From NCBI GenBank assembly GCA_028687585.1, contig JAQTZV010000015.1:1-64000 (forward strand): a DNA stretch of 64,000 nt. The letters are read 5' to 3'. The position numbers were made by a program, and so were the translations under genes. This stretch comes from Desulfuromonadaceae bacterium. Lineage in GTDB: Bacteria; Desulfobacterota; Desulfuromonadia; Geobacterales; Pseudopelobacteraceae. Below are positions 1-64,000 of this stretch, piece after piece. Positions within the stretch are counted from its first letter, which is position 1. Each line of letters opens with the position of its first letter. Under the pieces are notes generated by a model that did no database searches, was not told the origin of the DNA, and worked only from the letters and a program-made list of their open reading frames with translations.

Positions 1-1650
1 CCTGCCTCCTTGGTTGTGGCTCTGAGCCGTAGTAGATTCCTTCTCTAAAGCATAACCCACGTTAGCAAGGATGGCAGGTCTTTTAGTTTTTAAGCTCTGC
101 TTGGCAACTGACAACCATTATGTCTAGAGGTGGATCGAGAGACGCTGCATCTCCTACCACCTTCAGTGCAGGACTGGTTGCCCGAAGATCACCTGGCCCG
201 GTTTGTTGTCGAGATTGTAGAACAACTCGATCTGCGTTCTTTGAAAGCATCATATGCCGGTCGTGGTTCGCAGCCTTACAATCCTGCAATGCTGTTGGCG
301 CTTCTCTTTTACGGTTACTCAACGGGTGTGTTTTCCAGTCGGAAACTGGAGCGCAGCACATATGACTCGGTAGCTTTTCGGTTTATTGCAGCAAACCGTC
401 ATCCTGATCACGACACCATTGCCACATTCAGGAAGCGGTTCCTGAAAGAGCTTTCCGGTTTATTCGTCCAGATTCTGATGATTGCCCGTCAGATGAACAT
501 GCTGAAACTGGGCAGCGTCAGTCTGGACGGCAGCAAGGTAAAGGCAAATGCCTCCAAGCACAAAGCCTTGAGTTATGAGCACGCCTGCAAACTGGAAGTA
601 CAGCTCAAATCCGAAGTTGCAGACCTTCTCAAGAAAGCCGAATCAGCCGACAAAGCTGACATTCCGGATGGCATGAACGTTCCCGAAGAGCTTCAGCGTC
701 GTGAACAGCGTCTTGCCGGTATCGCCGCAGCCAAGACCGAGATCGAACGCCGTGCCACTGAACGGCACACACGTGAACAGGCCGCGTACGAAGAAAAGGT
801 CGCTGCACGGGCAAAGAAGGCAGAAGAATCCGGCAAGAAACCGAAAGGCAAGCAGTCCAAACCACCAGTAGCGGGGCCAATGCCCAAAGACCAGGTCAAC
901 TTAACTGATGAAGAATCCCGTATCATGCCAGTATCTGGTGGCGGCTTTGAGCAGACCTATAATGCCCAGGCTGCTGTTGATACAAAATCAAAACTGATCG
1001 TAACTGCCCATATAACCCAGCAGTCCAACGACAAGCAGGAACTGGAACCAACCCTGAAAAACCTGGCAGTCCTACCAAAGCAACTTGGCACCGTCACTGA
1101 GCTACTTGCCGACAGCGGTTACTTCAGTGAGACCAACGTCAATGCTTGCGTCGGTGAAAAGATAACGCCATATATCGCAGTCGATCGACAAAGCCACAAC
1201 CGGTCACTGTGGGAACGTTTCAAGGAGCCGCCACCGCTGCCCGATGATGCTGATTCAGTAACCACAATGAAGCACCGATTAAAAACCAAGGCTGGCAAGG
1301 CGGTGTATGCACTTCGCAAGGTAACCTCAGAACCGGTCTTTGGCATAATCAAAGCGGCCATGGGATTCCGTGGTTTCATGCTACGTGGCAAAGAATCGGC
1401 AACAGGTGAATGGAACCTCGCCTGTATGGCATACAATATCAAAAGGATGCATGCATTAAAACCAGCTTAACAAAGAACAAAAAGAACCCTGATATTTAAA
1501 AAAACAGGTCACACAAAATGCATTGTGACAGTACAAAGCCACAACTTCAGCTGACAAGACAGAAATATTGACGGTTCGAACTCACTCTGATGGATAAAAT
1601 TTCAGACAGGGGTGGTTTAGGCAAAATCCCAAGTCCGACAGACTCCTAGT
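1..1650 (+). mobile_element. IS1182-type insertion sequence, left end outside window
   Basis: One large transposase gene fills most of this segment. The stretch after it, 1471-1630, is non-coding and ends near 1631-1650 in a sequence (AAGTCCGACAGACTCCTAG) that I take as the right terminal inverted repeat. Its complement is not present in bases 1-130, so the left terminus probably lies before the window. Ends and target duplication were not verified; the IS1182 family is assigned from the transposase. Confidence 0.6.
130..1470 (+). CDS. IS1182-family transposase
   Basis: This 446-residue DDE transposase moves the surrounding IS. The N-terminal third is the DUF772-type domain (YNPAMLLALLFYGYSTGVFS near residue 52, then RHPDHDTIATFRKRF). 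The centre carries the first catalytic block (LDGSKVKANASKHKAL) followed by a charged, coiled-coil-like Lys/Glu/Ala insertion at about 175-245. The C-terminal half has the second block (ADSGYFSETN) and the EPVFGIIKAAMGFRGFMLRG motif typical of the family. Length is normal and there is no frameshift, so it may still be active. It borders the catabolic segment on its left. Confidence 0.9.
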   Translation: MDRETLHLLPPSVQDWLPEDHLARFVVEIVEQLDLRSLKASYAGRGSQPYNPAMLLALLFYGYSTGVFSSRKLERSTYDSVAFRFIAANRHPDHDTIATFRKRFLKELSGLFVQILMIARQMNMLKLGSVSLDGSKVKANASKHKALSYEHACKLEVQLKSEVADLLKKAESADKADIPDGMNVPEELQRREQRLAGIAAAKTEIERRATERHTREQAAYEEKVAARAKKAEESGKKPKGKQSKPPVAGPMPKDQVNLTDEESRIMPVSGGGFEQTYNAQAAVDTKSKLIVTAHITQQSNDKQELEPTLKNLAVLPKQLGTVTELLADSGYFSETNVNACVGEKITPYIAVDRQSHNRSLWERFKEPPPLPDDADSVTTMKHRLKTKAGKAVYALRKVTSEPVFGIIKAAMGFRGFMLRGKESATGEWNLACMAYNIKRMHALKPA

Positions 1651-1770
1651 TCCCACCCATGATGCAGAACGCAATCACACTCTACGCTGTATCTGCTTTC
1701 ACAGTGGCGAAGTTACTATTGCTTAACAGGCGCTACCTATGACAGTGACAAATGAACGGAGAAGTTAGGA
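1651..1770. other. intergenic between IS and hexapeptide gene
   Basis: Non-coding sequence to the right of the IS. The only functional signal seen is a purine-rich ribosome-binding stretch (GGAGAAGTTAGGA, around 1758-1770) directly before the TTG start of the next gene. No terminator or clear sigma-70 promoter was recognised. Confidence 0.4.
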
Positions 1771-2340
1771 TTGGCTAAAGTTTATGAAATTGGCGGGGTT
1801 ATTCCGGTTATTGACCCAACTTCATTTGTACACCCGGATGCCGTCATTATGGGAGACGTTATTATTGGTCGTTGCTGCTATATCGGGCCATGCGCCTGCT
1901 TAAGAGGTGATCTTGGTCGCATTATGATCGGAGCAGGGGTAAATATTCAAGATACATGTATCATTCACTCATTTCCCGGAGAGAATGTAATTCTGGAGGA
2001 AAACTGTCATGTGGGTCACGGGACAATATTGCATGGTTGTACCATAGGGAAAAAGGCACTAATCGGTATGAACTCAGTAGTGATGGACCGCGCCGTTATT
2101 GGAGAGAACTCCTTTGTTGCTGCGATGTCTTTCGTACGATCCGGTATGTCTACAGGTGCAAACATGCTGATTGGCGGAGTGCCCGCAAAGGAAATGCGGC
2201 CCCTGAATGAAGAAGAGATTCTTTGGAAGTTGAAGGGGACTAAATTGTATCAGCAGCTAGCGGCCCATTCCAATATTACAATGAAGGAGGTGATCCCGTT
2301 GGAATCAGTTGAGCTGAATCGCAGGCGGGTAACCTTCTGA
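1771..2340 (+). CDS. gamma-carbonic anhydrase/PaaY-CaiE-like hexapeptide protein
   Basis: This 189-residue left-handed beta-helix protein has hexapeptide repeats throughout (VIMGDVIIGRCCYIGPCACL, IGAGVNIQDTCIIHSFPG, VGHGTILHGCTIG, IGMNSVVMDRAVIGENSFVA). It keeps the histidines that bind metal in gamma-class carbonic anhydrases (IIHS, NCHVGHG, LHGC). The C-terminal tail matches the PaaY/CaiE subgroup, some members of which act as thioesterases or maintain CoA-linked pathways. Translation probably starts at TTG 1771, because there is no ATG in frame at this position and a purine-rich SD precedes it. Context with bamA and other CoA-type genes favours a role in aromatic or acyl-CoA metabolism, but substrate is unknown. 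Confidence 0.75.
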   Translation: MAKVYEIGGVIPVIDPTSFVHPDAVIMGDVIIGRCCYIGPCACLRGDLGRIMIGAGVNIQDTCIIHSFPGENVILEENCHVGHGTILHGCTIGKKALIGMNSVVMDRAVIGENSFVAAMSFVRSGMSTGANMLIGGVPAKEMRPLNEEEILWKLKGTKLYQQLAAHSNITMKEVIPLESVELNRRRVTF

Positions 2341-2548
2341 AAATCGGTTCTTCATCAAGATGAAATATATTGAAAGGTATATGCGATTATTTTGACAAGA
2401 CCACTGGCCTGACAAAAATTTTCACACCTGTCGCAAATCTCGTCAAAAAAGTCTAAGAGCCAGAATTTACACTTTAGGAAAAGTATTCCTGGACAACGAA
2501 AAACGACACTTCAAGAAAAAGGAGAAGACGAGGGAGAAAATATTTAGG

Positions 2549-3784
2549 CTATCGGTAACGATCAACGGAGTTTCCCGGCACCCTGAGTTCACCGTTCACA
2601 TTTTCCAGGTCAAGCCACCATTTAGCCTTCGGATCGGGCTTGCCGTACCCCATTAGATCATCACCCCAAATGGCCATATTCCGGACCGGCGGAACATTAC
2701 GCATGGTCCAGTTTATCATACGGTGAAACGGAGTGTATGGCTTGTTCCACGGGCAGACCTTGATGCAGGTACCGCAACCGGAGCCCTTCTGATTTCCCAC
2801 CCGCATTGATGTACACTTCTCCACATCGATCGGCCACTTTTCATAGCCGTTATGGATCACCTTACCACTATTGCATATAGCGTTGGAAGGGCATTCCCTC
2901 GCACACTTTTTGCACTTGTCACAGAAATCTTGGAGCCCAAAATCTATGGGTTTATCCACTGCAAGGGGGAGATCCGTGGTGACGATGGCAGCCTTAAAGC
3001 GGGGTCCTAGAAAGGGATTTATGACGATGTCACCGACGCGGGACATCTCGCCGAGACCGGCCCAGAGAAGAATGGGGGGGACGACTACCTGATAGTTCCA
3101 GGCGTGATGTGCACGGGCAGAATACCCGAGGCTCCTGATATAGTCTGCAAGAATACAAGCGATAAAGCCGGAAGTTGAATAGGAGAGAAAGCTCATTGAG
3201 TTGCTGATCCAGTCATTGCCGGTGAAGCCTTTTGCCGTGCGCCAATCCTGATCGACCAGAATGGCAATTGCGTGTTTGTGTGGCAGATCTATCGGTTTTC
3301 CATCAGAGGAACTATGAGAGTACTCAGCATAGTGTGGGAGATCACAGATACCAACGGCATCGGATCGAAGGAAGTATGCGGTTTCCTTGATATGCCGGGC
3401 CATGAAGTGCGGATCATCGGTACCGGGCGCTTTCGTGGCTGCAACAGAATTCATTACAGAAGTTGTTTGTCCACGGTACGAGAGGTCCCTCGAAATAAGC
3501 CCCTCACCATCCACAAGGCGTCCAAGAACGGCTGCCATGGTTCTGAGAGATCCCGAAAGGGGATGCTTCTGTACAAATCGCTTGATCTCACCGGCCAGAA
3601 ACGGTCCAAAGTCTCCTCGCCCCGCCCGGGCAAATCCATGTTCCCGTTGGTCGGTACGTTGGACGAGGTGATCAGAGATGGATGTTGTTGGTCGGTCAAC
3701 TCTCTTCAAAGTATGAACCGGGAATGGGTCGTAACATTCAGCGGATGTTCGGTCTCTCCATTTGGATGAAAATATTCGACTCAT
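2549..3784 (-). CDS. reductive dehalogenase-like corrinoid/Fe-S protein lacking a Tat signal
   Basis: This 411-residue protein matches the catalytic part of RdhA reductive dehalogenases, corrinoid and two-[4Fe-4S] enzymes that remove halogens reductively. The C-terminal part has two ferredoxin-like motifs: CDKCKKCARECP (Cx2Cx2Cx3C, about residue 283) and CTSMRV...GCGTCIKVCP (Cx12Cx2Cx3C). Between and before them lie the conserved PIDFG and WPID segments. The N-terminus starts near the VDRPTT block that in respiratory RdhA follows the twin-arginine leader, and no RRxFLK or hydrophobic leader is present, so the protein is predicted cytoplasmic. The start chosen (3784) has a clear AAGGAGA; an ATG 24 bases upstream is not better placed. 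No rdhB membrane anchor is adjacent. A QueG-like function is less likely given the RdhA-specific blocks. Substrate unknown; halogenated aromatic compounds are an inference from bamA nearby. Confidence 0.8.
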   Translation of the reverse strand: MSRIFSSKWRDRTSAECYDPFPVHTLKRVDRPTTSISDHLVQRTDQREHGFARAGRGDFGPFLAGEIKRFVQKHPLSGSLRTMAAVLGRLVDGEGLISRDLSYRGQTTSVMNSVAATKAPGTDDPHFMARHIKETAYFLRSDAVGICDLPHYAEYSHSSSDGKPIDLPHKHAIAILVDQDWRTAKGFTGNDWISNSMSFLSYSTSGFIACILADYIRSLGYSARAHHAWNYQVVVPPILLWAGLGEMSRVGDIVINPFLGPRFKAAIVTTDLPLAVDKPIDFGLQDFCDKCKKCARECPSNAICNSGKVIHNGYEKWPIDVEKCTSMRVGNQKGSGCGTCIKVCPWNKPYTPFHRMINWTMRNVPPVRNMAIWGDDLMGYGKPDPKAKWWLDLENVNGELRVPGNSVDRYR

Positions 3785-4150
3785 AGGACAGGTCTCCTTT
3801 AAGTGCACTCAGCAGGTGTCATCAACAATGTTCATACCATCATCTGATGTGACCTCGTACACCGGATTGCACGGCATACCGTGCGGATCAGTCAGAGTAA
3901 ACCTTCAACTCAAAATTGGTGACAACAATATTGCGTTGCAAATTAAACCTCATTATCGTTGCGAAACTACATGAGAATAAATATGCTATGGCTGGCAGGA
4001 TTACCAGCTTCATAAATTCAGAATTAAGACGAAGACCGGTACAAGCTTGTGTTCTGCATAACCATCCCAGTGACGTCTGCCGTCATTTTACGTTTCCCCC
4101 TGATATATGGTCGGGCATCATCACCAATTATCGGCAAAGGAGTCATTTTA

Positions 4151-4460
4151 TGACAGAAGTCGAGAAAAAACAGGTGGCGGTATTCAGGTACATGATCATT
4201 AATGGGTTTGTTGGCGGTCGGCGATTGGTTCATGGAGAGCAGGAAAAGCTCTTGGCGGAGAAGTGCACCCACAGGTGGTGTATCCCTCTTTCCGGCAAAA
4301 ACCGCAATAAGCCGCAGCACGCTACTGCATTGGGTACGGATTTGCTCGAATAGCAGCAATAAGCTCGAATCCCTGTATCCGAAAGGCAGCAGTGCAACGC
4401 CGGGTCAACAAAGATCGCACAGTGGTTGTGGATTGCCGTCTATTCAACTCCTTAGATGCT
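4151..4460 (+). pseudogene. decayed DDE transposase remnant (N- and C-terminal pieces joined)
   Basis: From the ATG at 4151 one frame encodes a transposase-like N-terminus (FRYMIINGFVGG, LVHGEQEKLLAEKC, RWCIP). The match shifts to a second frame near 4295 (TAISRSTLLHWVRI, KLESLYPKGSS) and then to a third near 4390 (NKDRTVVVDCRLFNS). That last piece resembles the Mu-type C-terminal domain of integrase-core transposases. The catalytic core between the helix-turn-helix part and the C-terminal piece is missing. It is therefore a scar of an old insertion with at least two frame changes and a large internal deletion. Remaining sequence between 3785 and 4604 contains no other gene that I can support. 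Confidence 0.55.
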
Positions 4461-4604
4461 GCAACTGAACCGTTACAGAGCACGGCTTAACTCAAATACC
4501 ATCAGATAAACCGAGCATTAAGACCTCTCGAATTGGCCATGGATTAATGCCATCTTGAATGCTTAATAGGATTGGGTATCTAATTTCATAATATTTCAAA
4601 CTAC

Positions 4605-4895
4605 TTATTCAATCCGCGTCATTTTATGGACGTCCAACTTTTCGACCAAGCTACTAGTGGCGTTAACATAGTTCTTGAAATGTTCCGTATTCATATGGCT
4701 TTTGAGGCACGCAGGACTCTCCCATGTTTCATAGAAGATAAATACTGCTGGATCACTATTATCCTGATGAAGATTGTACTCAATACACCCGTACTCTTTT
4801 CTGGTCGGAGTGATAAGTTTTATCATTTCGGTTTTGACGTTCTCTACAGATTCCTTTTTAACTGTAATCGTTGCAACTAATGATAATTTTGACAC
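4605..4895 (-). CDS. antibiotic biosynthesis monooxygenase (ABM) domain protein, YgiN-like
   Basis: This 96-residue single ABM ferredoxin-like domain protein has the usual features: KKESVENVKTEMIKLITPTR, then GCIEYNLHQDN, VFIFYETWES and LKSHMNTEHFKNY. Family members include quinol monooxygenase YgiN and heme-degrading or small-ring oxidising enzymes that use no cofactor. In an anaerobe its role is more likely quinone or reactive-intermediate handling, but this is inference. It stands alone on the minus strand between the RdhA homologue and the SDR gene, with about 250 bases of non-coding sequence on each side. Confidence 0.75.
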   Translation of the reverse strand: MSKLSLVATITVKKESVENVKTEMIKLITPTRKEYGCIEYNLHQDNSDPAVFIFYETWESPACLKSHMNTEHFKNYVNATSSLVEKLDVHKMTRIE

Positions 4896-5148
4896 TTGTC
4901 ACCTCTTTTTGAATATTGTTTGTGCATAATGATGAGGTACTGGCGGTTGTATTGGTCTTTCGGTTAATTGCTGCGTTAGTATTGTAATGGATCTTCAATG
5001 GTTCAAAAAGCTAAGGCTCATTTTTCTCAATGATTTCAAAAAGTATCCTTGTGTAACAGGAATCAATCACTAATTGAAGAGCGGCATTCCTGGTCAGTAC
5101 GAGCCGTTATGCTGGGAGGGAGTGCCCATTGGCCACTTCCTTCCAGAT

Positions 5149-5862
5149 TTAAATGTACTGCCCAGCATCAACCTTTATCACTTCTCCCGTTATCATTTGA
5201 GCTCTATCAGAAAGCAGGAAGAGTACAATGTTAGCAATATCTATGGGGTTCGCCGCCTCCGGCAGCACACACTCAGACTTAGATTTGGCAAGAATATCCT
5301 CCGGCATGGCCTTTGCCATTTCAGTCAAGACCAAACCGGGTGCGACACAATTAACCGTTATCCCTTTAGGGCCTAGTTCCCTGGCAATAGTTTTAGTCAG
5401 ACCTATCAGCCCTGCTTTAGAGGCACAATAATTTGCCTGCCCAAACTTTCCGCGAAGTCCATTTATAGAAGTGATGTTGACAATCCGACCATAACCAACT
5501 TCGCGCATGCCTGGGGCTAACGCTCTAACAACATTAAAGGTTCCTGTGAGATTCACTGATATGACCGATAGCCACTCATCGTCAGTCATCTTCGTTACAC
5601 TTCGGTCCCTTGTAATACCTGCATTGTTGACCAAAAGGGTTACCGTATCTGGTATTTGATCTAATGCCTTAGCTACACTTGATGGATCTGCAACATTAAC
5701 CGAGTGGAACTGATATGATTCTTCACTTTCACCTTGGACCATGTCAAAAACATGTACTTTCGCTCCAAATGCAATTAAAGATCGAGTTATCTCAAGCCCA
5801 ATCCCACGTGCGCCTCCGGTAACAACAGCAACGCGGCCTTTAAAATCGATGAAATTATTCAT
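5149..5862 (-). CDS. short-chain dehydrogenase/reductase (FabG/PhaB-like)
   Basis: This 237-residue classical SDR has the cofactor motif TGGARGIG (about residues 13-20), NNAG (near 85), the catalytic Ser in NITSINGLRG, the YCASK pair, and the C-terminal TGEVIKVDAG. Length and motifs fit 3-oxoacyl-ACP or acetoacetyl-CoA reductases, which reduce a 3-keto group with NAD(P)H. The start at 5862 is preceded by GGAGGA at good spacing, and the longer reading frame upstream has no such signal. Next to bamA and a TRAP binding protein, reduction or oxidation of a beta-hydroxyacyl-CoA in ring-fission product metabolism is plausible but unproven. Confidence 0.85.
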   Translation of the reverse strand: MNNFIDFKGRVAVVTGGARGIGLEITRSLIAFGAKVHVFDMVQGESEESYQFHSVNVADPSSVAKALDQIPDTVTLLVNNAGITRDRSVTKMTDDEWLSVISVNLTGTFNVVRALAPGMREVGYGRIVNITSINGLRGKFGQANYCASKAGLIGLTKTIARELGPKGITVNCVAPGLVLTEMAKAMPEDILAKSKSECVLPEAANPIDIANIVLFLLSDRAQMITGEVIKVDAGQYI

Positions 5863-6032
5863 ATTTCCTCCATGTCCATTAGGAAGCTTCACCACTAATA
5901 TTGACAAATCGCTATCATGAAATAAAGAAATCCCCCGCTTGCAAGCAATGATGTCATCGCTGCGGCAAAACATCTTTCAAACATAGCGGGGGGCTGACTG
6001 CTGCCCTATGTTTATAAGTCATAGGCAGTTCG

Positions 6033-7074
6033 CTAATCGTTGTATTTCTTAAGCAGGGCTTTGGCATCTTGTAGGAGCGCCTTACCATTAACCCCTTTGG
6101 CCCCAACCTCTTTGATCCAGCCATCATCAACGGATTCTGTGGCCTTCACCCAGCGCCTGTATTCAGTATCACTCAAGACGTTGATGGTGTTGTGACGATC
6201 AACTGCAATCTTACGTGCCGGTGGGGTCCCATTATCAAATATACTGCCCGCCCACCGGGATGTTTCGAGACCACTATTTTGATCAATAACTTTCTTCAAT
6301 TCTGGAGAAAGGCTGTTGTATTTGGCCTGATTCATCGCCATGACAAAGATGGAGTTTGCCATTTTGGGCTGGTGTGGAGCGCTCTCAGTATGGGTTTTGC
6401 AAATTTCCTGCAATTTATATGGTGTCGCAACTTCCCACGGAAGAGAAGCGCCATCCACGATATTTTTTGAAATTGCCTCCGACACTGCCGGAACCGGCAT
6501 CTGAACCGGAACGGCACCGAGTGCAGCCAGTGTTTTTGAAGCGATCCGCCCTGCACCACGGATCTTTAATCCTTTAAGATCTTCGAGAGTTTTTACAGAC
6601 TTTCTACCAAAATGCAGCTGGTTGCCGTCATGTACATGAAGTAATGATCAGCTTAACTCCCTTGAATTCGTCTAATGCATTCTTCTGAATGAAATCCCAC
6701 AAGGCCTGGCTCCCTTTATCGGCACGGTTGATCATGAATGGCAGTTCAAACACCTCTGACTTGGTGAAACGTCCTGCCTGGTAGGTTGGTATCGTCCAGA
6801 TAATATCGGCAACACCATCACGTGCCTGGTCCATAAGTTGGGACGGAGTTCCACCTAGTTGCATGGATGGATAGATCTGGCACTTGAGTTTACCGTCAGA
6901 TTCCTTTCTGATCTTATCACACCAAGGAAGAAGTATTAACTTATGAAAATTGTGACTGGGCGGTACAAAATGAGCGACCTTAATGATCACTGGCTCCGAG
7001 GCAGCATTGGCAAGAGCAGATCCAAACACGATTGCTGCAACGGTAAACATAATTAGCACCTTGAGCTGTTTCAT
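6033..7074 (-). pseudogene. TRAP transporter solute-binding protein DctP, frameshifted
   Basis: The 5' part (7074 down to about 6640) encodes a signal peptide (MKQLKVLIMFTVAAIVFGSA) and the N-lobe of a DctP-type periplasmic binding protein (KVAHFVPPSHNFHK, YPSMQLGGTPSQLMDQ). The frame then ends in a TGA. The next frame carries the rest of the protein (HDGNQLHFG, LKGLKIRGAGRI) to the normal end at 6033. A one-base insertion near 6632-6640 explains this; restoring frame gives one DctP of normal length. The cognate DctQ/DctM membrane subunits are not in the window. Other members bind organic acids; the ligand here cannot be named. A sequencing error is a possible alternative. Confidence 0.75.
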
Positions 7075-7127
7075 TACTATTCTCCTCTTCCAGTAGTTAC
7101 GTTAAAATATATTTAACTGCTGTGTCA

Positions 7128-8270
7128 CTATTTATTGCCTGGCATCAGGCTTTCTGTCAGTTCCTTGCTCCAGGACACACCCTTCGCCAAGGCCTGACGC
7201 AGTTTGATGAAATCAATTTCACGGCCGGTTTCCTTGGTGCCGCTGTTGAATGCGGTAAAGCCGGCACGGGCTTCACCCATCATGTTGAGTGCCAGCCACG
7301 CCCGGGAATTTTCCTTATTCTTGTTCCAGGCATCCAGCTTGGGTTTACGCAGCTCTTCAAGACTCTTAGTTGTGCATTCGGGGAAGGTTTCCAACAGCTT
7401 GGCACACAGGTCTTCGACCATCTGATCGAGCAGGCTCAGATCAATCTCGCCGCCTTTGATAACGGCTTGGCCCTCTTTAAAGGCATCACCGGTTTTGAAC
7501 TCACCATGGATATAGCGGCCATACTCGTCAAGCAGTTGGTCGGTAATAACAGTTGGGTTGGCAACGAATTTGCCATTGATTTTAAGTGCCGGAACCACTC
7601 CGGATACAATGCCAAGGCGAGCAGACTTATGGGCAGAGAACGGTTCACATAGGGTGCCGGAAACCATCGCCTGCTCACTGCCGATCATAAGCGGCAGAAA
7701 GTCGGTGGCTCCGCCAAGGGCAGATGAACCATGTTTGGGCCCGGCCTGGCCGAAGCTGGCGAGGTCCTGAGTGACAGAGAAGTCGCATGCCAGACCGATT
7801 TCCTGCCCACCACCAACACGCATGCCGTTAACACGGCAAATAACTGGTTTGTCGCAGACAAAGAGTGCCGACAGCATATCCATGAATATCCGCAAATACT
7901 GACGATACTCCTGGTGGTTACCAGAATAGTACTCCGCGTATTCCTTGGTATTGCCGCCGGTACAAAACGCCTTGTCGCCAGCACCGGTAAGCACAACGGC
8001 ATTGACAGAACGATCAAGAGCGGCTGCGCGGAAAGCTACCGTGAGGGCTTTAAGCATATTCGTCGTATAAGCGTTGTACTGTTTGGGATTGTTGAAAGTG
8101 ATCCAAACATTGAAAAGGCCTTCCGCAATCGAACCGTCGCGGCGCTTGGCGGGACGCTTCTCATAAAGAAGCATGCTGTCGCATAGGCTCTCAACTGTTA
8201 CATCAACCAGATTGTGGTCAATCAAAAATGATGGTGCCGTGCTCGCAATTACCTCGTCTGTTGTTGCCAT
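7128..8270 (-). CDS. bamA: 6-oxocyclohex-1-ene-1-carbonyl-CoA hydrolase
   Basis: BamA opens the ring of 6-oxocyclohex-1-ene-1-carbonyl-CoA by water addition and C-C cleavage, giving 3-hydroxypimelyl-CoA in anaerobic benzoyl-CoA degradation. The 380-residue product is an enoyl-CoA hydratase/crotonase-fold enzyme with BamA hallmarks: WITFNNPKQYNAYTTNML, GAGDKAFCTGGNTKEYAEYY, VNGMRVGGGQEIGLACDFSV, then FGQAGPKHGS, LGGATDFLPLM and MVSGTLCEPFSAHK. The start at 8270 has AAGGAGA in front, so an ATG six codons upstream is rejected. No other bam gene (benzoyl-CoA reductase, BamQ or BamR) is in the window, so it is either an extra copy or a split-off part of the pathway. Upstream lies a palindromic operator. 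Confidence 0.93.
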   Translation of the reverse strand: MATTDEVIASTAPSFLIDHNLVDVTVESLCDSMLLYEKRPAKRRDGSIAEGLFNVWITFNNPKQYNAYTTNMLKALTVAFRAAALDRSVNAVVLTGAGDKAFCTGGNTKEYAEYYSGNHQEYRQYLRIFMDMLSALFVCDKPVICRVNGMRVGGGQEIGLACDFSVTQDLASFGQAGPKHGSSALGGATDFLPLMIGSEQAMVSGTLCEPFSAHKSARLGIVSGVVPALKINGKFVANPTVITDQLLDEYGRYIHGEFKTGDAFKEGQAVIKGGEIDLSLLDQMVEDLCAKLLETFPECTTKSLEELRKPKLDAWNKNKENSRAWLALNMMGEARAGFTAFNSGTKETGREIDFIKLRQALAKGVSWSKELTESLMPGNK

Positions 8271-8328
8271 GGTCTGTCTCCTTTGCAATTTGAGTTTTTA
8301 TAACTGGAACTAAATCTTTTCTCTCTCA

Positions 8329-8350
8329 AAAGAACGAACGTACGTTCTTT
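8329..8350. promoter_or_regulatory. palindromic operator upstream of bamA
   Basis: The stretch 8329-8350 is a near-perfect 22-bp palindrome with an exact 12-bp core GAACGTACGTTC at 8336-8347. It lies about 60-80 bases before the bamA start, where a repressor site would be expected. GAACG-spacer-CGTTC symmetry is common for TetR-family regulators of acyl-CoA and aromatic genes; that family assignment is inference, and no regulator gene is adjacent. The remainder of 8271-8524 is AT-rich with nothing else recognised. Confidence 0.55.
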
Positions 8351-8524
8351 GCTAGATAAACAATTACTATTTTAAATTTTAATTGTCAATATTTTTTTTT
8401 ACAACCCAGCGGCATGTATTAATACCCCTCCTCTGGGGCAAATCGGCGTACTTAATACTAAATTGCAATCAAACATTATTTAACCTTCTGAGTAACTTCA
8501 TCGTAAGTGTTTGATTTTAAGTGG

Positions 8525-9867
8525 TCATACAGTTTGAAGTCCATCTTGCATCGCAACCAGATTGTACCCCATTTCTTGGGCTCTTCGTTTCAGGCTTTGC
8601 ACTACCCGTGACCGGTAACGTTCTTCATACTGTTCCTGTCCGGCATCAACAAATGCTGAACCATGCTTGAGCATGCTGTATACCAGTCGGGCCAATTTGT
8701 GCGCTGTTGCAGTAATGGCCTTGGGTGCTCCTAGTCGTGACCGTTGCCGTCTCAAGTATGCACCCAACGCGCTCTTTGAATTGAATAACGTCAGTGCTGC
8801 CATACGCAGTGCTGATGCCGCTCGGTTGGCAACTGGTTTGGTGGCGCTGCTCAATATCTTGCCACCACTGATCTTGGAACCAGGACAGAGGCCAAGCCAA
8901 GAGGTAAAATGCTTGACGGTCTTCCAGCGGTTCATGTCTGTACCAATCTCTGCGATAATCTTAAGCGCAGTGTTGGTGTTGATGCCATGATGCTGGAAAG
9001 GTCTGCCCCCGACATTTGTTGCAATGCTTCTTCAATGCTGCTGGGTGGCTTGCTGTCTGGATCACTACCGTCGGACGCATCGAAGCTTTTGAGTTGCGTC
9101 AGTATCTGTTGGTCGCAATCTGCGATCTTTTGCAGGTAGAACTCGTAGAGTTCAACCGCCTGCTGCAGACTGAACAGATGCTCTGCCCGGTAGTTACCGT
9201 GCAGGGAACGGGCAATGGTTTCTTCGGTGTTTTTGCAACGCTTGTCTCGTAGGCCGGCCAGAACCTTGGGATTGCGTTCACCTGCAATGATTGCTTTTAT
9301 GATCCCCATGCCGGTTACACCGGTTATGTCAGTCACTACGTTGTGCAGTTGCACGTTCATCTGGGCAAGTGACTTCTGCATCCGCTGGATGTGGGAAGCC
9401 GAACTCCGCACCAGGGTTGCTCGTTGGCGAACATATGCCCGTAGCGTACAGATCTGATCCGTTGGACGAAAAGCGCCTCGCAGCAGACCATACGTGTGTA
9501 ACTGCTGCAACCACTGGCAATCAAGTACGTCACTTTTTCTGCCGGGAACATTCTTGACATGACGGGCGTTGACCAGTCTGACTTCAAAGCCATGACGCTC
9601 AAGGAGTTCAAAGACCGGAATCCAGTAAATGCCAGTTGATTCCATGGCAACGGCTGTGACACCGCAGGAGCGTAACCATTTTGCAAGGCGTTCGAGGTCG
9701 TCAGTGAACGTCGAAAACTCTCGCACCGGCTGTTCGTCGGTTCCTTCTAGTACCGCAACAAAGTGGCTTCGTGAACCAACGTCAATACCTGCTGCATGCT
9801 GATTCAGATGTTGCAGATGCTTTGGAAGCTTTATGCTTCCCTTCTTGGATGGCTTTTTCTGCTTCAT
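8525..9867 (-). pseudogene. IS110/IS1111-family transposase, frameshifted
   Basis: Two reading frames together form one IS110-type (DEDD) recombinase. The N-terminal part (start at 9867, MKQKKPSKK) has the RuvC-like fold motifs HAAGIDVGSRSHFVAVLEG, AMESTGIYWIPVFELL and VPGRKSDVLDCQWLQQLHTYGLL. The C-terminal part holds the transposase-20 domain (SWLGLCPGSKISGGKI, ALRMAALTL, ARLVYSMLKHG). The break is near 8984-8986, where one G of an expected GGC after SSIM is missing; restoring it makes the frame continuous into IIAEIGTDMNRW. Unless ribosomal frameshifting occurs, the copy is inactive. Confidence 0.85.
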
Positions 9868-10581
9868 CGGTCTGGCCTCCGAAAATGAACTAGGCATGAC
9901 CGAAAAGGGGAGCTGTCGAATAGGCTCTCTTCTGAACGGGATAGCAACTGCTGCTTCACCAGTGAAAAAACGCCAGCTCCCGAACCACGCTAAAAACCGG
10001 GCACAAAGCACCAATGGCGATACGGCTTCCTCATTCCGGCTGCCAACAATATGGTAGCCAATCTTGAGGTGAATCTCAAGTTACTCTATGAAAAAGCGTC
10101 CCGAAGGGGCGTAGGTCGCTAAAACTTTAACGCTTGACTTGACGGATAGATGCATTCGAACGTCTGCGGAAAAGCAGAAAGCAGGCGACGTTCACACACG
10201 AGGCAATCAAGCAATTTCTTTCGACAGATCGGGGATAACAGGTGCTGACGATCATGGAGGGTAGTGCGCCATATTCACAAACGATAAATGCTCCAAACGC
10301 TACGAGCTTGAAAAACAGTGAATCAACTGGTGAGAGGGTTGCGCTCGCATCATTGACATTATCGACTCAAAGCGGTAGCAGGAGTGTGCTTGAGGGCATC
10401 TTGGAGTGAGAGTGGGAGAGGTGCAAGGTGAAGGCAACCTGAATTGGTATGTTGCATCATTTTGCAGAATGTCACACCACGTTTCTGGGCTAGCCAATGT
10501 CAAACGGATGCAAAAACGGATGCACGGATAATTTGGACAAGAAAAAAGGGTTTAACCAGTTGGCTAAACACTTGAATTATT
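9868..10581. other. non-coding gap between IS110-type gene and tRNA-Gly
   Basis: The first part, up to about 10130, is probably the upstream end of the IS110/IS1111-type element, which carries long non-coding ends in this family. The exact end could not be fixed. The rest (10140-10580) has no supported gene. Around 10500-10530 there is a short direct repeat (CGGATGCA twice, 10505 and 10518), of unknown meaning. Confidence 0.35.
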
Positions 10582-10656
10582 TGGAGCGGGAAACGGGATT
10601 CGAACCCGCGACTTCAACCTTGGGAAGGTTGCACTCTACCACTGAGTTATTCCCGC
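10582..10656 (-). tRNA. tRNA-Gly (CCC)
   Basis: Read on the minus strand, the gene has a 7-bp acceptor stem (GCGGGAA/TTCCCGC), a D-arm with AGTGGTAGAG, a 5-bp anticodon stem CAACC/GGTTG with loop TTCCCAA giving anticodon CCC, a T-arm CGGGTTCGAATCCCG and an encoded CCA end. It lies downstream of tRNA-Asn in the same direction. Confidence 0.93.
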
Positions 10657-10717
10657 GTAATCTTGATAAAAAATAAGTCTGATTACCTAATCTCAGCGTA
10701 ATCAGACTTATTTAAAC

Positions 10718-10793
10718 TGGCTCCCCTTCGCGGACTCGAACCACGGACAAGGTGATTAACAGTCACCTGCTCTACCAACTGAGCTAAAGGGGA
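10718..10793 (-). tRNA. tRNA-Asn (GTT)
   Basis: On the minus strand the acceptor stem TCCCCTT/AAGGGGA, D-arm TAGCTCAGTTGGTAGAGC, anticodon loop CTGTTAA with GTT, T-arm GTGGTTCGAGTCCGC and a genomic CCA are all present. It precedes tRNA-Gly by about 60 bases and may be cotranscribed with it. Confidence 0.94.
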
Positions 10794-10905
10794 ATAGGAC
10801 CTACAAAAGCGAACCGTTATCTACCACGTGTCGTGAAAAGAAGTCAACTACATTTTAACTGCAGCAATAAAATAACACAAAAGCACCATTGCCAATTTGA
10901 TCATA

Positions 10906-11406
10906 TTATCGATTTTGCAGGTCAGTATCCTTCTGTTCAAGCTCTTTATCCATCTCCACTCTGTAGTTCAGAAGCGACTCGGCAAGATGCGGCTCGGAAA
11001 GCGCCAGAATATGTATGGCAAACAGGCCGGCATTTTTTGCCCCCGCTTTACCGATTGCCATTGATGCTACCGGAATACCGGCCGGCATCTGTACTGTCGC
11101 ATACAGTGCGTCAACCCCATTCAGCGCTCCACCCGGCATCGGCACACCGATCACGGGAAGTATGGTTTTTGACGCAATAACTCCTGCAAGATGTGCCGCC
11201 ATTCCGGCACCGGCAATGATAACCCTGATGCCGCGATCGGACGCTCCCGTTGCGAGTGCCATGGTGCGAACCGGCGAGCGGTGCGCGGATGAAATACGCA
11301 TTTCATACGGTACATCAAACTTTTTCAGTACATCAGCAGCTTCCTGCATTACAGGCAGATCGGTGTCACTTCCCATTATCAGCAGCACCTGCGGGGCAAC
11401 TTTCAT
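10906..11406 (-). CDS. purE: N5-carboxyaminoimidazole ribonucleotide mutase
   Basis: Class I PurE converts N5-CAIR to CAIR in purine synthesis. The 166-residue protein has the MGSDTD start motif, SSAHRSP (active-site histidine loop), GAGMAAHLAGVIAS and GVPMPGGALNGVDALYA, in the usual order and length. It is the last gene of the purH-purD-purE minus-strand group, 29 bases downstream of purD, and no separate purK is visible here. A GGTGAA stretch upstream serves as the SD. Confidence 0.95.
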   Translation of the reverse strand: MKVAPQVLLIMGSDTDLPVMQEAADVLKKFDVPYEMRISSAHRSPVRTMALATGASDRGIRVIIAGAGMAAHLAGVIASKTILPVIGVPMPGGALNGVDALYATVQMPAGIPVASMAIGKAGAKNAGLFAIHILALSEPHLAESLLNYRVEMDKELEQKDTDLQNR

Positions 11407-11435
11407 TCGTTCACCTCAAACTCTCTTCTCATAAT

Positions 11436-12710
11436 TTATGGGCGCTCTAGCGCCTTTTTACCGATATCGGTTCGAGACTGCACGCCCGGCCACGTAATGC
11501 GTGATACCCCTCGATAGGCGGCGCTGATGGCCTCTTTAACGGTAGCTCCGAGTGCGGTGACACCCAGAACCCGACCGCCGTTTGTAACACAGTGACCATC
11601 TTTTAATGCGGTACCGGCATGAAACACATATAAATCCTCTACCTCTGCCGCCTGGCCCAGGCCGGAAATCAGATCACCTTTCCGGTAATCGCCCGGATAT
11701 CCTTCTGAAGCCATGACAACACAGACCGCAGCCTTGTCGTGCCATTCAATGACACTGTCCCCAAGATCGCCGTTGGCAACGGCGAGCAGGACCGGTACGA
11801 TATCTGATTTCATCCGCATCAGGAGCGGTTGACACTCCGGATCGCCAAAGCGGGCGTTAAACTCCAGCGTCTTAACTTCGCCGTCCTTCACCATTAACCC
11901 GGCATACAACACGCCGCGATACGGGCGCCCTTCGGCTGCCATGCCGTCCACAGTCGGCCTGATAACCTGCTGCATGGCTTTTTCATGAATCGCGGATGTC
12001 ACAACGGGGGCGGGTGAATAAGCGCCCATCCCGCCGGTGTTTGGTCCAAGATCATTATCAAATATTGCCTTGTGATCCTGGGCGCTGGCAAGAGGAATGA
12101 CGTTTTTCCCATCCGTAATGACCAGAAAAGAAGCCTCTTCACCGGTCAGAAATTCCTCGATGACGACTCGCGAGCCGGCACTCCCGAAGGCGTTGCCGCT
12201 CAGCATATCCCGAACAGCCGAAACAGCTTCCTCACACGTCCGGGCAATAATGACCCCTTTACCCGCCGCCAAACCGTCTGCTTTAACGACGATAGGCGCT
12301 CCGGTAGAGTTGATGAAGGCTTCAGCCTCGGCCTGATCGGTAAACACACCATAGGCGGCAGTCGGCACGTGATACTTCTGCATCAGGTCTTTTGAAAAGG
12401 CCTTACTCCCCTCAATAAACGCGGCATTTTGTGACGGGCCGAACACTTTCAGCCCATGCGACTCGAACAGATCAACAATTCCGAGTGACAGCGGCTGCTC
12501 CGGGCCGACAACTGTAAGGTCAACGTTATTCTCATAGGCAAAGGCCAACAGCTTATCCAGCTGACCTACCGCAATGGGAATATTCTCGGCGAGCGTAGCC
12601 GTTCCCGGATTACCGGGAGCACAATACAGCTTGGTGACAAGGGGTGACTGGGCAATTTTCCAGACAAGAGCGTGTTCGCGGCCGCCACCGCCGATTACCA
12701 GTATTTTCAT
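11436..12710 (-). CDS. purD: phosphoribosylamine-glycine ligase
   Basis: PurD (GARS) joins glycine to phosphoribosylamine with ATP. The 424-residue product has the N-domain motif VIGGGGREHALVWKI, the ATP-grasp segment (PIVVKADGLAAGKGVI, EEFLTGEEASFLV, GPNTGGMGAYSPAP), and the metal-binding FNARFGDPECQ near residue 285. Length is typical. It lies between purH and purE on the same strand, and the purH-purD spacer of about 136 bases contains a short-repeat block. Confidence 0.96.
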   Translation of the reverse strand: MKILVIGGGGREHALVWKIAQSPLVTKLYCAPGNPGTATLAENIPIAVGQLDKLLAFAYENNVDLTVVGPEQPLSLGIVDLFESHGLKVFGPSQNAAFIEGSKAFSKDLMQKYHVPTAAYGVFTDQAEAEAFINSTGAPIVVKADGLAAGKGVIIARTCEEAVSAVRDMLSGNAFGSAGSRVVIEEFLTGEEASFLVITDGKNVIPLASAQDHKAIFDNDLGPNTGGMGAYSPAPVVTSAIHEKAMQQVIRPTVDGMAAEGRPYRGVLYAGLMVKDGEVKTLEFNARFGDPECQPLLMRMKSDIVPVLLAVANGDLGDSVIEWHDKAAVCVVMASEGYPGDYRKGDLISGLGQAAEVEDLYVFHAGTALKDGHCVTNGGRVLGVTALGATVKEAISAAYRGVSRITWPGVQSRTDIGKKALERP

Positions 12711-12757
12711 AATAGGGATACCTCAGAATTTTTCATAATTACTTAGGGTGATGGGGT

Positions 12758-12841
12758 GAAGGCTGAAGACTAAAGACTGAAGGCTGAAGACTGAAGGTTA
12801 AAACTGTTTTACTTCAACCTTCAACCTTCAACCTTCAACCT
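12758..12841. repeat. heptamer repeat/hairpin block between purH and purD
   Basis: A run of GAAGRCT/GAAGGCT-like heptamers is followed after a short spacer by its complement TTCAACC repeated four times. The two arms can pair (for example GAAGGTT with AACCTTC) to form an intercistronic stem. It may stabilise or attenuate the pur message; no T-run follows on the minus strand, so it is not a standard terminator. Confidence 0.6.
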
Positions 12842-12846
12842 GCATT

Positions 12847-14403
12847 TCAATGCCTGAAATGCCGCATGGTAGTGAAGATCATCGCTATGCCATGTTCGTT
12901 GGCCGCCTTGATGACCTCTTCATCGCGCACGCTGCCGCCGGTCTGGATAATGGCAGTTACACCGGCTTCGGCTGCGGCATCAACGCCGTCGCGAAAAGGG
13001 AAAAAAGCGTCCGAAGCAAGTACTGTTCCCTGTGTCGGAAGCAGCGCTTTCTGGACGGCAATTTTTGATGAATCGACGCGAGACATCTGCCCGGCTCCAA
13101 TACCGACCGTCTGATCACGGTTACTGAACACAATTGCATTGGATTTGACATGCTTGCAAACGCGCCAGGCAAAATCAAGCGCCTCGTATTCTGACGCGGT
13201 CGGCGTACGGTCGGTAACCACCCGGCAATCACGGGCATTGACCATTCCAAGGTCACGACCCTGCAGCAGCATGCCGCCGGTTACGCGTTTCAAATCAAAT
13301 CCACCGGCGACATACCGGTCGAGAAGCGGCACCTGCATAACCCGGACATTTTTTTTCGCCGTAAATATGGCCAGAGCCTCCTCACTGTAGCCGGGAGCAA
13401 TAACCGCTTCCAGGAAAGTGGAGGTAAGTTCTCTGGCGGTTTCCGCATCAACAGTGCGATTGAAACCGACTATGCCGCCGAAAGCAGAAACAGGATCACA
13501 TTCACGGGCCTTGAGGTAGGCGGTCAGTGGTGAATCTGCAAGAGCGGCACCGCAGGGGTTGGTGTGCTTGATGATGACCGCTGCGCTCAGTTCAAATTCC
13601 TTGACTGTTTCTATGGCCGCATCCAGATCGATGATATTGTTAAAGGAGAGCTCTTTGCCCTGAAGCTGCACCGCATTTGAAACACACGGTTCCGAGATCT
13701 GTTTCTCAACATAAAATGCCGCTGACTGGTGAGGATTTTCTCCATAGCGAAGGTCTTGCGCCTTTTTTACCTGCAGGGTAAATGTGGGCGGGTATTCCTG
13801 AACTTCTCCGCCCAGACGTGACCCGAGATAATTGGATATCGCGCCGTCATAGGCTGCGGTGTGCTGAAACACCTTTACCGCAAGAGCAAAGTTAGTCGCC
13901 GCAGAAACCTCGCCGCCGGAAGCCTTCATCTCTTCAAGAACCTGTGCATAATCAGCATGGTCTACCAATACGGTAACATCGGGATAGTTTTTGGCTGCTG
14001 AACGGAGCATGGTCGGCCCGCCTATATCGATATTTTCAATGGCATCTTCAAGGTGACACCCTTCTTTGGCGGTTGTCGCCTCAAAAGGGTACAGATTGAC
14101 CACAACCATATCGATATTTTTAATGCCATGTTCCTTCATTTTTGCGACATGTTCCGGGTTCGAACGCATTCCCAGCAGGCCGCCATGTACCTTGGGGTGC
14201 AGGGTTTTCACCCGGCCATCCAGCATCTCCGGAAATCCGGTAAACTCGGAAACATCCATAACGGTCAAACCGGCATCCCGCAACAGTTTGGCAGTTCCTC
14301 CGGTAGAGAGCAGCTCCACACCGTACCCTGCCAACTGCCGGGAAAATTCAATTACACCGTTCTTGTCAGAGACACTGATCAGTGCCCTGGTAATCTTTGC
14401 CAT
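12847..14403 (-). CDS. purH: bifunctional AICAR formyltransferase/IMP cyclohydrolase
   Basis: PurH carries out the last two steps to IMP. The N-terminal MGS-like cyclohydrolase domain ([53 protein letters not shown]) covers about 1-190. The AICAR formyltransferase part follows, with the catalytic KHTNPCG motif near residue 280 and [20 protein letters not shown] near the end. The length of 518 residues is normal. First gene of the purHDE group. Confidence 0.97.
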
Positions 14404-14543
14404 GCCGGTACTCCTTGCTTTTGGTAATATGTTGAAACAGTATACCTATCGTTGGTCAGAAAAAATACGCCCACCCACCCGGGCCGCTTCTGAGTGATAA
14501 AAAGGAGAGCTATACCATATTATTGTCAAAATTTCCAACCGTT

Positions 14544-15683
14544 CTATTTCAAGTACACCCGCGGCACCCGCTTGCTGATACCGCAGAAAATGACATAGGG
14601 AATGGTGTCTGCCCAAACGGCTAACTCTTCAGCATGAATACACTGTCCATAACCGTCAGGGCCCATCAGCGTCACGGAATCTCCCACTGAAACCCCTGCG
14701 ATTCCGGTCACATCCAGCATGATCCAGTCCATACAGACGGTTCCGGCCACTCGTGCACGTTGGCCGCGAATCAGGACTTCACCACGATTAGTGAGCGCGC
14801 GCGGGTAACCGTCGGCATATCCGACCGGAACACTGGCGATCAGGGTGCGCTGCCTGGCGGTAAAGCGGCGCGCATAACTGACGGTAGTTCCCGACTCAAC
14901 CCATTTGAGCATGGCAATTTGACTTTTAAGACGCATTACCGGTTTCAGGTTAAGTTTTCCCTGAAAATCAGCTGACGGGAGAGCGCCATACATAGCTATC
15001 CCGGGCCTGATCAGATTACAATCGGGAATATCGCGCAGCAATGCCGCAGCGCTATTGGCGATATGAATATAGCGCGGGTTGAAACCCGCCGAACGAATCT
15101 CGGCCAGCACCCAGGCAAAGCGTTCCGCCTGGAGTCGGGTGAAACAACGCCCGGATTCATCGAGTTCATCTGCACTGGCAAAATGGGAAATCAGCCCTTC
15201 GAGGGTAATATTTTGTAACTTTTTCAGTTCAACAAGAAACCGGGGAACATCCGTATAGGGAATCCCCAGCCGCCCCATGCCGGTATCAATTTTGAGATGA
15301 ACCTGCGCCCTGCGAAAGAGCTTTCCTGAAGAGGCCGCATGATTAAGCGCCTGCGCCTGCTCCAGAGAAAATATCGTCGTCGAAAGATTGTATCCGATGC
15401 ATTTTCGTTCCTGGCCGGGATAGATTCCGCCCAACAGGAGGATCGGCTTATCGCTGCCGCTTTTACGGAGCTGAATCCCTTCCGCCAGAAAGGCAACACC
15501 AAAAGCGTTTACCCCGAATGCTTCCAACTCGCGACTGATGTCCATAAAGCCATGTCCGTAGGCGTCTGCCTTTACCACCGCCAGGATTTCAGTTTTTCGC
15601 GGAATTGTCGAGCGGATCAATGCATAGTTATGTTTCAGTGCAGAGAGATCGATCTCGGCATATGTCGGGCGGCCATCGTACAA
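14544..15683 (-). CDS. alr: alanine racemase
   Basis: This PLP enzyme interconverts L- and D-alanine for peptidoglycan. The 379-residue protein starts with [15 protein letters not shown] and has the PLP-lysine motif [11 protein letters not shown] near residue 37, [11 protein letters not shown] near 130, and the C-terminal domain with [10 protein letters not shown] and the [11 protein letters not shown] motif. Catalytic Tyr lies in VSYARRFTA. It sits between ptsP and purH on the same strand but with non-coding repeats on its upstream side, so it may have its own promoter. Confidence 0.96.
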
Positions 15684-15706
15684 AGTTTATCACCTCAAAT
15701 TCAAAG

Positions 15707-15816
15707 TCCCCCGCCCCTTGCGGGAGGGGGTTAGGGGGCGGGGGAATTTGCCACATTTGATGCTGTCGGCACCTTCACCCACCCTTCAATCCCCTCCCGT
15801 CAAGGGAGGGGAGGAA
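15707..15816. repeat. pair of GC-rich inverted repeats between ptsP and alr
   Basis: Two palindromic units lie in this spacer. The first (15707-15745) pairs CCCCCGCCCC with GGGGCGGGGG around an inner CCCTTGCGGG-type stem. The second (15775-15816) has CCCCTCCCGTC/AAGGGAGGGG. They look like dispersed intergenic palindromes (REP-like) and may act as a transcription barrier after ptsP. Confidence 0.6.
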
Positions 15817-15817
15817 T

Positions 15818-18169
15818 TTACAGAATCATTTTTTTCCGTGCCGCAGCCAGACAACGACTCATATCAGCACTATTACGGCATGCCAGTGCCGCACGCGCCA
15901 GACGGCGGCATGACTCCATACTGTTGGAGCGTAACGCCTGTTTTACGACCGGTATGCTCGGGGCCGAGAGGCTGAATTCCCGAATACCCATGCCTGCCAG
16001 CAGCAGAGCACACAAAGGATCGGAGGCCATTTCTCCACAGACGGAAACTTTTTTCCCGGCCTTGTTGGCGGCATCTGCAACGCGTTTAATGGAGTGCAGA
16101 ATCGCCGGATGGTACGGGTCATAATATTGCCTGACACTGGCGTTGTTGCGGTCTGCGGCCAGGGTATACTGTATCAGGTCGTTAGTGCCGATACTGACAT
16201 AGTCAACCTCTTGTATCAAAAAATTGATAATTTGTACGGCAGCCGGCACCTCAATCATGATTCCAAACGGGATATAGCCAGGGACATCGTGCCCTTCACG
16301 CAGCAGTTCGTTTCTCACCGTTGTCAGAATCTCACGTATCTGGCGGATTTCATCAAGACTGCTGATAAGCGGAAACATAACGGTCGGGTTGCCGGCATGG
16401 GCAGCCAGCAATATGCCGGCGAGCTGCTCCTTAAAGATATCCTGTCGCTCCAGTGATACGCGAATCGAGCGCCACCCGAGAAAAGGATTATCCTCTTGCG
16501 GATACGGAAAATAAGAGAGCCCCTTATCGCCACCGATATCGAGCGAGCGGATGTTGACCGTCTGCCCGGGAAAGCCTTCCAGTATCTTGCGGTAGATGAC
16601 GGCCTGCTCATCACGACCGGGAAAAGCTGAACGGGCCATATACGGAAACTCGGTGCGATAGAGCCCGACCCCTTCCGCACCATGCAGATTGGCAACCTTC
16701 ACATCAGAAATCAAGCCGATGTTGGCACTCAGGGTAATTACTGCGCCATCGGTCGTTACCGCCGGCAGATCTCGAAGACCTTCCAACTCCTTCATCCGGC
16801 CGGCGTACTCATGTTCAAGACGCACATATTCTTTTTTGATAGACGCATCGGGATTCAGATAGATGTGCCCCGAGGTGCCGTCAACAATTATTTCATCCTT
16901 GACATTCGCCGCGGCCATCACACCCTGCACACCGAGAACAGCCGGAATGCCGAGCGACTTTGCCATGATGGCGGCGTGCGAATAGGCATTCCCCTTTTCG
17001 GTAACAATGCCGAGAATCTTACCTGGATCAAGCATCGCAAGGTTGGAAGGGAAAATTTCGTCCGCAACGAGAACCCGCTTCTCCTTCAGTTTTACCTCAC
17101 TGGAATCGTTCCCCTCAATCGCGTCGATAACCCGGCGCCCGATATCTTCCATATCCGCAGAACGCTCACGCAGATACGGATCCTCCATGGCAGAAAACGC
17201 CTGAACATAATGCTGAACGACATCATGAACCGCTCGGGTTGCACCCGTCCCCTGTTCAATCAGATCGGCCACTTTGGCAGAAAAGCTCCGGTCTTCCAGT
17301 ATCATAAGATGCGTATGAAAGATGGCCGCATCATCGGCTGAAAGCGTCTCGCTGACCCGCTTTTCCATGTAAATGGTTTGGATTTTAGCCTTTTCAAGCG
17401 CCTGGTCATACTTATGCTGTTCTTCGTGAGGCGTGCCGACTTTGGCCAGCTTGATGACTTTGTCGTTGAAGCGGTCGAGAATGTAGATTTTCCCCCGACT
17501 GAAACCGGGAGATACAGCCGTTCCCGCCATCGTTTTAGCAGCGGCAACCCGCTTTGCAATTCCGGGACGGGGTGCTGCTTCCCCCTCAACCCCGTTTCCG
17601 CTCCTGACCTTGGCAAGCTCATTCTCGAACCACGCCCGCTCCCGCTCTTTATGCTGAATAGAATCAAGCAGGCGGCCGGTATGAATGATACTGCCGATCT
17701 GGAAGGTTATTGTGCGGAGAACACTGATGACATCATCGCTGAAGGTGCGGCTTTCGCGGGTTTGAACAACAATAACGCCAATCGGTGCCTTGTGTTCGAA
17801 CAGCGGTAACCCCAGAAACGAAAGAAAACTTTCCTCTTTCGCTTCCTTGAAATACTTATAGCGCGGATGTGACGGAGCATTGTCGGTCATGACCATCGCG
17901 CGGGTTTCTATGGCAAGACCGGTCAAGCCTTCATGAACCTTCATTGCAACACGGTTGACGGAAGTTTTTGAAAGCCCTTTGGTTGCCTTGAGGGTAAGCG
18001 TTTCACCATCTTTTTCCAGAAGGTAAATCGAACAGACATCGCTCCCCATACGCCTGGCGACCAGAGTGACAATATTATCAAGCGTATCCTGCAGATTATG
18101 TGAATGCAGGATAATCGAGCTGATGTCTTCCAATGTACGCAGGCCGAGTGATTGCTGTGGCTCTTTCAT
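15818..18169 (-). CDS. ptsP: GAF-domain phosphoenolpyruvate-protein phosphotransferase (EI-Ntr)
   Basis: PtsP takes phosphate from PEP and starts the nitrogen-related PTS relay. The 783-residue protein begins with a GAF domain (about 20-165, MGSDVCSIYLLEKDGETLTL, FLGLPLFEHKAPIGVIVVQ). Then come a linker and the EI N-domain, and the phospho-histidine motif GNAYSHAAIMAKSLGIP with His near residue 398. The TIM-barrel PEP-binding part follows, with GVGLYRTEFPYM, DIGGDKGL, GTNDLIQYTLAADRNN and the catalytic Cys in SVCGEMASDP. It is a complete EI-Ntr. Partner HPr/NPr is not in the window. Confidence 0.95.
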   Translation of the reverse strand: MKEPQQSLGLRTLEDISSIILHSHNLQDTLDNIVTLVARRMGSDVCSIYLLEKDGETLTLKATKGLSKTSVNRVAMKVHEGLTGLAIETRAMVMTDNAPSHPRYKYFKEAKEESFLSFLGLPLFEHKAPIGVIVVQTRESRTFSDDVISVLRTITFQIGSIIHTGRLLDSIQHKERERAWFENELAKVRSGNGVEGEAAPRPGIAKRVAAAKTMAGTAVSPGFSRGKIYILDRFNDKVIKLAKVGTPHEEQHKYDQALEKAKIQTIYMEKRVSETLSADDAAIFHTHLMILEDRSFSAKVADLIEQGTGATRAVHDVVQHYVQAFSAMEDPYLRERSADMEDIGRRVIDAIEGNDSSEVKLKEKRVLVADEIFPSNLAMLDPGKILGIVTEKGNAYSHAAIMAKSLGIPAVLGVQGVMAAANVKDEIIVDGTSGHIYLNPDASIKKEYVRLEHEYAGRMKELEGLRDLPAVTTDGAVITLSANIGLISDVKVANLHGAEGVGLYRTEFPYMARSAFPGRDEQAVIYRKILEGFPGQTVNIRSLDIGGDKGLSYFPYPQEDNPFLGWRSIRVSLERQDIFKEQLAGILLAAHAGNPTVMFPLISSLDEIRQIREILTTVRNELLREGHDVPGYIPFGIMIEVPAAVQIINFLIQEVDYVSIGTNDLIQYTLAADRNNASVRQYYDPYHPAILHSIKRVADAANKAGKKVSVCGEMASDPLCALLLAGMGIREFSLSAPSIPVVKQALRSNSMESCRRLARAALACRNSADMSRCLAAARKKMIL

Positions 18170-18244
18170 GGATGGTTCCTTCGTGGAGAAATTTCCTTTT
18201 TTGCTGCGACCTGCCGATCATTACCATCTCCGGCAGATATGCCG

Positions 18245-18916
18245 CTATACATACCCTAACGCCACCAGCGCCTTCCAGACGCCAAGGAGACCAAGAAGTG
18301 CAACGACACCCCCCATGCAGCGCTGGAAAACACCGCGCCCCAGAGCAGACAGCGTGGAAGCCACCTGTCCGTACGCGAGCAGAGCAGGCAGCGTGCCGCA
18401 GCCGAAAGCCAGCATCATGCGTGCGCCCTTCAGAGCGGAACCGCTGGTCGCCGCAGAAATCAGGACTCCGTACACCAACCCGCACGGCAGAAGCCCCATC
18501 AGAAGACCGGAGGGGACTGCTGCCAGAAGAGACATGCTCTTGGTCAGCCGTGAAAGGTGACCTCTCAAAAAGCTCCATCCGGAACCGTCAAGAGATGATA
18601 TTCCGAGTGAACGCACACCCAGGGCGGTAAAGATGCCGATTGCAGCGACAAAAAGATTGGCGGCCAGAAACAGCCACTTAACCGCAGGTTTCAGCGCATC
18701 CACCATGCCGGCCTGTGCGACCAGGCCGACGAGCAACCCCAATAGCGTGTAGGTACAGATCCGCCCGGCGTGGTAGAGAAGATTAAACAGCAAACGATCA
18801 GCGGCAGCGGCATCACGACGAGAGAGAGCCACAGCGGATATAATACCGCCACACATGCCGAGACAATGGCCACTGCCGGCAAGTCCTATTGAGAATGCCA
18901 GCCAGATTTCAACCAT
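18245..18916 (-). CDS. SafE/UreH-like integral membrane protein
   Basis: This 223-residue membrane protein has six likely transmembrane helices and the family signature GSGHCLGMCGG near residue 14. It belongs to the sulfite exporter TauE/SafE superfamily, UreH-like subgroup, whose members often handle metal ions or accompany cytochrome oxidase maturation. The start at 18916 places it just after pyrD (stop at 18921); the longer frame would overlap pyrD. The substrate is not evident from the sequence. Confidence 0.75.
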   Translation of the reverse strand: MVEIWLAFSIGLAGSGHCLGMCGGIISAVALSRRDAAAADRLLFNLLYHAGRICTYTLLGLLVGLVAQAGMVDALKPAVKWLFLAANLFVAAIGIFTALGVRSLGISSLDGSGWSFLRGHLSRLTKSMSLLAAVPSGLLMGLLPCGLVYGVLISAATSGSALKGARMMLAFGCGTLPALLAYGQVASTLSALGRGVFQRCMGGVVALLGLLGVWKALVALGYV

Positions 18917-18920
18917 CCGC

Positions 18921-19847
18921 TCAGGTTTCCAGCGCGCCGATAAGGCTCTTGATGTCGGCAACACCGTTGGCAGTCAGCCAGACCTCCATATCTTCGGCAA
19001 TCTTCTGGGCTGCGCCGGGGTTGGTAAAACTTGCGGTACCGACCTGCACGGCAGTCGCACCGGCAAGCATGAATTCGAGTGCATCGACCGCGTTCATAAT
19101 ACCGCCAATACCGATAATCGGCACCTTGACCGCCTGTGCCACCTGCCAGACCATTCGCAGGGCAATCGGCTTGATCGCCGGTCCGGAAAAACCGCCGGTG
19201 ATGTTGGCCAGCACCGGGCGGCGCCGATTCAGATCAATGGCCATACCGATCAGGGTATTGATCAATGACAAGGCATCGGCACCGGCATCTTCACAGGCCC
19301 GCGCCATGACCACCACATCAGTCACATTGGGAGAGAGCTTGACGATCAGCGCCTTCTTTGTTGCCGCTCGGCAGGCGGAAACTACCGAGGCGGCGCTGGC
19401 CGGATCAGTGCCGAATACGATCCCGCCATGCTTGACGTTCGGGCAGGAGATATTTATTTCCAGAGCGGCCACCTCAGGGATTTCATCCAGTCGCCCCGCC
19501 ATTTCGGCATACTCATCAACGGTGTTGCCGAAAAAGTTTGCGATGGCTGGCGTGTTGACAGAACGGAGATACGGCACTTTTTTCGCGATGAAAGCATCGA
19601 TACCGACATTTTGCAAACCGATAGCGTTCAGCATCCCGCCGGGGGTTTCGACAATGCGCGGTGTCGGATTTCCGGCCCTGGCTTTCAGTGAAAGGCCCTT
19701 GGTTATAAAGGCGCCGATCGATTCCATAGCAACATATTCCGCAAACTCTTCGCCATAGCCGAACGTACCGGAAGCGGTCATTACCGGATTCCGAAGCTGC
19801 ATACCGGCCACATTAACACGCATATCAGGCTTCATGACAGATTTCAT
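18921..19847 (-). CDS. pyrD: dihydroorotate dehydrogenase B catalytic subunit
   Basis: PyrD oxidises dihydroorotate to orotate in pyrimidine synthesis. The 308-residue FMN TIM-barrel protein has [13 protein letters not shown], the catalytic cysteine loop [14 protein letters not shown] of class 1 enzymes, LIVKLSPNV, and the C-terminal [19 protein letters not shown]. Adjacent pyrK shows that it is the NAD-linked class 1B heterotetramer. It lies 3 bases after pyrK and is almost certainly cotranscribed. Confidence 0.96.
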
Positions 19848-19850
19848 GTA

Positions 19851-20669
19851 TCATTCTCCCCACTTCAGTTCGCCCGACTCAAAAACCGGTCCTTCGGTAC
19901 AGACGCAGCGGAAGTCGGGTGTTTCCGGTGAATGTGAGCGTCCCGGCGCAACGCAGCCGAGGCAGGCGCCGACGCCGCACGCCATATATCCTTCCAGAGA
20001 CACCTGACAGGGAATGCGGCGCTCTGCCGCAATTCCGGCTACAGCGTTCAGCATGCCGTGGGGACCGCAGGCGTAAATCGTCGCCCGTCCCTGCAACTGG
20101 TCAAGCCGCCGCAGCAGCGCCTCTGTCACCAGGCCGCACTCCCCGAGCGAGCCATCTTCAGTGGCGGTATAACACTCAACCCCCTGCCGTTCGAATTCGG
20201 TGATGCAGAGAATGTCATCCCTGGTACGTCCGCCGGCAAACAGCCTGACTTTTGATTCTTTCACCAGCTCTTTTGCCAGCAGATAGAGCGGCGCCAACCC
20301 CACTCCGCCGCCGACGATAAGCTTTTCCTCGTCAGGCGCGCCGAGATCAAATCCTTTGCCGAGCGGGCCAAGAACGTCGATCAGATCAGAACCATGCAGC
20401 GTTGACAGCATGGCGGTCCCCTTTCCCACTACCCGGTACAGCATCTCCAGATACGGCTGCGGCTCTGCGCCGCTCTGCGCCGGTGTGTACGTGCCGACAT
20501 CAAAAATGCCGAAGGGGCGGCGCAGCAGCGGGTCAATTGCACCGTTCACACGCACCATCAGGAACTGGCCGGGACGTGCCGAAGCACACGCAGCCGGAGC
20601 GGTCATACGCATCCGCCAATAGCCGGGCGAGACCTCAATATTCGAAAGGATTAGCGAGGTAAACTGCAT
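19851..20669 (-). CDS. pyrK: dihydroorotate dehydrogenase electron-transfer subunit
   Basis: PyrK passes electrons from PyrD to NAD+ through FAD and a [2Fe-2S] centre. The 272-residue protein has the FAD-binding region (GQFLMVRV, DPLLRRPFGIFDV), an NAD-binding GGGVGLAPLYLLA, the YACGPHGML block, and the C-terminal cluster cysteines in CGVGACLGCV followed by CVCTEGPVF. Its start ATG shares a base with the stop of rimI, showing translational coupling. Confidence 0.95.
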   Translation of the reverse strand: MQFTSLILSNIEVSPGYWRMRMTAPAACASARPGQFLMVRVNGAIDPLLRRPFGIFDVGTYTPAQSGAEPQPYLEMLYRVVGKGTAMLSTLHGSDLIDVLGPLGKGFDLGAPDEEKLIVGGGVGLAPLYLLAKELVKESKVRLFAGGRTRDDILCITEFERQGVECYTATEDGSLGECGLVTEALLRRLDQLQGRATIYACGPHGMLNAVAGIAAERRIPCQVSLEGYMACGVGACLGCVAPGRSHSPETPDFRCVCTEGPVFESGELKWGE

Positions 20670-21130
20670 TACTGGTTCTCCTTGATTGATTTTTCCATCA
20701 GAACTGCATCTTCTGTATGTTCATAATATCGAGCCCGGATACCGGTTTTTGAGAAACCGAGTTGTTCATAGAGAGAAATAGCGACACTGTTTGAGGATCG
20801 CACTTCCAGCGCCACGAACTCCGCCCCCTGCTCAAGCGCCAGATGGAACGCATGTTTCAACAGCGACCGCGCAATGCCTCTGCCACGAAAATCCGGCCTT
20901 ACTGCAATGTTCAATATCTGCGCTTCTTCGAACAGACACATCAGACAGAGATACCCGACAACAACTCCTTTAATTACTGCAACAAATGGCCATGAATAGC
21001 CGGCGGTAATTTCGTTCAGAAAATGGTCTCTGATCCATGGCGTTGTATAGGATGCCTGTTCTATCGCAGCAACAGCATCCAGGTCCGTCTCGGTCATCGG
21101 TCGGATCATAATCTTCGATGCGTCATCCAT
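20669..21130 (-). CDS. rimI: ribosomal-protein-alanine N-acetyltransferase-like GNAT enzyme
   Basis: This GNAT acetyltransferase, 153 residues from the chosen start, fits RimI: IRPMTETDLDAVAAIEQASYTTPWI at the N-terminus, VAVIKGVVVGYLCLM, the acetyl-CoA loop VRPDFRGRGIARSLLKHAF, and VRSSNSVAISLYEQLGFSKTGIRARYY at the end. RimI modifies the N-terminus of ribosomal protein S18 in other bacteria. The start is uncertain: ATGs at 21130 and 21109 are both possible and neither has a strong SD. It begins the minus-strand pyr group and is divergent from marR. Confidence 0.88.
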   Translation of the reverse strand: MDDASKIMIRPMTETDLDAVAAIEQASYTTPWIRDHFLNEITAGYSWPFVAVIKGVVVGYLCLMCLFEEAQILNIAVRPDFRGRGIARSLLKHAFHLALEQGAEFVALEVRSSNSVAISLYEQLGFSKTGIRARYYEHTEDAVLMEKSIKENQ

Positions 21131-21249
21131 GGCGGGATATAATAAGCAAAGCTGCTTCTGTTGTAAACGCTTTAAACTAATATTCCATATTGACAGCATA
21201 CATATTATCTGTATAACAACAACATCGCTTTTTCACGAGGGACTAACGT

Positions 21250-21693
21250 ATGCATGACATTGAACAGAGTATCGGATTTCTGCTTTCAAAGGGTTACCAG
21301 CGTGCCTGGGCCATCATGAGGGAAGAGATTGAACCGCATGACCTCACTCCACCGCAGTTTGCCCTGCTTTCGTTCCTCTGGCAGCAGGACGGCCTGACGC
21401 AGGTAGAGCTGTCGGAAAAGGCGCAGATAGACCGTTCCACCGTCGGCGGCCTTATCGACCGACTGGAACGCAACGGCCTGCTTGAACGCCGACAGCACCC
21501 GCAAGATCGCCGGGCATACAAGATTTACCTTACAGAGCCGGGGAAAAACATGGAGAGCATCTTGACCGCCTGTGCCGAACGGGCATCCGCCAGGTTCACA
21601 GCGGGTCTGAACAACCATGAGTGTACAGAGCTTAAACGGATGCTCGAAATCCTGCGCGGAGAACGGAGGGTGTATGAAACTCCTTCATGCTAG
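21250..21693 (+). CDS. MarR-family transcriptional regulator
   Basis: This 147-residue winged-helix regulator has the MarR core: PHDLTPPQFALLSFLWQQDG, LTQVELSEKAQIDRSTVGGLIDRLE and the wing RRQHPQDRRAYKIYLTEPG. It is the first gene of a four-gene efflux operon, and in such operons the MarR protein usually represses its own promoter until a toxic ligand binds. Its start is preceded by GAGGGACTAACGT. It overlaps the tolC-like gene by 20 bases. Confidence 0.93.
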   Translation: MHDIEQSIGFLLSKGYQRAWAIMREEIEPHDLTPPQFALLSFLWQQDGLTQVELSEKAQIDRSTVGGLIDRLERNGLLERRQHPQDRRAYKIYLTEPGKNMESILTACAERASARFTAGLNNHECTELKRMLEILRGERRVYETPSC

Positions 21694-22948
21694 CCTGGTT
21701 GTTATCTGCTTTACCATGGCATCGCACGCCTGGGGGGCCCCTCTTTCACTGCAGGAATGCCTGCAAAAAGCCGCCGGCAACAATCCTGCGCTTAAAAGCG
21801 CTTCCTGGGACAGTCGTATTGCTGAAGAAAACAGCCAACTAGCCTCTGCAGCCATCTACCCGCGTGTTGATGCCAGCGCCGGATACACCATGCAGATGAA
21901 GCCGCAGGCGGTAATACTGAGGGGAACTGAAACCGAAACCCAGGAAGCGAATTATGCTTTTGCCGGAATTGCCGCATCGTACACCCTCTATGATTTCGGA
22001 CGCCGCGATGCCCGGATTCAGAAGGAGCTCGCCTACTTGGAAGCAGCATCTCAAGGATATATGTTCAGCAGGAGCGATGTCACCCTGCAGGTGATAGAAG
22101 CATATTTCAGAACTCTTGAGGCGGGTAAACTCATTCAGGCTGCGGGTGAGGAGGTCACCCAGATAACGGAGCACCGGCGTGTTGCACAGGTTCTGCTTGA
22201 AGAGGGAACGGTGACCCGCAACGATGTTCTGCAGGCCGATGTGCGCCTCGCCTCTGCCCGGCAAAAACAGCTGACGATGCGCAATAAACTGGAGAACAGT
22301 TGGCTGCAGCTTAATTTTCTAACCGGCAGCGCTCCCGATTTTCGTGGAGAACTTGACGAGACCACTACTGTAGATAGTACCGGACAAACCACCGGAGCAG
22401 ATGACAACAATAACGCGGGTAAACGCCACGACATACTGGCCCAGAAGCAGGCACTTGCGGCCCGTGGCTATGAAGTGGATGAAAACAGGGAACACTACCT
22501 TCCTGAAATCTATACCCGACTGGGAATGGATTATGTCCAGAACGACAGAGTGCGGGAACAGGCGATTTATTCGGCAACAGTCGGGATTCGCATTAACCTG
22601 TTCGATGGTTTCGCTGCCGAGGCGGCACACGAAAAAGCGGTCAAACAGCGGTCACGACAGCAGGACGCTCTTCGTCTGGCACAACAGCGTGCTCTGCTTG
22701 AAATTGCTACCGCGCGCAATGATGAATCTATCGCCAGGGAACGAATAGTCGTATCAGAAGCGGCAATCAGACAGAGTGACGAGAATCTCCGGATCAACCA
22801 GGAACGCTACCGGGAGCGGGTTGGCACTGCCACGGAAGTGTTGGATGCCCAGACGCTGTCAACGCAAGCCAAAACGGAGCATTACCGGGCGTTATATGAC
22901 TATCAGGTTGCTGCTGCACGCTTGCAGAGCGCGCGCGGGGAACTGTAA
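21674..22948 (+). CDS. TolC-type outer membrane efflux channel
   Basis: This 424-residue protein of the outer membrane factor family starts with a signal peptide (MKLLHASLVVICFTMASHA) and has two repeats of the OEP domain, with coiled-coil segments (IQKELAYLEAASQGYM, EEGTVTRNDVLQADVRLASA, NQERYREREVGT-like QERYRERVGTATEVLDAQTL). The start at 21674, in frame with the longer ORF, has GGAGGGTGT in front. It supplies the outer membrane exit duct for the EmrA/EmrB pair downstream. Confidence 0.92.
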   Translation: MKLLHASLVVICFTMASHAWGAPLSLQECLQKAAGNNPALKSASWDSRIAEENSQLASAAIYPRVDASAGYTMQMKPQAVILRGTETETQEANYAFAGIAASYTLYDFGRRDARIQKELAYLEAASQGYMFSRSDVTLQVIEAYFRTLEAGKLIQAAGEEVTQITEHRRVAQVLLEEGTVTRNDVLQADVRLASARQKQLTMRNKLENSWLQLNFLTGSAPDFRGELDETTTVDSTGQTTGADDNNNAGKRHDILAQKQALAARGYEVDENREHYLPEIYTRLGMDYVQNDRVREQAIYSATVGIRINLFDGFAAEAAHEKAVKQRSRQQDALRLAQQRALLEIATARNDESIARERIVVSEAAIRQSDENLRINQERYRERVGTATEVLDAQTLSTQAKTEHYRALYDYQVAAARLQSARGEL

Positions 22949-23013
22949 GCCTCTTACCCCCCACCTCCTTGATAACAGGTGTGGGCCTTACACGTAAAAT
23001 ATTCGGAGGATAT

Positions 23014-24105
23014 ATGGCAGAAGAAACTGTAGTACCGGCAGAATCAGTGACAGCTCCAAAACCGGCCGGCAACAAAAAAATAAAAGGCGGTATCATCCTG
23101 CTGGCCGCCATTATAATCGGGGGATGGCTCGGACTGAAGATGTTCATCTCCAGCAAAACCCATGTTGAAACGGATAATGCCTTCATCGAAGCACGCATAG
23201 TGCCGGTGTCATCAAAAGTCGCCGGTACGGTGGCTCGTGTACTGGTGAGAGACAACCAGCTTGTCAAACGTGGCGATCTGCTCCTGGAAATCGACCGTCG
23301 GGACTATCAACTCCAGATTGCAAAAGCCGCTGCCGGAGTCGGCATGGCTGAGAATGAGCAGAGCAGCGAACAGATGAAGGTGGAGGGAGCACGCGCGGCA
23401 GTGCAATCGGCGCAAGCCCGCTTTGAACAGGCTCTGGTCGATCAGGGACGTGCCGAAAAGCTTTACAGCCGTGATGTGCTGCCAAAAGAGCAGCTTGATC
23501 GTGCGATAACCGCCGGAGTGGTCTGCAAAGCGCAGTTAAAAGAGGCGGAAGAAGCGCTCAAAAGAGCGCAGGCTGAGGCCGGGCTGATTGTCAAGAGTGG
23601 CAGCAAGGCAAAAATACTGCAGCGAAAAGCGGTGCTGGACGAAGCGGAACTGCAGCTTTCATACACAAAAATTTTTGCCGTACAGGATGGGTACGTAACC
23701 CGGAAATCGGTTGAGGAGGGTGTCAATATTCAGGCCGGCCAACCCCTGATGGCCCTGGTCCCGCTTCATGACACCTGGATAACGGCGAACTACAAGGAGC
23801 GCCAGATCACCTGGCTGAAACCGGGTCAAAAAGTCGAATTTAGCGTTGATGCCTATCCGGGGAAAAAATTCAACGGTACGGTAGACAGCATAATGGCCGG
23901 TACCGGGGCGGCATTTTCACTGCTGCCGCCGGAAAATGCCACTGGTAACTACGTAAAAGTCATCCAACGGGTACCGGTCAAGATAAGTATCGACCGGGAC
24001 TCGGATCCGGAGCGATTACTGCGAATCGGCATGAGCGTTATTCCGGTCGTGCTTACCGGCAGGACAAGCGGAGAAGTTCTGAATGATTTGAATCCATTCA
24101 AATGA
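23014..24105 (+). CDS. emrA: EmrA-like membrane fusion (HlyD) protein
   Basis: This 363-residue periplasmic adaptor joins EmrB to the TolC-like channel. A cytoplasmic N-terminus is followed by one transmembrane segment (IILLAAIIIGGWLGLKMF, about 25-42), the first lipoyl half (VETDNAFIEARIVPVSSKVAGTV), a coiled-coil hairpin at about 100-215, the second lipoyl half (DGYVTRKSVEEGVNIQAGQPLMALV) and a beta-barrel. The start at 23014 follows CGGAGGATAT. The N-terminal extension of an earlier ATG is not supported. Confidence 0.92.
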   Translation: MAEETVVPAESVTAPKPAGNKKIKGGIILLAAIIIGGWLGLKMFISSKTHVETDNAFIEARIVPVSSKVAGTVARVLVRDNQLVKRGDLLLEIDRRDYQLQIAKAAAGVGMAENEQSSEQMKVEGARAAVQSAQARFEQALVDQGRAEKLYSRDVLPKEQLDRAITAGVVCKAQLKEAEEALKRAQAEAGLIVKSGSKAKILQRKAVLDEAELQLSYTKIFAVQDGYVTRKSVEEGVNIQAGQPLMALVPLHDTWITANYKERQITWLKPGQKVEFSVDAYPGKKFNGTVDSIMAGTGAAFSLLPPENATGNYVKVIQRVPVKISIDRDSDPERLLRIGMSVIPVVLTGRTSGEVLNDLNPFK

Positions 24106-24106
24106 T

Positions 24107-24186
24107 CCGTAGGGGCGCTGCCTTGGTCCGCCCCTTGCCTCTATGAATTCCCAAAAGAAGGGCGATCCAATGGAACGCCCCTACGG
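24107..24186. repeat. 80-bp palindromic repeat between emrA and emrB
   Basis: The outer arms CCGTAGGGGCG and CGCCCCTACGG are exact complements separated by about 58 bases, with inner complementary parts (GGTCCGCCCC, GGGCGATCC). It looks like a miniature inverted-repeat (MITE-like) element that inserted into the efflux operon. It ends 5 bases before the emrB start. Confidence 0.7.
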
Positions 24187-24191
24187 AACAC

Positions 24192-25754
24192 ATGACCATA
24201 TCAGACGATAAAACCATAAATAAATGGCTGATTACGATCACCGTCATGCTCCCTGCAATTATGGAGATTATCGACACCTCGGTCGCCAATGTGGCCCTGC
24301 CGCATATGCAGGGAAGCCTTAACGCCGGAACTGATGAAGTCACCTGGGTATTGACATCCTACCTTGTTGCCAACGCAGTAGTTCTCCCCATGACCGGCTG
24401 GCTGTCACGTGTTTTCGGCCGCAAGCGCTTTCTGATGACCTGTATTGTGCTGTTCACGCTGGCATCACTGCTCTGCGGAGCCGCTCCCAATTTAGCAACC
24501 CTGATTTTTTTCCGGATTCTTCAAGGGGCTGCCGGTGGCGCCTTGATCCCGATCAGCCAGGCGATCCTGATGGAGACCTTCCCCCCCCATCAACGCGGCA
24601 TGGCAATGGCTATCTTCGGAGTCGGCGCCATGTTCGGTCCGATCGTCGGTCCTGCGCTTGGCGGCTGGATAACCGATAACATGAGTTGGCGCTGGATTTT
24701 TTACGTCAATCTGCCGATCGGCATCATAGCCATGATTATGTGCGCATTTTTTATTTTTGATCCGGATTATCTGCGCCAGAAAGCCACTGCTCTCAAGATC
24801 GATTATTGGGGGATTTTTTTGCTGGTAGTCAGCATGGGGTCGCTACAGATGGTACTTGACAAAGGTCAGCAGGAGGATTGGTTTAATTCACCCTTTATTA
24901 TCAGCTTCAGCATCATTACCATTATATCTCTGGTGGCGCTGATCCGGGTGGAACTGACCCACGAACATCCGATTATCAACCTGCGCCTGTTCAAGAACGT
25001 ATCCTTTTCGGCAGGAAATCTGATCATGTTTGTGGTCGGCTTTGCCTTATACAGTTCAATAACCTTGATACCGCTGTTCCTGCAGAATCTGATGGGCTAC
25101 TCAGCGACTGACGCCGGCATGGTCATGGCTCCGGGCGGAGTTGCAACACTTATCACCATGCCGCTGGTCGGGGCGGCATTGGCTTGGCGGGATGGTCGGA
25201 AAATTATATTTTTTGGCCTGCTGCTCGGGGCAACATCCATGTTCATCATGCAGGGACTAAACCTGCAGGGGGCATTCTGGAATTATACCTGGCCCCGTAT
25301 AGTCCTCGGTTTCGGACTGGCAATGATCTTTGTGCCGCTTACCACCGTTACGCTCGCCTCCATCTCCCGGGAAGAGATGGGAAATGCTACCGGCATGTTC
25401 AGTCTGCTGCGCAATATCGGCGGCAGCGTCGGAATTGCCATAGCGGCAACCCTGCTCACCCGCTACCAGCAGTTTTACCAGACAAGCCTGGTCGCCAATA
25501 TTAATCCCTACAATCCGGTCTGGCAGATGCGTTTTGAAAGTTTGAAACAGGCGCTGATCGCAAAGGGAATTGCCGTCTCACAAGCCGATACCAAAGCGCT
25601 CGGGATGATGTACGGGGCAGTGCGCAGGCAGGCAGGCGCTCTGGCGTTCAACCGCGTTTTCTTCATCATCGGCCTCGCCTTCCTGATCGTAATCCCACTG
25701 CTGTTCCTTCTGAAGCGCCCTTCCCACACCGAAAGCGGAGGCATGGAGCATTAA
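24192..25754 (+). CDS. emrB: EmrB-type DHA2 major facilitator drug transporter
   Basis: This 520-residue inner-membrane proton antiporter exports drugs with EmrA and the TolC-like channel. About 14 transmembrane helices are visible, with DHA2 motifs: MEIIDTSVANVALPHMQGSL in helix 1, GWLSRVFGRKRFLM (motif A), ILQGAAGGALIPISQAIL and GPALGGWITDNMSWRWIFYV (motif C). The SD is poor because a palindromic repeat lies immediately upstream, which could reduce its translation relative to emrA. Confidence 0.93.
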   Translation: MTISDDKTINKWLITITVMLPAIMEIIDTSVANVALPHMQGSLNAGTDEVTWVLTSYLVANAVVLPMTGWLSRVFGRKRFLMTCIVLFTLASLLCGAAPNLATLIFFRILQGAAGGALIPISQAILMETFPPHQRGMAMAIFGVGAMFGPIVGPALGGWITDNMSWRWIFYVNLPIGIIAMIMCAFFIFDPDYLRQKATALKIDYWGIFLLVVSMGSLQMVLDKGQQEDWFNSPFIISFSIITIISLVALIRVELTHEHPIINLRLFKNVSFSAGNLIMFVVGFALYSSITLIPLFLQNLMGYSATDAGMVMAPGGVATLITMPLVGAALAWRDGRKIIFFGLLLGATSMFIMQGLNLQGAFWNYTWPRIVLGFGLAMIFVPLTTVTLASISREEMGNATGMFSLLRNIGGSVGIAIAATLLTRYQQFYQTSLVANINPYNPVWQMRFESLKQALIAKGIAVSQADTKALGMMYGAVRRQAGALAFNRVFFIIGLAFLIVIPLLFLLKRPSHTESGGMEH

Positions 25755-26054
25755 TCCAGGTACAACATGCGATGTAATACCAATTCTACATCAAGGCGCT
25801 ATCTTCGTTGGCTCGTCTTCGGCTCCTTATCATACTGGTTATGCGCATATTTTCTAGCAATTCCATGAGGATTGTACCGAGAAGGATACAAAAACAACTC
25901 CACCATTCAACCAGTTTGCTCCCAAACCGGCAATATGCAGATGAATACGATCATTTCACCATAACCACTGAATACATAACAGGCAATGCGGCCAAAGCAC
26001 TTACTTATTTCAATATGGCAATTAACCCTAAAGCAGAACTCCTCTCAACTTATA
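25755..26054. other. non-coding gap between convergent emrB and ROK gene
   Basis: No gene is supported here. A short stretch at 25775-25830 (ACCAATTCTACATCAAGGCG, then GGCTCGTCTTCGGCTCC) looks like a dispersed intergenic repeat rather than coding sequence. No convincing bidirectional terminator was seen. Confidence 0.35.
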
Positions 26055-26984
26055 TCAAGACTTATTTGCCTGACCAATCCAGGCAGCCCCAAACACTCCG
26101 GCAGAGTCCCCCAGTCGGTTCTTCAGGATGGGAGTCTGCAGGTTGTCATGAAAAGCATAGTGCCGAACATTTTCATTACCCACGGCGTACAGTTCATCAA
26201 TGTTAGAGAGACCGCCGCCCAGTACAATGGCATCAGGGTCAAGAATGGAGATCAATCCGCCCAGGCAGCGACCGAAATCATTCAGGAAACGTTCAAACAT
26301 CTCCCTGCTCTGCTTTTCGCCGGTACGAGCCAGTGCTACGATTTCATCCATGGTCAGTTGTTTGCCATATTCTCTAAAAAAAGCTCCCTCGACACCGGAG
26401 CCGCTGATCAATGTTTCAACGCAGCCCCGGTTGCCGCAATAACATGTCGTGCCGTTCGGATCGACGGACAGATGTCCCCACTCACCAGCTATGCGGTGTG
26501 GACCTTCCCGGACCACTCCATTGATGCAGACACCTCCTCCGCAACCTGTTCCCATAATGATACCAAAAACAACTCCGTATCCCTGTCCTGCTCCGGCATG
26601 GCACTCCGCCAAGGTAAAACAGTCGGCATCGTTGCGTACTTCAACAGGGCAGCCGATCAATCGTTCTATGTCTGTCTGTAATGGTTTGCCGATCAAGCAG
26701 GTAGAGTTGGCATTTCGCACCAGATTTGTGGCGACATCAATAGAGCCTGGAATACCGACTCCCACGGTGTAAGGAGTATGAGGTGGCAGTTGAGAGGCTG
26801 TTTCTAGGATCATCTCAGCCACTACGGTCAGTACGGCATCATATCCTTCAACCCGTGGTGTAGGTCTGCGCTGTCGCCAGAGGACAGTTCCAGCCGGATC
26901 AAGAAGGATGGCTTCTGTTTTTGTACCACCCAGGTCGATGCCGATTGCAGCGGTGTCTGTTGTGGAGAGGTTGTCCGTTTTCAT
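26055..26984 (-). CDS. ROK-family sugar kinase
   Basis: This 309-residue ROK protein phosphorylates a hexose such as glucose or N-acetylglucosamine with ATP. It has the phosphate-1 motif IGIDLGGTKTEAILLD, EVRNDADCFTLAE near 120, GVVFGIIMGTGCGGGVCING, and the zinc motif CYCGNRGCVETLISG with the ROK cysteines. No DNA-binding N-terminus is present, so it is a kinase rather than a repressor. It is transcribed alone. Exact sugar unknown. Confidence 0.9.
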   Translation of the reverse strand: MKTDNLSTTDTAAIGIDLGGTKTEAILLDPAGTVLWRQRRPTPRVEGYDAVLTVVAEMILETASQLPPHTPYTVGVGIPGSIDVATNLVRNANSTCLIGKPLQTDIERLIGCPVEVRNDADCFTLAECHAGAGQGYGVVFGIIMGTGCGGGVCINGVVREGPHRIAGEWGHLSVDPNGTTCYCGNRGCVETLISGSGVEGAFFREYGKQLTMDEIVALARTGEKQSREMFERFLNDFGRCLGGLISILDPDAIVLGGGLSNIDELYAVGNENVRHYAFHDNLQTPILKNRLGDSAGVFGAAWIGQANKS

Positions 26985-27703
26985 GGTAGTTTATCCACGC
27001 AATCTTTCAAAGCATCAGTAAACTGCTTTCGATAGTTTCCACTTCAAACCAGGATTGCAGGAAATTTTTATCGCGTTGGTTGATGGTGTCAATGACAATA
27101 TCAATGATAGCCTGACGGCAGCAGACGCGCCCGTACGTTTTCAACCATTAGTATGGCCATATTCAGGACAGCGCGGAAGTCAAGCATGCCTAATTGCGGG
27201 CTTTCTGCGATGTTCCCGAAGTATTTTCGAGAGCATCCAGTCTTTAAGGGCTGTCTTGAACAATTGCAACCGGTTACCCTTGATTACCTCGTAACTGTTG
27301 CGTGCCAAATCTTCCTCGTATTCCAGGTCCAGCAGCAGGCATTTATCCTAAAAACGGCTTTTGAGTCCACGAAAAGCACGAAAAAAACACGAAAAATTAA
27401 AGCATTACAGTAAAACAGTGATTCACCAAGCAGGTTACGTCGTGAAGTTGTTTATCTTTCTGATTTCGTTCGTGTATTTCGTGCTTTTCGTGGATAATTG
27501 CTTTTTCTAGGTTTATTCAGAAGGGTATTTCCTTCCTTTGTTTGATCAGTTTTTAGACGCAACGCCAACTTTTTCGTCTTTCACTACCGACACAATCCCT
27601 TTATTGCCAGGTTGATACATATTTCATCCCACTTCAGAAAGTACCAGAAGTTTCATTGCTAGGGAGCAACCTGCAAAGAAGTACCACGATAAAAAATAAG
27701 TAT
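26985..27703. other. non-coding region with gene-remnant-like sequence
   Basis: No intact gene is seen. The minus strand around 27040-27330 can be read in broken frames, such as one giving YEVIKGNRLQLFK, but stops interrupt it. This suggests a decayed gene that I cannot name. It also holds the inverted repeat described separately. Confidence 0.35.
27366..27494. repeat. inverted repeat of TCCACGAAAAGCACGAAA type
   Basis: The left arm at 27366-27391 (TCCACGAAAAGCACG and a degenerate CACGAAAA) is complementary to the right arm at 27471-27494 (CGTGTATTTCGTGCTTTTCG), with about 80 bases between. Sequences of this kind are common intergenic repeats in several bacterial groups. Function unknown. 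Confidence 0.55.
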
Positions 27704-27743
27704 AAAAAAAGCCACCTAGAAACTAATCTAAGTGGCTGCTTTT
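27704..27743 (-). terminator. bidirectional terminator behind truncated tRNA-Val
   Basis: AGCCACCTAG pairs with CTAAGTGGCT and is flanked by a run of A on the left (27704-27710) and T on the right, giving a rho-independent terminator. On the minus strand it follows the tRNA-Val fragment, as expected for the original tRNA terminator. Confidence 0.7.
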
Positions 27744-27745
27744 AT

Positions 27746-27792
27746 TGGTGGGCGAAACAGGGATCGAACCTGTGACATCCAGCTTGTAAGGC
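27746..27792 (-). other. attachment site: 3' fragment of tRNA-Val (TAC)
   Basis: Read on the minus strand, this 47-nt piece begins in the 5' side of the anticodon stem and runs through loop CTTACAA (anticodon TAC), the variable loop, T-arm CAGGTTCGATCCCTG, the acceptor strand and CCA. The 5' half of the tRNA is absent and replaced by unrelated sequence at 27793. A tyrosine integrase follows 170 bases away. This is the pattern left where an element has recombined into a tRNA gene. The host side is to the left and the element to the right. Confidence 0.75.
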
Positions 27793-27892
27793 AAAAAAAG
27801 CAGCACTTCACAACCTGTCTGTACACGTCATAACACGCACGAGTTATTATATATTCACTTGACATCTCATGCATTTAACTCTATTTATACCG

Positions 27893-27953
27893 TCATAGTA
27901 ATTCATAGTAATTCTCTTGTAGCCAATCTGTTTGGTGTAAAGTTGGTGTAAAG
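27893..27953. repeat. tandem short repeats upstream of the integrase
   Basis: Two exact tandem copies of TTGGTGTAAAG lie at 27932-27942 and 27943-27953, and TCATAGTAATT occurs at 27893 and again at 27903. They lie between the attachment site and the integrase start. They could be arm-type integrase binding sites or operators of int; both are inference. Confidence 0.5.
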
Positions 27954-27962
27954 GTAAAAGCA

Positions 27963-29189
27963 ATGTCAATGTTCACAGACAAGTTAATCAGCAATCTAAA
28001 ACCAAGAAGCAAACAATACCAAAAGGGGGAAGGTAACGGATTTTCCATTCTTGTATTGCCATCGGGCACACGCACATTCATATACCGATACAAATTTCAA
28101 AATAAAGGGAAAATGATTACTATTGGTCCATACGGTAATACTCCCCCAATGCTCACATTGGCAGAAGCAAGAAAAAAATTTAATGAATTACATGCCATGT
28201 TTATTGATGGTTTAGATCCTCAGGCAGAACTTGCACCAAAACTTGTTGAGCCCCCTGCAAAACTCCCAGATGAATCTTCTGATGAATTGACGATAAAAAA
28301 GCTTATGGAAAAATTTATAACAGAGTGGTCAGAAGTGAACCACTCAAAAGCTTGGAGTTATGAGAACCGCAGATCTATGACGGCAGATCTGCTGCCAGAA
28401 TGGGGTGAAAAGAAAGTTTCTGAACTAAAGCCAAGAGATGCTATCAAAATTATTGAACAGGTGTCCAAGAGAGCTCCGGGACAGGCAAGAAATGTATTGA
28501 AGGCTGCACGGAAGATGTATGCATATGCAGTAAAAAGACAGTATGCTGAGATTAATCCATTTATGAATATTGATACAGATGACATACCAGCGATAACTCC
28601 TAAGAGGAGGGAAAGAGTACTGTCTGACAAAGAAATAACAGTGGTATGGAGTCAGATCGATGATATGCCTGGTACGTCAGAAGTGAAACGGGCCCTTAAG
28701 ATGGTTTTTGTGACAGCTCAGCGACCTATAGAGGTTGTTGGTATGCATAGGAGGGAGATTGACGGTAACTGGTGGACAATACCGTGGAACAGAATTAAAA
28801 CAGAACAAGGTAAAAAGCTGACTAGAGTTCAGAGAGATCATAGGGTTTACTTGGGGCCTCTTGCGATGTCATTGCTGGGGGATTCAGACGGGTATATTTT
28901 TTCTTCTATTAAAATAGATGATCATATTGTCAGAAACAGTATGGCTCAACGAATATCAAAGGTACGCCCTGCATACTTTGGGTTGCCTCGCTGGACTCCT
29001 CATGATCTGAGACGCACAGCAAAAACATTGATGGCCAGAATTGGCGTGCGTAAGGAGCATTCTGAACGAGTATTGAACCACACACAGGATGAAATGGAGT
29101 CAACTTACAATCTGTATCAGTATGACAAAGAAAAACGGGCAGCTCTACTCAAGCTTGATAAAGAGATAACCCGCTTGATTAAAAAATAG
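27963..29189 (+). CDS. int: P4-type tyrosine integrase
   Basis: This 408-residue site-specific recombinase has an N-terminal DUF4102 arm-binding domain (GFSILVLPSGTRTFIYRYKF, MITIGPYGNTPPMLTLAEAR), a SAM-like core-binding domain and a C-terminal catalytic domain. Catalytic residues are visible: Arg in TAQRPIEVVGMHRREI, the HxxR box in TPHDLRRTAKTL, His in VLNHTQ and the nucleophile Tyr near YNLYQYDKEKR. Such enzymes integrate islands and ICEs at the 3' end of tRNA genes, as seen here with tRNA-Val. The gene appears intact, so excision may be possible. Confidence 0.93.
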   Translation: MSMFTDKLISNLKPRSKQYQKGEGNGFSILVLPSGTRTFIYRYKFQNKGKMITIGPYGNTPPMLTLAEARKKFNELHAMFIDGLDPQAELAPKLVEPPAKLPDESSDELTIKKLMEKFITEWSEVNHSKAWSYENRRSMTADLLPEWGEKKVSELKPRDAIKIIEQVSKRAPGQARNVLKAARKMYAYAVKRQYAEINPFMNIDTDDIPAITPKRRERVLSDKEITVVWSQIDDMPGTSEVKRALKMVFVTAQRPIEVVGMHRREIDGNWWTIPWNRIKTEQGKKLTRVQRDHRVYLGPLAMSLLGDSDGYIFSSIKIDDHIVRNSMAQRISKVRPAYFGLPRWTPHDLRRTAKTLMARIGVRKEHSERVLNHTQDEMESTYNLYQYDKEKRAALLKLDKEITRLIKK

Positions 29190-29357
29190 AATTTTAAAAA
29201 TTACGGGACTAATTTCGAATATTCTCAGCGAATAAAGATACTTGTCTCGAAATTGACCGCACTTAAAAGATGGCTAACCTACCTGCTCTTGGTCTCAAGA
29301 ATTCAGTTACACAGGTTTCATAGGTTGAAAGAGAGCCGATTGGGAAGGTGATGCCGT

Positions 29358-30083
29358 TCAGGCGTATTGCTTGAGCAAGTTGCGATCAGCAAGATAATTT
29401 GGACAATAACAAGACACCATCTGCCAGAAGTCAGGGCCGTGGTGCCGTACTTTGATATGGCAGAGTTCGTGGATGATTACATAGTCAAGGCAGGCAGGTG
29501 GCATCTTGATCAGGTTGAGGGAGAGAGCAATCCGTTTGGTTGCGTAAGAATAGCTACCCCAACGAGTTTTCATGGCGCGGATGGTGATAGGCGGCAGCAG
29601 GACTCCTTCTGCTCGCATCATCTTATGGCATTCGATTGAGCGGGCCTTCACAACCTCAACTGCTTGTGCACGATACCAATGAGTAATCATCTTACGTATA
29701 GTCTCTTCAGACGGTATCTCAGGCGAGGTCAGTATCAGTAGATCATCGTGCAGTTGCAGTGAACGGCGCAGACCCTTTGTAAACTCCAGACGATATGCCT
29801 CACCCTGATACATGAAAACTGCTCCACGCACATAGCCCTGCTGTTGTGGAGTTTGACGCTTATTCAGCTTTTTCCAGACCGTTAGCACCCATCCTACCCG
29901 ACTGATAACAAAGGCCCTGACCTCTTTTGTTGCAGTCCGAAGTGGCACCCGGACTGATACTGACTTATCTTTGCAAACCGTGATTCCAAGCGTTCTGCGG
30001 CGTGAGCGGCACCAACTGTAGGCGATAGTTATGCCTTCCAATTCGACTGAGTCATATTTGATCTCTTCAACCCTTGATACCAT
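29358..30083 (-). CDS. YgjP-like (DUF45) metallopeptidase
   Basis: This 241-residue protein has the HELCHIKVRHHGPDFW zinc site in the C-terminal third and the preceding KTRWGSYSYATKRIALSLNL segment of the YgjP/DUF45 family. The biological role of the family is poorly defined; many members lie next to restriction or helicase genes. It is followed on the same strand by no close partner, but it lies downstream of the Hsp70 and helicase genes in a minus-strand run. Confidence 0.85.
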   Translation of the reverse strand: MVSRVEEIKYDSVELEGITIAYSWCRSRRRTLGITVCKDKSVSVRVPLRTATKEVRAFVISRVGWVLTVWKKLNKRQTPQQQGYVRGAVFMYQGEAYRLEFTKGLRRSLQLHDDLLILTSPEIPSEETIRKMITHWYRAQAVEVVKARSIECHKMMRAEGVLLPPITIRAMKTRWGSYSYATKRIALSLNLIKMPPACLDYVIIHELCHIKVRHHGPDFWQMVSCYCPNYLADRNLLKQYA

Positions 30084-30131
30084 GAACCCCTCACTTGATC
30101 CAATCTACCCCCAGCTCCAATTGCGCACCCA

Positions 30132-31403
30132 TCAGACAAAAAGCGGAACACTGCTCCCCAAACCGTGGACGACACTCGTAAAAGCATCGCGCTGCTCCAG
30201 TTTGTCCCGACCGAAACGCTCGGTAAACAGTGCCTGGATATGGGGAATCCGCGAGGTTCCGCCGGTGAGAAAAACCGTATCAATCTGTGCAGACTGCAGT
30301 CCTGATTTTGCCACCACCTCATCGATGCAGGAAGCAATCTGCTGAAAATTATCCCCATTGAGCGTTTCAAACTCTTCCCTGCCGATCTCTTCGGTAATAT
30401 TCAGATCGCGGTCCTTGAAATCTATTCGGGCCAGCACCTGCCCTGAAAGTTCGCATTTGGCCTTTTCAATAGCCTGAAACAGGAAAAAACCGTAATTGTC
30501 GGAGATAATATTCTCCAGATGCTCAATAGCCCGGCGATCATCGGCGGTGCCCTTGATTACCCTGATAAGCTCCCTCGTTTTGCGTGCCCGCAGCAGCGGG
30601 ATACGATGCCACTGGCAGAGCGTATAGATGATACTTTTGGGTATGGAGTTCCAGTCATCCTTCCCCATAGTCCTGTAACGGGCATAGCGGCCAAAATGGT
30701 GCGCCACCTTGTCCCACATGATCTGGGAATCGAATTTGTCGCCGGCCACATAAACTCCACCCAGTGAAAGTACGTCGCTGCGCCGGTCAGAGCGATCAAA
30801 GGCACCGCCCTTGACGCGGATTACCGAGAAATCAGAAGTACCGCCGCCGAAATCGCCGATGAACACAATCCGTTCCTGTCCCGGTTGCAGAGACTCTTCG
30901 AAGGTCAGCGCCGCGGCCACCGGTTCATACTGGAACCAGATGTGTTTGAATCCGGCCTTGCGGGCTGCCTTTTCAAGGCGCTGTTCGGCCACGGCGTCCT
31001 TGGCGGCATCCTTCGAAAACACCACCGGTCGACCCAGAACAACACTCTCTACTGAGCAGCCCACATGTGCTTCTCCCCGAGCCTTGATCTTCCGGAGGAT
31101 TATCGCAACCAGATCATCGATGGTATACCGCTTACCGAATATCTCGGTGCTCACGAAGCTGGTGTTCGGAAGAAAGGTCTTAATCGACTGCATAAAACGC
31201 CCGGTCGCGCCGTCACTCACATACTGATGAATAGCCTCATGGCCGGCGAAGATCTCATGTTCTTCGTTAAAATAAAGCACTGAGCGCAGCAGTTCTCCAC
31301 CACGATCAATTCCGTCTACGGCAACAACCTCGACCGCGCCGTTCCGGTATACCGATAGCGCCGAATTGGTTGTGCCAAAGTCAATGCCAAATACAATCTG
31401 CAC
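30132..31403 (-). CDS. YegD-like Hsp70/DnaK-family ATPase
   Basis: This 423-residue protein has the actin/Hsp70 ATPase fold with phosphate-1 GIDFGTTNSALSVY, phosphate-2 IGDFGGGTSDFSVI near 200 and the adenosine motif FLTGGTSRIPHIQALF near 385. It ends soon after the nucleotide-binding domain, so the usual substrate-binding domain and lid are absent, as in E. coli YegD. The client is unknown. It is 22 bases downstream of the helicase gene and likely in one transcription unit with it. Confidence 0.88.
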   Translation of the reverse strand: MQIVFGIDFGTTNSALSVYRNGAVEVVAVDGIDRGGELLRSVLYFNEEHEIFAGHEAIHQYVSDGATGRFMQSIKTFLPNTSFVSTEIFGKRYTIDDLVAIILRKIKARGEAHVGCSVESVVLGRPVVFSKDAAKDAVAEQRLEKAARKAGFKHIWFQYEPVAAALTFEESLQPGQERIVFIGDFGGGTSDFSVIRVKGGAFDRSDRRSDVLSLGGVYVAGDKFDSQIMWDKVAHHFGRYARYRTMGKDDWNSIPKSIIYTLCQWHRIPLLRARKTRELIRVIKGTADDRRAIEHLENIISDNYGFFLFQAIEKAKCELSGQVLARIDFKDRDLNITEEIGREEFETLNGDNFQQIASCIDEVVAKSGLQSAQIDTVFLTGGTSRIPHIQALFTERFGRDKLEQRDAFTSVVHGLGSSVPLFV

Positions 31404-31425
31404 TTACACACTCCCCCAACAGTTA

Positions 31426-33336
31426 TTACGCCAGACCTGCGGCAAGCTCTCTCCAGTAAACTATGTCAAGGCGCCTGCAGGCACGGGTGACGCAAACATA
31501 GAGCAGATTCCGGTCTAATGCGGACTTTCTGAAATCCTTTGAATTTGGGTCGTAAAGGATTACGTTCGCGAATTCTACCCCCTTAACCTGATGGGCAATC
31601 GTGACCAGAGCTCCCGGTTCAAAAGTCAACTCACCCTGCTGATGCAGGCCGATTATACCGGTTAACGCCTTGTGGAGCATCTTCTCGTCCGACTTTTTTT
31701 TGCAGATGACTGCAGTCAGGCTGTTCGGATCCTCGCCCACCAATGTTTCGACAAGACGGCGTAGAAGGCCTAATGCGCTCTCCTCGTCCGCTGCTTTGTG
31801 GTACGTAAGAGCGCCGGAATGCCTGCCGATCTGCTCATTTTCTCTGTTGCTGATCCTCGAAGCCAGCGCCATAATCTCCTTGGGGCAGCGGTAGGAAACG
31901 GACAGGGTCTCGTTGCTCACCCCGACCTCCTTCAGATTCTTGTGAAAAATATCGAAGTCGGCAGCATCAACCCACGAGAGTATCTTTTGTTTGCTGTCTG
32001 CGCTGAGAGTAATACTGTTCCGTTTGTCCGTTGCCGCAAGAATCGCTTCAAGCTCCAGGAGCGAGAGATCCTGCCCTTCATCGACAATGATATGGGCGTA
32101 CCAGCCAAGCGCTTCGCGGATCGGATCGTCCTTCTCGCGCAGTTGGCAGAGCCGCAGCAGAACGCTCAGGTCAGCAAATGACACGGTCTGGCTTCTGGTC
32201 GAGTACCGTCGACGCAAGTCGGTCAGAAACGTTTCTCTGCTCTTTCCTTCGGCAAAAAGAGCATCGAGCACGTACGGCTGCCCGTAAAATCGCCACAGAT
32301 CCTGAAGAGGGTCTGCTTCACGTACTTCCGTGACATAACGGACCAACAGACCGGACAGCTGCGATGATTTCTTCTGTGAAGTCAGTTCATCGTTGACAAC
32401 CGGCTTGATGACCTTGCCGGTCAGCGCGGTGATGGCACTCAATGTCCAGGCACTGAATGTATCAACCCGGGTGCTGCCGAGAAGTTCAGAGGAGGTCTGT
32501 CTGACGTAGTTACGGAGCACCTTGTTGAACATGAGGACAAGGCAGCGGTCAGGCGTGAATCTGTCGGGGTCATTAAACTGAAGACACGATAACCGATGGA
32601 GGCTTACAACCGTCTTGCCGCTGCCGGCGCCGCCGGTGATAAGAGTGCAGCCGTCGGTGGCTTCAGAAGTAATCATGTGAAATTGATCAGGAGAAATTAG
32701 CGAGACGATATCCACCATGCGATGGTCCTGGTTCGCTACCTTGGTGTCAGTAGTCGTATGATACTGTTTTTCATTTTTTACCCATGAGTCACCGGCCAAC
32801 TCATACAAATCTCCGCCGCATTCCATGCGCCGGAGGGAACGTTTTGCGATCTCTACCGTGTCACGCCGGGTTATCACTCCCTCCCGCTCTTTGCCTTGAA
32901 TGGTTTCGAAGTATTCATCGCCGGGGTCAAAGTCATAGAAAAAGCGCGAGATCGGGGCTTTTCGCCAGTCTACGACCAGTGCCCGGTTGTCATGAGAGAC
33001 GAACCCCTGCTTCCCGATGAGATACTCTTTCGAGCCGATTTTCTTGTCAGTATCGTTAATCCCGACAATCCCGAAGTACGGACTGTCAGTCATCTGGAAG
33101 GATGAGAGATATTTTCTGGGATCAAATTTGTCGTTCTCGATGAGCTTCTCCGTTAACGAGTTCTTTTCATGCCAACTTACCGACTCAAGGCGTTCCTTCT
33201 CCAGTTCGGCTGTGTAGGCATTGTGATGTGCAATTTTTACCCTGTTCTGCCTGGCCGTTTCCTCGATGGAGGTGAGTACCCCTTGCAGACGCTCTTGTTC
33301 TTGCCGGACTATGTCAATTTGGGATTTTTCACTCAT
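31426..33336 (-). CDS. HelD/UvrD-like superfamily 1 ATPase
   Basis: This 636-residue SF1 protein has an N-terminal coiled coil (EQERLQGVLTSIEETARQN), an insertion before the motor, Walker A TLITGGAGSGKTVVSLHRL near residue 235, Walker B IIVDEGQDLSLLELEAIL and a UvrD-type C-terminal (SYRCPKEIM, TIAHQVKGVEFANVIL, NLLYVCVTRACRRLDIVYW). The N-terminal coiled-coil arrangement resembles HelD, which releases RNA polymerase from DNA, more than repair helicases. Start is uncertain; no clear SD precedes the chosen ATG or the two upstream in frame. Confidence 0.8.
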   Translation of the reverse strand: MSEKSQIDIVRQEQERLQGVLTSIEETARQNRVKIAHHNAYTAELEKERLESVSWHEKNSLTEKLIENDKFDPRKYLSSFQMTDSPYFGIVGINDTDKKIGSKEYLIGKQGFVSHDNRALVVDWRKAPISRFFYDFDPGDEYFETIQGKEREGVITRRDTVEIAKRSLRRMECGGDLYELAGDSWVKNEKQYHTTTDTKVANQDHRMVDIVSLISPDQFHMITSEATDGCTLITGGAGSGKTVVSLHRLSCLQFNDPDRFTPDRCLVLMFNKVLRNYVRQTSSELLGSTRVDTFSAWTLSAITALTGKVIKPVVNDELTSQKKSSQLSGLLVRYVTEVREADPLQDLWRFYGQPYVLDALFAEGKSRETFLTDLRRRYSTRSQTVSFADLSVLLRLCQLREKDDPIREALGWYAHIIVDEGQDLSLLELEAILAATDKRNSITLSADSKQKILSWVDAADFDIFHKNLKEVGVSNETLSVSYRCPKEIMALASRISNRENEQIGRHSGALTYHKAADEESALGLLRRLVETLVGEDPNSLTAVICKKKSDEKMLHKALTGIIGLHQQGELTFEPGALVTIAHQVKGVEFANVILYDPNSKDFRKSALDRNLLYVCVTRACRRLDIVYWRELAAGLA

Positions 33337-33602
33337 ATGTGGACCGATGCCAATCATGTCATTAATTAAAATATGCAATCTGATGGTACGACATTTTCAT
33401 CAGAGGGAACTGCAGTTTTCCGTACATGCAGACAAAACAAAAGGCCCTGGATTTGTCGGAGTGTAACTCCTATTGCCAGAGCCTCAGGATAGAAATGCGT
33501 ACAGATTCCATGCCGCTTATATACGCCTTATTCGGCTATGCTGTCAATGTATCAGCATCAGCGCAGCAGTTACAAACAGGGGCAGGTCAAGAGCTGATTT
33601 TT

Positions 33603-34592
33603 TTAGATTTGTACCACAATTTTGCCTTTTTGCCGGTTGGATTCCATGTACCTGTGGGCTTCAACAATACTTTCTAAAGGAAATACTCGGTCGATAATCG
33701 GCTTCAATACCCCATTCTCAAGTCCGTTGTAGATAAATTGTTTGCCACGGGCAAGACTCTCTGCATTTTTGGCAATCTCAAACAGGGTGTACCCTCGCAC
33801 AGTCAAGCCCTTGGCCAACGCTGCAAACAGGGGAAATATGGTCGGTGCCGACGACAATGCACCATACTCAAAGATTGTTGCACCGGGAGCTACTGCACCG
33901 GCGAGCTCTCCCAACATTGCTCCTGCAATAGAGTCAAATGCCATTTCAGCACCTTTTCCTGATGTAATGGCCATTACGCTTTCAACCAGGTCCTGTTCGT
34001 CAGTCGCTATAACGTGATCCGCCCCGGCCTCCATGAGAAAGGATTTCTTGTCGACGCCGCGGGTAATGGCAATGGCGGTAGCTCCGACTGACTTTGCGAT
34101 TTGGATTGCGGCTAATCCGACGCTGCTACTCGCCGCAGTGATCAATACAGTGTCATCTTTCTGCAATCTTCCGAATTCGATAAGCGCCCCGAATGCGGTC
34201 AGATACTGCATCCAGATCGCGGCCCCTTCAACCGGGGATAGTCTCTCGGGATAATGGGCTGCAGCATAGGCTGGCACAACGGCGCTTTCTCCGTAGACGC
34301 CATAGGTACCAATTGAAAATGAAGGAATGGTGCTTACCCGGTCGCCGATTTTAACGCCGACAGTACCAGGACCGATTGCATCTACAACCCCCGCAGCTTC
34401 ATAGCCGAGTCGAGATGGGAATGTCGGATTTTCCAGATATTGCCCCTGCCGGAACATTACTTCTGCTCGATTCAGGCCTATCGCTTCAACTTTGAGACGA
34501 ACCTCGCCCACACCCGGCTCCATAAGTGGTGACTCTTCGATTTTGAGTACTTCGGGTCCACCTGTTTCATAAAAACGGACTATTTTTGGCAT
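33603..34592 (-). CDS. quinone oxidoreductase-like MDR dehydrogenase
   Basis: This 329-residue NADPH:quinone reductase/zeta-crystallin-like protein has VRFYETGGPEVLKIEE at the start, GLNRAEVMFRQG, LGYEAAGVVDAIGPG, and a Rossmann motif in ITAASSSVGLAAIQIAKSVGA. Structural and catalytic zinc ligands typical of alcohol dehydrogenases are absent. The usual role is NADPH-dependent reduction of quinones or enones. It is divergent from the glycerate kinase gene. Confidence 0.88.
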   Translation of the reverse strand: MPKIVRFYETGGPEVLKIEESPLMEPGVGEVRLKVEAIGLNRAEVMFRQGQYLENPTFPSRLGYEAAGVVDAIGPGTVGVKIGDRVSTIPSFSIGTYGVYGESAVVPAYAAAHYPERLSPVEGAAIWMQYLTAFGALIEFGRLQKDDTVLITAASSSVGLAAIQIAKSVGATAIAITRGVDKKSFLMEAGADHVIATDEQDLVESVMAITSGKGAEMAFDSIAGAMLGELAGAVAPGATIFEYGALSSAPTIFPLFAALAKGLTVRGYTLFEIAKNAESLARGKQFIYNGLENGVLKPIIDRVFPLESIVEAHRYMESNRQKGKIVVQI

Positions 34593-34910
34593 CGCTATTC
34601 TCCCTCTTCTTAAGATTTAATTACGCTTGCAACCTCATTCAACGACCGTTGTTCATTATATACCCTCTTGGTAAAGTAATCATCCCCAATAAAAGACGCG
34701 GAACGGCTGGTTCATGATTAACGTGGCGACTCTTTCTGATCAGAGAAAATAGAAAGCCCCTTGACGGAAAGCAGCATCGAGGCAGACAATGAGAAAAGTG
34801 TGATATTATGACAATCAAAACGGCCTCAAAGATGCCGATCATTGCAGTTTGGTAACGTGCCATAAAAAAATGCTCTCTATAAATAAAACGGTAATCGAAA
34901 GGTTGTTCGC
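34593..34910. other. divergent promoter region between quinone reductase and glycerate kinase
   Basis: This 318-base spacer between divergent genes has no supported gene. It should contain two promoters, but no confident -35/-10 pair was recognised. The SD for the glycerate kinase (GAAAGG) is near its right end. Confidence 0.35.
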
Positions 34911-36044
34911 ATGCGGATAGTCATTGCTCCCGATTCATTCAAAGAAAGCTTGACCGCTCTAGAAGTGGCAACAGAGATCGAAGCCGGCTTTCGCGAGATA
35001 TTCCCGGATGCGGATTACTTCAAACTGCCCATGGCTGATGGTGGCGAAGGTACCGTTGCAGCAATGGTTGACGCCACCGGAGGCATACGCGTAGAGGTGG
35101 ATGTGACAGGTCCTCTGGGTGACCCGGTTACCGCTTTCTATGGTCTGACCGGTGATGGTAAAACAGCGGTTATCGAAATGGCTGCTGCCAGCGGCCTTGC
35201 CTTGGTCGCCACCCATCTTCGCAATCCATGGGAAACAACTTCCTATGGTACCGGAGAGTTGGTAAGGGCAGCGCTCGATACAGGTGTCAACCACCTCATC
35301 ATCGGTATCGGCGGTAGTGCGACCAACGACGGGGGGGCTGGGATGCTTCAGGCTCTTGGGGTAAAACTACAGGATCTTAACGGATGTGAGATCGGATTTG
35401 GCGGCGGTGAGCTGACGAATCTGGAGCACATTGATATCAGTGGTATGGACCCGCGTCTGAGATTGTGCCGGATTGAAGCAGCCTGCGATGTTAACAATCC
35501 GTTAACCGGCCCGAAAGGGGCTAGTGCGATCTTCGGGCCGCAGAAAGGCGCTACGCCGGAGATGGTGGCAGCCCTGGACGCAAATCTTATCCGCTATGCC
35601 AGCATAATTCATCGGGACCTTGGTGTGCAGGTGGAGTCAGTACCGGGCGCGGGGGCAGCAGGTGGTATGGGCGCTGCCTTACTTGCATTCTTGGGGGCAC
35701 AGTTACGACCCGGTATCGAAATCATCATGGAAGCCGTCGGGTTTGAGGCTATCGTGAAGCATGCAGATCTGGTGATTACCGGAGAGGGCCGCATTGACAG
35801 CCAGACCATACATGGCAAAACGCCGATTGGCGTGGCACGCATGGCCAAACGGTATGGAAAACCGGTCATCGGCATTGCCGGCTGCCTGGCAAGCGATGCA
35901 GCCGTGGTTCATGGCCACGGCTTTGACGCCGTCTTCAGTGTAATCACCCAGGTTTGTACAATGGAGGAAGCCTTAACGAATGCGGCCGTAAATGTACGAA
36001 CTGCTTCTCGAAACATTGCTGCTATTCTAAAGATGGAGGTTTGA
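34911..36044 (+). CDS. type I glycerate 2-kinase
   Basis: This 377-residue kinase phosphorylates D-glycerate with ATP. The family start IAPDSFKESLTALEVATEIEAGF and PMADGGEGTV are present, followed by GIGGSATNDGGAGMLQALG near 140, the PLTGPKGASAIFGPQKGATPEM block and LVITGEGRIDSQTIHGKTPIGVA near 290. Length and motifs fit GarK/GlxK, for which no closer assignment is made. The tiny gene after it is translated from an SD that lies inside its 3' end. Confidence 0.93.
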   Translation: MRIVIAPDSFKESLTALEVATEIEAGFREIFPDADYFKLPMADGGEGTVAAMVDATGGIRVEVDVTGPLGDPVTAFYGLTGDGKTAVIEMAAASGLALVATHLRNPWETTSYGTGELVRAALDTGVNHLIIGIGGSATNDGGAGMLQALGVKLQDLNGCEIGFGGGELTNLEHIDISGMDPRLRLCRIEAACDVNNPLTGPKGASAIFGPQKGATPEMVAALDANLIRYASIIHRDLGVQVESVPGAGAAGGMGAALLAFLGAQLRPGIEIIMEAVGFEAIVKHADLVITGEGRIDSQTIHGKTPIGVARMAKRYGKPVIGIAGCLASDAAVVHGHGFDAVFSVITQVCTMEEALTNAAVNVRTASRNIAAILKMEV

Positions 36045-36045
36045 A

Positions 36046-36189
36046 ATGGAAAATACAAATCTGATAAAACGATTCCGCGAAACGTATACAAGCCTATCGG
36101 CTAAAATGAACGATGACGAAGTTCTTCACTGGCTTGAGCATCATGATGAAGAATACGAATACCTTGTACATAAGCCTGTCAAGCAATAG
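36046..36189 (+). CDS. small acidic hypothetical protein (47 aa)
   Basis: An ORF of 47 codons starts 2 bases after glycerate kinase, with GGAGGT at ideal spacing. The protein begins MENTNLIKRFRETYTSLSAK and is rich in Asp/Glu and His in the middle. No family was recognised. Translational coupling with the kinase is likely. Confidence 0.5.
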   Translation: MENTNLIKRFRETYTSLSAKMNDDEVLHWLEHHDEEYEYLVHKPVKQ

Positions 36190-36358
36190 CAGGTTGCCAA
36201 TGTGGAATTTGAAAGTAAGCATTGATGGAATTCTGCTTGAATGCAATTCATGTGACTCATAATTTCTGATGCAGCAAAAACTTTTTATTAAACTTTTTGT
36301 TGACACTATCAAATTATATCTGTAATAAGGTGCAATATCATATTTTGAGAGCGGTTAT

Positions 36359-36508
36359 ATGCAATCAATGAACGCCACATATCCGATAAAATCATCCTTC
36401 GCACAGCCACTGTGCGGCGGTATGCACAATTTTAGCAGCGAGAGCTGGGATAATGGCATTTTTGCAGTTACAGAGTATTCCTCAAAAGAGGATTATATCG
36501 TGAGGTAA
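36359..36508 (+). CDS. small hypothetical protein (49 aa)
   Basis: A 49-codon ORF (MQSMNATYPIKSSFAQPLCG at the start) is followed about 30 bases later by a terminator, consistent with a small monocistronic gene. SD (GAGAGCGG) is weak. No family recognised. Confidence 0.4.
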   Translation: MQSMNATYPIKSSFAQPLCGGMHNFSSESWDNGIFAVTEYSSKEDYIVR

Positions 36509-36538
36509 GGATTAGCAACGCATTTTTATGTGTTCCTG

Positions 36539-36574
36539 AAACCCGACCCTCATTTGAGATGGCCGGGTTTTTTC
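36539..36574 (+). terminator. rho-independent terminator
   Basis: ACCCG pairs with CGGGT around a 20-base loop, followed by TTTTTT. It ends the small ORF at 36359-36508. Confidence 0.65.
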
Positions 36575-36703
36575 GTTGATAGAGTAACAGAGTCAAAGTA
36601 AGCCTGATAAGTAAGACAACTGAATTGTGTGTGTGTGCAGAATGCGGGAGTGGCATATCCCACCGCAAACTGAACAAATATCAAAGAAGGGGAAAACTTT
36701 CAA

Positions 36704-36847
36704 ATGATTTTAAGACCACTATTTTCACGTTCCTGGCATACAGCATTATCAGAATATGCACTCCACGCGGAGACCAGTACATCCACATTGTCACTGTATC
36801 GATTTAATGCCAGCCAATATGTAGGCGGAAGTCTAATACATAGTTAA
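36704..36847 (+). CDS. small hypothetical protein (47 aa)
   Basis: A 47-codon ORF starting MILRPLFSRSWHTALSEYAL has an SD-like AAGAAGGGG and is closed by a terminator at 36870-36908. No family recognised. Together with the two ORFs before it, this makes a run of three short genes of nearly equal size. Confidence 0.4.
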   Translation: MILRPLFSRSWHTALSEYALHAETSTSTLSLYRFNASQYVGGSLIHS

Positions 36848-36869
36848 TCATCCTGAGAAGAGTGCCGTT

Positions 36870-36908
36870 CAAACACCCTCTAGTCAGATGATTAGGGGGT
36901 GTTTTAGT
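36870..36908 (+). terminator. rho-independent terminator before the tRNA cluster
   Basis: AACACCCTCTA pairs with TAGGGGGTGTT, followed by TTTAGTTT. It insulates the tRNA group from upstream transcription. Confidence 0.75.
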
Positions 36909-36954
36909 TTATAGGTTGCTGATAAATAATACTTTTTATTTGAATACACATTTT

Positions 36955-37042
36955 GGGGCGTTGGGTGAATCGGCTAAACCGCACGGCTGTAACCCGTGAG
37001 CAGGCGAAAGCCTTCCAGGTTCGAATCCTGGGTGCCCCACCA
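36955..37042 (+). tRNA. tRNA-Tyr (GTA), element-borne
   Basis: Acceptor GGGGCGT/GTGCCCC, a divergent D-arm, anticodon stem CACGG/CCGTG with loop CTGTAAC (GTA), a long variable arm AGCAGGCGAAAGCCTT, T-arm CCAGGTTCGAATCCTGG and encoded CCA define a class II tRNA-Tyr of 88 nt. It lies inside the mobile element. Confidence 0.88.
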
Positions 37043-37050
37043 GTAAATAC

Positions 37051-37136
37051 GGAGAGTTGGCCTAACGGTAGGGAAATTGTTTGCTAAACAATCCGGGCCA
37101 AAAGCTCTGGGGGTTCAAGTCCCTCACTCTCCGCCA
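37051..37136 (+). tRNA. tRNA-Ser (GCT), element-borne
   Basis: Acceptor GGAGAGT/ACTCTCC, D-arm TGGCCTAACGGTAGGG, anticodon stem ATTGT/ACAAT with loop TTGCTAA (GCT), long variable arm, T-arm with GGTTCAAGTCC, and CCA. It is 8 bases after tRNA-Tyr, thus cotranscribed. It reads AGC and AGU codons. Confidence 0.87.
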
Positions 37137-37206
37137 TTTATGGTCATTACAAATTAATTCAGGTTGCGCGGATGCATCAAAGGAGGCCCAGAGCATGCCT
37201 CGCCTG

Positions 37207-37262
37207 GATTAGAGATGGGTTAGTCCGCTGTAGATGAGTCATCATAGCGGACTCCCCTCTCA
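37207..37262 (+). ncRNA. strong imperfect hairpin between tRNA genes
   Basis: AGTCCGCT and AGCGGACT pair exactly, with inner ATGA/TCAT around GTCA, and outer arms GAGA-GGG and CCC-TCTC extend the stem. It has no T-run, so it is not a standard terminator. It may be a processing signal of the tRNA transcript or a small structured RNA. Confidence 0.35.
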
Positions 37263-37272
37263 ATCAAATGAT

Positions 37273-37343
37273 GCGGGTGTTCCAGTGAACAGCAGGGGTT
37301 CATATCCCCAGCCAGATCGGGGCGGCACCGATACCCGCTCCCA
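37273..37343 (+). ncRNA. degenerate tRNA-Met-like structure (CAT)
   Basis: A 7-bp acceptor (GCGGGTG with TACCCGC, one G-T pair), a 4-bp anticodon stem GGGG/CCCC with loop TTCATAT (CAT) and a 5-bp T-stem ATCGG/CCGAT are followed by CCA. The D-arm lacks the GG pair and the T-loop reads GGCGGCA instead of the usual TTCRA. It is also shorter than a normal tRNA. It may be a decayed tRNA or a tRNA mimic. Confidence 0.45.
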
Positions 37344-37357
37344 GCAAGTAATATAAT

Positions 37358-37434
37358 GCAAGGGTAGCTCAAATGGTAGAGCGGTGGATTGAAAATTCAC
37401 AGGCAGTCGGTTCAATACCGACCCCCTTGCACCA
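37358..37434 (+). tRNA. tRNA-Phe (GAA), element-borne
   Basis: Acceptor GCAAGGG/CCCTTGC with CCA, D-arm GCTCAAATGGTAGAGC, anticodon stem GTGGA/TTCAC with loop TTGAAAA (GAA) and T-arm GTCGGTTCAATACCGAC are clear. One extra C lies between the T-stem and the acceptor strand, which is unusual. A T-run directly after CCA (37435-37440) may end transcription. Confidence 0.85.
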
Positions 37435-37457
37435 TTTTTTCACGTAAAGGAGATATC

Positions 37458-37487
37458 ATGTATTTTTATGATGACGCCTTTTTGTAA
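37458..37487 (+). CDS. possible 9-residue leader peptide
   Basis: A nine-codon ORF (MYFYDDAFL) follows a strong AAGGAGATATC SD and is rich in Tyr and Phe, the amino acids of two of the tRNAs just upstream. It precedes the small basic protein and RtcB. Whether it is translated is unknown. Confidence 0.3.
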   Translation: MYFYDDAFL

Positions 37488-37527
37488 GTGAGGACCCTTG
37501 AGGTTCTCCGACAAGGAGGCCAGATAA

Positions 37528-37839
37528 ATGGCTCGAAGTTTCAAGAAGCACCCGGTGCTCAAATATGCGCCGGTCCGTGGCAGAATCGGGAAGTGTTTTG
37601 CAAACAGAAAGGTGCGCAGGTACAAAGGGGACATATCCAGCGGTAACGCGTACCGGAAGTTGTACGAGACCTGGGATATTCATGACGTTGTGGATAGAAC
37701 CACCATCAATGAGTATCTTGAGCGGTGGGGTCGCTGGATTTATCGCTGTGAGAACCTTTGCAGGGACTGGGAAAATCCTTATGGGGGCACTATCCAAAAA
37801 GCAATCAACAGATGGAAAAAGACGTATTTCAGAAAGTGA
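37528..37839 (+). CDS. small basic hypothetical protein (103 aa)
   Basis: This 103-residue Arg/Lys-rich protein (start MARSFKKHPVLKYAPVRGRI, end INRWKKTYFRK) has a good AAGGAGG SD. The charge suggests nucleic-acid binding. No family was recognised. It lies between the tRNA genes and rtcB, 8 bases before the rtcB start, so the two are likely cotranslated. Confidence 0.7.
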   Translation: MARSFKKHPVLKYAPVRGRIGKCFANRKVRRYKGDISSGNAYRKLYETWDIHDVVDRTTINEYLERWGRWIYRCENLCRDWENPYGGTIQKAINRWKKTYFRK

Positions 37840-37847
37840 GGAATGGA

Positions 37848-39149
37848 ATGAATCACAAACGAGGTCGTTCCAGAAACCAGCGCGCAGACTGCAAAATGTG
37901 TAAGCCCTGGAAGGTCTCTGGTGTATCACGCACCAGCGAAGGATTCGAGAAGCATTCTGATCACGTTGCAAGGATGGCAGCCGTGGAGGAAAGCGAAAAC
38001 GCTCCCTCCACTCTCTCCATCATAAACAAGGAGAATGCTGTGACCAGTACCGACAAGTTGAAATTATTGATTCCATTGGAGGAGATCGAGCCGTCTGCCC
38101 TCACGCAGATTCACGACGTCCTCTCGCTTGATTGCCTGAAAAAACTGGTGATCATGCCGGATGTTCACACCGGATATGACTTGGTAATCGGCGGAGTTGC
38201 GCTTCTTGACGATCATATTTCACCGTCATTTGTCGGCTACGATATTGGCTGTGGCATGGTGTATATCTCAACGGGCATCAGAACGGCAGATCTGCTTCCG
38301 GACTCAAGAGCAAAAGTGGGCCTGTTTCAGAAGATCCAGAATTTAATCCCATCAGGGTTTGCAAGCCGAAAGAGTAAAGTCTTCGGCTTTCCAAAGTTTG
38401 TGTCTCCTTCTGGCAACAAGGATCTCATCACACGTGTCAACGACAAAGTAGAGAACCAGGCCGGGACTCTTGGTGGCGGCAACCATTTTATCGAGATAGG
38501 CGAAAACCGGAGTGGCGAAGTCTGCATCACTATTCACAGTGGGTCGCGCAATGTCGGACATAGCATCGGCGGTTATTACATGAAGCAAGGGCGGCTGTTC
38601 CCGTTAAATTCCGATTTGGGGCGGGCATATCAGCACGATATGAATTATGCCCTAAACTTCGCCCTCTATAATCGTGAGACTATGCTTCGAACGGTTTTGG
38701 CTCTGATGAATTTCAATGAACAGGACATCACGCGGATTATGACAGGAATGGTCAACGAAAATCACAATCATGCCGTTGTAACTACAGATGGTGTATTGCA
38801 CCGTAAAGGGGCAACTCCGGCAGATCTTGGCCAGATCGGCATCATACCGGCGAACATGCGGGATGGCGTGTATATCACACGCGGTCTCGGTAATCAGGAG
38901 TACCTGTCGTCTGCTTCTCATGGTTGTGGGCGGAGAATGGGACGGAAAGAAGCAAAGCGCAGCCTCGATCTTGAAGAGTTTAAAGGTCAAATGGAAAGGA
39001 TAGTCTCAACATCAGATAAGACCACCCTTGATGAAGCACCGGGTGCGTATAAGGACATAACCTCGGTCATCGCCTATCAGGAGGGCATAGTGATCGAAGT
39101 AATAGATTTTGTGAAGCCCCTGATCAATATCAAGGCACAGGGAGATTAA
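37848..39149 (+). CDS. rtcB: RtcB RNA-splicing ligase with Cys-motif N-terminal extension
   Basis: RtcB joins RNA 2',3'-cyclic phosphate or 3'-phosphate ends to 5'-OH ends with GTP and Mn2+, repairing cleaved tRNA. The catalytic core is complete: MPDVHTGYD, GYDIGCGM (metal Cys near residue 134), LGGGNHFIEIG, HSGSRNVG, NENHNHAVV, HRKGATPADLG and SHGCGRRMGRKEAKR, where the C-terminal guanylylated His lies. Ahead of it is an extension of about 60 residues with RSRNQRADCKMCKPWK, resembling a small Cys-x2-Cys protein fused to the ligase. The start at 37848 is chosen over an upstream frame that overlaps the basic protein gene. Confidence 0.93.
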   Translation: MNHKRGRSRNQRADCKMCKPWKVSGVSRTSEGFEKHSDHVARMAAVEESENAPSTLSIINKENAVTSTDKLKLLIPLEEIEPSALTQIHDVLSLDCLKKLVIMPDVHTGYDLVIGGVALLDDHISPSFVGYDIGCGMVYISTGIRTADLLPDSRAKVGLFQKIQNLIPSGFASRKSKVFGFPKFVSPSGNKDLITRVNDKVENQAGTLGGGNHFIEIGENRSGEVCITIHSGSRNVGHSIGGYYMKQGRLFPLNSDLGRAYQHDMNYALNFALYNRETMLRTVLALMNFNEQDITRIMTGMVNENHNHAVVTTDGVLHRKGATPADLGQIGIIPANMRDGVYITRGLGNQEYLSSASHGCGRRMGRKEAKRSLDLEEFKGQMERIVSTSDKTTLDEAPGAYKDITSVIAYQEGIVIEVIDFVKPLINIKAQGD

Positions 39150-39170
39150 CAACAGAAGGAGAAACAGGTC

Positions 39171-39689
39171 ATGACCAGCAGAACCGTCTATGTGTTCGAC
39201 ATCGGATTTCAGTTCCTGGGAACAATTGATTGGCGCCGGGCGGCATGGCTCGTTGCCTCCAACCGGGCCGAATCCCTTGTTGATTCCGATATCCCATTGC
39301 GAGGTGACTTCCTTCTCCCCAAAGTTATCCGGCTCCTGAAAGCGATCCGCAGAATGTACCGCCACGGCGTTACATGGAACCGGAGAAACCTCTTCGTACG
39401 GGATGAATACAATTGCGTCTATTGCGGCAAGAATTTCCCCGTTTCGGAACTTACGATTGACCATGTTCTGCCCAAGTCCAGAGGCGGAGTTAATTCATGG
39501 GAACAAACTGTCAGCGCCTGCAAACCATGTAACAACCGCAAAGATAACCGCACACCGCACGAAGCTGGTATGTCGTTTCACCAGCACGGATTCCGTCCAC
39601 ATGCGCCGACCGTTATGGAATTCTTTCTTACGCTGCTCCGTCAGGAAGGCCTGGATGGTGTAGTGAAAGAGTTGCTGGGTCTGCCGTAA
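39171..39689 (+). CDS. HNH endonuclease
   Basis: This 172-residue protein carries an HNH nuclease domain in its second half: CVYCGKNFPVSELTIDHVLPKSRGG, then CKPCNNRKDNRTP, with the two CxxC zinc pairs and the catalytic His in the DH pair. The N-terminal 75 residues have no recognised domain. It lies 21 bases after rtcB with AAGGAGAAACAGGTC as SD, so it belongs to the same operon. Target (DNA or RNA) is not evident. Confidence 0.85.
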   Translation: MTSRTVYVFDIGFQFLGTIDWRRAAWLVASNRAESLVDSDIPLRGDFLLPKVIRLLKAIRRMYRHGVTWNRRNLFVRDEYNCVYCGKNFPVSELTIDHVLPKSRGGVNSWEQTVSACKPCNNRKDNRTPHEAGMSFHQHGFRPHAPTVMEFFLTLLRQEGLDGVVKELLGLP

Positions 39690-39758
39690 TTGGGATTTCA
39701 AATAATGTTCACAGCACCATTAAGCATATACATTCCGTTTGTTTAGTGGAGATAACGT

Positions 39759-40121
39759 ATGACAACCAAGAGCATCAACGTCGGCATTATGTCGCGTGAG
39801 GAATTTAAGCAGCGGACTATTGCTATTGCAAAGGGAGAGTATAAGCCCGAGAAAGACGAACCAAAGGTTTGGTTTGAATCTTTGCAGTCATTTGCTCAAG
39901 TCCTGAGTGATGACAATTGAATGTTGTTACGAGTAATCGAGGGGAAAAACCCCAGGTCTCTCAGAGAATTAGGGGACTTAACGGGCCGCAACAAAAGTAA
40001 TTTGTCGAGAACATTACATACTATGGCCGGATACGGCATAATTGATCTCGTTAAACAGCACGCGAGAGAAGTTGTACCTATGGTTAAGGCAAACCGCTTT
40101 AATCTTGAGCTATGCGCATAA
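39759..40121 (+). pseudogene. HVO_A0114-type winged-helix regulator split by an in-frame TGA
   Basis: Residues 1-53 (start at 39759, MTTKSINVGIMSREEFKQ, KVWFESLQSFAQVLSDDN) and the following frame from 39921 (MLLRVIEGKNPRSLREL, TGRNKSNLSRTLHTMAGYGI) form one continuous reading frame, interrupted only by TGA at 39918-39920. Family members have an Arg codon there, so CGA to TGA is a likely mutation. The DNA-binding winged helix is in the second part, and an ATG directly follows the stop, so reinitiation could still give it. Regulators of this family often repress their own operon. Confidence 0.65.
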
Positions 40122-40143
40122 TCCACATTGAATATTGATAATG

Positions 40144-40177
40144 TAGCGGCGGCGTTATCCTAATGTCCGCCGCTATA
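40144..40177 (+). terminator. GC-rich hairpin terminator
   Basis: TAGCGGCGG pairs with CCGCCGCTA around a 16-base loop, behind the split regulator. The T-run is weak, so rho-independent action is likely but not certain. Confidence 0.5.
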
Positions 40178-40324
40178 TCACTATTTCCTGGGAAAGAAAT
40201 CACTCCCTATCGATGTCGCTTTCATTAGTATCCTCGTTGGTTGCCACCCACACTAACCCTCCATGACCGAAACAGCCGCTTCATAATCATCAAGACGATA
40301 GATACTTCTCCAAGACAACCCACA

Positions 40325-40807
40325 TCACTGGCAAGAGCAATGCTGAGCCATTACTCCCTTCACCGCCGAAAGGTGACCTGTGCTGATATCTTTCGTTGCA
40401 CACTTCGGACAACGCTCACCTGATTGACGAATGAAAGTTTCCCGCGTAACGAATTCAGGTTTGTCAAGTCCCGCAACTTGTACAGCAGCGGCTCCGGCGG
40501 CACACCCCTCTACTGCGGAACTTGCTTCAGCGGCGGTAACGGCTTCGGCAAGGATCTGCGGAGGAGTGCTGTCTCGGTAGAGGAGTTCTACGGTATAACC
40601 ATTCCCTGTCCGGGTTGCGCGGATGCCAAAGGTGGTATTCCGTAATAGTCCCATGTTCAATTCAGTACACCGGGCCTTCAAAGATTTTTCAGTTACTTTT
40701 GCCACTAAACTTCTCCTTGTCTTAAAATATTTATAAAGCGTCTCTCGTGAACATTTGTACTCCCGGGCAATTCTTACCTTTGGGGTTCTTGCGGCTATTT
40801 TATCCAT
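40325..40807 (-). CDS. HTH/zinc-motif hypothetical protein
   Basis: This 160-residue protein has an N-terminal segment of HTH type (VRIAREYKCSRETLYKYFKTR, resembling a Hin-like or TetR-like helix pair), a low-complexity Ala/Glu-rich middle and a C-terminal GERCPKCATKD with one CxxC pair followed later by HCSCQ. It may be a regulator. No close family was recognised. It points away from the replication block. Confidence 0.55.
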   Translation of the reverse strand: MDKIAARTPKVRIAREYKCSRETLYKYFKTRRSLVAKVTEKSLKARCTELNMGLLRNTTFGIRATRTGNGYTVELLYRDSTPPQILAEAVTAAEASSAVEGCAAGAAAVQVAGLDKPEFVTRETFIRQSGERCPKCATKDISTGHLSAVKGVMAQHCSCQ

Positions 40808-41160
40808 TACTTCGGCTGTCTAATGGTTTGTCAGCGATGCCTTCCTATCCCTTTCACTTTTGCAATCCAAACTCCTTCCTCCTCCTGCTCTCAAAGAATA
40901 GTTTTTTCAAATTCAGCGACCATCTCATAACAGAGAGTACAATATTCTGCCATCTGGGACTCTAAATTTCTCCAATTTACAAAATATTATTCCGACTTTG
41001 AAAAATATTTCTCGCATATCAATTCATTGGTGAACAGTTCTTAAAATTCATAACTGACCTAAAATAAACGTTATTTACATTATCATTTTCTGAAAGCCTT
41101 TGTTTATTCAATAGCTCTTAGAGGTGTCAAGATGGAAAAAGAATGGTCTTGATGTGTCAA
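40808..41160. other. AT-rich intergenic region upstream of the replication block
   Basis: No gene is supported. The region holds imperfect palindromes: AAATAAACGTTATTT near 41062-41077 and TCAAGA...TCTTGA at 41127-41152. These may be operators for the alpA-trfA unit. It is clearly more AT-rich than the flanks. Confidence 0.4.
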
Positions 41161-41216
41161 TCATCTTCCCCCCCCTTACAGATATAATATTTAGAAATAA
41201 ATTTTTGAGGGGGGAA
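41161..41216 (+). promoter_or_regulatory. leader motif, copy A (upstream of alpA-like/trfA)
   Basis: The motif CATCTTCCCCCCCCTTACAG is followed by ATATAAT and, 30 bases later, GAGGGGGGAA which can pair with TTCCCCCC. The G-tract lies 5 to 11 bases before the start codon, so pairing would hide the ribosome-binding site. Same motif occurs upstream of parM and of the transfer operon. Confidence 0.6.
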
Positions 41217-41220
41217 CTGT

Positions 41221-41430
41221 ATGAGCACAGAAATGAAACTGAAACAGAAAACAATTTTTATCACGCTATCTCAAGTTGTTGAACTACTAACCCTGTCGGC
41301 AAGCACTATCAGGCGGATTGAAGTGCGAGACAAGAGTTTTCCACGTCGAAGACAAATCTCAATAAGGCGTGTCGGGTGGCCACTTGATGAAATTAACGAA
41401 TGGGCTGCAATGCGTCAAAGTGCCGAATAA
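41221..41430 (+). CDS. AlpA-like excisionase/transcription regulator
   Basis: This 69-residue protein of the AlpA/MerR-like HTH_17 type has ITLSQVVELLTLSASTIRRIE and FPRRRQISIRRVGWPLDEINEWAA. AlpA proteins activate integrase genes or act as excisionases on P4-like elements, matching the P4-type integrase in this element. It is the first gene after leader motif A and precedes trfA by 25 bases. Confidence 0.85.
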   Translation: MSTEMKLKQKTIFITLSQVVELLTLSASTIRRIEVRDKSFPRRRQISIRRVGWPLDEINEWAAMRQSAE

Positions 41431-41455
41431 AATTTGCCTCTCTGGTAAAGAGCTA

Positions 41456-42241
41456 ATGAGTGATTCTGTTTTTAACTATTTACCCGAGGGTATCAAGCTC
41501 CAACTGCCTGTATGGGCTGATTCATTAAGAGTTTTACCAAACGAAGTTGTGCGTTCTGCGCTTTTTAACGTCGGTAATAGAAACCAGCCAAGACGTAATC
41601 TTGAAAATGAAAAAATAGCAACACTTGGTGATGGATGCATCACGTACACAGGTAAAGAATTACGGCAGGACGATGAGCTTGTTTGGCTCAATATCCTGAA
41701 TGCAATCAGAAAACATCACCTTGGTGAGTGTGTTGAATTTTTACCTTATTCATTTCTCCGTGAAATTGGTTGGCCGACAAATGGCGGTGGTGCTGAAAGA
41801 TTGAGAAATTGTTTATTACGAATGTCGGTGACTGGTTTGACAGTATCTTCAAAACGCATCGGGATGGCAATTAATGTCTCTTTGATCAGAAAGTTTCTTT
41901 GGCGTGACGAATATACCGGTGAGCTCTACAAACATTGGAAAGTATGGCTTGAGCCAGAGATACTTTTATTGTTCGAGCCTAATTATCTTACTTATCTTGA
42001 CTGGCAAATCAGAAAGAGACTTCCGACAGGTATTGCTACAAGGCTTTATGGCTACTGGTCTTCGCATCGCAAGCCATTTCCCGAAGGAATATTACGATTA
42101 ATGGTCGTATGTGGAACCAAGATGCCAGTCAAGCATTTTAAGGAGCAGCTTAAAGAAGCACTGGTTGTTATGGAAGCGGTTGGTTTCCTCTCCTATTGGG
42201 AAATATCACCGAACGATGTCGTTAAGGTTCAACGTAATTAG
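41456..42241 (+). CDS. trfA: TrfA-family plasmid replication initiator
   Basis: This 261-residue protein matches TrfA of broad-host-range plasmid RK2, which binds iterons and recruits the DnaB helicase. Recognisable blocks are VLPNEVVRSALFNVGNRNQPRR, ITYTGKELRQDDELVWLNIL, the helix near GECVEFLPYSFLREIGWPTN, LSRLQ-like LRNCLLRMSVTGLTVSSKRI and the C-terminal YWSSHRKPFPEGILRLMVVCG. The start at 41456 is chosen from TrfA-like beginning; an ATG 87 bases earlier lies in alpA. Its predicted iterons follow directly. Confidence 0.87.
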   Translation: MSDSVFNYLPEGIKLQLPVWADSLRVLPNEVVRSALFNVGNRNQPRRNLENEKIATLGDGCITYTGKELRQDDELVWLNILNAIRKHHLGECVEFLPYSFLREIGWPTNGGGAERLRNCLLRMSVTGLTVSSKRIGMAINVSLIRKFLWRDEYTGELYKHWKVWLEPEILLLFEPNYLTYLDWQIRKRLPTGIATRLYGYWSSHRKPFPEGILRLMVVCGTKMPVKHFKEQLKEALVVMEAVGFLSYWEISPNDVVKVQRN

Positions 42242-42244
42242 TTT

Positions 42245-42533
42245 TCGACGTATGACCGACTACCAAGTAAAACCAGATAGTTGCGCATAATAAATGCTTT
42301 ATGCGGTTTGTTTTCGACTTATGACCGACCATCAGATGATCGTTGAAAACAGTGAAATGGAAATTTTGGGATCAATAGATGAAAAGCTCAAAAAAAAATC
42401 GACTTATGACCGGCTCTATTGCCCCGTTTTTCGACGTATGACCGACAGGAACACGACTTATGACCGACCGCCATCGACTTTAGACCGACTGAAAATCGAC
42501 TTATGACCGGTAAAAAATCGACTTATGACCGGC
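42245..42533 (+). repeat. eight iterons downstream of trfA: probable oriV
   Basis: Eight 16-bp copies of TCGACKTATGACCGRC (allowing 1-3 changes) start at 42245, 42314, 42399, 42431, 42453, 42474, 42496 and 42518. The last five are spaced 22, 21, 22 and 22 bases, two helical turns, as in the RK2 origin. They stand directly behind a TrfA-like gene, so they are most likely its binding sites. Spacing rules out CRISPR. To the right, 42534-42658 is AT-rich and holds TTTAACCTTTCTTTAACC direct repeats, a possible DNA unwinding element. No DnaA box was recognised. Confidence 0.85.
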
Positions 42534-42658
42534 AGGGGGTATCAAAATTCATTTGTAATAATAGCATGTTTGAGAGTTGCCAACACCCCTTTAACCTTTC
42601 TTTAACCTTTTTATAACCAAAACCAAGTGCGCGAACGCAATGAAGGATCTTAGCAGAT

Positions 42659-42985
42659 ATGCTTTGTAAGGGCCGACCAAACAATGAAATTGTGAAGATT
42701 GTGTTCACTTACCTGAAACACAGTCAACGGCTCATCGAAGTTGATGAAGGCAGTTATAGACTCACTCCGGGTATTCCAAATAACAATACAATCAGCCAGG
42801 CATTTCAGGATGGCGCGATTAGAATTGAAGAAGACGGGGCAATCTCTCTTTGCGGGGAGTACATCCATCCAAAATGGGATACGGTCAGAATAAGGAGGAA
42901 AGTTGAAGATTATTTGCGAAAGTCAGCTTCAACATCCGAAATCATTCAAATTGCAGATTATTTAGGAGTCAGCATCACCAGCTAG
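42659..42985 (+). CDS. hypothetical protein (108 aa) after the iterons
   Basis: A 108-residue ORF (MLCKGRPNNEIVKIVFTYLK...) follows the origin. An upstream AAGGA is 11 bases away and weak, so the start and reality of the gene are uncertain. The second half (VRIRRKVEDYLRKSASTSEI) could be an HTH. No family recognised. Confidence 0.4.
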   Translation: MLCKGRPNNEIVKIVFTYLKHSQRLIEVDEGSYRLTPGIPNNNTISQAFQDGAIRIEEDGAISLCGEYIHPKWDTVRIRRKVEDYLRKSASTSEIIQIADYLGVSITS

Positions 42986-43054
42986 TTTCATTTCATTGAA
43001 CACTGAATACAATTTTATGGCACGGCCAGTCGCTTTCTAAAGCGGCAATAAGGC

Positions 43055-43096
43055 AAAGCCGGTCTTTGGGTTATTCCCCAGGGACCGGCTTTTTTT
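43055..43096 (+). terminator. rho-independent terminator
   Basis: AAGCCGGTC pairs with GACCGGCTT around a loop and is followed by TTTTTT. It closes the upstream unit and lies directly before the sigma-like gene. Confidence 0.85.
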
Positions 43097-43113
43097 ATTC
43101 AAAGGAGTTGAAA

Positions 43114-43713
43114 ATGGATATTAAGGCAGCAATTCAATGGGTGACGGAGAACAAAGCAATTATTTTTAAAAAAGCTAATCGTTACTGCCACTTTGGTCCA
43201 TACGAACCTGTTGACTACTTGCAGATGGCATATGAAGCTTCTCTTGTTGCTTCTATCCGCTGTCAGGAAAAAGGTCTTGAATTCAGACCGGTATTTTGGT
43301 CTGTTTTTAAGACAATGGTGCGAGACGTTACGCCGCACACCAAGCATAAAAATGGTTCGAATTCGATTCCCTCTGACTATTGCTCAAATATTGATGACGA
43401 AATTGTTTTCGTTGATTACTGCGTTGAGGATTCGGAACCTGATGATCTGGTCGGTTTGATGTTCCTGTCGGTGTGTGACTACTTGCCGCCGGTGGAGCGT
43501 GAGGTATTGGCACTGTCCTTGGGGGTCACAGGAGAAGGTGTTCTGAATAAGCATGAGATTGCTAAAAAACGCCGCTGTTCGTTGGAGAACGTAAAGCAAA
43601 CAATCCGCCGATCAATGGCTAGGATTGAGTTGTTGATCAACGAGGGAGTAATCAAACCGGTTAATGTTCTGAAAGATACTAACGCTCCTTTCATCTCGAA
43701 ATTCTCGATATGA
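43114..43713 (+). CDS. sigma-70-like factor
   Basis: This 199-residue protein has an N-terminal segment similar to sigma region 2 (EPVDYLQMAYEASLVASIRC) and a C-terminal region 4-like HTH (LPPVEREVLALSLGVTG, then HEIAKKRRCSLENVKQTIRRS). It would direct RNA polymerase to element promoters, but weak similarity means that it might be another regulator. A strong SD (AAGGAGTTGAAA) sets the start. It is just behind a terminator, so it has its own promoter or comes from readthrough. Confidence 0.6.
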   Translation: MDIKAAIQWVTENKAIIFKKANRYCHFGPYEPVDYLQMAYEASLVASIRCQEKGLEFRPVFWSVFKTMVRDVTPHTKHKNGSNSIPSDYCSNIDDEIVFVDYCVEDSEPDDLVGLMFLSVCDYLPPVEREVLALSLGVTGEGVLNKHEIAKKRRCSLENVKQTIRRSMARIELLINEGVIKPVNVLKDTNAPFISKFSI

Positions 43714-43765
43714 GCTTATAGGGGAGTTTCGTAAATAAATTTCTCATTTAGAGGGAGAGGCTGCG

Positions 43766-44212
43766 ATGGATACAACTGACAATTTCGAATTTTCGGAAAA
43801 AGTTACCAGGAAATTAATGAGGGACGGACTTATTTCACGTCGAATAACTGATGACGATCTCTATTTCATGGGACTGCTGAAGAGGGTTTGGACAGATGAG
43901 TGGTATGTGGCTCAAATGTGCAAAATGTTTCGCCCGGAAAAACGAGCGATGATGCTGGCTTTTCCGGATTTCAACAAGATCCAGCGATATATTCTTAATT
44001 CATATCTGAAACTCGCTCCTGGTGTGAGGCTGCGTGTACCGGTCGTAGTCGACAGAATCCATACATATCTTGGAGTAACAAATTACGACAAAGCCGATAT
44101 AATTCGCATCCGCCAGATTGCCTATAACATTCGCAGAAACTCTCACAAAAAAGTGAAGACAGATCAAATGATCGAACTGGCTCTGTTGGAAAAAACATCC
44201 CTTTTTACGTAA
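43766..44212 (+). CDS. hypothetical protein (148 aa)
   Basis: This 148-residue protein (start MDTTDNFEFSEKVTRKLMRD) is rich in basic residues near the C-terminus (RNSHKKVKTDQ). It follows the sigma-like gene by 52 bases with an SD GAGGGAGAGG. No family was recognised; it could be a DNA-binding or transcription-related partner of the sigma-like protein. Confidence 0.6.
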   Translation: MDTTDNFEFSEKVTRKLMRDGLISRRITDDDLYFMGLLKRVWTDEWYVAQMCKMFRPEKRAMMLAFPDFNKIQRYILNSYLKLAPGVRLRVPVVVDRIHTYLGVTNYDKADIIRIRQIAYNIRRNSHKKVKTDQMIELALLEKTSLFT

Positions 44213-44301
44213 AAACGTCTGTCAAATTAGTCAAGTAATATAAGGATAAAAAAAGTAACCACCTTATATGTATGTACATAAAAATTTATTCAGGAGACCA
44301 T

Positions 44302-44907
44302 ATGGCAAAATTATCAGAGTTAGAGGAAATATTGAATAGCCGGATTATCGACGCATATTTGGCTGGCTTGAGCGTACTTGAAATTACTTTCGTCATAAAT
44401 CGCAATAGTGCGGATTACGTTCACAACCTTCTGCGTACTCGTGGCTATATAGACCCCTTCCCTTCCAATACTCGCAGGCTATACGAAGCTGATCCCGTTT
44501 TGATTTCAGCATTGAAAGGCAAAGGCTATTCCTTTGCTAAATGGTCAACGGGATGGGGCTTGGTCGCATCTGACGCAGAGCTCGAATTAACAGAAAAAAA
44601 GGATGGCAAGGTCAAAAGTGCAATAAAACGTGATTTCCCAAAGATTTTTGAAAAATTATACGCTGAAAAAATGCAGCCAACATTGCTCGGTCAAGGGAAG
44701 TATAAAATTGAAAAGCATTCAGTCCAGACTATCTGGGTTGCTGAGCAAAAGGAGTACGTCTGCTCGTTGTTTGATGACCCGAATGTTAGTGCAACAGGAT
44801 GCGATATTGTTGAGGCAGCCATTCATTTTGAGGACGTCTATCGGGCCACTAATAGGATCAAATGGCTGGATACAGCGATAGAACTCTTCAAATCGGGGAG
44901 CCATTGA
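44302..44907 (+). CDS. hypothetical protein (201 aa)
   Basis: This 201-residue protein starts at MAKLSELEEILNSRIIDAYL (SD CAGGAGACC) and has a central Lys-rich stretch (ELTEKKDGKVKSAIKRDF). No recognised domain. It ends 9 bases before an exact inverted repeat (44917-44948) and lies before the partition genes. Confidence 0.6.
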   Translation: MAKLSELEEILNSRIIDAYLAGLSVLEITFVINRNSADYVHNLLRTRGYIDPFPSNTRRLYEADPVLISALKGKGYSFAKWSTGWGLVASDAELELTEKKDGKVKSAIKRDFPKIFEKLYAEKMQPTLLGQGKYKIEKHSVQTIWVAEQKEYVCSLFDDPNVSATGCDIVEAAIHFEDVYRATNRIKWLDTAIELFKSGSH

Positions 44908-44916
44908 CATTATGGT

Positions 44917-44948
44917 GTATTGAAAAGACGAATGAGTATTTTCAATAC
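44917..44948. repeat. 10-bp inverted repeat
   Basis: GTATTGAAAA and TTTTCAATAC are exact complements with 12 bases between. It may end the preceding gene or be an operator or part of a centromere in front of parM. No T-run follows. Confidence 0.5.
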
Positions 44949-45105
44949 AATTGAGTTGTAAAAATTCCAGACTTTTTTCAACATAATTATCGTGAAAAAC
45001 GTCAATCATCACATGTTGATAAGCAGCTGATTCATTAGCACTTTCACCGTTTTTGCCGACATCATTTTGTCAGCAGAATAACTCTTTCGTTCTGAATGCT
45101 GCAAA

Positions 45106-45157
45106 TCCACCTTCCCCCTTCAGCAGATATTCATAACAGGGGGGGTAAACTCCCCAT
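45106..45157 (+). promoter_or_regulatory. leader motif, copy B (upstream of parM)
   Basis: TCCACCTTCCCCCTTCAGCAG is followed by ATAT and then AGGGGGGG at 45138, giving C- and G-tracts that can pair. The parM SD (GAAGGAGG) and start lie some 20 bases beyond. It is the same motif as at 41161 and 46431. Confidence 0.6.
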
Positions 45158-45176
45158 AACCTGAAGGAGGATCAAC

Positions 45177-46058
45177 ATGGGAATTTTTGTCTGCGATTTG
45201 GGTTTTTCATCTGCAAAATGGCTGTATGGCGAAAAGAAAGGAAGGGTTACATCTGCTTTCAGGAGACAAGGAGATAGTCTTATTTTAGGTGATGACGCTC
45301 TGGTTCTTTCAGCTGCTTCATATCTCAAGACAATCGAAGAGCTGGTACGTTACTATCCGGTCTTCGTTGAGCGGTGCATGTGTGAAGCGGGAGTTGACGA
45401 CGAGATTATTTCCCTCGCAGTCGGATTGCCATACTCATATTGGCAAGAGCAGGACAAACCAGGTGGCAGCATTCCGATGCTATCAAAGTCCCTCGCAGGA
45501 GGAGCTATCAAGGATGTTGCCGTGTATCCCCAAGGACTGGGGGGAATTCGAGACTACCTTGACAATGAAGTGGAGCGAAATTCAGAAAACCTGCTTGGTA
45601 TCGACATAGGCTTCAACACTGTTATCTTTACCCTGTTCTCGCCTCAAAAAAGAAATATCATCTATGGTAAAACCCTCAATAAGCGTGGTGTCTATCAGAT
45701 GGCGACAGAATTTCTGCTCCCACGCATTAAGGATCTTGCCCCTTCAGGCACCTTTACGCCAATCGAAATATCATATCTGATCGAGAAGGGATTTCTGCAA
45801 TATGGTTTTGAGCGTCACGATATTACGAAAGAAATCCGGGAGGCCGGCGTTGAATACATAAAGCACATTTTGAGCGATATACACGGTGAACTGCAGGGAC
45901 ATGTCGGTATGCAGGGCTATTTTGAGAAAGTCCTGCTGTTTGGTGGCGGTGCCGCGTTCTTGAAAGGTGAGTTACCGGTGAAAAACATACAAGTAACCAC
46001 CCTTCCGGAACCGGAGTACGCAAATGCGAGAGGTTTCCGATCGTTAATAGGAAAGTGA
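45177..46058 (+). CDS. parM: ParM-like actin-family partition ATPase
   Basis: This 293-residue actin-like protein has phosphate-1 VCDLGFSSAKWLYGEKKGRV, DIGFNTVIFTLFS near 140 and the adenosine motif LLFGGGAAFLKG near 260. ParM filaments push plasmid copies apart when bound through ParR to parC. It has AAGGAGG before its start and leader motif B upstream. The downstream partner gene fits ParR. Alp7A and other bacterial actins are also possible. Confidence 0.85.
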   Translation: MGIFVCDLGFSSAKWLYGEKKGRVTSAFRRQGDSLILGDDALVLSAASYLKTIEELVRYYPVFVERCMCEAGVDDEIISLAVGLPYSYWQEQDKPGGSIPMLSKSLAGGAIKDVAVYPQGLGGIRDYLDNEVERNSENLLGIDIGFNTVIFTLFSPQKRNIIYGKTLNKRGVYQMATEFLLPRIKDLAPSGTFTPIEISYLIEKGFLQYGFERHDITKEIREAGVEYIKHILSDIHGELQGHVGMQGYFEKVLLFGGGAAFLKGELPVKNIQVTTLPEPEYANARGFRSLIGK

Positions 46059-46067
46059 GCGTTTTCC

Positions 46068-46406
46068 ATGTCACAGTTCAATGTCAGGTTCAATATCTAC
46101 GACCCCGCAGTAGAAAACATTCTGAACACGCTCAAAAGCTGTAACAAGCAGGCAGCGTTTGTCAGGGATGCGGTAAAATCCTATGCTATGTCAAAACAAG
46201 GCTTACAGACGTTTGAGTTAATGTGTGGGGGAAAAGGAAAGAAAACTGAACGGACTAAAGCCCCCACCAGTTCACCTTCATCACATGATGAAGCGATTAT
46301 GCATGAACTGTCGGCATACGAAGCGAGTTCAGAATCTGAGCCGCCATTCAATGCGTTGTACACCAGAGAAACTCAAAAGATGATCCTCAATAAGATTTTT
46401 TCCTAA
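46068..46406 (+). CDS. parR: ParR-like partition adaptor
   Basis: This 112-residue protein has an N-terminal ribbon-helix-helix-like start (FNVRFNIYDPAVENILNTLK and AAFVRDAVKSYAMSKQG) and a Ser-rich, flexible C-terminal end, as expected of ParR, which binds the centromere with its N-terminus and ParM with its C-terminus. It lies 9 bases after parM. Confidence 0.7.
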   Translation: MSQFNVRFNIYDPAVENILNTLKSCNKQAAFVRDAVKSYAMSKQGLQTFELMCGGKGKKTERTKAPTSSPSSHDEAIMHELSAYEASSESEPPFNALYTRETQKMILNKIFS

Positions 46407-46430
46407 TTTCATTTCTTCCAAAAGCAGTTG

Positions 46431-46471
46431 TTCACCTTCCCCCCCCTACAGATATTTGCTGTAGGGGGATT
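46431..46471 (+). promoter_or_regulatory. leader motif, copy C with terminator-like stem (before transfer operon)
   Basis: TTCACCTTCCCCCCCTACAG is followed by ATATTTG and CTGTAGGGGG, making a 10-bp stem, then ATTTTTTT. This copy has the form of an intrinsic terminator directly in front of the conjugation operon, so it may be a regulated attenuator. It lies about 20 bases before the first gene. Confidence 0.65.
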
Positions 46472-46491
46472 TTTTTATGGAGGTGAATTTC

Positions 46492-47079
46492 ATGTTGAAC
46501 AAAACGACTGCTCTGATTCTGTCGTTACTGGTGCCATTGCCAGGCATTGCAGCGGAGATCAAACAGCGATCATACAGCTACGCTTTTGATGGAGCGAAAA
46601 CTTCAGATAGTGACGTCTTTGTGGTTTGCACCGGTTGCCCGGACGACAAGCTCACAAAAGAAGTTCAGCCTCTAAAGCTGGCTTTGAGATTGGCACAGCC
46701 ATCACCAGTCCTGGTACCGCAGTTGCCAGTTGCAGAAGAGGCGAAACCGGCAGCAAAACAAGAGACAGAGATGAAAGGCCTGATTGGCACAGTCTATTTT
46801 GATTTTGACCGATCTTTGCTTGTTGCGCAGGAGAAGACGAGTCTTGAACAATTGGCGAGGCAAATACCGCCTGAGAAGAGTGTCGCTGTTACCGGGTATA
46901 CCTGCTCCATAGGTAAAGATGCCTACAACGAGAAATTATCTTACCGGAGGGCTCAGTCAGTTGCCTCTTACCTCATGGCAATGGGGGTGAGAGTTGGAAA
47001 CATCGACGGTAAAGGGAAATGCTGCCCGGCGTCCGAGAATAAACAGCTCAACAGAAGAGTGGAGGTTTCATGTCCGTAA
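46492..47079 (+). CDS. OmpA-like periplasmic protein at the start of the transfer operon
   Basis: This 195-residue protein has a signal peptide (MLNKTTALILSLLVPLPGIA) and a C-terminal OmpA/MotB peptidoglycan-binding domain (VYFDFDRSLLVAQEKTSL, VTGYTCSIGKDAYNEKLSYRR, NKQLNRRVEVSCP). Such domains anchor complexes to the cell wall, fitting a transfer apparatus. GGAGGTGAATTTC sets the start at 46492 rather than at the ATG 15 bases upstream. It overlaps dsbC by 10 bases. Confidence 0.85.
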   Translation: MLNKTTALILSLLVPLPGIAAEIKQRSYSYAFDGAKTSDSDVFVVCTGCPDDKLTKEVQPLKLALRLAQPSPVLVPQLPVAEEAKPAAKQETEMKGLIGTVYFDFDRSLLVAQEKTSLEQLARQIPPEKSVAVTGYTCSIGKDAYNEKLSYRRAQSVASYLMAMGVRVGNIDGKGKCCPASENKQLNRRVEVSCP

Positions 47080-47819
47080 AGAAAAGAATCAACAGATATT
47101 CGGTTTTAATCAGTGGTTTGGCAGTGATGATTGCTACGGCAGGTCTGTCACTCGCTAATGACAACAATTCAGACAAGGTGAAAGAAAACCTGATCAAAAC
47201 GTTCCCCAATTTGAAAAACGTAGGGGACATTCGGGAATCGCCTCTAAAGGGGCTCTATGAGGTGTCGGCTGGCGATCAGGTATTTTATTTCAGTCCTGAC
47301 GGCTACCTGATGTTCGGTGAGATCTGGAGTAAAGAAGGCAAGAACCTTACCGCAGCGATCAAGGAAGAGTCTCTGGCGAAAAAGATCAAAGACCTCCCCC
47401 TGGAAAAAGCGATGAAGATAGGTAATGGCCCAAAGACCGTTATTGAGTTTACCGATCCCGACTGCCCGTATTGCCGGAAAGTGGACAAGTTTTTGAGTGA
47501 ACGCACGGATATCACCCGGTACGTCTATTTTTTCCCATTGCGTCAGAGCCATCCGGATGCAGAGAAAAAGTCTCGTTACATATTGTCGCAAGTGGATAAG
47601 TCAAAAGCATTGAACGATGTCGTGGCCGGAACCTTCGATGGCAAGTCTATACCTGTCAAGGATGGCGACTATGAGCTGCAATTAAAAGAAATGGAGCTTG
47701 TTGGATCAAGTATCGGGGTGCGAGGCACTCCGGTTCTCTGGATTAACGGCACCCATGTAAATGGCGCGGATCTTAAAAAGATTGGAGCGCTTCTTACAAA
47801 GGAGGTGGCGGCACAATAG
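47070..47819 (+). CDS. DsbC-type disulfide isomerase
   Basis: This 249-residue protein has a signal anchor (SVLISGLAVMIATAGLSLA), a dimerisation segment (LIKTFPNLKNVGDIRESPLKG) and a thioredoxin fold with FTDPDCPYCRKVDKF (CPYC active site, near residue 134) and a cis-Pro motif GVRGTPVLWIN. It isomerises disulfides in the periplasm. Transfer proteins TraN and TraU of this operon are Cys-rich, which is a reason for its presence. Confidence 0.93.
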   Translation: MSVKKRINRYSVLISGLAVMIATAGLSLANDNNSDKVKENLIKTFPNLKNVGDIRESPLKGLYEVSAGDQVFYFSPDGYLMFGEIWSKEGKNLTAAIKEESLAKKIKDLPLEKAMKIGNGPKTVIEFTDPDCPYCRKVDKFLSERTDITRYVYFFPLRQSHPDAEKKSRYILSQVDKSKALNDVVAGTFDGKSIPVKDGDYELQLKEMELVGSSIGVRGTPVLWINGTHVNGADLKKIGALLTKEVAAQ

Positions 47820-47888
47820 AGCCAACAAACCGTCGTAAACGTTAGAAATCCAGCAGTATATAAAACCACAACCAGGAGGATGGTCGCT

Positions 47889-48194
47889 ATGCAGAGTAAC
47901 AAAAGACGGATGTATTTGATGATGGCAGTATCAATGATAATGACGCTGGTTGCGTCTCAGGCAATGGCACTGACAGCCCCGGTGGCAGGCTCATTTGGCT
48001 ACGAAGCCTACACGTTTCTTATCACGGATGTACTCAAAGGACCATTTGGGGCGATTGCCGGGATCCTTGCAATCATCACCGGTGTCGTCGTCATGATTCA
48101 ACAGAAAATGGTTCCGGCAGTTCTTGCCATACTTGGTGGCATCCTCGTCATCAATGCAGACAAAATCACAACCTCTATCGGAATGATTATTTAA
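47889..48194 (+). CDS. traA: conjugative pilin (TraA/VirB2-like)
   Basis: This 101-residue protein has a leader with an MTLVASQAMA signal and two hydrophobic segments (PFGAIAGILAIITGVVVMIQ and VPAVLAILGGILVIN), the pilin pattern. SD AGGAGGA is in place for ATG 47889, so the ATG at 47880 is rejected. It is the first structural gene of the F-type operon, followed by TraL, TraE and TraK in usual order. Confidence 0.7.
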   Translation: MQSNKRRMYLMMAVSMIMTLVASQAMALTAPVAGSFGYEAYTFLITDVLKGPFGAIAGILAIITGVVVMIQQKMVPAVLAILGGILVINADKITTSIGMII

Positions 48195-48207
48195 TTTTCG
48201 CTGGTCC

Positions 48208-48228
48208 GGGGGGGAACGAACTTCCCCC
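48208..48228. repeat. short G/C palindrome before traL
   Basis: GGGGGAA and TTCCCCC are exact complements with CGAAC between. It may weaken transcription between the pilin gene and downstream genes so that more pilin is made. It resembles the paired tracts of the leader motifs. Confidence 0.5.
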
Positions 48229-48245
48229 TTGCTTTAGGAGACGCA

Positions 48246-48512
48246 ATGCAATGCAGATTTCCGCAGTATTTGACCAAACCGTTTCAGGTGCTCTGGTTTG
48301 AACCAGACGATCTGGCGGTGATGACATCGAGTTTGATCGTTGCAAATCAGTTCGGAGGGTATTTATGGCTACTGCTGATCGTGCTGCCGTGGGGCTATAG
48401 CCACCTGAAGAGGCAGTATCCAAGGGGCTTTCTGAGGCACCTCCTCTATTTTATCGGCTTAGCCCCGATGAAGGGATACCCGACATTTTTTGAATCGCAT
48501 TTTCAGGAGTAA
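48246..48512 (+). CDS. traL: TraL, F-type T4SS membrane protein
   Basis: This 88-residue protein has PQYLTKPFQVLWFEPDDLAVMT, then a hydrophobic region (VANQFGGYLWLLLIVLPWG) and LYFIGLAPMKGYP, as in TraL, a small inner membrane part of the pilus-assembly complex. SD TTAGGAG. It overlaps the 5' leader of traE. Confidence 0.87.
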   Translation: MQCRFPQYLTKPFQVLWFEPDDLAVMTSSLIVANQFGGYLWLLLIVLPWGYSHLKRQYPRGFLRHLLYFIGLAPMKGYPTFFESHFQE

Positions 48513-48516
48513 CAGC

Positions 48517-49092
48517 ATGAATCTCGACATTTATCTGCAAAAAAGCTCAAACATCTTTGCCGAAAACAGGCTGCTCAAATTTTCAATTGTGGTGTTGGGC
48601 GTAGCTGTTGTCATAAATACCGCCGGATTGTTTAAAGCACTGAACAGCCAGAAAATCATTCTGGTACCGCCGGTCATCAATTCAAAGATTTCAGTAACAG
48701 GTGATAAAGCATCAGACGAGTATCTTAAAGAGTTTACCCGCTATGCCCTCGGACTGGCGCTGACCTACAACCCTTCCAATGCCCGGCCTCAATTCAGTGA
48801 GTTGCTTGCCTTGTATGACCCCTCCGAATTTCAGGCGGCCCGCAAAGAGCTCTACATATTGGCAGATAAAATTGAAAACACGCACGCAGCCAGTGCTTTT
48901 TACATCAATTCGGTTACCCATAATGCGGAAAAACGCCAACTGGAGGTGACCGGAAGCAAGCAGACGTACATGACTGGTGAAAAAGCTTCCGACGAGCAAA
49001 AGAGCTACATCATCGAATATCGATTTGAAAGCGGGAAATTCATCTTGCGCCGCTTGTATGAAAAACAGACGGGAGAACATAAGGGGGCGTAA
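48517..49092 (+). CDS. traE: TraE, F-type T4SS protein
   Basis: This 191-residue protein has a single N-terminal transmembrane segment (LLKFSIVVLGVAVVINTAGLF) and a periplasmic domain, with LVPPVINSKISVTGDKASDEYLKEF and ARPQFSELLALYDP, as in TraE (VirB5-like/VirB8-like assembly factor). SD CAGGAG fits ATG 48517. Its stop overlaps the start of traK (TAATG). Confidence 0.9.
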   Translation: MNLDIYLQKSSNIFAENRLLKFSIVVLGVAVVINTAGLFKALNSQKIILVPPVINSKISVTGDKASDEYLKEFTRYALGLALTYNPSNARPQFSELLALYDPSEFQAARKELYILADKIENTHAASAFYINSVTHNAEKRQLEVTGSKQTYMTGEKASDEQKSYIIEYRFESGKFILRRLYEKQTGEHKGA

Positions 49093-50015
49093 TGCATAGA
49101 GCAGCAATCGTGGCCGCTGTATTGATGATACCGGTACTGACATATGGAGCAACCAGCGGCAAGAATGAAAAGCATGAAACTATCGTGGCACAAACAGAAA
49201 CCGTCGGATCAGAGGGGGAATTTCCCACCGTTGTGCTGCCTGAAGTAACAACCAACGTACGCCTGTCCAGTTCCGACATGAACAGGATTGCCTGCCCGAG
49301 TGACATAAAGGAGGCGTTAACTTCGACTGAAAAAGGAATGTCGATCAAAATTACCGGTAAAGACGCCTTTGTGAAATTCAAGGTTATTAAAAAGCCGGAT
49401 GGAAAATTCACCTATTTAACGACACCTACTGAAATTTACGTTGTCTGCGGCGATGAAACATACAGCATGATCGGTTTTCCGCAGAGAGTCCCTTCGCAAA
49501 CTATCCGCCTGTCATCCGGTAAAGATAAGAAGATCAAAGAAAACCTATCAATCTATGCCGGTTTGCCCTTCGAGAAAAAGATGCTGAAAGCGATCCGGGA
49601 GGTTTACACCGAGAGCATTCCCGACTCTTACAGCGTCAGCAGGCCTGAAAAGCAGTTCAGATCCTTCAAGGAAATATACTTATCGCTCAAGCGCATTGTG
49701 GATATTGAAGGAGAAGGTCTGAGAATCAAGGAACTTGAAGCGACCTTGAAAGGCACAATTCCTTTCAAGATGAATGAGAAGATGTTCCTGCGGAGCGAAG
49801 TCGCAGAAAACCCGATAGCCATCTCTTTGGAGCAGCATGTGTTACGACCAGGTGAATCTGCTCGCGTTTTTATTGTAGAGCAACGAAGTGAATGGTCAGG
49901 CAGCCGTGGCCTTGGTGGTGATCTTCCGGTGATGACTACCGGCAGCAAAATAATCGACAAGCAAGCTGCTGTTGAATCGAAGCCGGTGGCGCAGGAGGTT
50001 GCCCATGAAAGATAG
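49092..50015 (+). CDS. traK: TraK, secretin-like outer membrane complex protein
   Basis: This 307-residue protein has a signal peptide (AAIVAAVLMIPVLTYG), then LPEVTTNVRLSSSDMNRIACPSDI and a C-terminal segment with GTIPFKMNEKMFLRSEVAENPIAISL of TraK, the VirB9-like component of the F-type core complex, which with TraB and TraV spans the envelope. Starts at TAATG overlapping traE. Confidence 0.9.
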   Translation: MHRAAIVAAVLMIPVLTYGATSGKNEKHETIVAQTETVGSEGEFPTVVLPEVTTNVRLSSSDMNRIACPSDIKEALTSTEKGMSIKITGKDAFVKFKVIKKPDGKFTYLTTPTEIYVVCGDETYSMIGFPQRVPSQTIRLSSGKDKKIKENLSIYAGLPFEKKMLKAIREVYTESIPDSYSVSRPEKQFRSFKEIYLSLKRIVDIEGEGLRIKELEATLKGTIPFKMNEKMFLRSEVAENPIAISLEQHVLRPGESARVFIVEQRSEWSGSRGLGGDLPVMTTGSKIIDKQAAVESKPVAQEVAHER

Positions 50016-51252
50016 AATCCTGGCCGTTTGGGGAGAGATGAACGGCAAACAGCGCCGCCTTGCTGCGTGGATTGGTGGCGGCTGCCTGTTTCTGATCATT
50101 TTCTTTATCGGAAGCACTGCTATGAATCGTACCACTCCGCCGCCATCTGTATCTAAAGGCGCTCATGTTCTTAATATCGAAGGCGATATGCTGGCAAAAT
50201 CGAAGGCGATGGAAAACCTGAAGGTTGTAGCCGACCGGGACAGCAAGGTTGCCGAACTCACGAAACAGCTTGATGACATTACAAAAGAGAAGAGTAGCCA
50301 GACAGCGGCCAATCAGCAGCAGAACGCCCTTCAGCAACAGCTGCCCCAGCCAAAACCGGCAGATGTCCGCGAACGCATCGCTGGCAATTCGCCAGGACGT
50401 TCTCAAAAAGGGTCATCGCCTGCCCTTCCGCCACCGCCAATGCCGCAAGGCAGCACCGCCATGTTTCCGCCGCCACCCTCTGGCCCCTCCGGGCAGGGTG
50501 TTCAAATGCCCCCGCCTGACACCGAGATAGGCGACATCGCAATTGTATCTTCTCAAGGAGTCACCAAGTCCTCGAAAGCTTCTGATGAAGATAAAAAAAA
50601 AGACCAGCGCAAGGTCTATTTGCCTCCCTCTTTTATGGAGGCGACCCTTCTCAGTGGCCTGGATGCCCCGACAACTTCGGATGCCAAGGGCAATCCGGTT
50701 CCCGTCCTCATTCGCGTTAAAACTCCAGCAGTACTCCCCAATAGCGTCAAAGCCAATCTCAAAGGCTGTTTCGTGATTGCAGACGGGAAAGGCAATCTCT
50801 CGACGGAACGGGCTGAACTGGTGCTTGTCTCTCTGTCGTGCCTGGACAGGAAAGGTCAGGCGGTTGTGGACCAGAAGATCAAGGGCTTTGTCGTTGATGA
50901 AGATGGCAAGATCGGCTTACGGGGCAAAGTTGTCTCAAAAATGGGCTCGCTGATAGCCCGCAGTATGGTCGCCGGATTTTTTGGCGGAACCGGCGATGCC
51001 ATCAAGGCTTCTGCCACAACAACGGCAATAAGCCCTCTCGGTTCTACCCAGATGATTGATGCAAAGAATATCGGCATTGCCGGTGCTGGTGCCGGGCTGT
51101 CGAATGCCTTCAAGGAAATCGAAAAGTTTTATATGGAACTGGCTCGGCAAACCATGCCGGTTATTGAGGTGGGAGCCACAAAGCAGGTGACGCTGGTTAT
51201 CAGTGAAGGGGTAAACCTGGATATTAAAAAGGTACAGGGAGGCGGCAAGTGA
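50005..51252 (+). CDS. traB: TraB, VirB10-like core protein
   Basis: This 415-residue protein has one inner membrane segment (WIGGGCLFLIIFFIGSTA), a coiled coil at about 60-110 (KVAELTKQLDDITKEKSSQ), a Pro-rich stretch (PALPPPPMPQG and PPPPSGPSGQG) and the C-terminal domain with LPPSFMEATLLSGLDAPT, LKGCFVIADGKGNLSTERAE and GKIGLRGKVVSKMG of TraB, which links the inner and outer membranes. The start at 50005 has GCAGGAGGTTGCCC. Confidence 0.93.
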   Translation: MKDRILAVWGEMNGKQRRLAAWIGGGCLFLIIFFIGSTAMNRTTPPPSVSKGAHVLNIEGDMLAKSKAMENLKVVADRDSKVAELTKQLDDITKEKSSQTAANQQQNALQQQLPQPKPADVRERIAGNSPGRSQKGSSPALPPPPMPQGSTAMFPPPPSGPSGQGVQMPPPDTEIGDIAIVSSQGVTKSSKASDEDKKKDQRKVYLPPSFMEATLLSGLDAPTTSDAKGNPVPVLIRVKTPAVLPNSVKANLKGCFVIADGKGNLSTERAELVLVSLSCLDRKGQAVVDQKIKGFVVDEDGKIGLRGKVVSKMGSLIARSMVAGFFGGTGDAIKASATTTAISPLGSTQMIDAKNIGIAGAGAGLSNAFKEIEKFYMELARQTMPVIEVGATKQVTLVISEGVNLDIKKVQGGGK

Positions 51253-51815
51253 CTAAAACTTTAAGCGCACTACAATTTATCACGGGTGTTTGCCTACTAT
51301 CTGGTTGCGCATTTATCAATCCGTACGACAGTGAATTCAGCTGCCCTGAAACCAGTAAGGGAAAATGCGTCTCGGTAAACAGTGCATATAATGATGCGAC
51401 GACTAATAGTACGTCACATTTCGGGGAGGCCAAAACTGACAGGTCAGATGAGCATAAGGAGGGGGAAAACGTACCGGTGGTTGAAGAAGTTTGCTCACAA
51501 CACTCACCGGGCGATGATTCACTATCTGGTAACAGTGCGTGCAGCAAAAAAGCAAAGAGTGCCGATCCCGCAAGAGAGTCGAAAGAAACGCAGAATTATA
51601 ATCGCTACCGCTCCGCCCTGTACGACAAGTTCGGCAATCTGCTCAAAGAACCAAAGACCCCGATCGTAGCGCCTCCTAAAACCATGCGTGTGCTTCTCCT
51701 CCCGTATACCGGTCAGGAGAACGAGTTCTATATGATGAGGTACGTGTATTTCTTCGTTGATAACGCGCGTTGGATACTTGGCGATTCCGTGACGTCAAAC
51801 GACGAGGAGGAGTAA
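51249..51815 (+). CDS. traV: TraV lipoprotein
   Basis: This 188-residue protein has a lipobox (VCLLSGC), then FINPYDSEFSCPETSKGKCV, as in TraV, a VirB7-like lipoprotein that anchors the outer ring. The C-terminal KTMRVLLLPYTGQENEFYMMRYVYFFVD is typical. It overlaps traB by 4 bases. Confidence 0.9.
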   Translation: MTKTLSALQFITGVCLLSGCAFINPYDSEFSCPETSKGKCVSVNSAYNDATTNSTSHFGEAKTDRSDEHKEGENVPVVEEVCSQHSPGDDSLSGNSACSKKAKSADPARESKETQNYNRYRSALYDKFGNLLKEPKTPIVAPPKTMRVLLLPYTGQENEFYMMRYVYFFVDNARWILGDSVTSNDEEE

Positions 51816-51819
51816 CCAG

Positions 51820-54267
51820 ATGGGTTTGTTTTCGTGGTTGTTCGGTGGAGATGGCGGCGTTACAAAAGGCGATTATTTTCGGCTTATCAGGAGAGAAAAG
51901 TTTTCAAGTTATCTGCCGTGGGCTGCATATGACAAAGCAAAGCAGGTGTATCTCAACACCGATAACACTCTGGGGATAATGTGGGAATGTTCGCCGCTTG
52001 CCTTCGCCGGCGAGAATACCATCAATACTCTGGGAGGACTTTTTCGCTTCAATTTGCCTGATGGCGCAATCATGCAATTCATACTGCTTGCGGACCCGCA
52101 TATAGATCACATTGTCAATACATATGGCGCTCTCAAGACCAGGGAGAGCAAATTAATCCGTGATGTCTCGGATAAAATGACACAGTTTTTCAAAGACGGC
52201 GTGAATGGCATGGGCTGTTTAAGCGGGATTCCGGTGCGTAACTTCCGTCTCTTTTTTACGGTGAAATTTCCGGCTAAAGATGCAGCAACCGTCAACATTA
52301 ACGAGTTACATGCGACGGTACATGAGGTGCTAAAGGGAGCGGGATTGTCTCCTGAAATAGCCGATCCGGGCGTTTTGCTGGCGTGGATGAGGAGAATGCT
52401 TAATGACAGCCCCGGTGACAACATTGATTACTACGACGAGCGCAATGTAATTCGTAAGCAGGCACTCCTCGGTACACGAGTGGAAAAGCACTTATCGTAT
52501 CTGAAGTTTGATTCAAAATACTTTCGGTGCATTACTCCCAATGCCTTCCCGAGAACAGGTGATCCAATTCAGACCAACCAGCTCTTCGGCGGCATCATGG
52601 GTATGGCCACTGACTCCGATCAGATCAGAACACCCTTCATGTATACCCTGAATATTGTTCTCCAGGATCAGAAGAACAAGCTGCACACCAAATGCAACAT
52701 CGTCCTGCAGCAGCAGGGCGTGGGAAGCCTTGCCCCGTCGCTGTCACGCAAAAAAGAGGAATATCTCTGGGCAGTAGACGAGTTGGAGCGGGGTACTAAA
52801 TTCTATCGGATCATTCCAATCATGTGGGTCTTTGGCGAGGACGAACGGCTCGTTAACGAGTCAGTGACCAGAGCCAAACGGGTATGGGAAGGGCAAGGGT
52901 ACAAGATGCAGGAAGATAAAGGGGTGCTGGTACCGCTCTTCATCTCTTCGCTTCCGTTTGGTCTCTACAATTATGGCTCAACCATCGACACGCTCGACCG
53001 CGATCACATCATGCCCGTTGAGACAATCAGCGTGACTTTGCCGGTTCAAAGTGATTTCTCCGGGATGGGAAAGCCGGTGATGCTTTTTACCGGCAGAAAA
53101 GGCCAACTGTTTGGGGTCGATATTTTCAACAAGGCGGTCAATAACCATAACGCCATGGTATGTGCCTCTTCAGGGGCCGGCAAAAGCTTCTTTGTCAACT
53201 ACCTGGTCTACAACTACTTCGCGATGCAGTCGAAAATCAGAATTATCGATATTGGTGGATCGTACAAGAAGATGACCAAACTCTTCGGAGCCCGCTACCT
53301 CGACTTCAGCGAAGAGACGGATGTCTGTCTCAATCCCTTCACCAACGTCATGGACCCCGAATACGACATTCCGATCATAGCGCCTATCGTGGCGCAGATG
53401 GTTTTCACCACCGGTAAATCACTGCCGAGTGATACCGAGATGACGCTGATCAAAAAAGCGGTCAGATGGGCATGGGATAAAGAAGCGAATGGGGCCTCTA
53501 TAGATACCGTGCATGAATATCTGAACAATTTTGATCAGTATTCAACTGAAAGCGGCGAAATAAAGGAAGCTGCCAGCAGGTTGGCCTTCAATATGGCTGA
53601 TTTTACCAGTGATGGTGCTTTTGGTAAGTTCTTTAACGGTGTCTGCAACCTGAATATCAATAATGACGAATTCGTCGTGCTGGAGCTTGAACACCTGAAA
53701 GCGAGGAAGGATCTGTTCCGGGTAGTTACGCTTCAGGTTATCAACGCCGTCACTCAGGATCTCTATCTCTCCGACAAAGCGGATCAGCGACTGATCGTGT
53801 TTGATGAAGCATGGCAGTTTCTTGGTGAGAGCTCGATCCTGAAAGAGGTTATTGAAGAAGGTTATCGCCGGGCCCGAAAATATGGGGGGAGTTTCACTAT
53901 CATCACCCAGTCTGTTCTCGACATGAAGCTGTTTGGTGGTGTCGGTGATGTCATCAGAAACAACTCCGCCTTCAAGTTCTATCTTGAGTCGGCAGATTTT
54001 GAAAAGGCGTTGAGCGAGAAGCTCCTCGACTATGACGAGTTCAGCATGAAGATCCTCAAGTCCACCAAGAGCAACAAACCAAATTATTCTGAAATATTCA
54101 TGGATACCCCATTCAGTACCGGTGTCGGACGTCTGGCGGTTGATCCCTTTTCCTATTACGTATTTACGTCAGACGCGAAAGAAATCGCCGAGATTGAAGC
54201 AATGGTTGACAGTGGGGTGAGTTATGAAGATGCCATCGGCAAAATGGTCAAAAAGTACCGCAGTTAG
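51820..54267 (+). CDS. traC: TraC, VirB4-like pilus-assembly ATPase
   Basis: This 815-residue cytoplasmic ATPase powers pilus assembly and substrate transfer. It has the Walker A CASSGAGKSFFVN near residue 448 and Walker B RLIVFDEAWQFLGESS near 657, preceded by the N-terminal TraC domain (FSSYLPWAAYDKAKQVYLNT). The C-terminal ITQSVLDMKLFGG and RNNSAFKFYLES motifs are typical. Full length and intact. Confidence 0.96.
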   Translation: MGLFSWLFGGDGGVTKGDYFRLIRREKFSSYLPWAAYDKAKQVYLNTDNTLGIMWECSPLAFAGENTINTLGGLFRFNLPDGAIMQFILLADPHIDHIVNTYGALKTRESKLIRDVSDKMTQFFKDGVNGMGCLSGIPVRNFRLFFTVKFPAKDAATVNINELHATVHEVLKGAGLSPEIADPGVLLAWMRRMLNDSPGDNIDYYDERNVIRKQALLGTRVEKHLSYLKFDSKYFRCITPNAFPRTGDPIQTNQLFGGIMGMATDSDQIRTPFMYTLNIVLQDQKNKLHTKCNIVLQQQGVGSLAPSLSRKKEEYLWAVDELERGTKFYRIIPIMWVFGEDERLVNESVTRAKRVWEGQGYKMQEDKGVLVPLFISSLPFGLYNYGSTIDTLDRDHIMPVETISVTLPVQSDFSGMGKPVMLFTGRKGQLFGVDIFNKAVNNHNAMVCASSGAGKSFFVNYLVYNYFAMQSKIRIIDIGGSYKKMTKLFGARYLDFSEETDVCLNPFTNVMDPEYDIPIIAPIVAQMVFTTGKSLPSDTEMTLIKKAVRWAWDKEANGASIDTVHEYLNNFDQYSTESGEIKEAASRLAFNMADFTSDGAFGKFFNGVCNLNINNDEFVVLELEHLKARKDLFRVVTLQVINAVTQDLYLSDKADQRLIVFDEAWQFLGESSILKEVIEEGYRRARKYGGSFTIITQSVLDMKLFGGVGDVIRNNSAFKFYLESADFEKALSEKLLDYDEFSMKILKSTKSNKPNYSEIFMDTPFSTGVGRLAVDPFSYYVFTSDAKEIAEIEAMVDSGVSYEDAIGKMVKKYRS

Positions 54268-56224
54268 TCTGTTGCTGACAATGGTGGCAGGCACATCTTC
54301 GGTATTAGCTGCTGACGGAACAGTGTTAGGAGAGGCAGCCGGGAAATCTGCTCTGACAAGGTTTGGCAGTAAGAACAAGGTCAACAGTAATATTTCACAA
54401 CCCATGACTAATTCGGCCAACCTCATGCAGACGGTTGACGGCTCGAAAAGTTTTCAGGCGACGCTCAATGCCCCCTCTTCAAGCAAGTTCCTTGAGGTAT
54501 TTATCCAGCCGGGGGGAACGGGCGATCTTCAACAGGTAGTCATCAGCCAGGACAACAATGCCGACGGTACAACGGACAATGTTTACTCGCTGCCGGTGCT
54601 TGTTTCCGCCGTTTGTGCCAATGGCTTCATCTCCTGTACGGCGGGAACCTGGCAAAACTGCTCTAACTACACATGGGGGGCTGATGCCAGCAATAACGTC
54701 ACGGCGCTTCCGGCGTCGCTTACTGATCTTGGCGGATGCTACTGTATCAACAGTAGTTGCGGAAGCAATCTGATCTGGCAGAACAGCTCCATAGTGTTAA
54801 AAGACCTTGGCGGCGGCATCGTTAATGCCATACACCAGAATAACCCTGCCTTGACCATAAGCAGCGTCAGTACCGACCTGGTCACTATTACGTATTTCGG
54901 GCAAATCACCAACAGCACCGCGACATCTGCAAGCAGCATCACGGCGTTGGCCTCATCACCGGCCATAAACGTGGCAGCCGGGTATTATAGAAACCCAGCT
55001 CAATTGACCGCTGCCAGGGACAATATCTCAATCTCTCAAGCATCGGACCCAAACAGTTTCTACTACATGATGTCGAACTCCTTAGCGGCTCAGAACACTC
55101 AAGGAAAAATAAGTGCGTGTAAGGTTGATAGAGTGGCTGGGGTTTCAAGCACCACCAAATCATTCAACGATATGGGAACCGGTCAGCTTTGTACCGATCA
55201 TCTGGTCTATATACGTGAACATAAGGTTGATGAGCAGACCTATCAACTCCAATATTTAGATACCGGCCCTGGTGGACCGGGGGCTGCCCATAATAATTGT
55301 AATGATAACCCTGGTGGCGATGGCTGGCACACTTATAAAACAGTGACATTGCCAGCCGTTACATCGATTTCTTTGTGGAAGTTGACCGCCGCAACATTCA
55401 GTCTTTCGAATATTCAAACCGGGGGCTGCAATGTTGGCAGCGGGACGGTCGATGGGGTGATAAACGGCTTTGATACGAGCTTTCAAACCAGCCTAGCGTG
55501 TGGTGGGAGAGGAGCTCAAGCTCCAACATTTGACTGGAGCTATTTTTTTGAATTCTCCGTCGATGATTTTAGCGAATCAGTTGACAACAAATGTTCTGCT
55601 TTAGAGAGCGATCCTGACTGTAAAATCAAAGATGAGCAGATCGATGGTGTCGTTACCTCCCAGAATTTTACAGCAACCGGCCTTAATCAACTCCCCTCTT
55701 GCCAATTATTCACCGGTTCAGCCGGTACCAACAAAGTGTGCCGCCCGTGGTGGCATAAATATCGGACATACGTGTGCGGTACGGCGGCGCCGTTTGACTT
55801 CTCGAATGTAGGCACTCGTTTTGGCAAGGTGGAAACGACAGCTACCGATAACACAACGACACTTACGTTTCGGGATACACGTCTGGGCCCAGCTGGATGG
55901 ACTACGGCCAATGGCAGTATTGGCATATCCAAAACCCTGGGAGCCGACTGTGAATTGGGGTGTAAAACCCGTACGCCGAAAACTGACACCCAAACGACGA
56001 CGAGTGGAAATGTGACGGATCTCAGGGTGCCTGGACAGTCCTTTGATATTTTCTACCGGACGTGTGTCGAGGGAACATGCCCTGTTGAGAGCCCGGCAGA
56101 ACAGATTGTGGAGGACTGTACCTGTCTTAACAACTTTCCGGAAACAGCGGTGTTTGTCCAGACACTTCGGTTGGCCGGCAAGGACACTATCTGTTCTAGC
56201 GGTCAAAAAAAGCCCATGCAGTAG
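54224..56224 (+). CDS. Cys-rich secreted protein, TraN-like (first copy)
   Basis: This 666-residue protein has a signal peptide (STAVSLLLTMVAGTSSVLAA) and about 30 Cys. Its C-terminal half has CSALESDPDC, CQLFTG, VCRPWWHKYRTYVCG and DCELGC, similar to cysteine blocks of the N-terminal part of TraN. TraN is the outer membrane mating-pair stabilisation protein. It lacks the C-terminal TraN module present in the next gene. The 5' end overlaps traC by 44 bases; the ATG at 54224 has GGGGTGAG. A non-TraN adhesin is the alternative. Confidence 0.65.
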   Translation: MKMPSAKWSKSTAVSLLLTMVAGTSSVLAADGTVLGEAAGKSALTRFGSKNKVNSNISQPMTNSANLMQTVDGSKSFQATLNAPSSSKFLEVFIQPGGTGDLQQVVISQDNNADGTTDNVYSLPVLVSAVCANGFISCTAGTWQNCSNYTWGADASNNVTALPASLTDLGGCYCINSSCGSNLIWQNSSIVLKDLGGGIVNAIHQNNPALTISSVSTDLVTITYFGQITNSTATSASSITALASSPAINVAAGYYRNPAQLTAARDNISISQASDPNSFYYMMSNSLAAQNTQGKISACKVDRVAGVSSTTKSFNDMGTGQLCTDHLVYIREHKVDEQTYQLQYLDTGPGGPGAAHNNCNDNPGGDGWHTYKTVTLPAVTSISLWKLTAATFSLSNIQTGGCNVGSGTVDGVINGFDTSFQTSLACGGRGAQAPTFDWSYFFEFSVDDFSESVDNKCSALESDPDCKIKDEQIDGVVTSQNFTATGLNQLPSCQLFTGSAGTNKVCRPWWHKYRTYVCGTAAPFDFSNVGTRFGKVETTATDNTTTLTFRDTRLGPAGWTTANGSIGISKTLGADCELGCKTRTPKTDTQTTTSGNVTDLRVPGQSFDIFYRTCVEGTCPVESPAEQIVEDCTCLNNFPETAVFVQTLRLAGKDTICSSGQKKPMQ

Positions 56225-56235
56225 AGAGGTGGTAA

Positions 56236-59200
56236 ATGTTTCGTTTCATGTATGCCGTTCTGTATTCGCTGGTGCTTCTCTCTGTTACCGGTATGCCAAC
56301 GACCGTACTCGCGGTCAGTTGCAATGACCTGATTCCTGGCACAACGCACCGCTATGCCGATGCTCTGGTGTTTTTTACGGGGCATAACGGTAAAACATAT
56401 GCACTCGCAAAATCTGCTGCTACCGGTAGTACAGCACTTCCTGACGGTTACTTCGCTTTTTCTGCTGATATCTCTCAGGAGTATAAAGTTGCCGGAACAG
56501 ACATTGGCTCACTCAAGCAGATGGTAGCGCTCGGAAAATATGGTGCAGCAAAGCCGGTAACTATTGACAGCACCGAGACCCAGGACTTCATCATCAAGCG
56601 TTTTGGAACTTATATGGGAGCAGCTACCTCCGGGCAAAGCACATATATTGACGCCTGGAAAGAGTTTGGCACTGGAGTTGCGTTCACAACTCTCTCCGGA
56701 ACGGCTTTAACGTTTGATGCCCTGACTTCAGGTGGTAAAAGTGCATACAGCGGGCAGGCGCCACAGGCTGTCGTCATGGGTTCTGATGGTGTCTGGATCA
56801 GTGGCCAGGACGGTGTCAGGACTTCGCAAATTGTCGAGTTTCCCGGAATACTTGATTGCGCTTTGACGCCAATTGATCCCAATGCGATAACTCTTCCACC
56901 ACAACCGCCATCACCGCCGACTGATCCAAGCGCGTTCAGCACTATCATATGTGGTCAGGATCTTAACGGTAACGGGTACGCTGCTGACCCTGGTGAAGTG
57001 GCAAACTGCATCCAGACGGTGCAGGGACAATTTTGTCCGATCGCTTCAACAAAGTGCGTAGAAACATATAACGCCGCCGTCTGCCCTGGTGGTTCTATGC
57101 TGGAGCCGACCCGTGACATGTGCCAGGCAGCTGCCACGACCGTTTGTGGCAATGGCTATGCATGGGACTCTACTATTGATAAATGCACCAAAACCGTAGT
57201 CTGTCCGGAAAACGGGACCCTTAATCCGATAACCGACCGCTGCGAGAAGCTGGTACAAAATGATTGTTTGCCTGGGTATTCCTATGACGCCAATCAGACA
57301 AGTCCGACCTATGATCGCTGTGTTAAATCTGTTGCCTGCGCTGATGGCGGCTCCTTTGTCGCAGCAAAAGATCGCTGTGAGAAAGCCTGGATGCCGACTT
57401 GTGACACGGCCAATGGCTATATTTACAACGCACAGGCAGGTGTTTGCCAACGTACACCCACCTGCACATATGGCAGCTACAATCCCTCATATAACCTGTG
57501 TATCCAACCTATAGTGACTTCTTGCCCCAGTGGTTACAATTATTCCACAAGCCGCTCCCGCTGTGAAAAATCGCCGGAGTGCCCCAGCGGAACGACCTAT
57601 AATGCGACCACAAACAAATGCGATGCCATAACCAATGCAACAACACAGCAGGTTCTGGCGTGCAGCCCAACTTCGTTTCTCTGTTTGCCGGGAAGCAGCT
57701 CCTGTTGCAATATCAACATTTCCTGCCCAAATGGTGCACAGGGACAGGTTGCCGTAGATGCCCAATATTGCTGTCTTGGTTCTGACTCTGCCACATTTCA
57801 ATCACCTGCTGAATTACTTACCAGAAAAGAGCTGACCAACACCGGATATGCGCTGTCTGCACTCCAGTGTGACAGTGCAGGTAGCTGCAGCTATTACTTT
57901 ATGGATCGATATTGTGGTGACGGCTCACCAGCTAGTGCCTGGTCTCTGGCGGGAAACTTCACCATGGCTTCAATGCAATCGGTCTGCTCGCCTGGTCAGA
58001 CGCTTGTCAATGGTAATCAGTGTCTGGTTGCCACCAACCCGACCTGTGCCGGTGGCAGTTTCGATCCCGGACTTGATGTTTGCTGGACGAGCTACTCGCC
58101 AACCTGTAGTCAGGGTACCTACGACAGTGCCACTGGACTCTGTACCCTTGCGCCTTCTTGTCCAGGCGGTACGCTGAATTCTTCGACCGATCTTTGTGAG
58201 GCCACCATCAGCAGGGATTGCGGCATCTACTCGTTTGATTTAAGTGCAAATATCTGTTTCTCTGCTCCGGTATGTGCCAACGGAGTATATGACCCGAACC
58301 TGAATGTCTGCCTGTCCTCAATCTCCCGGAGTTGTGGTTCGTACAGTTGGAGCCAATCTGATTTCAAATGCCTTCTGGGAGTTACCTGTCCTCAAGATCC
58401 GGTATTTTCACTCAAAGCAACCACGACCTTCTCCATAAGCCTTGATAAATGCGTTTCCGATGTGCAACACGATTGCCCTGCCGGTACTACCTATACACCG
58501 CTCCCAATCGGTATGTGCGAAGCAATTCCGACCTGTAGCGGTTCAGGTGTCTACGATCCGCTAAAGGATAATTGTTTTGGCGGCTTTAATACCTGCCCGC
58601 TTGGCAACCAGTTCACATGTATGGAGTATCAAGGTGTAATGCAGTGCTCGGCGAACCTTTGCATCAACCCGGCAGCACCTGGGGCGGTGGAGACGACGAC
58701 ACTTGACGAATCGATGCTCAAAGATGACGCCCGCGATACGGATGGGAATTGTCTGGGGCAACTGTACATCTTTAACGGCAAGGCCTCCCGGTGCAGACCA
58801 CCCGGCCTTACAGTCGGAATGATCAACAATTGCTGCGAAAGTGATGAAGTGATGACAGAAGATACCGGCAATACGATTTCTACTACTGTCAGCGCAATCC
58901 AGACGGCCTACGAAATTGGACAGGTTGCCTATTACTCTTCCATGGTGGCAAGCGGGGCGGCAACACTAACTCCTCTCGTTGGCACAACATCAGTCGGCAT
59001 TGTAACCGCAACGGGTGGTACCACCTTGGTAAGTGGATCGGTAGCAACCGGCGTCTCTGCTGCGGCTGCCAGCGGTACCAGCGGAGCGGCTGCCGTCACT
59101 TCAGGACTAGAGGCGTATGCGGGTGCTCTTTTTAATCCTGCGACCATAGTGATAGCTGTCGTTGTGCTGGTTGTGATGAAAGTTCTGATGGGCAGTGGCT

Positions 59201-59589
59201 GTGATCAGGGGGATATCCAGACAGGTATGCAGGAAAAGGCGAAGGATTGCCATTTCGTGGGAGACTATTGCCAGAAAAGGTACCGTTTAATTGGCTGTGT
59301 CCAAAAGGCGAAGGGGTATTGCTGCTTTAACTCGAAAATGGCGAGGATTATCCATGAACAGGGCAGGCCGCAATTGAATGCTTTTAAACCAAATGGGGAT
59401 TGGGGGACACCAGCTTCTCCCAACTGTCGCGGCTTTACCCCTGATGAGTTTCAGGCGCTTGATTTTTCAAGGATCGATCTTTCGGAATACTTTAGCGATA
59501 TCCAAAAGGATCTGACCAATAAAATACAAGGTGCCCAGCAAACGATTACCAACAGTATCAATACGAAATTCCAGAAGGTCACACAGTGA
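56236..59589 (+). CDS. traN: TraN, mating-pair stabilisation protein
   Basis: This 1117-residue secreted protein has a signal peptide, an N-terminal domain, and then about 12 tandem cysteine modules of the type C-x-G-x-Y-x(n)-C-x5-C (for example YNPSYNLCIQP and TYNATTNKCDA), in residues 230-800. The C-terminal TraN region follows: CHFVGDYCQKRYRLIGCVQK, YCCFNSKMARIIHEQGRPQL, SPNCRGFTPDEFQALDFSRI. TraN binds recipient outer membrane proteins, so the repeat region may determine host choice. The DsbC gene in this operon is needed to fold such Cys. Confidence 0.92.
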   Translation: MFRFMYAVLYSLVLLSVTGMPTTVLAVSCNDLIPGTTHRYADALVFFTGHNGKTYALAKSAATGSTALPDGYFAFSADISQEYKVAGTDIGSLKQMVALGKYGAAKPVTIDSTETQDFIIKRFGTYMGAATSGQSTYIDAWKEFGTGVAFTTLSGTALTFDALTSGGKSAYSGQAPQAVVMGSDGVWISGQDGVRTSQIVEFPGILDCALTPIDPNAITLPPQPPSPPTDPSAFSTIICGQDLNGNGYAADPGEVANCIQTVQGQFCPIASTKCVETYNAAVCPGGSMLEPTRDMCQAAATTVCGNGYAWDSTIDKCTKTVVCPENGTLNPITDRCEKLVQNDCLPGYSYDANQTSPTYDRCVKSVACADGGSFVAAKDRCEKAWMPTCDTANGYIYNAQAGVCQRTPTCTYGSYNPSYNLCIQPIVTSCPSGYNYSTSRSRCEKSPECPSGTTYNATTNKCDAITNATTQQVLACSPTSFLCLPGSSSCCNINISCPNGAQGQVAVDAQYCCLGSDSATFQSPAELLTRKELTNTGYALSALQCDSAGSCSYYFMDRYCGDGSPASAWSLAGNFTMASMQSVCSPGQTLVNGNQCLVATNPTCAGGSFDPGLDVCWTSYSPTCSQGTYDSATGLCTLAPSCPGGTLNSSTDLCEATISRDCGIYSFDLSANICFSAPVCANGVYDPNLNVCLSSISRSCGSYSWSQSDFKCLLGVTCPQDPVFSLKATTTFSISLDKCVSDVQHDCPAGTTYTPLPIGMCEAIPTCSGSGVYDPLKDNCFGGFNTCPLGNQFTCMEYQGVMQCSANLCINPAAPGAVETTTLDESMLKDDARDTDGNCLGQLYIFNGKASRCRPPGLTVGMINNCCESDEVMTEDTGNTISTTVSAIQTAYEIGQVAYYSSMVASGAATLTPLVGTTSVGIVTATGGTTLVSGSVATGVSAAAASGTSGAAAVTSGLEAYAGALFNPATIVIAVVVLVVMKVLMGSGCDQGDIQTGMQEKAKDCHFVGDYCQKRYRLIGCVQKAKGYCCFNSKMARIIHEQGRPQLNAFKPNGDWGTPASPNCRGFTPDEFQALDFSRIDLSEYFSDIQKDLTNKIQGAQQTITNSINTKFQKVTQ

Positions 59590-60227
59590 TCCGCTCACTA
59601 CTGGCATTACTGGCAGGTGCAATCCTCTGTCTTTGTGTGTTAGCCGCACAGGCAAAAGATCTGGGTACTTTTGGTAGAACATACCCGGTGGCTGAAAAGG
59701 ATGCACTTAACGAAATCGAAGAGCGTGCCAGACAGGTTGACTGGAACAAAATACTGGACAAGAAAAAGGCTGAGAACTACGAGGGGCCGCCTGATAAAGG
59801 GAGCCTGCCACGAGCGGAACGTGAAAGAGTACGCCTGGTTGATATGACCTACACAACCGATATCGATGTTCCCGATGGTTCGGGAGGAATTCTCTACCCA
59901 AAGGGCTATACCTTCAATCCACTTGAATATGTGACCTACCCGAAAACAATTATCGTCATAAACGGCACTGACCGGGAACAGGTCGCCTGGTTTAATGACT
60001 CCGAGTACAGCCAGCGACTCGATGTGACGCTTCTGATTACCGAGGGGGCGTTTGGGATTATTGCCCAGCAGGTCAAGCGCACGGTGTCCTATGTGAACAA
60101 CAAGATCATCAGTCGCTGCCAGCTTATGGCTGTCCCCTCGATCATCAGGCAGCAGGGGAAAGTCCTGGAGGTGACAGAGGTCGTCGTCCCAAGAATTCAA
60201 AAGAGCAAGAAACGGAGAAACGGATGA
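59586..60227 (+). CDS. traW: TraW, F-type T4SS assembly protein
   Basis: This 213-residue periplasmic protein has a signal peptide and a mature start DLGTFGRTYPVAEKDALNEI that matches TraW, then VPDGSGGILYPKGYTFNPLEYV and GFGIIAQQ-like AFGIIAQQVKRTVSYVNN. It assists pilus assembly with TraU and TrbC. It overlaps traN and the next gene by 4 bases each. Confidence 0.92.
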   Translation: MIRSLLALLAGAILCLCVLAAQAKDLGTFGRTYPVAEKDALNEIEERARQVDWNKILDKKKAENYEGPPDKGSLPRAERERVRLVDMTYTTDIDVPDGSGGILYPKGYTFNPLEYVTYPKTIIVINGTDREQVAWFNDSEYSQRLDVTLLITEGAFGIIAQQVKRTVSYVNNKIISRCQLMAVPSIIRQQGKVLEVTEVVVPRIQKSKKRRNG

Positions 60228-60688
60228 ACAGGGTGCAACGTACAACGGTAATTCTTCTGGCTGCAGCTTTGTCAGGCTGCTCTCACGAGTCATGGACAAA
60301 GGTTGAGGAAACGACAAGGGCCTCCTCATTGTTTAATTCGGTGCTGTTTCCGGTCAATCTGGTGGCAAAGGCCGGGCAAGCGATTTCTACTCCCGGCATG
60401 ACATCTCTGTCTGATTCAGATGGCGGGAAGCGCATCGAATATTCGCAACGAATTACTGCGGCGGCCAAAATTGATGAGGGAGAGTTCGCCCGGGCGTTTG
60501 TCACGATCAGAGTCCGCTTTATGCAGAGTGACTTTGGCGATGTGTCGCCTGAACAGGCTCAAGTCAATGCCCGGCTGAAGCCAGGAGATAAAGGAACCGT
60601 TGGGCGTTATCAGGTTGGTCAAAATTCCATTTTCGTGAAAAATGACGGAGATACATATAGGGTTCGCTATGAAGATGAAATGGAATAG
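60224..60688 (+). CDS. lipoprotein between traW and traU, unknown
   Basis: This 154-residue protein has a lipobox (AAALSGCSHESW) and a beta-rich domain (RIEYSQRITAAAKIDEGEFA). It overlaps traW by 4 bases and traU by 20 bases, so it is cotranscribed and coupled. No F-type Tra gene I know occupies this place with this sequence. It may stabilise the outer membrane part of the apparatus. Confidence 0.7.
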   Translation: MNRVQRTTVILLAAALSGCSHESWTKVEETTRASSLFNSVLFPVNLVAKAGQAISTPGMTSLSDSDGGKRIEYSQRITAAAKIDEGEFARAFVTIRVRFMQSDFGDVSPEQAQVNARLKPGDKGTVGRYQVGQNSIFVKNDGDTYRVRYEDEME

Positions 60689-61682
60689 TCTGGTAATGCT
60701 GCTGGCACTTCTACTGCCCGGTACGCATGAAGCGATTGGAGCATGCAGAGGCACCACGCTCAATCCTGTGACCGATATCTGCTGGCAATGTATGTTCCCT
60801 GCAATGATTGGCGGTGTCTCGACCGGTCGAGGTGGTGAACCTTCACCAGGTAATGTTACTTCTCCCGTCTGTGCCTGTCCGAACAGTAAAGGCGGCATTA
60901 CCATCGGTGTGACGTCTGCCTTTTGGGAACACGCCCGCCTGATTGAAACGGTTAAGGATCCCTATTGCTTCCCGGCTCTCGGGTCGGGCATGGTTAATCC
61001 GAAACCAGGTTTCTCTGCGGGAAGTATCAAGAGTAAAACAAATGGTGACGCGAACAAGTCGTTTCAACAGGTGCATTATTATATCTTCCCCGCATGGTCG
61101 ATTCTGCAGCTGTTTATGGACTTTCCCTGCGCTGAAAAGGGGGCGTTTGATGTCGCCTATATGACGGAAGTTGATCCGATGTGGAATGACGATAGTCTCT
61201 CCTTTATCATTAATCCGGAGGCGCTTCTTTTTGCTAATCCGATTTCGCAGGCTGCCTGTGCTGCTGATAGTGTCGCCGCTGCCGTTTCAAGCCCTCTTGA
61301 TCCACTTTTCTGGTGTATGGGGAGTTGGGGGTCATTCTATCCGCTGTCAGGAAGTATGAGTGACAACAACCCGCTCAATGTCAATGCCGGCCTTGCCGCC
61401 AGAATGCTCTTCAAGCTGGGACGGGAATCGCTTATGTTTGATGTCGGCATCAATAAATGTGCAATGAATGGTGTCATGGCGCCGATTCTTACCAAGAGCA
61501 ATTATCGACTGCAAGAAGTAAGGCCCGTGAAAGGTAATGAATGTATCCCCATTGGACGATCAACCTTTATCTGGGGGGCAGGAAAAAACCCGCCTTGGGG
61601 AACGACACAGGGCTCCCCGGATAATTTTCTCTGGTCATTGACCCGAAGGAGGCTCTGTTGCGTAGGCTATGGCATAAACTGA
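60669..61682 (+). CDS. traU: TraU, mating-pair formation protein
   Basis: This 337-residue periplasmic Cys-rich protein has a signal peptide (LVMLLALLLPGTHEAIG), then DICWQCMFPAMIGGVSTG, VCACPN, MTEVDPMWNDDSLSFIINPEA, FWCMGSWGSFYPLSG and the C-terminal WGAGKNPPWGTTQG of TraU. The start at 60669 is chosen over an upstream ATG. It overlaps trbC by 25 bases. Confidence 0.94.
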   Translation: MKMKWNSLVMLLALLLPGTHEAIGACRGTTLNPVTDICWQCMFPAMIGGVSTGRGGEPSPGNVTSPVCACPNSKGGITIGVTSAFWEHARLIETVKDPYCFPALGSGMVNPKPGFSAGSIKSKTNGDANKSFQQVHYYIFPAWSILQLFMDFPCAEKGAFDVAYMTEVDPMWNDDSLSFIINPEALLFANPISQAACAADSVAAAVSSPLDPLFWCMGSWGSFYPLSGSMSDNNPLNVNAGLAARMLFKLGRESLMFDVGINKCAMNGVMAPILTKSNYRLQEVRPVKGNECIPIGRSTFIWGAGKNPPWGTTQGSPDNFLWSLTRRRLCCVGYGIN

Positions 61683-62620
61683 CAATCGCCGCAGTTTTTA
61701 TTACAGTACCGGCAATGGCGAGTGGTGATGCTGCAACGACCCGCCCGGCTTTTATCGATACTCCTGACGCCTGTTACCAGGTAGAGCGCCAGGATGGTGA
61801 TTCTGTCTATCTGAAGGTCGCTGGTTCCTGTGACGAAAAACCGGGGAGAGCGTACATCAAGTCTAACACAGACTCGGTAAAAATTTTTGTCGAAGGGATA
61901 CTCTGGAAGGAGATGAAACCGCAACCGCTCTCCATTCCAGATATCGATGCAAGTCTAAAAAAGTCGGAAGATCTCGCCAAATCAATCACTATCCCTTCTA
62001 ATTCATCTGAGAAGAATATGAAGAAAGCGGCGGAGAAAATGAATACAGCCTATCAGTCGCCAGCATTCCAGAGTCGTCTGAAGGCTGAAACAGAGCGCAT
62101 CAAACACGAACTCTTCGGTACTGCCGTTGAGCAATATTATCCTGACAGCGGCAATCCGGTTCCAGTCCAAGGTAAGTTGGCAGTGGATGAGAGGATTTAC
62201 GTTTTTGTTTCATCCTCAATGCCGATACAGGCTACCAGGAATTATGCCGCTTCAATTGCGAAGTACGGCGACCCGAGGATTATGATGGTGCTGCGCGGCT
62301 TTGTTGGCGGTGTAGGCAAGATTCAGCCGACGATTGATCTGGTTGGCAGGGTGTTACAGCGTGAGTCGGGATGTAATCCGATAACTGATGGCGAATGTGA
62401 AATATTGCCAGTGCCGTTTGGCGTGGATCCACTTCTGTTTCGCCGTTACGGGATTGATCGTGTCCCCGCTGTTGTTTATGTCAGTGGCATCAAAGCCGAA
62501 GACGCAAGTTTAAGCGAAGGTGATACCAAGAATGCTGCTATTTCAGAATATTGGACTATATTTGGTGATGCAAAGCTCGAATATCTTGTTGAGCAGATCC
62601 AGAGAGATTCTGGTTCGTAG
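61658..62620 (+). CDS. trbC: TrbC, pilus-assembly protein of F-type T4SS
   Basis: This 320-residue protein has a signal peptide and the TrbC C-terminal segment: RIYVFVSSSMPIQATRNYAA, MMVLRGFVGGVGKI, VPFGVDPLLFRRYGIDRVPA and EYLVEQIQ. Translation probably starts with TTG at 61658, because AAGGAGG lies 5 bases before it and no ATG is close in this frame. TrbC interacts with TraW in the periplasm. Confidence 0.92.
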   Translation: MRRLWHKLTIAAVFITVPAMASGDAATTRPAFIDTPDACYQVERQDGDSVYLKVAGSCDEKPGRAYIKSNTDSVKIFVEGILWKEMKPQPLSIPDIDASLKKSEDLAKSITIPSNSSEKNMKKAAEKMNTAYQSPAFQSRLKAETERIKHELFGTAVEQYYPDSGNPVPVQGKLAVDERIYVFVSSSMPIQATRNYAASIAKYGDPRIMMVLRGFVGGVGKIQPTIDLVGRVLQRESGCNPITDGECEILPVPFGVDPLLFRRYGIDRVPAVVYVSGIKAEDASLSEGDTKNAAISEYWTIFGDAKLEYLVEQIQRDSGS

Positions 62621-62701
62621 AGTTTGCAGAAGCTGGTTGCTCGTTGACCGTACACAATATCTATGGTAGGAGTTCACCTCTATTTTTAAGGGGTCCTATT
62701 T

Positions 62702-62869
62702 ATGACACTGATGGAAGATGACTTACTGGCGGCGCTGAAAGAACTACAGGAAGCATCACTGGCTATGACAACTGGTAAACTTCCATCTGCCAGTGACCTG
62801 GAGAGATTTCATCGGGCTATTGAGTGGTCGAAACGGGTTATTTCTCTTGCAGAGAGCGGAACCAAATAA
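62702..62869 (+). CDS. small hypothetical protein (55 aa)
   Basis: A 55-codon ORF (MTLMEDDLLAALKELQEASL...) lies between trbC and the HU gene. A purine-rich stretch (AAGGGG) before it is a possible SD. Predominantly helical and acidic. No family recognised. Confidence 0.55.
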   Translation: MTLMEDDLLAALKELQEASLAMTTGKLPSASDLERFHRAIEWSKRVISLAESGTK

Positions 62870-62906
62870 TCGAGAAATCATCCCTCACAAAAATCAAGGA
62901 GAGAAC

Positions 62907-63179
62907 ATGACAAAGGCAGAGTTTGTGGCAAAAGTAGCTGAGAAAGCTGAATTAAAAAAAGTGGATGCAGAGAAGGCGGTCAACGCTTTCTTTGAAACAG
63001 TTTCTGAGACCTTGAAAGCTGGTGACAAAATCAGCTTTACCGGTTTTGGTTCGTTTGAAGTGGCTGAACGTGCAGCCAGAGAGGGGCGCAATCCCAAAAC
63101 CGGAGAGAAAATGCAGATCAGCGCGACCAAAGCTCCCAAGTTTAAAGCAGGTAAGGGTTTGAAAGACGCCGTCGCTTAA
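62907..63179 (+). CDS. HU-family DNA-binding protein
   Basis: This 90-residue histone-like protein has the HU features: MTKAEFVAKVAEKAELKKVD, GDKISFTGFGSFEVAERAAR, and EGRNPKTGEKMQI in the arm, with KAPKFKAGKGLKDAV at the end. It bends DNA and may assist recombination or replication of the element. SD CAAGGAGAG before ATG 62907; the longer frame is rejected. Confidence 0.95.
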   Translation: MTKAEFVAKVAEKAELKKVDAEKAVNAFFETVSETLKAGDKISFTGFGSFEVAERAAREGRNPKTGEKMQISATKAPKFKAGKGLKDAVA

Positions 63180-63201
63180 TTCGCCAGTCAGAGTAGAGAA
63201 A

Positions 63202-63240
63202 CAGTAATAGCCACATCGTGAGATGTGGCTATTACTGTTT
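63202..63240 (+). terminator. rho-independent terminator after HU
   Basis: CAGTAATAGCCACATC pairs perfectly with GATGTGGCTATTACTG around GTGA and is followed by TTT. A 16-bp stem of this quality strongly suggests the end of the transfer operon and HU unit. Confidence 0.88.
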
Positions 63241-63416
63241 CCGGGAAGAAAGCATTATTTGTGGAATCAGTGAGCAACTTGACCCGAATCCCTCAAATCC
63301 CATATTGCCGACCTGAACTCGACTTTTTAATCATTCCTTGTTTGACGACCGATGCTATTCAGCGTATACATCTGGACTCTTATAATTCAATGAAATCAAG
63401 CAGTATAAGGGAAATC
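63241..63416. other. intergenic between terminator and WYL gene
   Basis: Holds the promoter for the regulator at the right edge; no confident -35/-10 pair identified. No gene is supported. Confidence 0.35.
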
Positions 63417-64000
63417 ATGGGTGATCAACTGTACCTGGAACGTTTTGTCTGGTTCGACCATGAGGCTCGCCGCGAGCGATTTCCCAATGCTAACACGCTT
63501 GGAGAGCATTTTGAGATTGCTCCAAAAACGGCTCAGCGGTCGATAGATCATTTCCGTGATCGTCTCCTTGCACCTCTTGAATATGATAAATCCCGAAAGG
63601 GCTATTTCTACACAGACCCTACCTTTCAGCTGCCTGTTATCCGTATCTCAGAAGAAGAGCTTCTTGCACTCCTTATATCCCGTAAACTGATTACTGAAGC
63701 TTCAGCAGGATTTTTGGCTGACGAATTGGGGAGTGTTTCTGCCCGGCTTGGTTCGTTGCTATCTGCCAACCTGCCTGGGAGGGCACGGCCTGAAGATGCT
63801 TTTTCCTTCCGCTGGAAGAACATTAGCCCCACTGATCCGCTGATCTTCAAGATAGTTACCTCAGCGCTGCTTCAGGGCAAACAGCTCACCTTTTGCTATT
63901 ACTCCCCCACCGCTAGCAATTGCACCATGCGCACCGTAGAGCCTCACCATATGGTCAACTACATGGGCAACTGGCACTTGATCGCTTTCTGCCACTTGCG
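63417..64000 (+). CDS. WYL-domain transcriptional regulator, 3' end outside window
   Basis: The open frame from ATG 63417 (or the in-frame ATG 63390) runs to the window end. It has an N-terminal winged HTH (RERFPNANTLGEHFEIAPKTAQRSIDHFRDRL) and, near residue 160, the start of a WYL domain (KQLTFCYYSPTAS...VEPHHMVNYMGNWHLIAFC). WYL proteins sense nucleic acid or nucleotide ligands and often regulate defence or mobile elements. The rest is not visible. Confidence 0.85.
   Translation, partial: MGDQLYLERFVWFDHEARRERFPNANTLGEHFEIAPKTAQRSIDHFRDRLLAPLEYDKSRKGYFYTDPTFQLPVIRISEEELLALLISRKLITEASAGFLADELGSVSARLGSLLSANLPGRARPEDAFSFRWKNISPTDPLIFKIVTSALLQGKQLTFCYYSPTASNCTMRTVEPHHMVNYMGNWHLIAFCHL

Follow-up and report, generated by a model that had tools for sequence, protein, structure and literature searches.

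A probable compact mobile cassette joining foreign tRNA genes, RtcB and an array-type HNH nuclease in a Desulfuromonadaceae genome

A tRNA array unit has been defined by at least 20 tRNA genes and at least two tRNAs per kb (PMC5966550). In Mycobacterium, such units occur on plasmids, chromosomes and phages and combine foreign, redundant tRNAs and an HNH gene lying among them, on mobile DNA; an anti-defence role was proposed for them, and RtcB is not mentioned in the accessible parts of the two reports (PMC5966550, PMC12803027). The RNA repair sets of jumbo phages, as far as they are covered by the available text (PMC7824862), hold tRNAs, RtcB and HNH in one stretch, and the same was found in Microbacterium phage Pumpernickel and Tunturiibacter phage Tunturi_5. 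In Acidithiobacillus ferrooxidans, an integrative conjugative element is reported to carry a tRNA cluster that forms a large array (PMC5468388), and the trn operon of the Anabaena delta plasmid carries 26 tRNAs and is assigned a stress role, rtcB lying apart on the chromosome (PMC10272220). In phage T6, the gene of the SegB endonuclease adjoins tRNA genes and alters tRNA dosage, this homing endonuclease amplifying a tRNA-Tyr gene (PMC13096335). Finally, phage tRNA-Tyr and tRNA-Lys were reported to overcome tRNA-cutting defences (PMC11555353).

We analyzed a 64,000-nucleotide stretch of a Desulfuromonadaceae contig (the window), in which positions 36955-39689 carry, in this order, tRNA-Tyr, tRNA-Ser(GCU), a structured RNA named X, tRNA-Phe, a protein named p103, RtcB and an HNH nuclease (Table 1). 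Gene calls and profile searches agree on the row of three tRNAs, basic protein, RtcB and HNH proposed in the initial annotation, with bit scores for Tyr, Ser and Phe of 49.8, 51.0 and 58.4 against the Rfam tRNA model. The tRNAs are foreign and variable and relatives of the HNH lie in mobile arrays, so we read the locus, with a probability of about 0.55, as a small form of the known mobile tRNA array joined with RNA repair, in which foreign redundant tRNAs precede RtcB and an array-type HNH. It holds three tRNAs, and at most five in its relatives, where array units have at least 20; its three tRNAs fall within ~0.48 kb, a density above two per kb. The Mycobacterium units further differ from it in having no X, according to the parts of those reports available (PMC5966550, PMC12803027). 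Pumpernickel and Tunturi_5 differ in being phage genomes with long arrays and another gene order, and no X was found in phage sets of this type by the tools used.

Table 1. Features of the cassette and its surroundings (positions in the window).
Feature	Position	Strand	Remarks
Terminator-like hairpin 5' of array	36871..36904	+	15 pairs; readable also in L004, L005
tRNA-Tyr(gta)	36955..37042	+	ARAGORN, Rfam tRNA model
tRNA-Ser(gct)	37051..37136	+	ARAGORN, Rfam tRNA model
X, ~190-nt structured RNA	37155..37343	+	two hairpin domains, then 3' cloverleaf
X hairpin domains	37155-37211, 37212-37262	+	
X initiator-tRNA-like cloverleaf	37272..37343	+	CAU loop; CCA at end
tRNA-Phe(gaa)	37358..37434	+	ARAGORN, Rfam tRNA model
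p103, basic 103-aa protein	37528..37839	+	confirmed ORF
RtcB RNA ligase	37848..39149	+	PF01139
HNH nuclease, kind known from tRNA arrays	39171..39689	+	PF14279, PF01844
Block common to G017, with insertions and deletions	33360..40849	.	other chromosomal place in G017
F-type conjugation genes, TraE to TrbC	48490..62620	+	adjoin cassette in 2/5 cassette genomes

Two flanking terminators had also been proposed. The upstream one was retained; a scan of the window found five terminators against 4.7 expected, so its support comes from its length of 15 pairs alone. The downstream one was not recovered, as the scan found no terminator on the + strand of the window 3' of the HNH gene. An inverted repeat 3' of HNH is present in L006 and L007, and a small gene 3' of HNH is interrupted in the window.

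The array tRNAs share 47-71% identity with host tRNAs of the same anticodon; those of the window share 52% (Tyr), 58% (Ser) and 71% (Phe) with the host's own. Judged by these identities, the array tRNAs are foreign; a search for their origin returned a single weak match in phages, covering part of the Tyr-Ser stretch, and none in plasmids. The arrays of the five cassette genomes comprise one to five tRNAs, single tRNAs being absent in three of the five genomes, and every array tRNA except Phe is missing from at least one; Phe is the sole array tRNA in G017. The tRNA-Phe of the window has one extra base relative to the copies in G017, G046, G020 and G038, and this base, like the tRNA losses, is compatible with decay too.

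Extra tRNAs may benefit a mobile element of dissimilar codon use, and the initial annotation had offered support of the element's codon use as one role of the cassette. This role fits poorly, because the host genome holds Tyr(GTA), Ser(GCT) and Phe(GAA) tRNAs elsewhere, making the array anticodons redundant, and because the tRNAs other than Phe are each dispensed with somewhere, down to Phe alone in G017. We thus give hardly any credence to codon supply as the main role. The anticodon loops of array and host copies are identical for Phe and Trp, and loop-directed nucleases might therefore cut both alike.

The HNH protein matched PF14279 (61.1 bits) and also PF01844, and has the features of an HNH fold. 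Among 20 loci of its relatives, 12 lie within plasmid or phage tRNA arrays of 8-37 tRNAs each, and eight have no tRNA nearby. An RNA ligase is annotated in four of the 12 array loci and none in the remaining eight of these 12, as might be expected of a selfish endonuclease riding in tRNA arrays with the remaining genes as passengers, and array HNHs have been tied to tRNA diversity (PMC5966550, in the part available). Such a reading leaves unexplained why RtcB, p103 and X stay alongside in all five genomes, and we find it very unlikely. The comparison with T6 SegB is limited in that, in the portion of the report at hand, SegB is a GIY-YIG enzyme associated with amplification (PMC13096335), whereas the cassette enzyme is an HNH and only tRNA losses were seen.

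The ligase matched PF01139 above the cut-off (E 9e-74, 249.6 bits), with a core of 369 aa (38040-39149) preceded in frame by a basic extension of 64 residues. It has the motifs DIxCG, GxGNHF, HxGSR, HRKGAT and SS..HG.GR in common with a solved RtcB-family protein, and we take these to be catalytic. It clusters with viral contigs and a plasmid-labelled protein and not with the RtcB of the host, and is thus, by sequence grouping, of another lineage. In viral contigs, 1.8 tRNAs per 10 kb were counted within 3 kb of RtcB relatives against 0.63 farther off; in cellular contigs, tRNAs were not denser near them (0.46 vs. 0.48 per 10 kb).

Profile models for release-factor-linked RtcB also match the cassette ligase, below their cut-off, which would suit a host kit against translation stress, rather than against defence, made of spare tRNAs and a means to mend tRNA or rRNA cleaved by toxins or under antibiotic stress. 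The Anabaena plasmid offers a parallel, its tRNA operon, rtcB and an HNH gene being under one repressor and translational stress inducing the operon, according to the part of the study available (PMC10272220). However, the block is rare and found in mobile settings, and no stress regulator was identified at the cassette, so that a stress kit appears quite improbable.

The cassette is present in five of 39 genomes of the genus, always with X, tRNA-Phe, p103, RtcB and HNH. The genes are therefore not confined to one genome, the outcome that would have spoken against the initial annotation, and this common block in at least two different chromosomal places supports the idea of a mobile module. 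Its assignment to a conjugative element held only in part. Genes for TraE, TraK, TrbI, TraV, TraC, TraN, TraW, TraU and TrbC do lie at 48-63 kb of the window, but a firm tie was not found: cassette and F-type T4SS adjoin in two of the five genomes, and the three others carry the cassette with no such T4SS. In G017, the cassette occupies its other chromosomal place without F-type conjugation genes; in G045, the T4SS is present (TraU 99%) and the cassette absent. Homologues of p103 elsewhere in the genus (G017, G036, G045) had no tRNA in the stretches examined, and the AlphaFold2 model of p103 was set aside (mean pLDDT 49.9).

X is the new part of the cassette. The Met-like structure initially noted there folds, beyond chance expectation, as a compact cloverleaf with a CAU loop, but is called by neither ARAGORN nor the Rfam tRNA model. 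X folds better than its shuffles. No such cloverleaf arose in 3000 dinucleotide shuffles, and only tRNA-Asn and X passed when 1934 windows across the 64 kb were screened, under a relaxed criterion set after X was seen, the first one having been too strict and having rejected X itself. X had no match among the known RNAs of Rfam, nor did blastn match it in phage and plasmid records, and a covariance model (90 loci; 141 genomes of the order, strict filters) matched only the five cassette genomes.

Bacterial initiator tRNAs have a CAU anticodon, GGG:CCC at 29-31:39-41, G2:C71, C3:G70 and no 1:72 pair, as well as canonical D- and T-loops, positions 8-9 and a purine 11 : pyrimidine 24 pair. X shows all of the former hallmarks and departs from the latter. 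The GGG:CCC anticodon stem also occurs in three non-Met tRNAs among 512. By our own slicing, 129 of the 512 tRNAs lack a standard 1:72 pair, partly since many encode no CCA, so that an unpaired 1:72 is weak by itself; likewise for the initiator-type anticodon-arm motif, with ~1.5 chance matches estimated in 3.08 Mb. Slow evolution of X was rejected as proof of selection, since its neighbours are slow as well (p103, 3-6 changes of 309; Phe-p103 spacer, 1 of 93).

The missing canonical loops could also mean that X is a ruined initiator-tRNA gene, and that the locus is what decay has left of a tRNA array from a phage or plasmid and persists by chance. The single tRNAs gone in three of five genomes, the extra base in the window's tRNA-Phe and the interrupted small gene 3' of HNH would agree with this. 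Against it, RtcB, HNH and p103 are open frames with 95-99% identity across the five genomes, and X is present in all five and outfolds its shuffles, although it is no more conserved than its direct neighbours. Taken together, decay seems rather unlikely.

Under the reading as a compact array with RNA repair, array tRNAs would take the place of host copies cleaved by tRNA nucleases, RtcB would reseal RNA breaks that leave a 2',3'-cyclic phosphate and a 5'-OH, and HNH would promote recombination in the array and so alter its tRNA content. Protection against tRNA-cutting defences, an idea published for phages and proposed for mycobacterial arrays, is plausible for the cassette. It has been proposed that large phages and plasmids rely on such kits to sustain protein synthesis when tRNAs are cut, and the cassette looks like a pocket version, with the predicted roles of tRNA replacement and RNA repair within ~3 kb and outside phages. 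The five cassettes, found in close relatives and differing by single tRNA genes, form a natural series whose tRNA sets are known; matching them to tRNA-cutting defences would make it testable why mobile elements carry tRNAs.

X may imitate initiator tRNA and would then most likely distract a nuclease that recognizes this tRNA, or replace the tRNA in a resistant form. It is a candidate tRNA-like RNA in the service of a mobile element, though it does not look fit to work as an ordinary tRNA. That it represents a new RNA class, a mimic of initiator tRNA lacking the tRNA elbow, acting as bait or stand-in for initiator-tRNA nucleases and carried by a mobile cassette together with an RtcB mending another type of RNA break, is a tentative and, in our estimate, unlikely proposal. 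Like X perhaps, the pseudo-tRNA tRNA-Other of Bacillus cereus is the tRNA-like part of a longer RNA, encoded at a genomic island, for which the available part of the report mentions neither a tRNA array nor RtcB (PMC3399842). X was kept in all five cassette genomes, while most ordinary array tRNAs come and go.

X, the structured part of the 221 bases between tRNA-Ser and tRNA-Phe, lies in an interval to which neither ARAGORN nor Rfam made any assignment. The 208 nt of the X region fold better than shuffled sequences (z −3.4; 1 of 200 as good), and none of 3000 shuffles gave a compact cloverleaf of three arms whose second and third loops have 7 nt. Of the 1934 windows scanned across the 64 kb, only those at tRNA-Asn and X gave such a cloverleaf; both counts use a relaxed criterion adopted after a first, stricter one. 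When compared with 45 tRNAs drawn from the window and the retrieved host loci, including the three array tRNAs, X was nearest to the initiator-type tRNA-Met (22 of 31 acceptor and anticodon-arm positions; next, 17). Among 512 distinct tRNAs from all loci, none of the 482 non-CAU tRNAs reached 22 against initiator-type tRNA-Met (best 21), and the next partners of X, scoring 21, were a tRNA-Ser(gct) of a viral contig and a tRNA-Met. Over 3.08 Mb of loci, X and three tRNA-Met genes were the sole carriers of the initiator-type anticodon-arm motif; T at positions 1 and 72 is also present in a phage-type array tRNA-Met (locus L095). X counts as initiator-like by features that we take to be hallmarks of initiator tRNAs. 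It is not an ordinary tRNA, since it lacks the D-loop GG, positions 8-9, the purine 11 : pyrimidine 24 combination and the consensus of the T-loop.

Features of the cassette and its borders in the window
Feature	Position	Strand	Detection
Terminator-like hairpin upstream of the array	36871-36904		
tRNA-Tyr(gta), tRNA-Ser(gct), tRNA-Phe(gaa)	within 36955-39689	+	ARAGORN + Rfam
X, structured part of the Ser-Phe interval	37155-37343	+	
103-aa basic protein (p103), RtcB, 172-aa HNH nuclease	within 36955-39689	+	
Basic 64-residue stretch with CxxC motif, in frame 5' of the RtcB core	37848-38039		
Small gene matching phrog_11214	39759-40121		

X DNA was detected in 5 of 76 genomes of the family, every one within a single genus (n = 39), and a model of X matched 5 of 141 genomes of the order under strict filters. 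The same five genomes carry RtcB at 95-96% and p103 at ≥95%, with three weaker p103 matches (36-46%) in genomes G017, G036 and G045. The named relatives (L004-L007) are metagenome genomes of Geobacteraceae, Desulfuromonadales or Deltaproteobacteria. Full copies of X differ at 4 of 192 bases, all in one hairpin, the X of G038 shows one change, in the first loop of the cloverleaf, and the DNA adjoining X is conserved to about the same degree.

X, tRNA-Phe, p103, RtcB and HNH were present in all five cassette genomes, and the other tRNAs varied. The array of G020 reads Tyr, Ser(gct), X, Trp, Ser(tga), Phe; G038 has the same set, G046 lacks Tyr, the window lacks Trp and Ser(tga), and G017 retains X and Phe only. 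The simplest reading, taken from array content and not from a tree test, would be a six-part ancestor with separate losses. In G038 the array is split over two contigs meeting inside X (C117/C142), and in G020 a contig end splits RtcB at the start of its core (C150/C141), with HNH on the other contig; these assembly breaks may reflect cassette variants within one sample.

The window's genome yielded 45 tRNA matches (150 of 193 candidates scored), and tRNAs for Tyr(gta), Ser(gct), Phe(gaa), Trp(cca) and Ser(tga) are also present elsewhere in it. Identity between the array copy and that of the host was 52% for Tyr, 58% for Ser(gct), 71% for Phe, 53% for Trp and 47% for Ser(tga), the Trp and Ser(tga) array sequences being those of the relative L005. 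All five array tRNAs compared encode CCA, and the tRNA-Phe of the window is one base longer than the copies of its relatives.

A tree built from 77 RtcB rows, with several long branches flagged, put the cassette RtcB together with viral contigs L084 and L085 (support 100/99) and with database proteins, one of which carries a Trichlorobacter lovleyi plasmid label; the host's own RtcB fell apart from these. A tRNA was located within 3 kb of RtcB in 25 of 80 loci in viral contigs and in 12 of 80 in cellular contigs (both lists of loci being the best 80, out of 98 and 179). Viral contigs held 1.8 tRNAs per 10 kb near RtcB versus 0.63 far from it, and no enrichment was seen in the 80 cellular loci (0.46 near versus 0.48 far). 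In 14 of the 80 viral loci, tRNA-Pro(tgg) lay within 1.4 kb of RtcB, on either side and either strand (L098, L108-L111, L116, L118, L131, L133, L138, L142, L146, L157, L158; some are near copies of one another). The first ATG of the RtcB frame is at 37848, and the next database relatives (≤84% identity) start at the position of codon 38040. The 64 residues before the core would thus be peculiar to the cassette group or else part of an upstream start; the CxxC stretch was observed in all five cassette genomes and was absent from the next database relatives examined.

HNH matched 91 plasmid and 141 phage records. In 12 of the 20 loci examined from the 60 matches listed, mostly one per kind of organism, it was inside arrays of 8-37 tRNAs, with every tRNA within 3 kb on the strand of HNH; the eight others had no tRNA in the 12-16 kb stretches inspected. 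Annotation names an RNA ligase in 4 of the 12 array loci (L293, L300, L306, L307); the eight tRNA-less loci, one of which (L295) is without any annotation, show none. On the + strand 3' of HNH, no terminator-like hairpin was found in the window; L006 and L007 have an inverted repeat there, where the sequence of the window differs. The phrog_11214 match nearby is in two adjoining pieces, interrupted in the window and uninterrupted in L007.

The initial annotation had proposed a module protecting an incoming element when host defence cleaves tRNA; every step from gene content onward to protection is one that we infer. Foreign array tRNAs would stand in for cut host tRNAs, as PMC11555353 shows for phage tRNA-Tyr and tRNA-Lys and as PMC10264068 proposes for phage tRNAs generally. 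Two further papers interpret a jumbo-phage RtcB as ligating cleaved tRNAs (PMC7824862) and describe a phage T6 homing endonuclease adjoining tRNA-Tyr that amplifies this tRNA (PMC13096335). X might act against nucleases of initiator tRNA, a substrate cut by a VapC toxin according to PMC4105405. Eleven PIN-domain matches in the window's genome are compatible with such a role and are no evidence for it. RtcB is not known to join the kind of ends that PIN nucleases leave; X and RtcB would therefore cover different kinds of break. The literature already describes HNH-bearing arrays from plasmids and phages as well as an array carried by a conjugative element, and it has put forward the anti-defence idea; by size the cassette falls short of what defines a tRNA array unit. 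In searches of open-licence PMC papers (RtcB with HNH, tRNA arrays or repair; initiator-like or pseudo-tRNAs), none of the papers listed described the cassette or X in its title or the opening of its abstract.

F-type conjugation genes occupy 48-63 kb of the window. Among the cassette genomes, its type of TraU was found at ≥99% in the window's genome (G000) and G046, G020 has a 37% one, and none was found in G017 and G038; G045 has TraU at 99%, yet its best cassette match is ≤41%. Some copies may be concealed by incompleteness of the assemblies. A block common to the window (~33360-40849) and G017, with insertions and deletions, is followed in G017 by a tRNA-Pro gene. The G017 genes that follow this block have their best G000 matches on contig C23 (54.5-57.7 kb, 80-91%, for three of four pieces), and the genes to the left of the block best match C8 and C33 rather than C28, the contig of the window, so that the shared block sits in two places. 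Four TraU genes (≥73% identical) were present in G000 (C28, C1, C2, C26), pointing either to several F-type elements or to an assembly that combines strains. Past the conjugation genes, immediately to the right of the window on C28, a defence island (L197:648-13970) contains an HKD/Snf2 helicase, a type IIG restriction enzyme and a complete QatABCD set.
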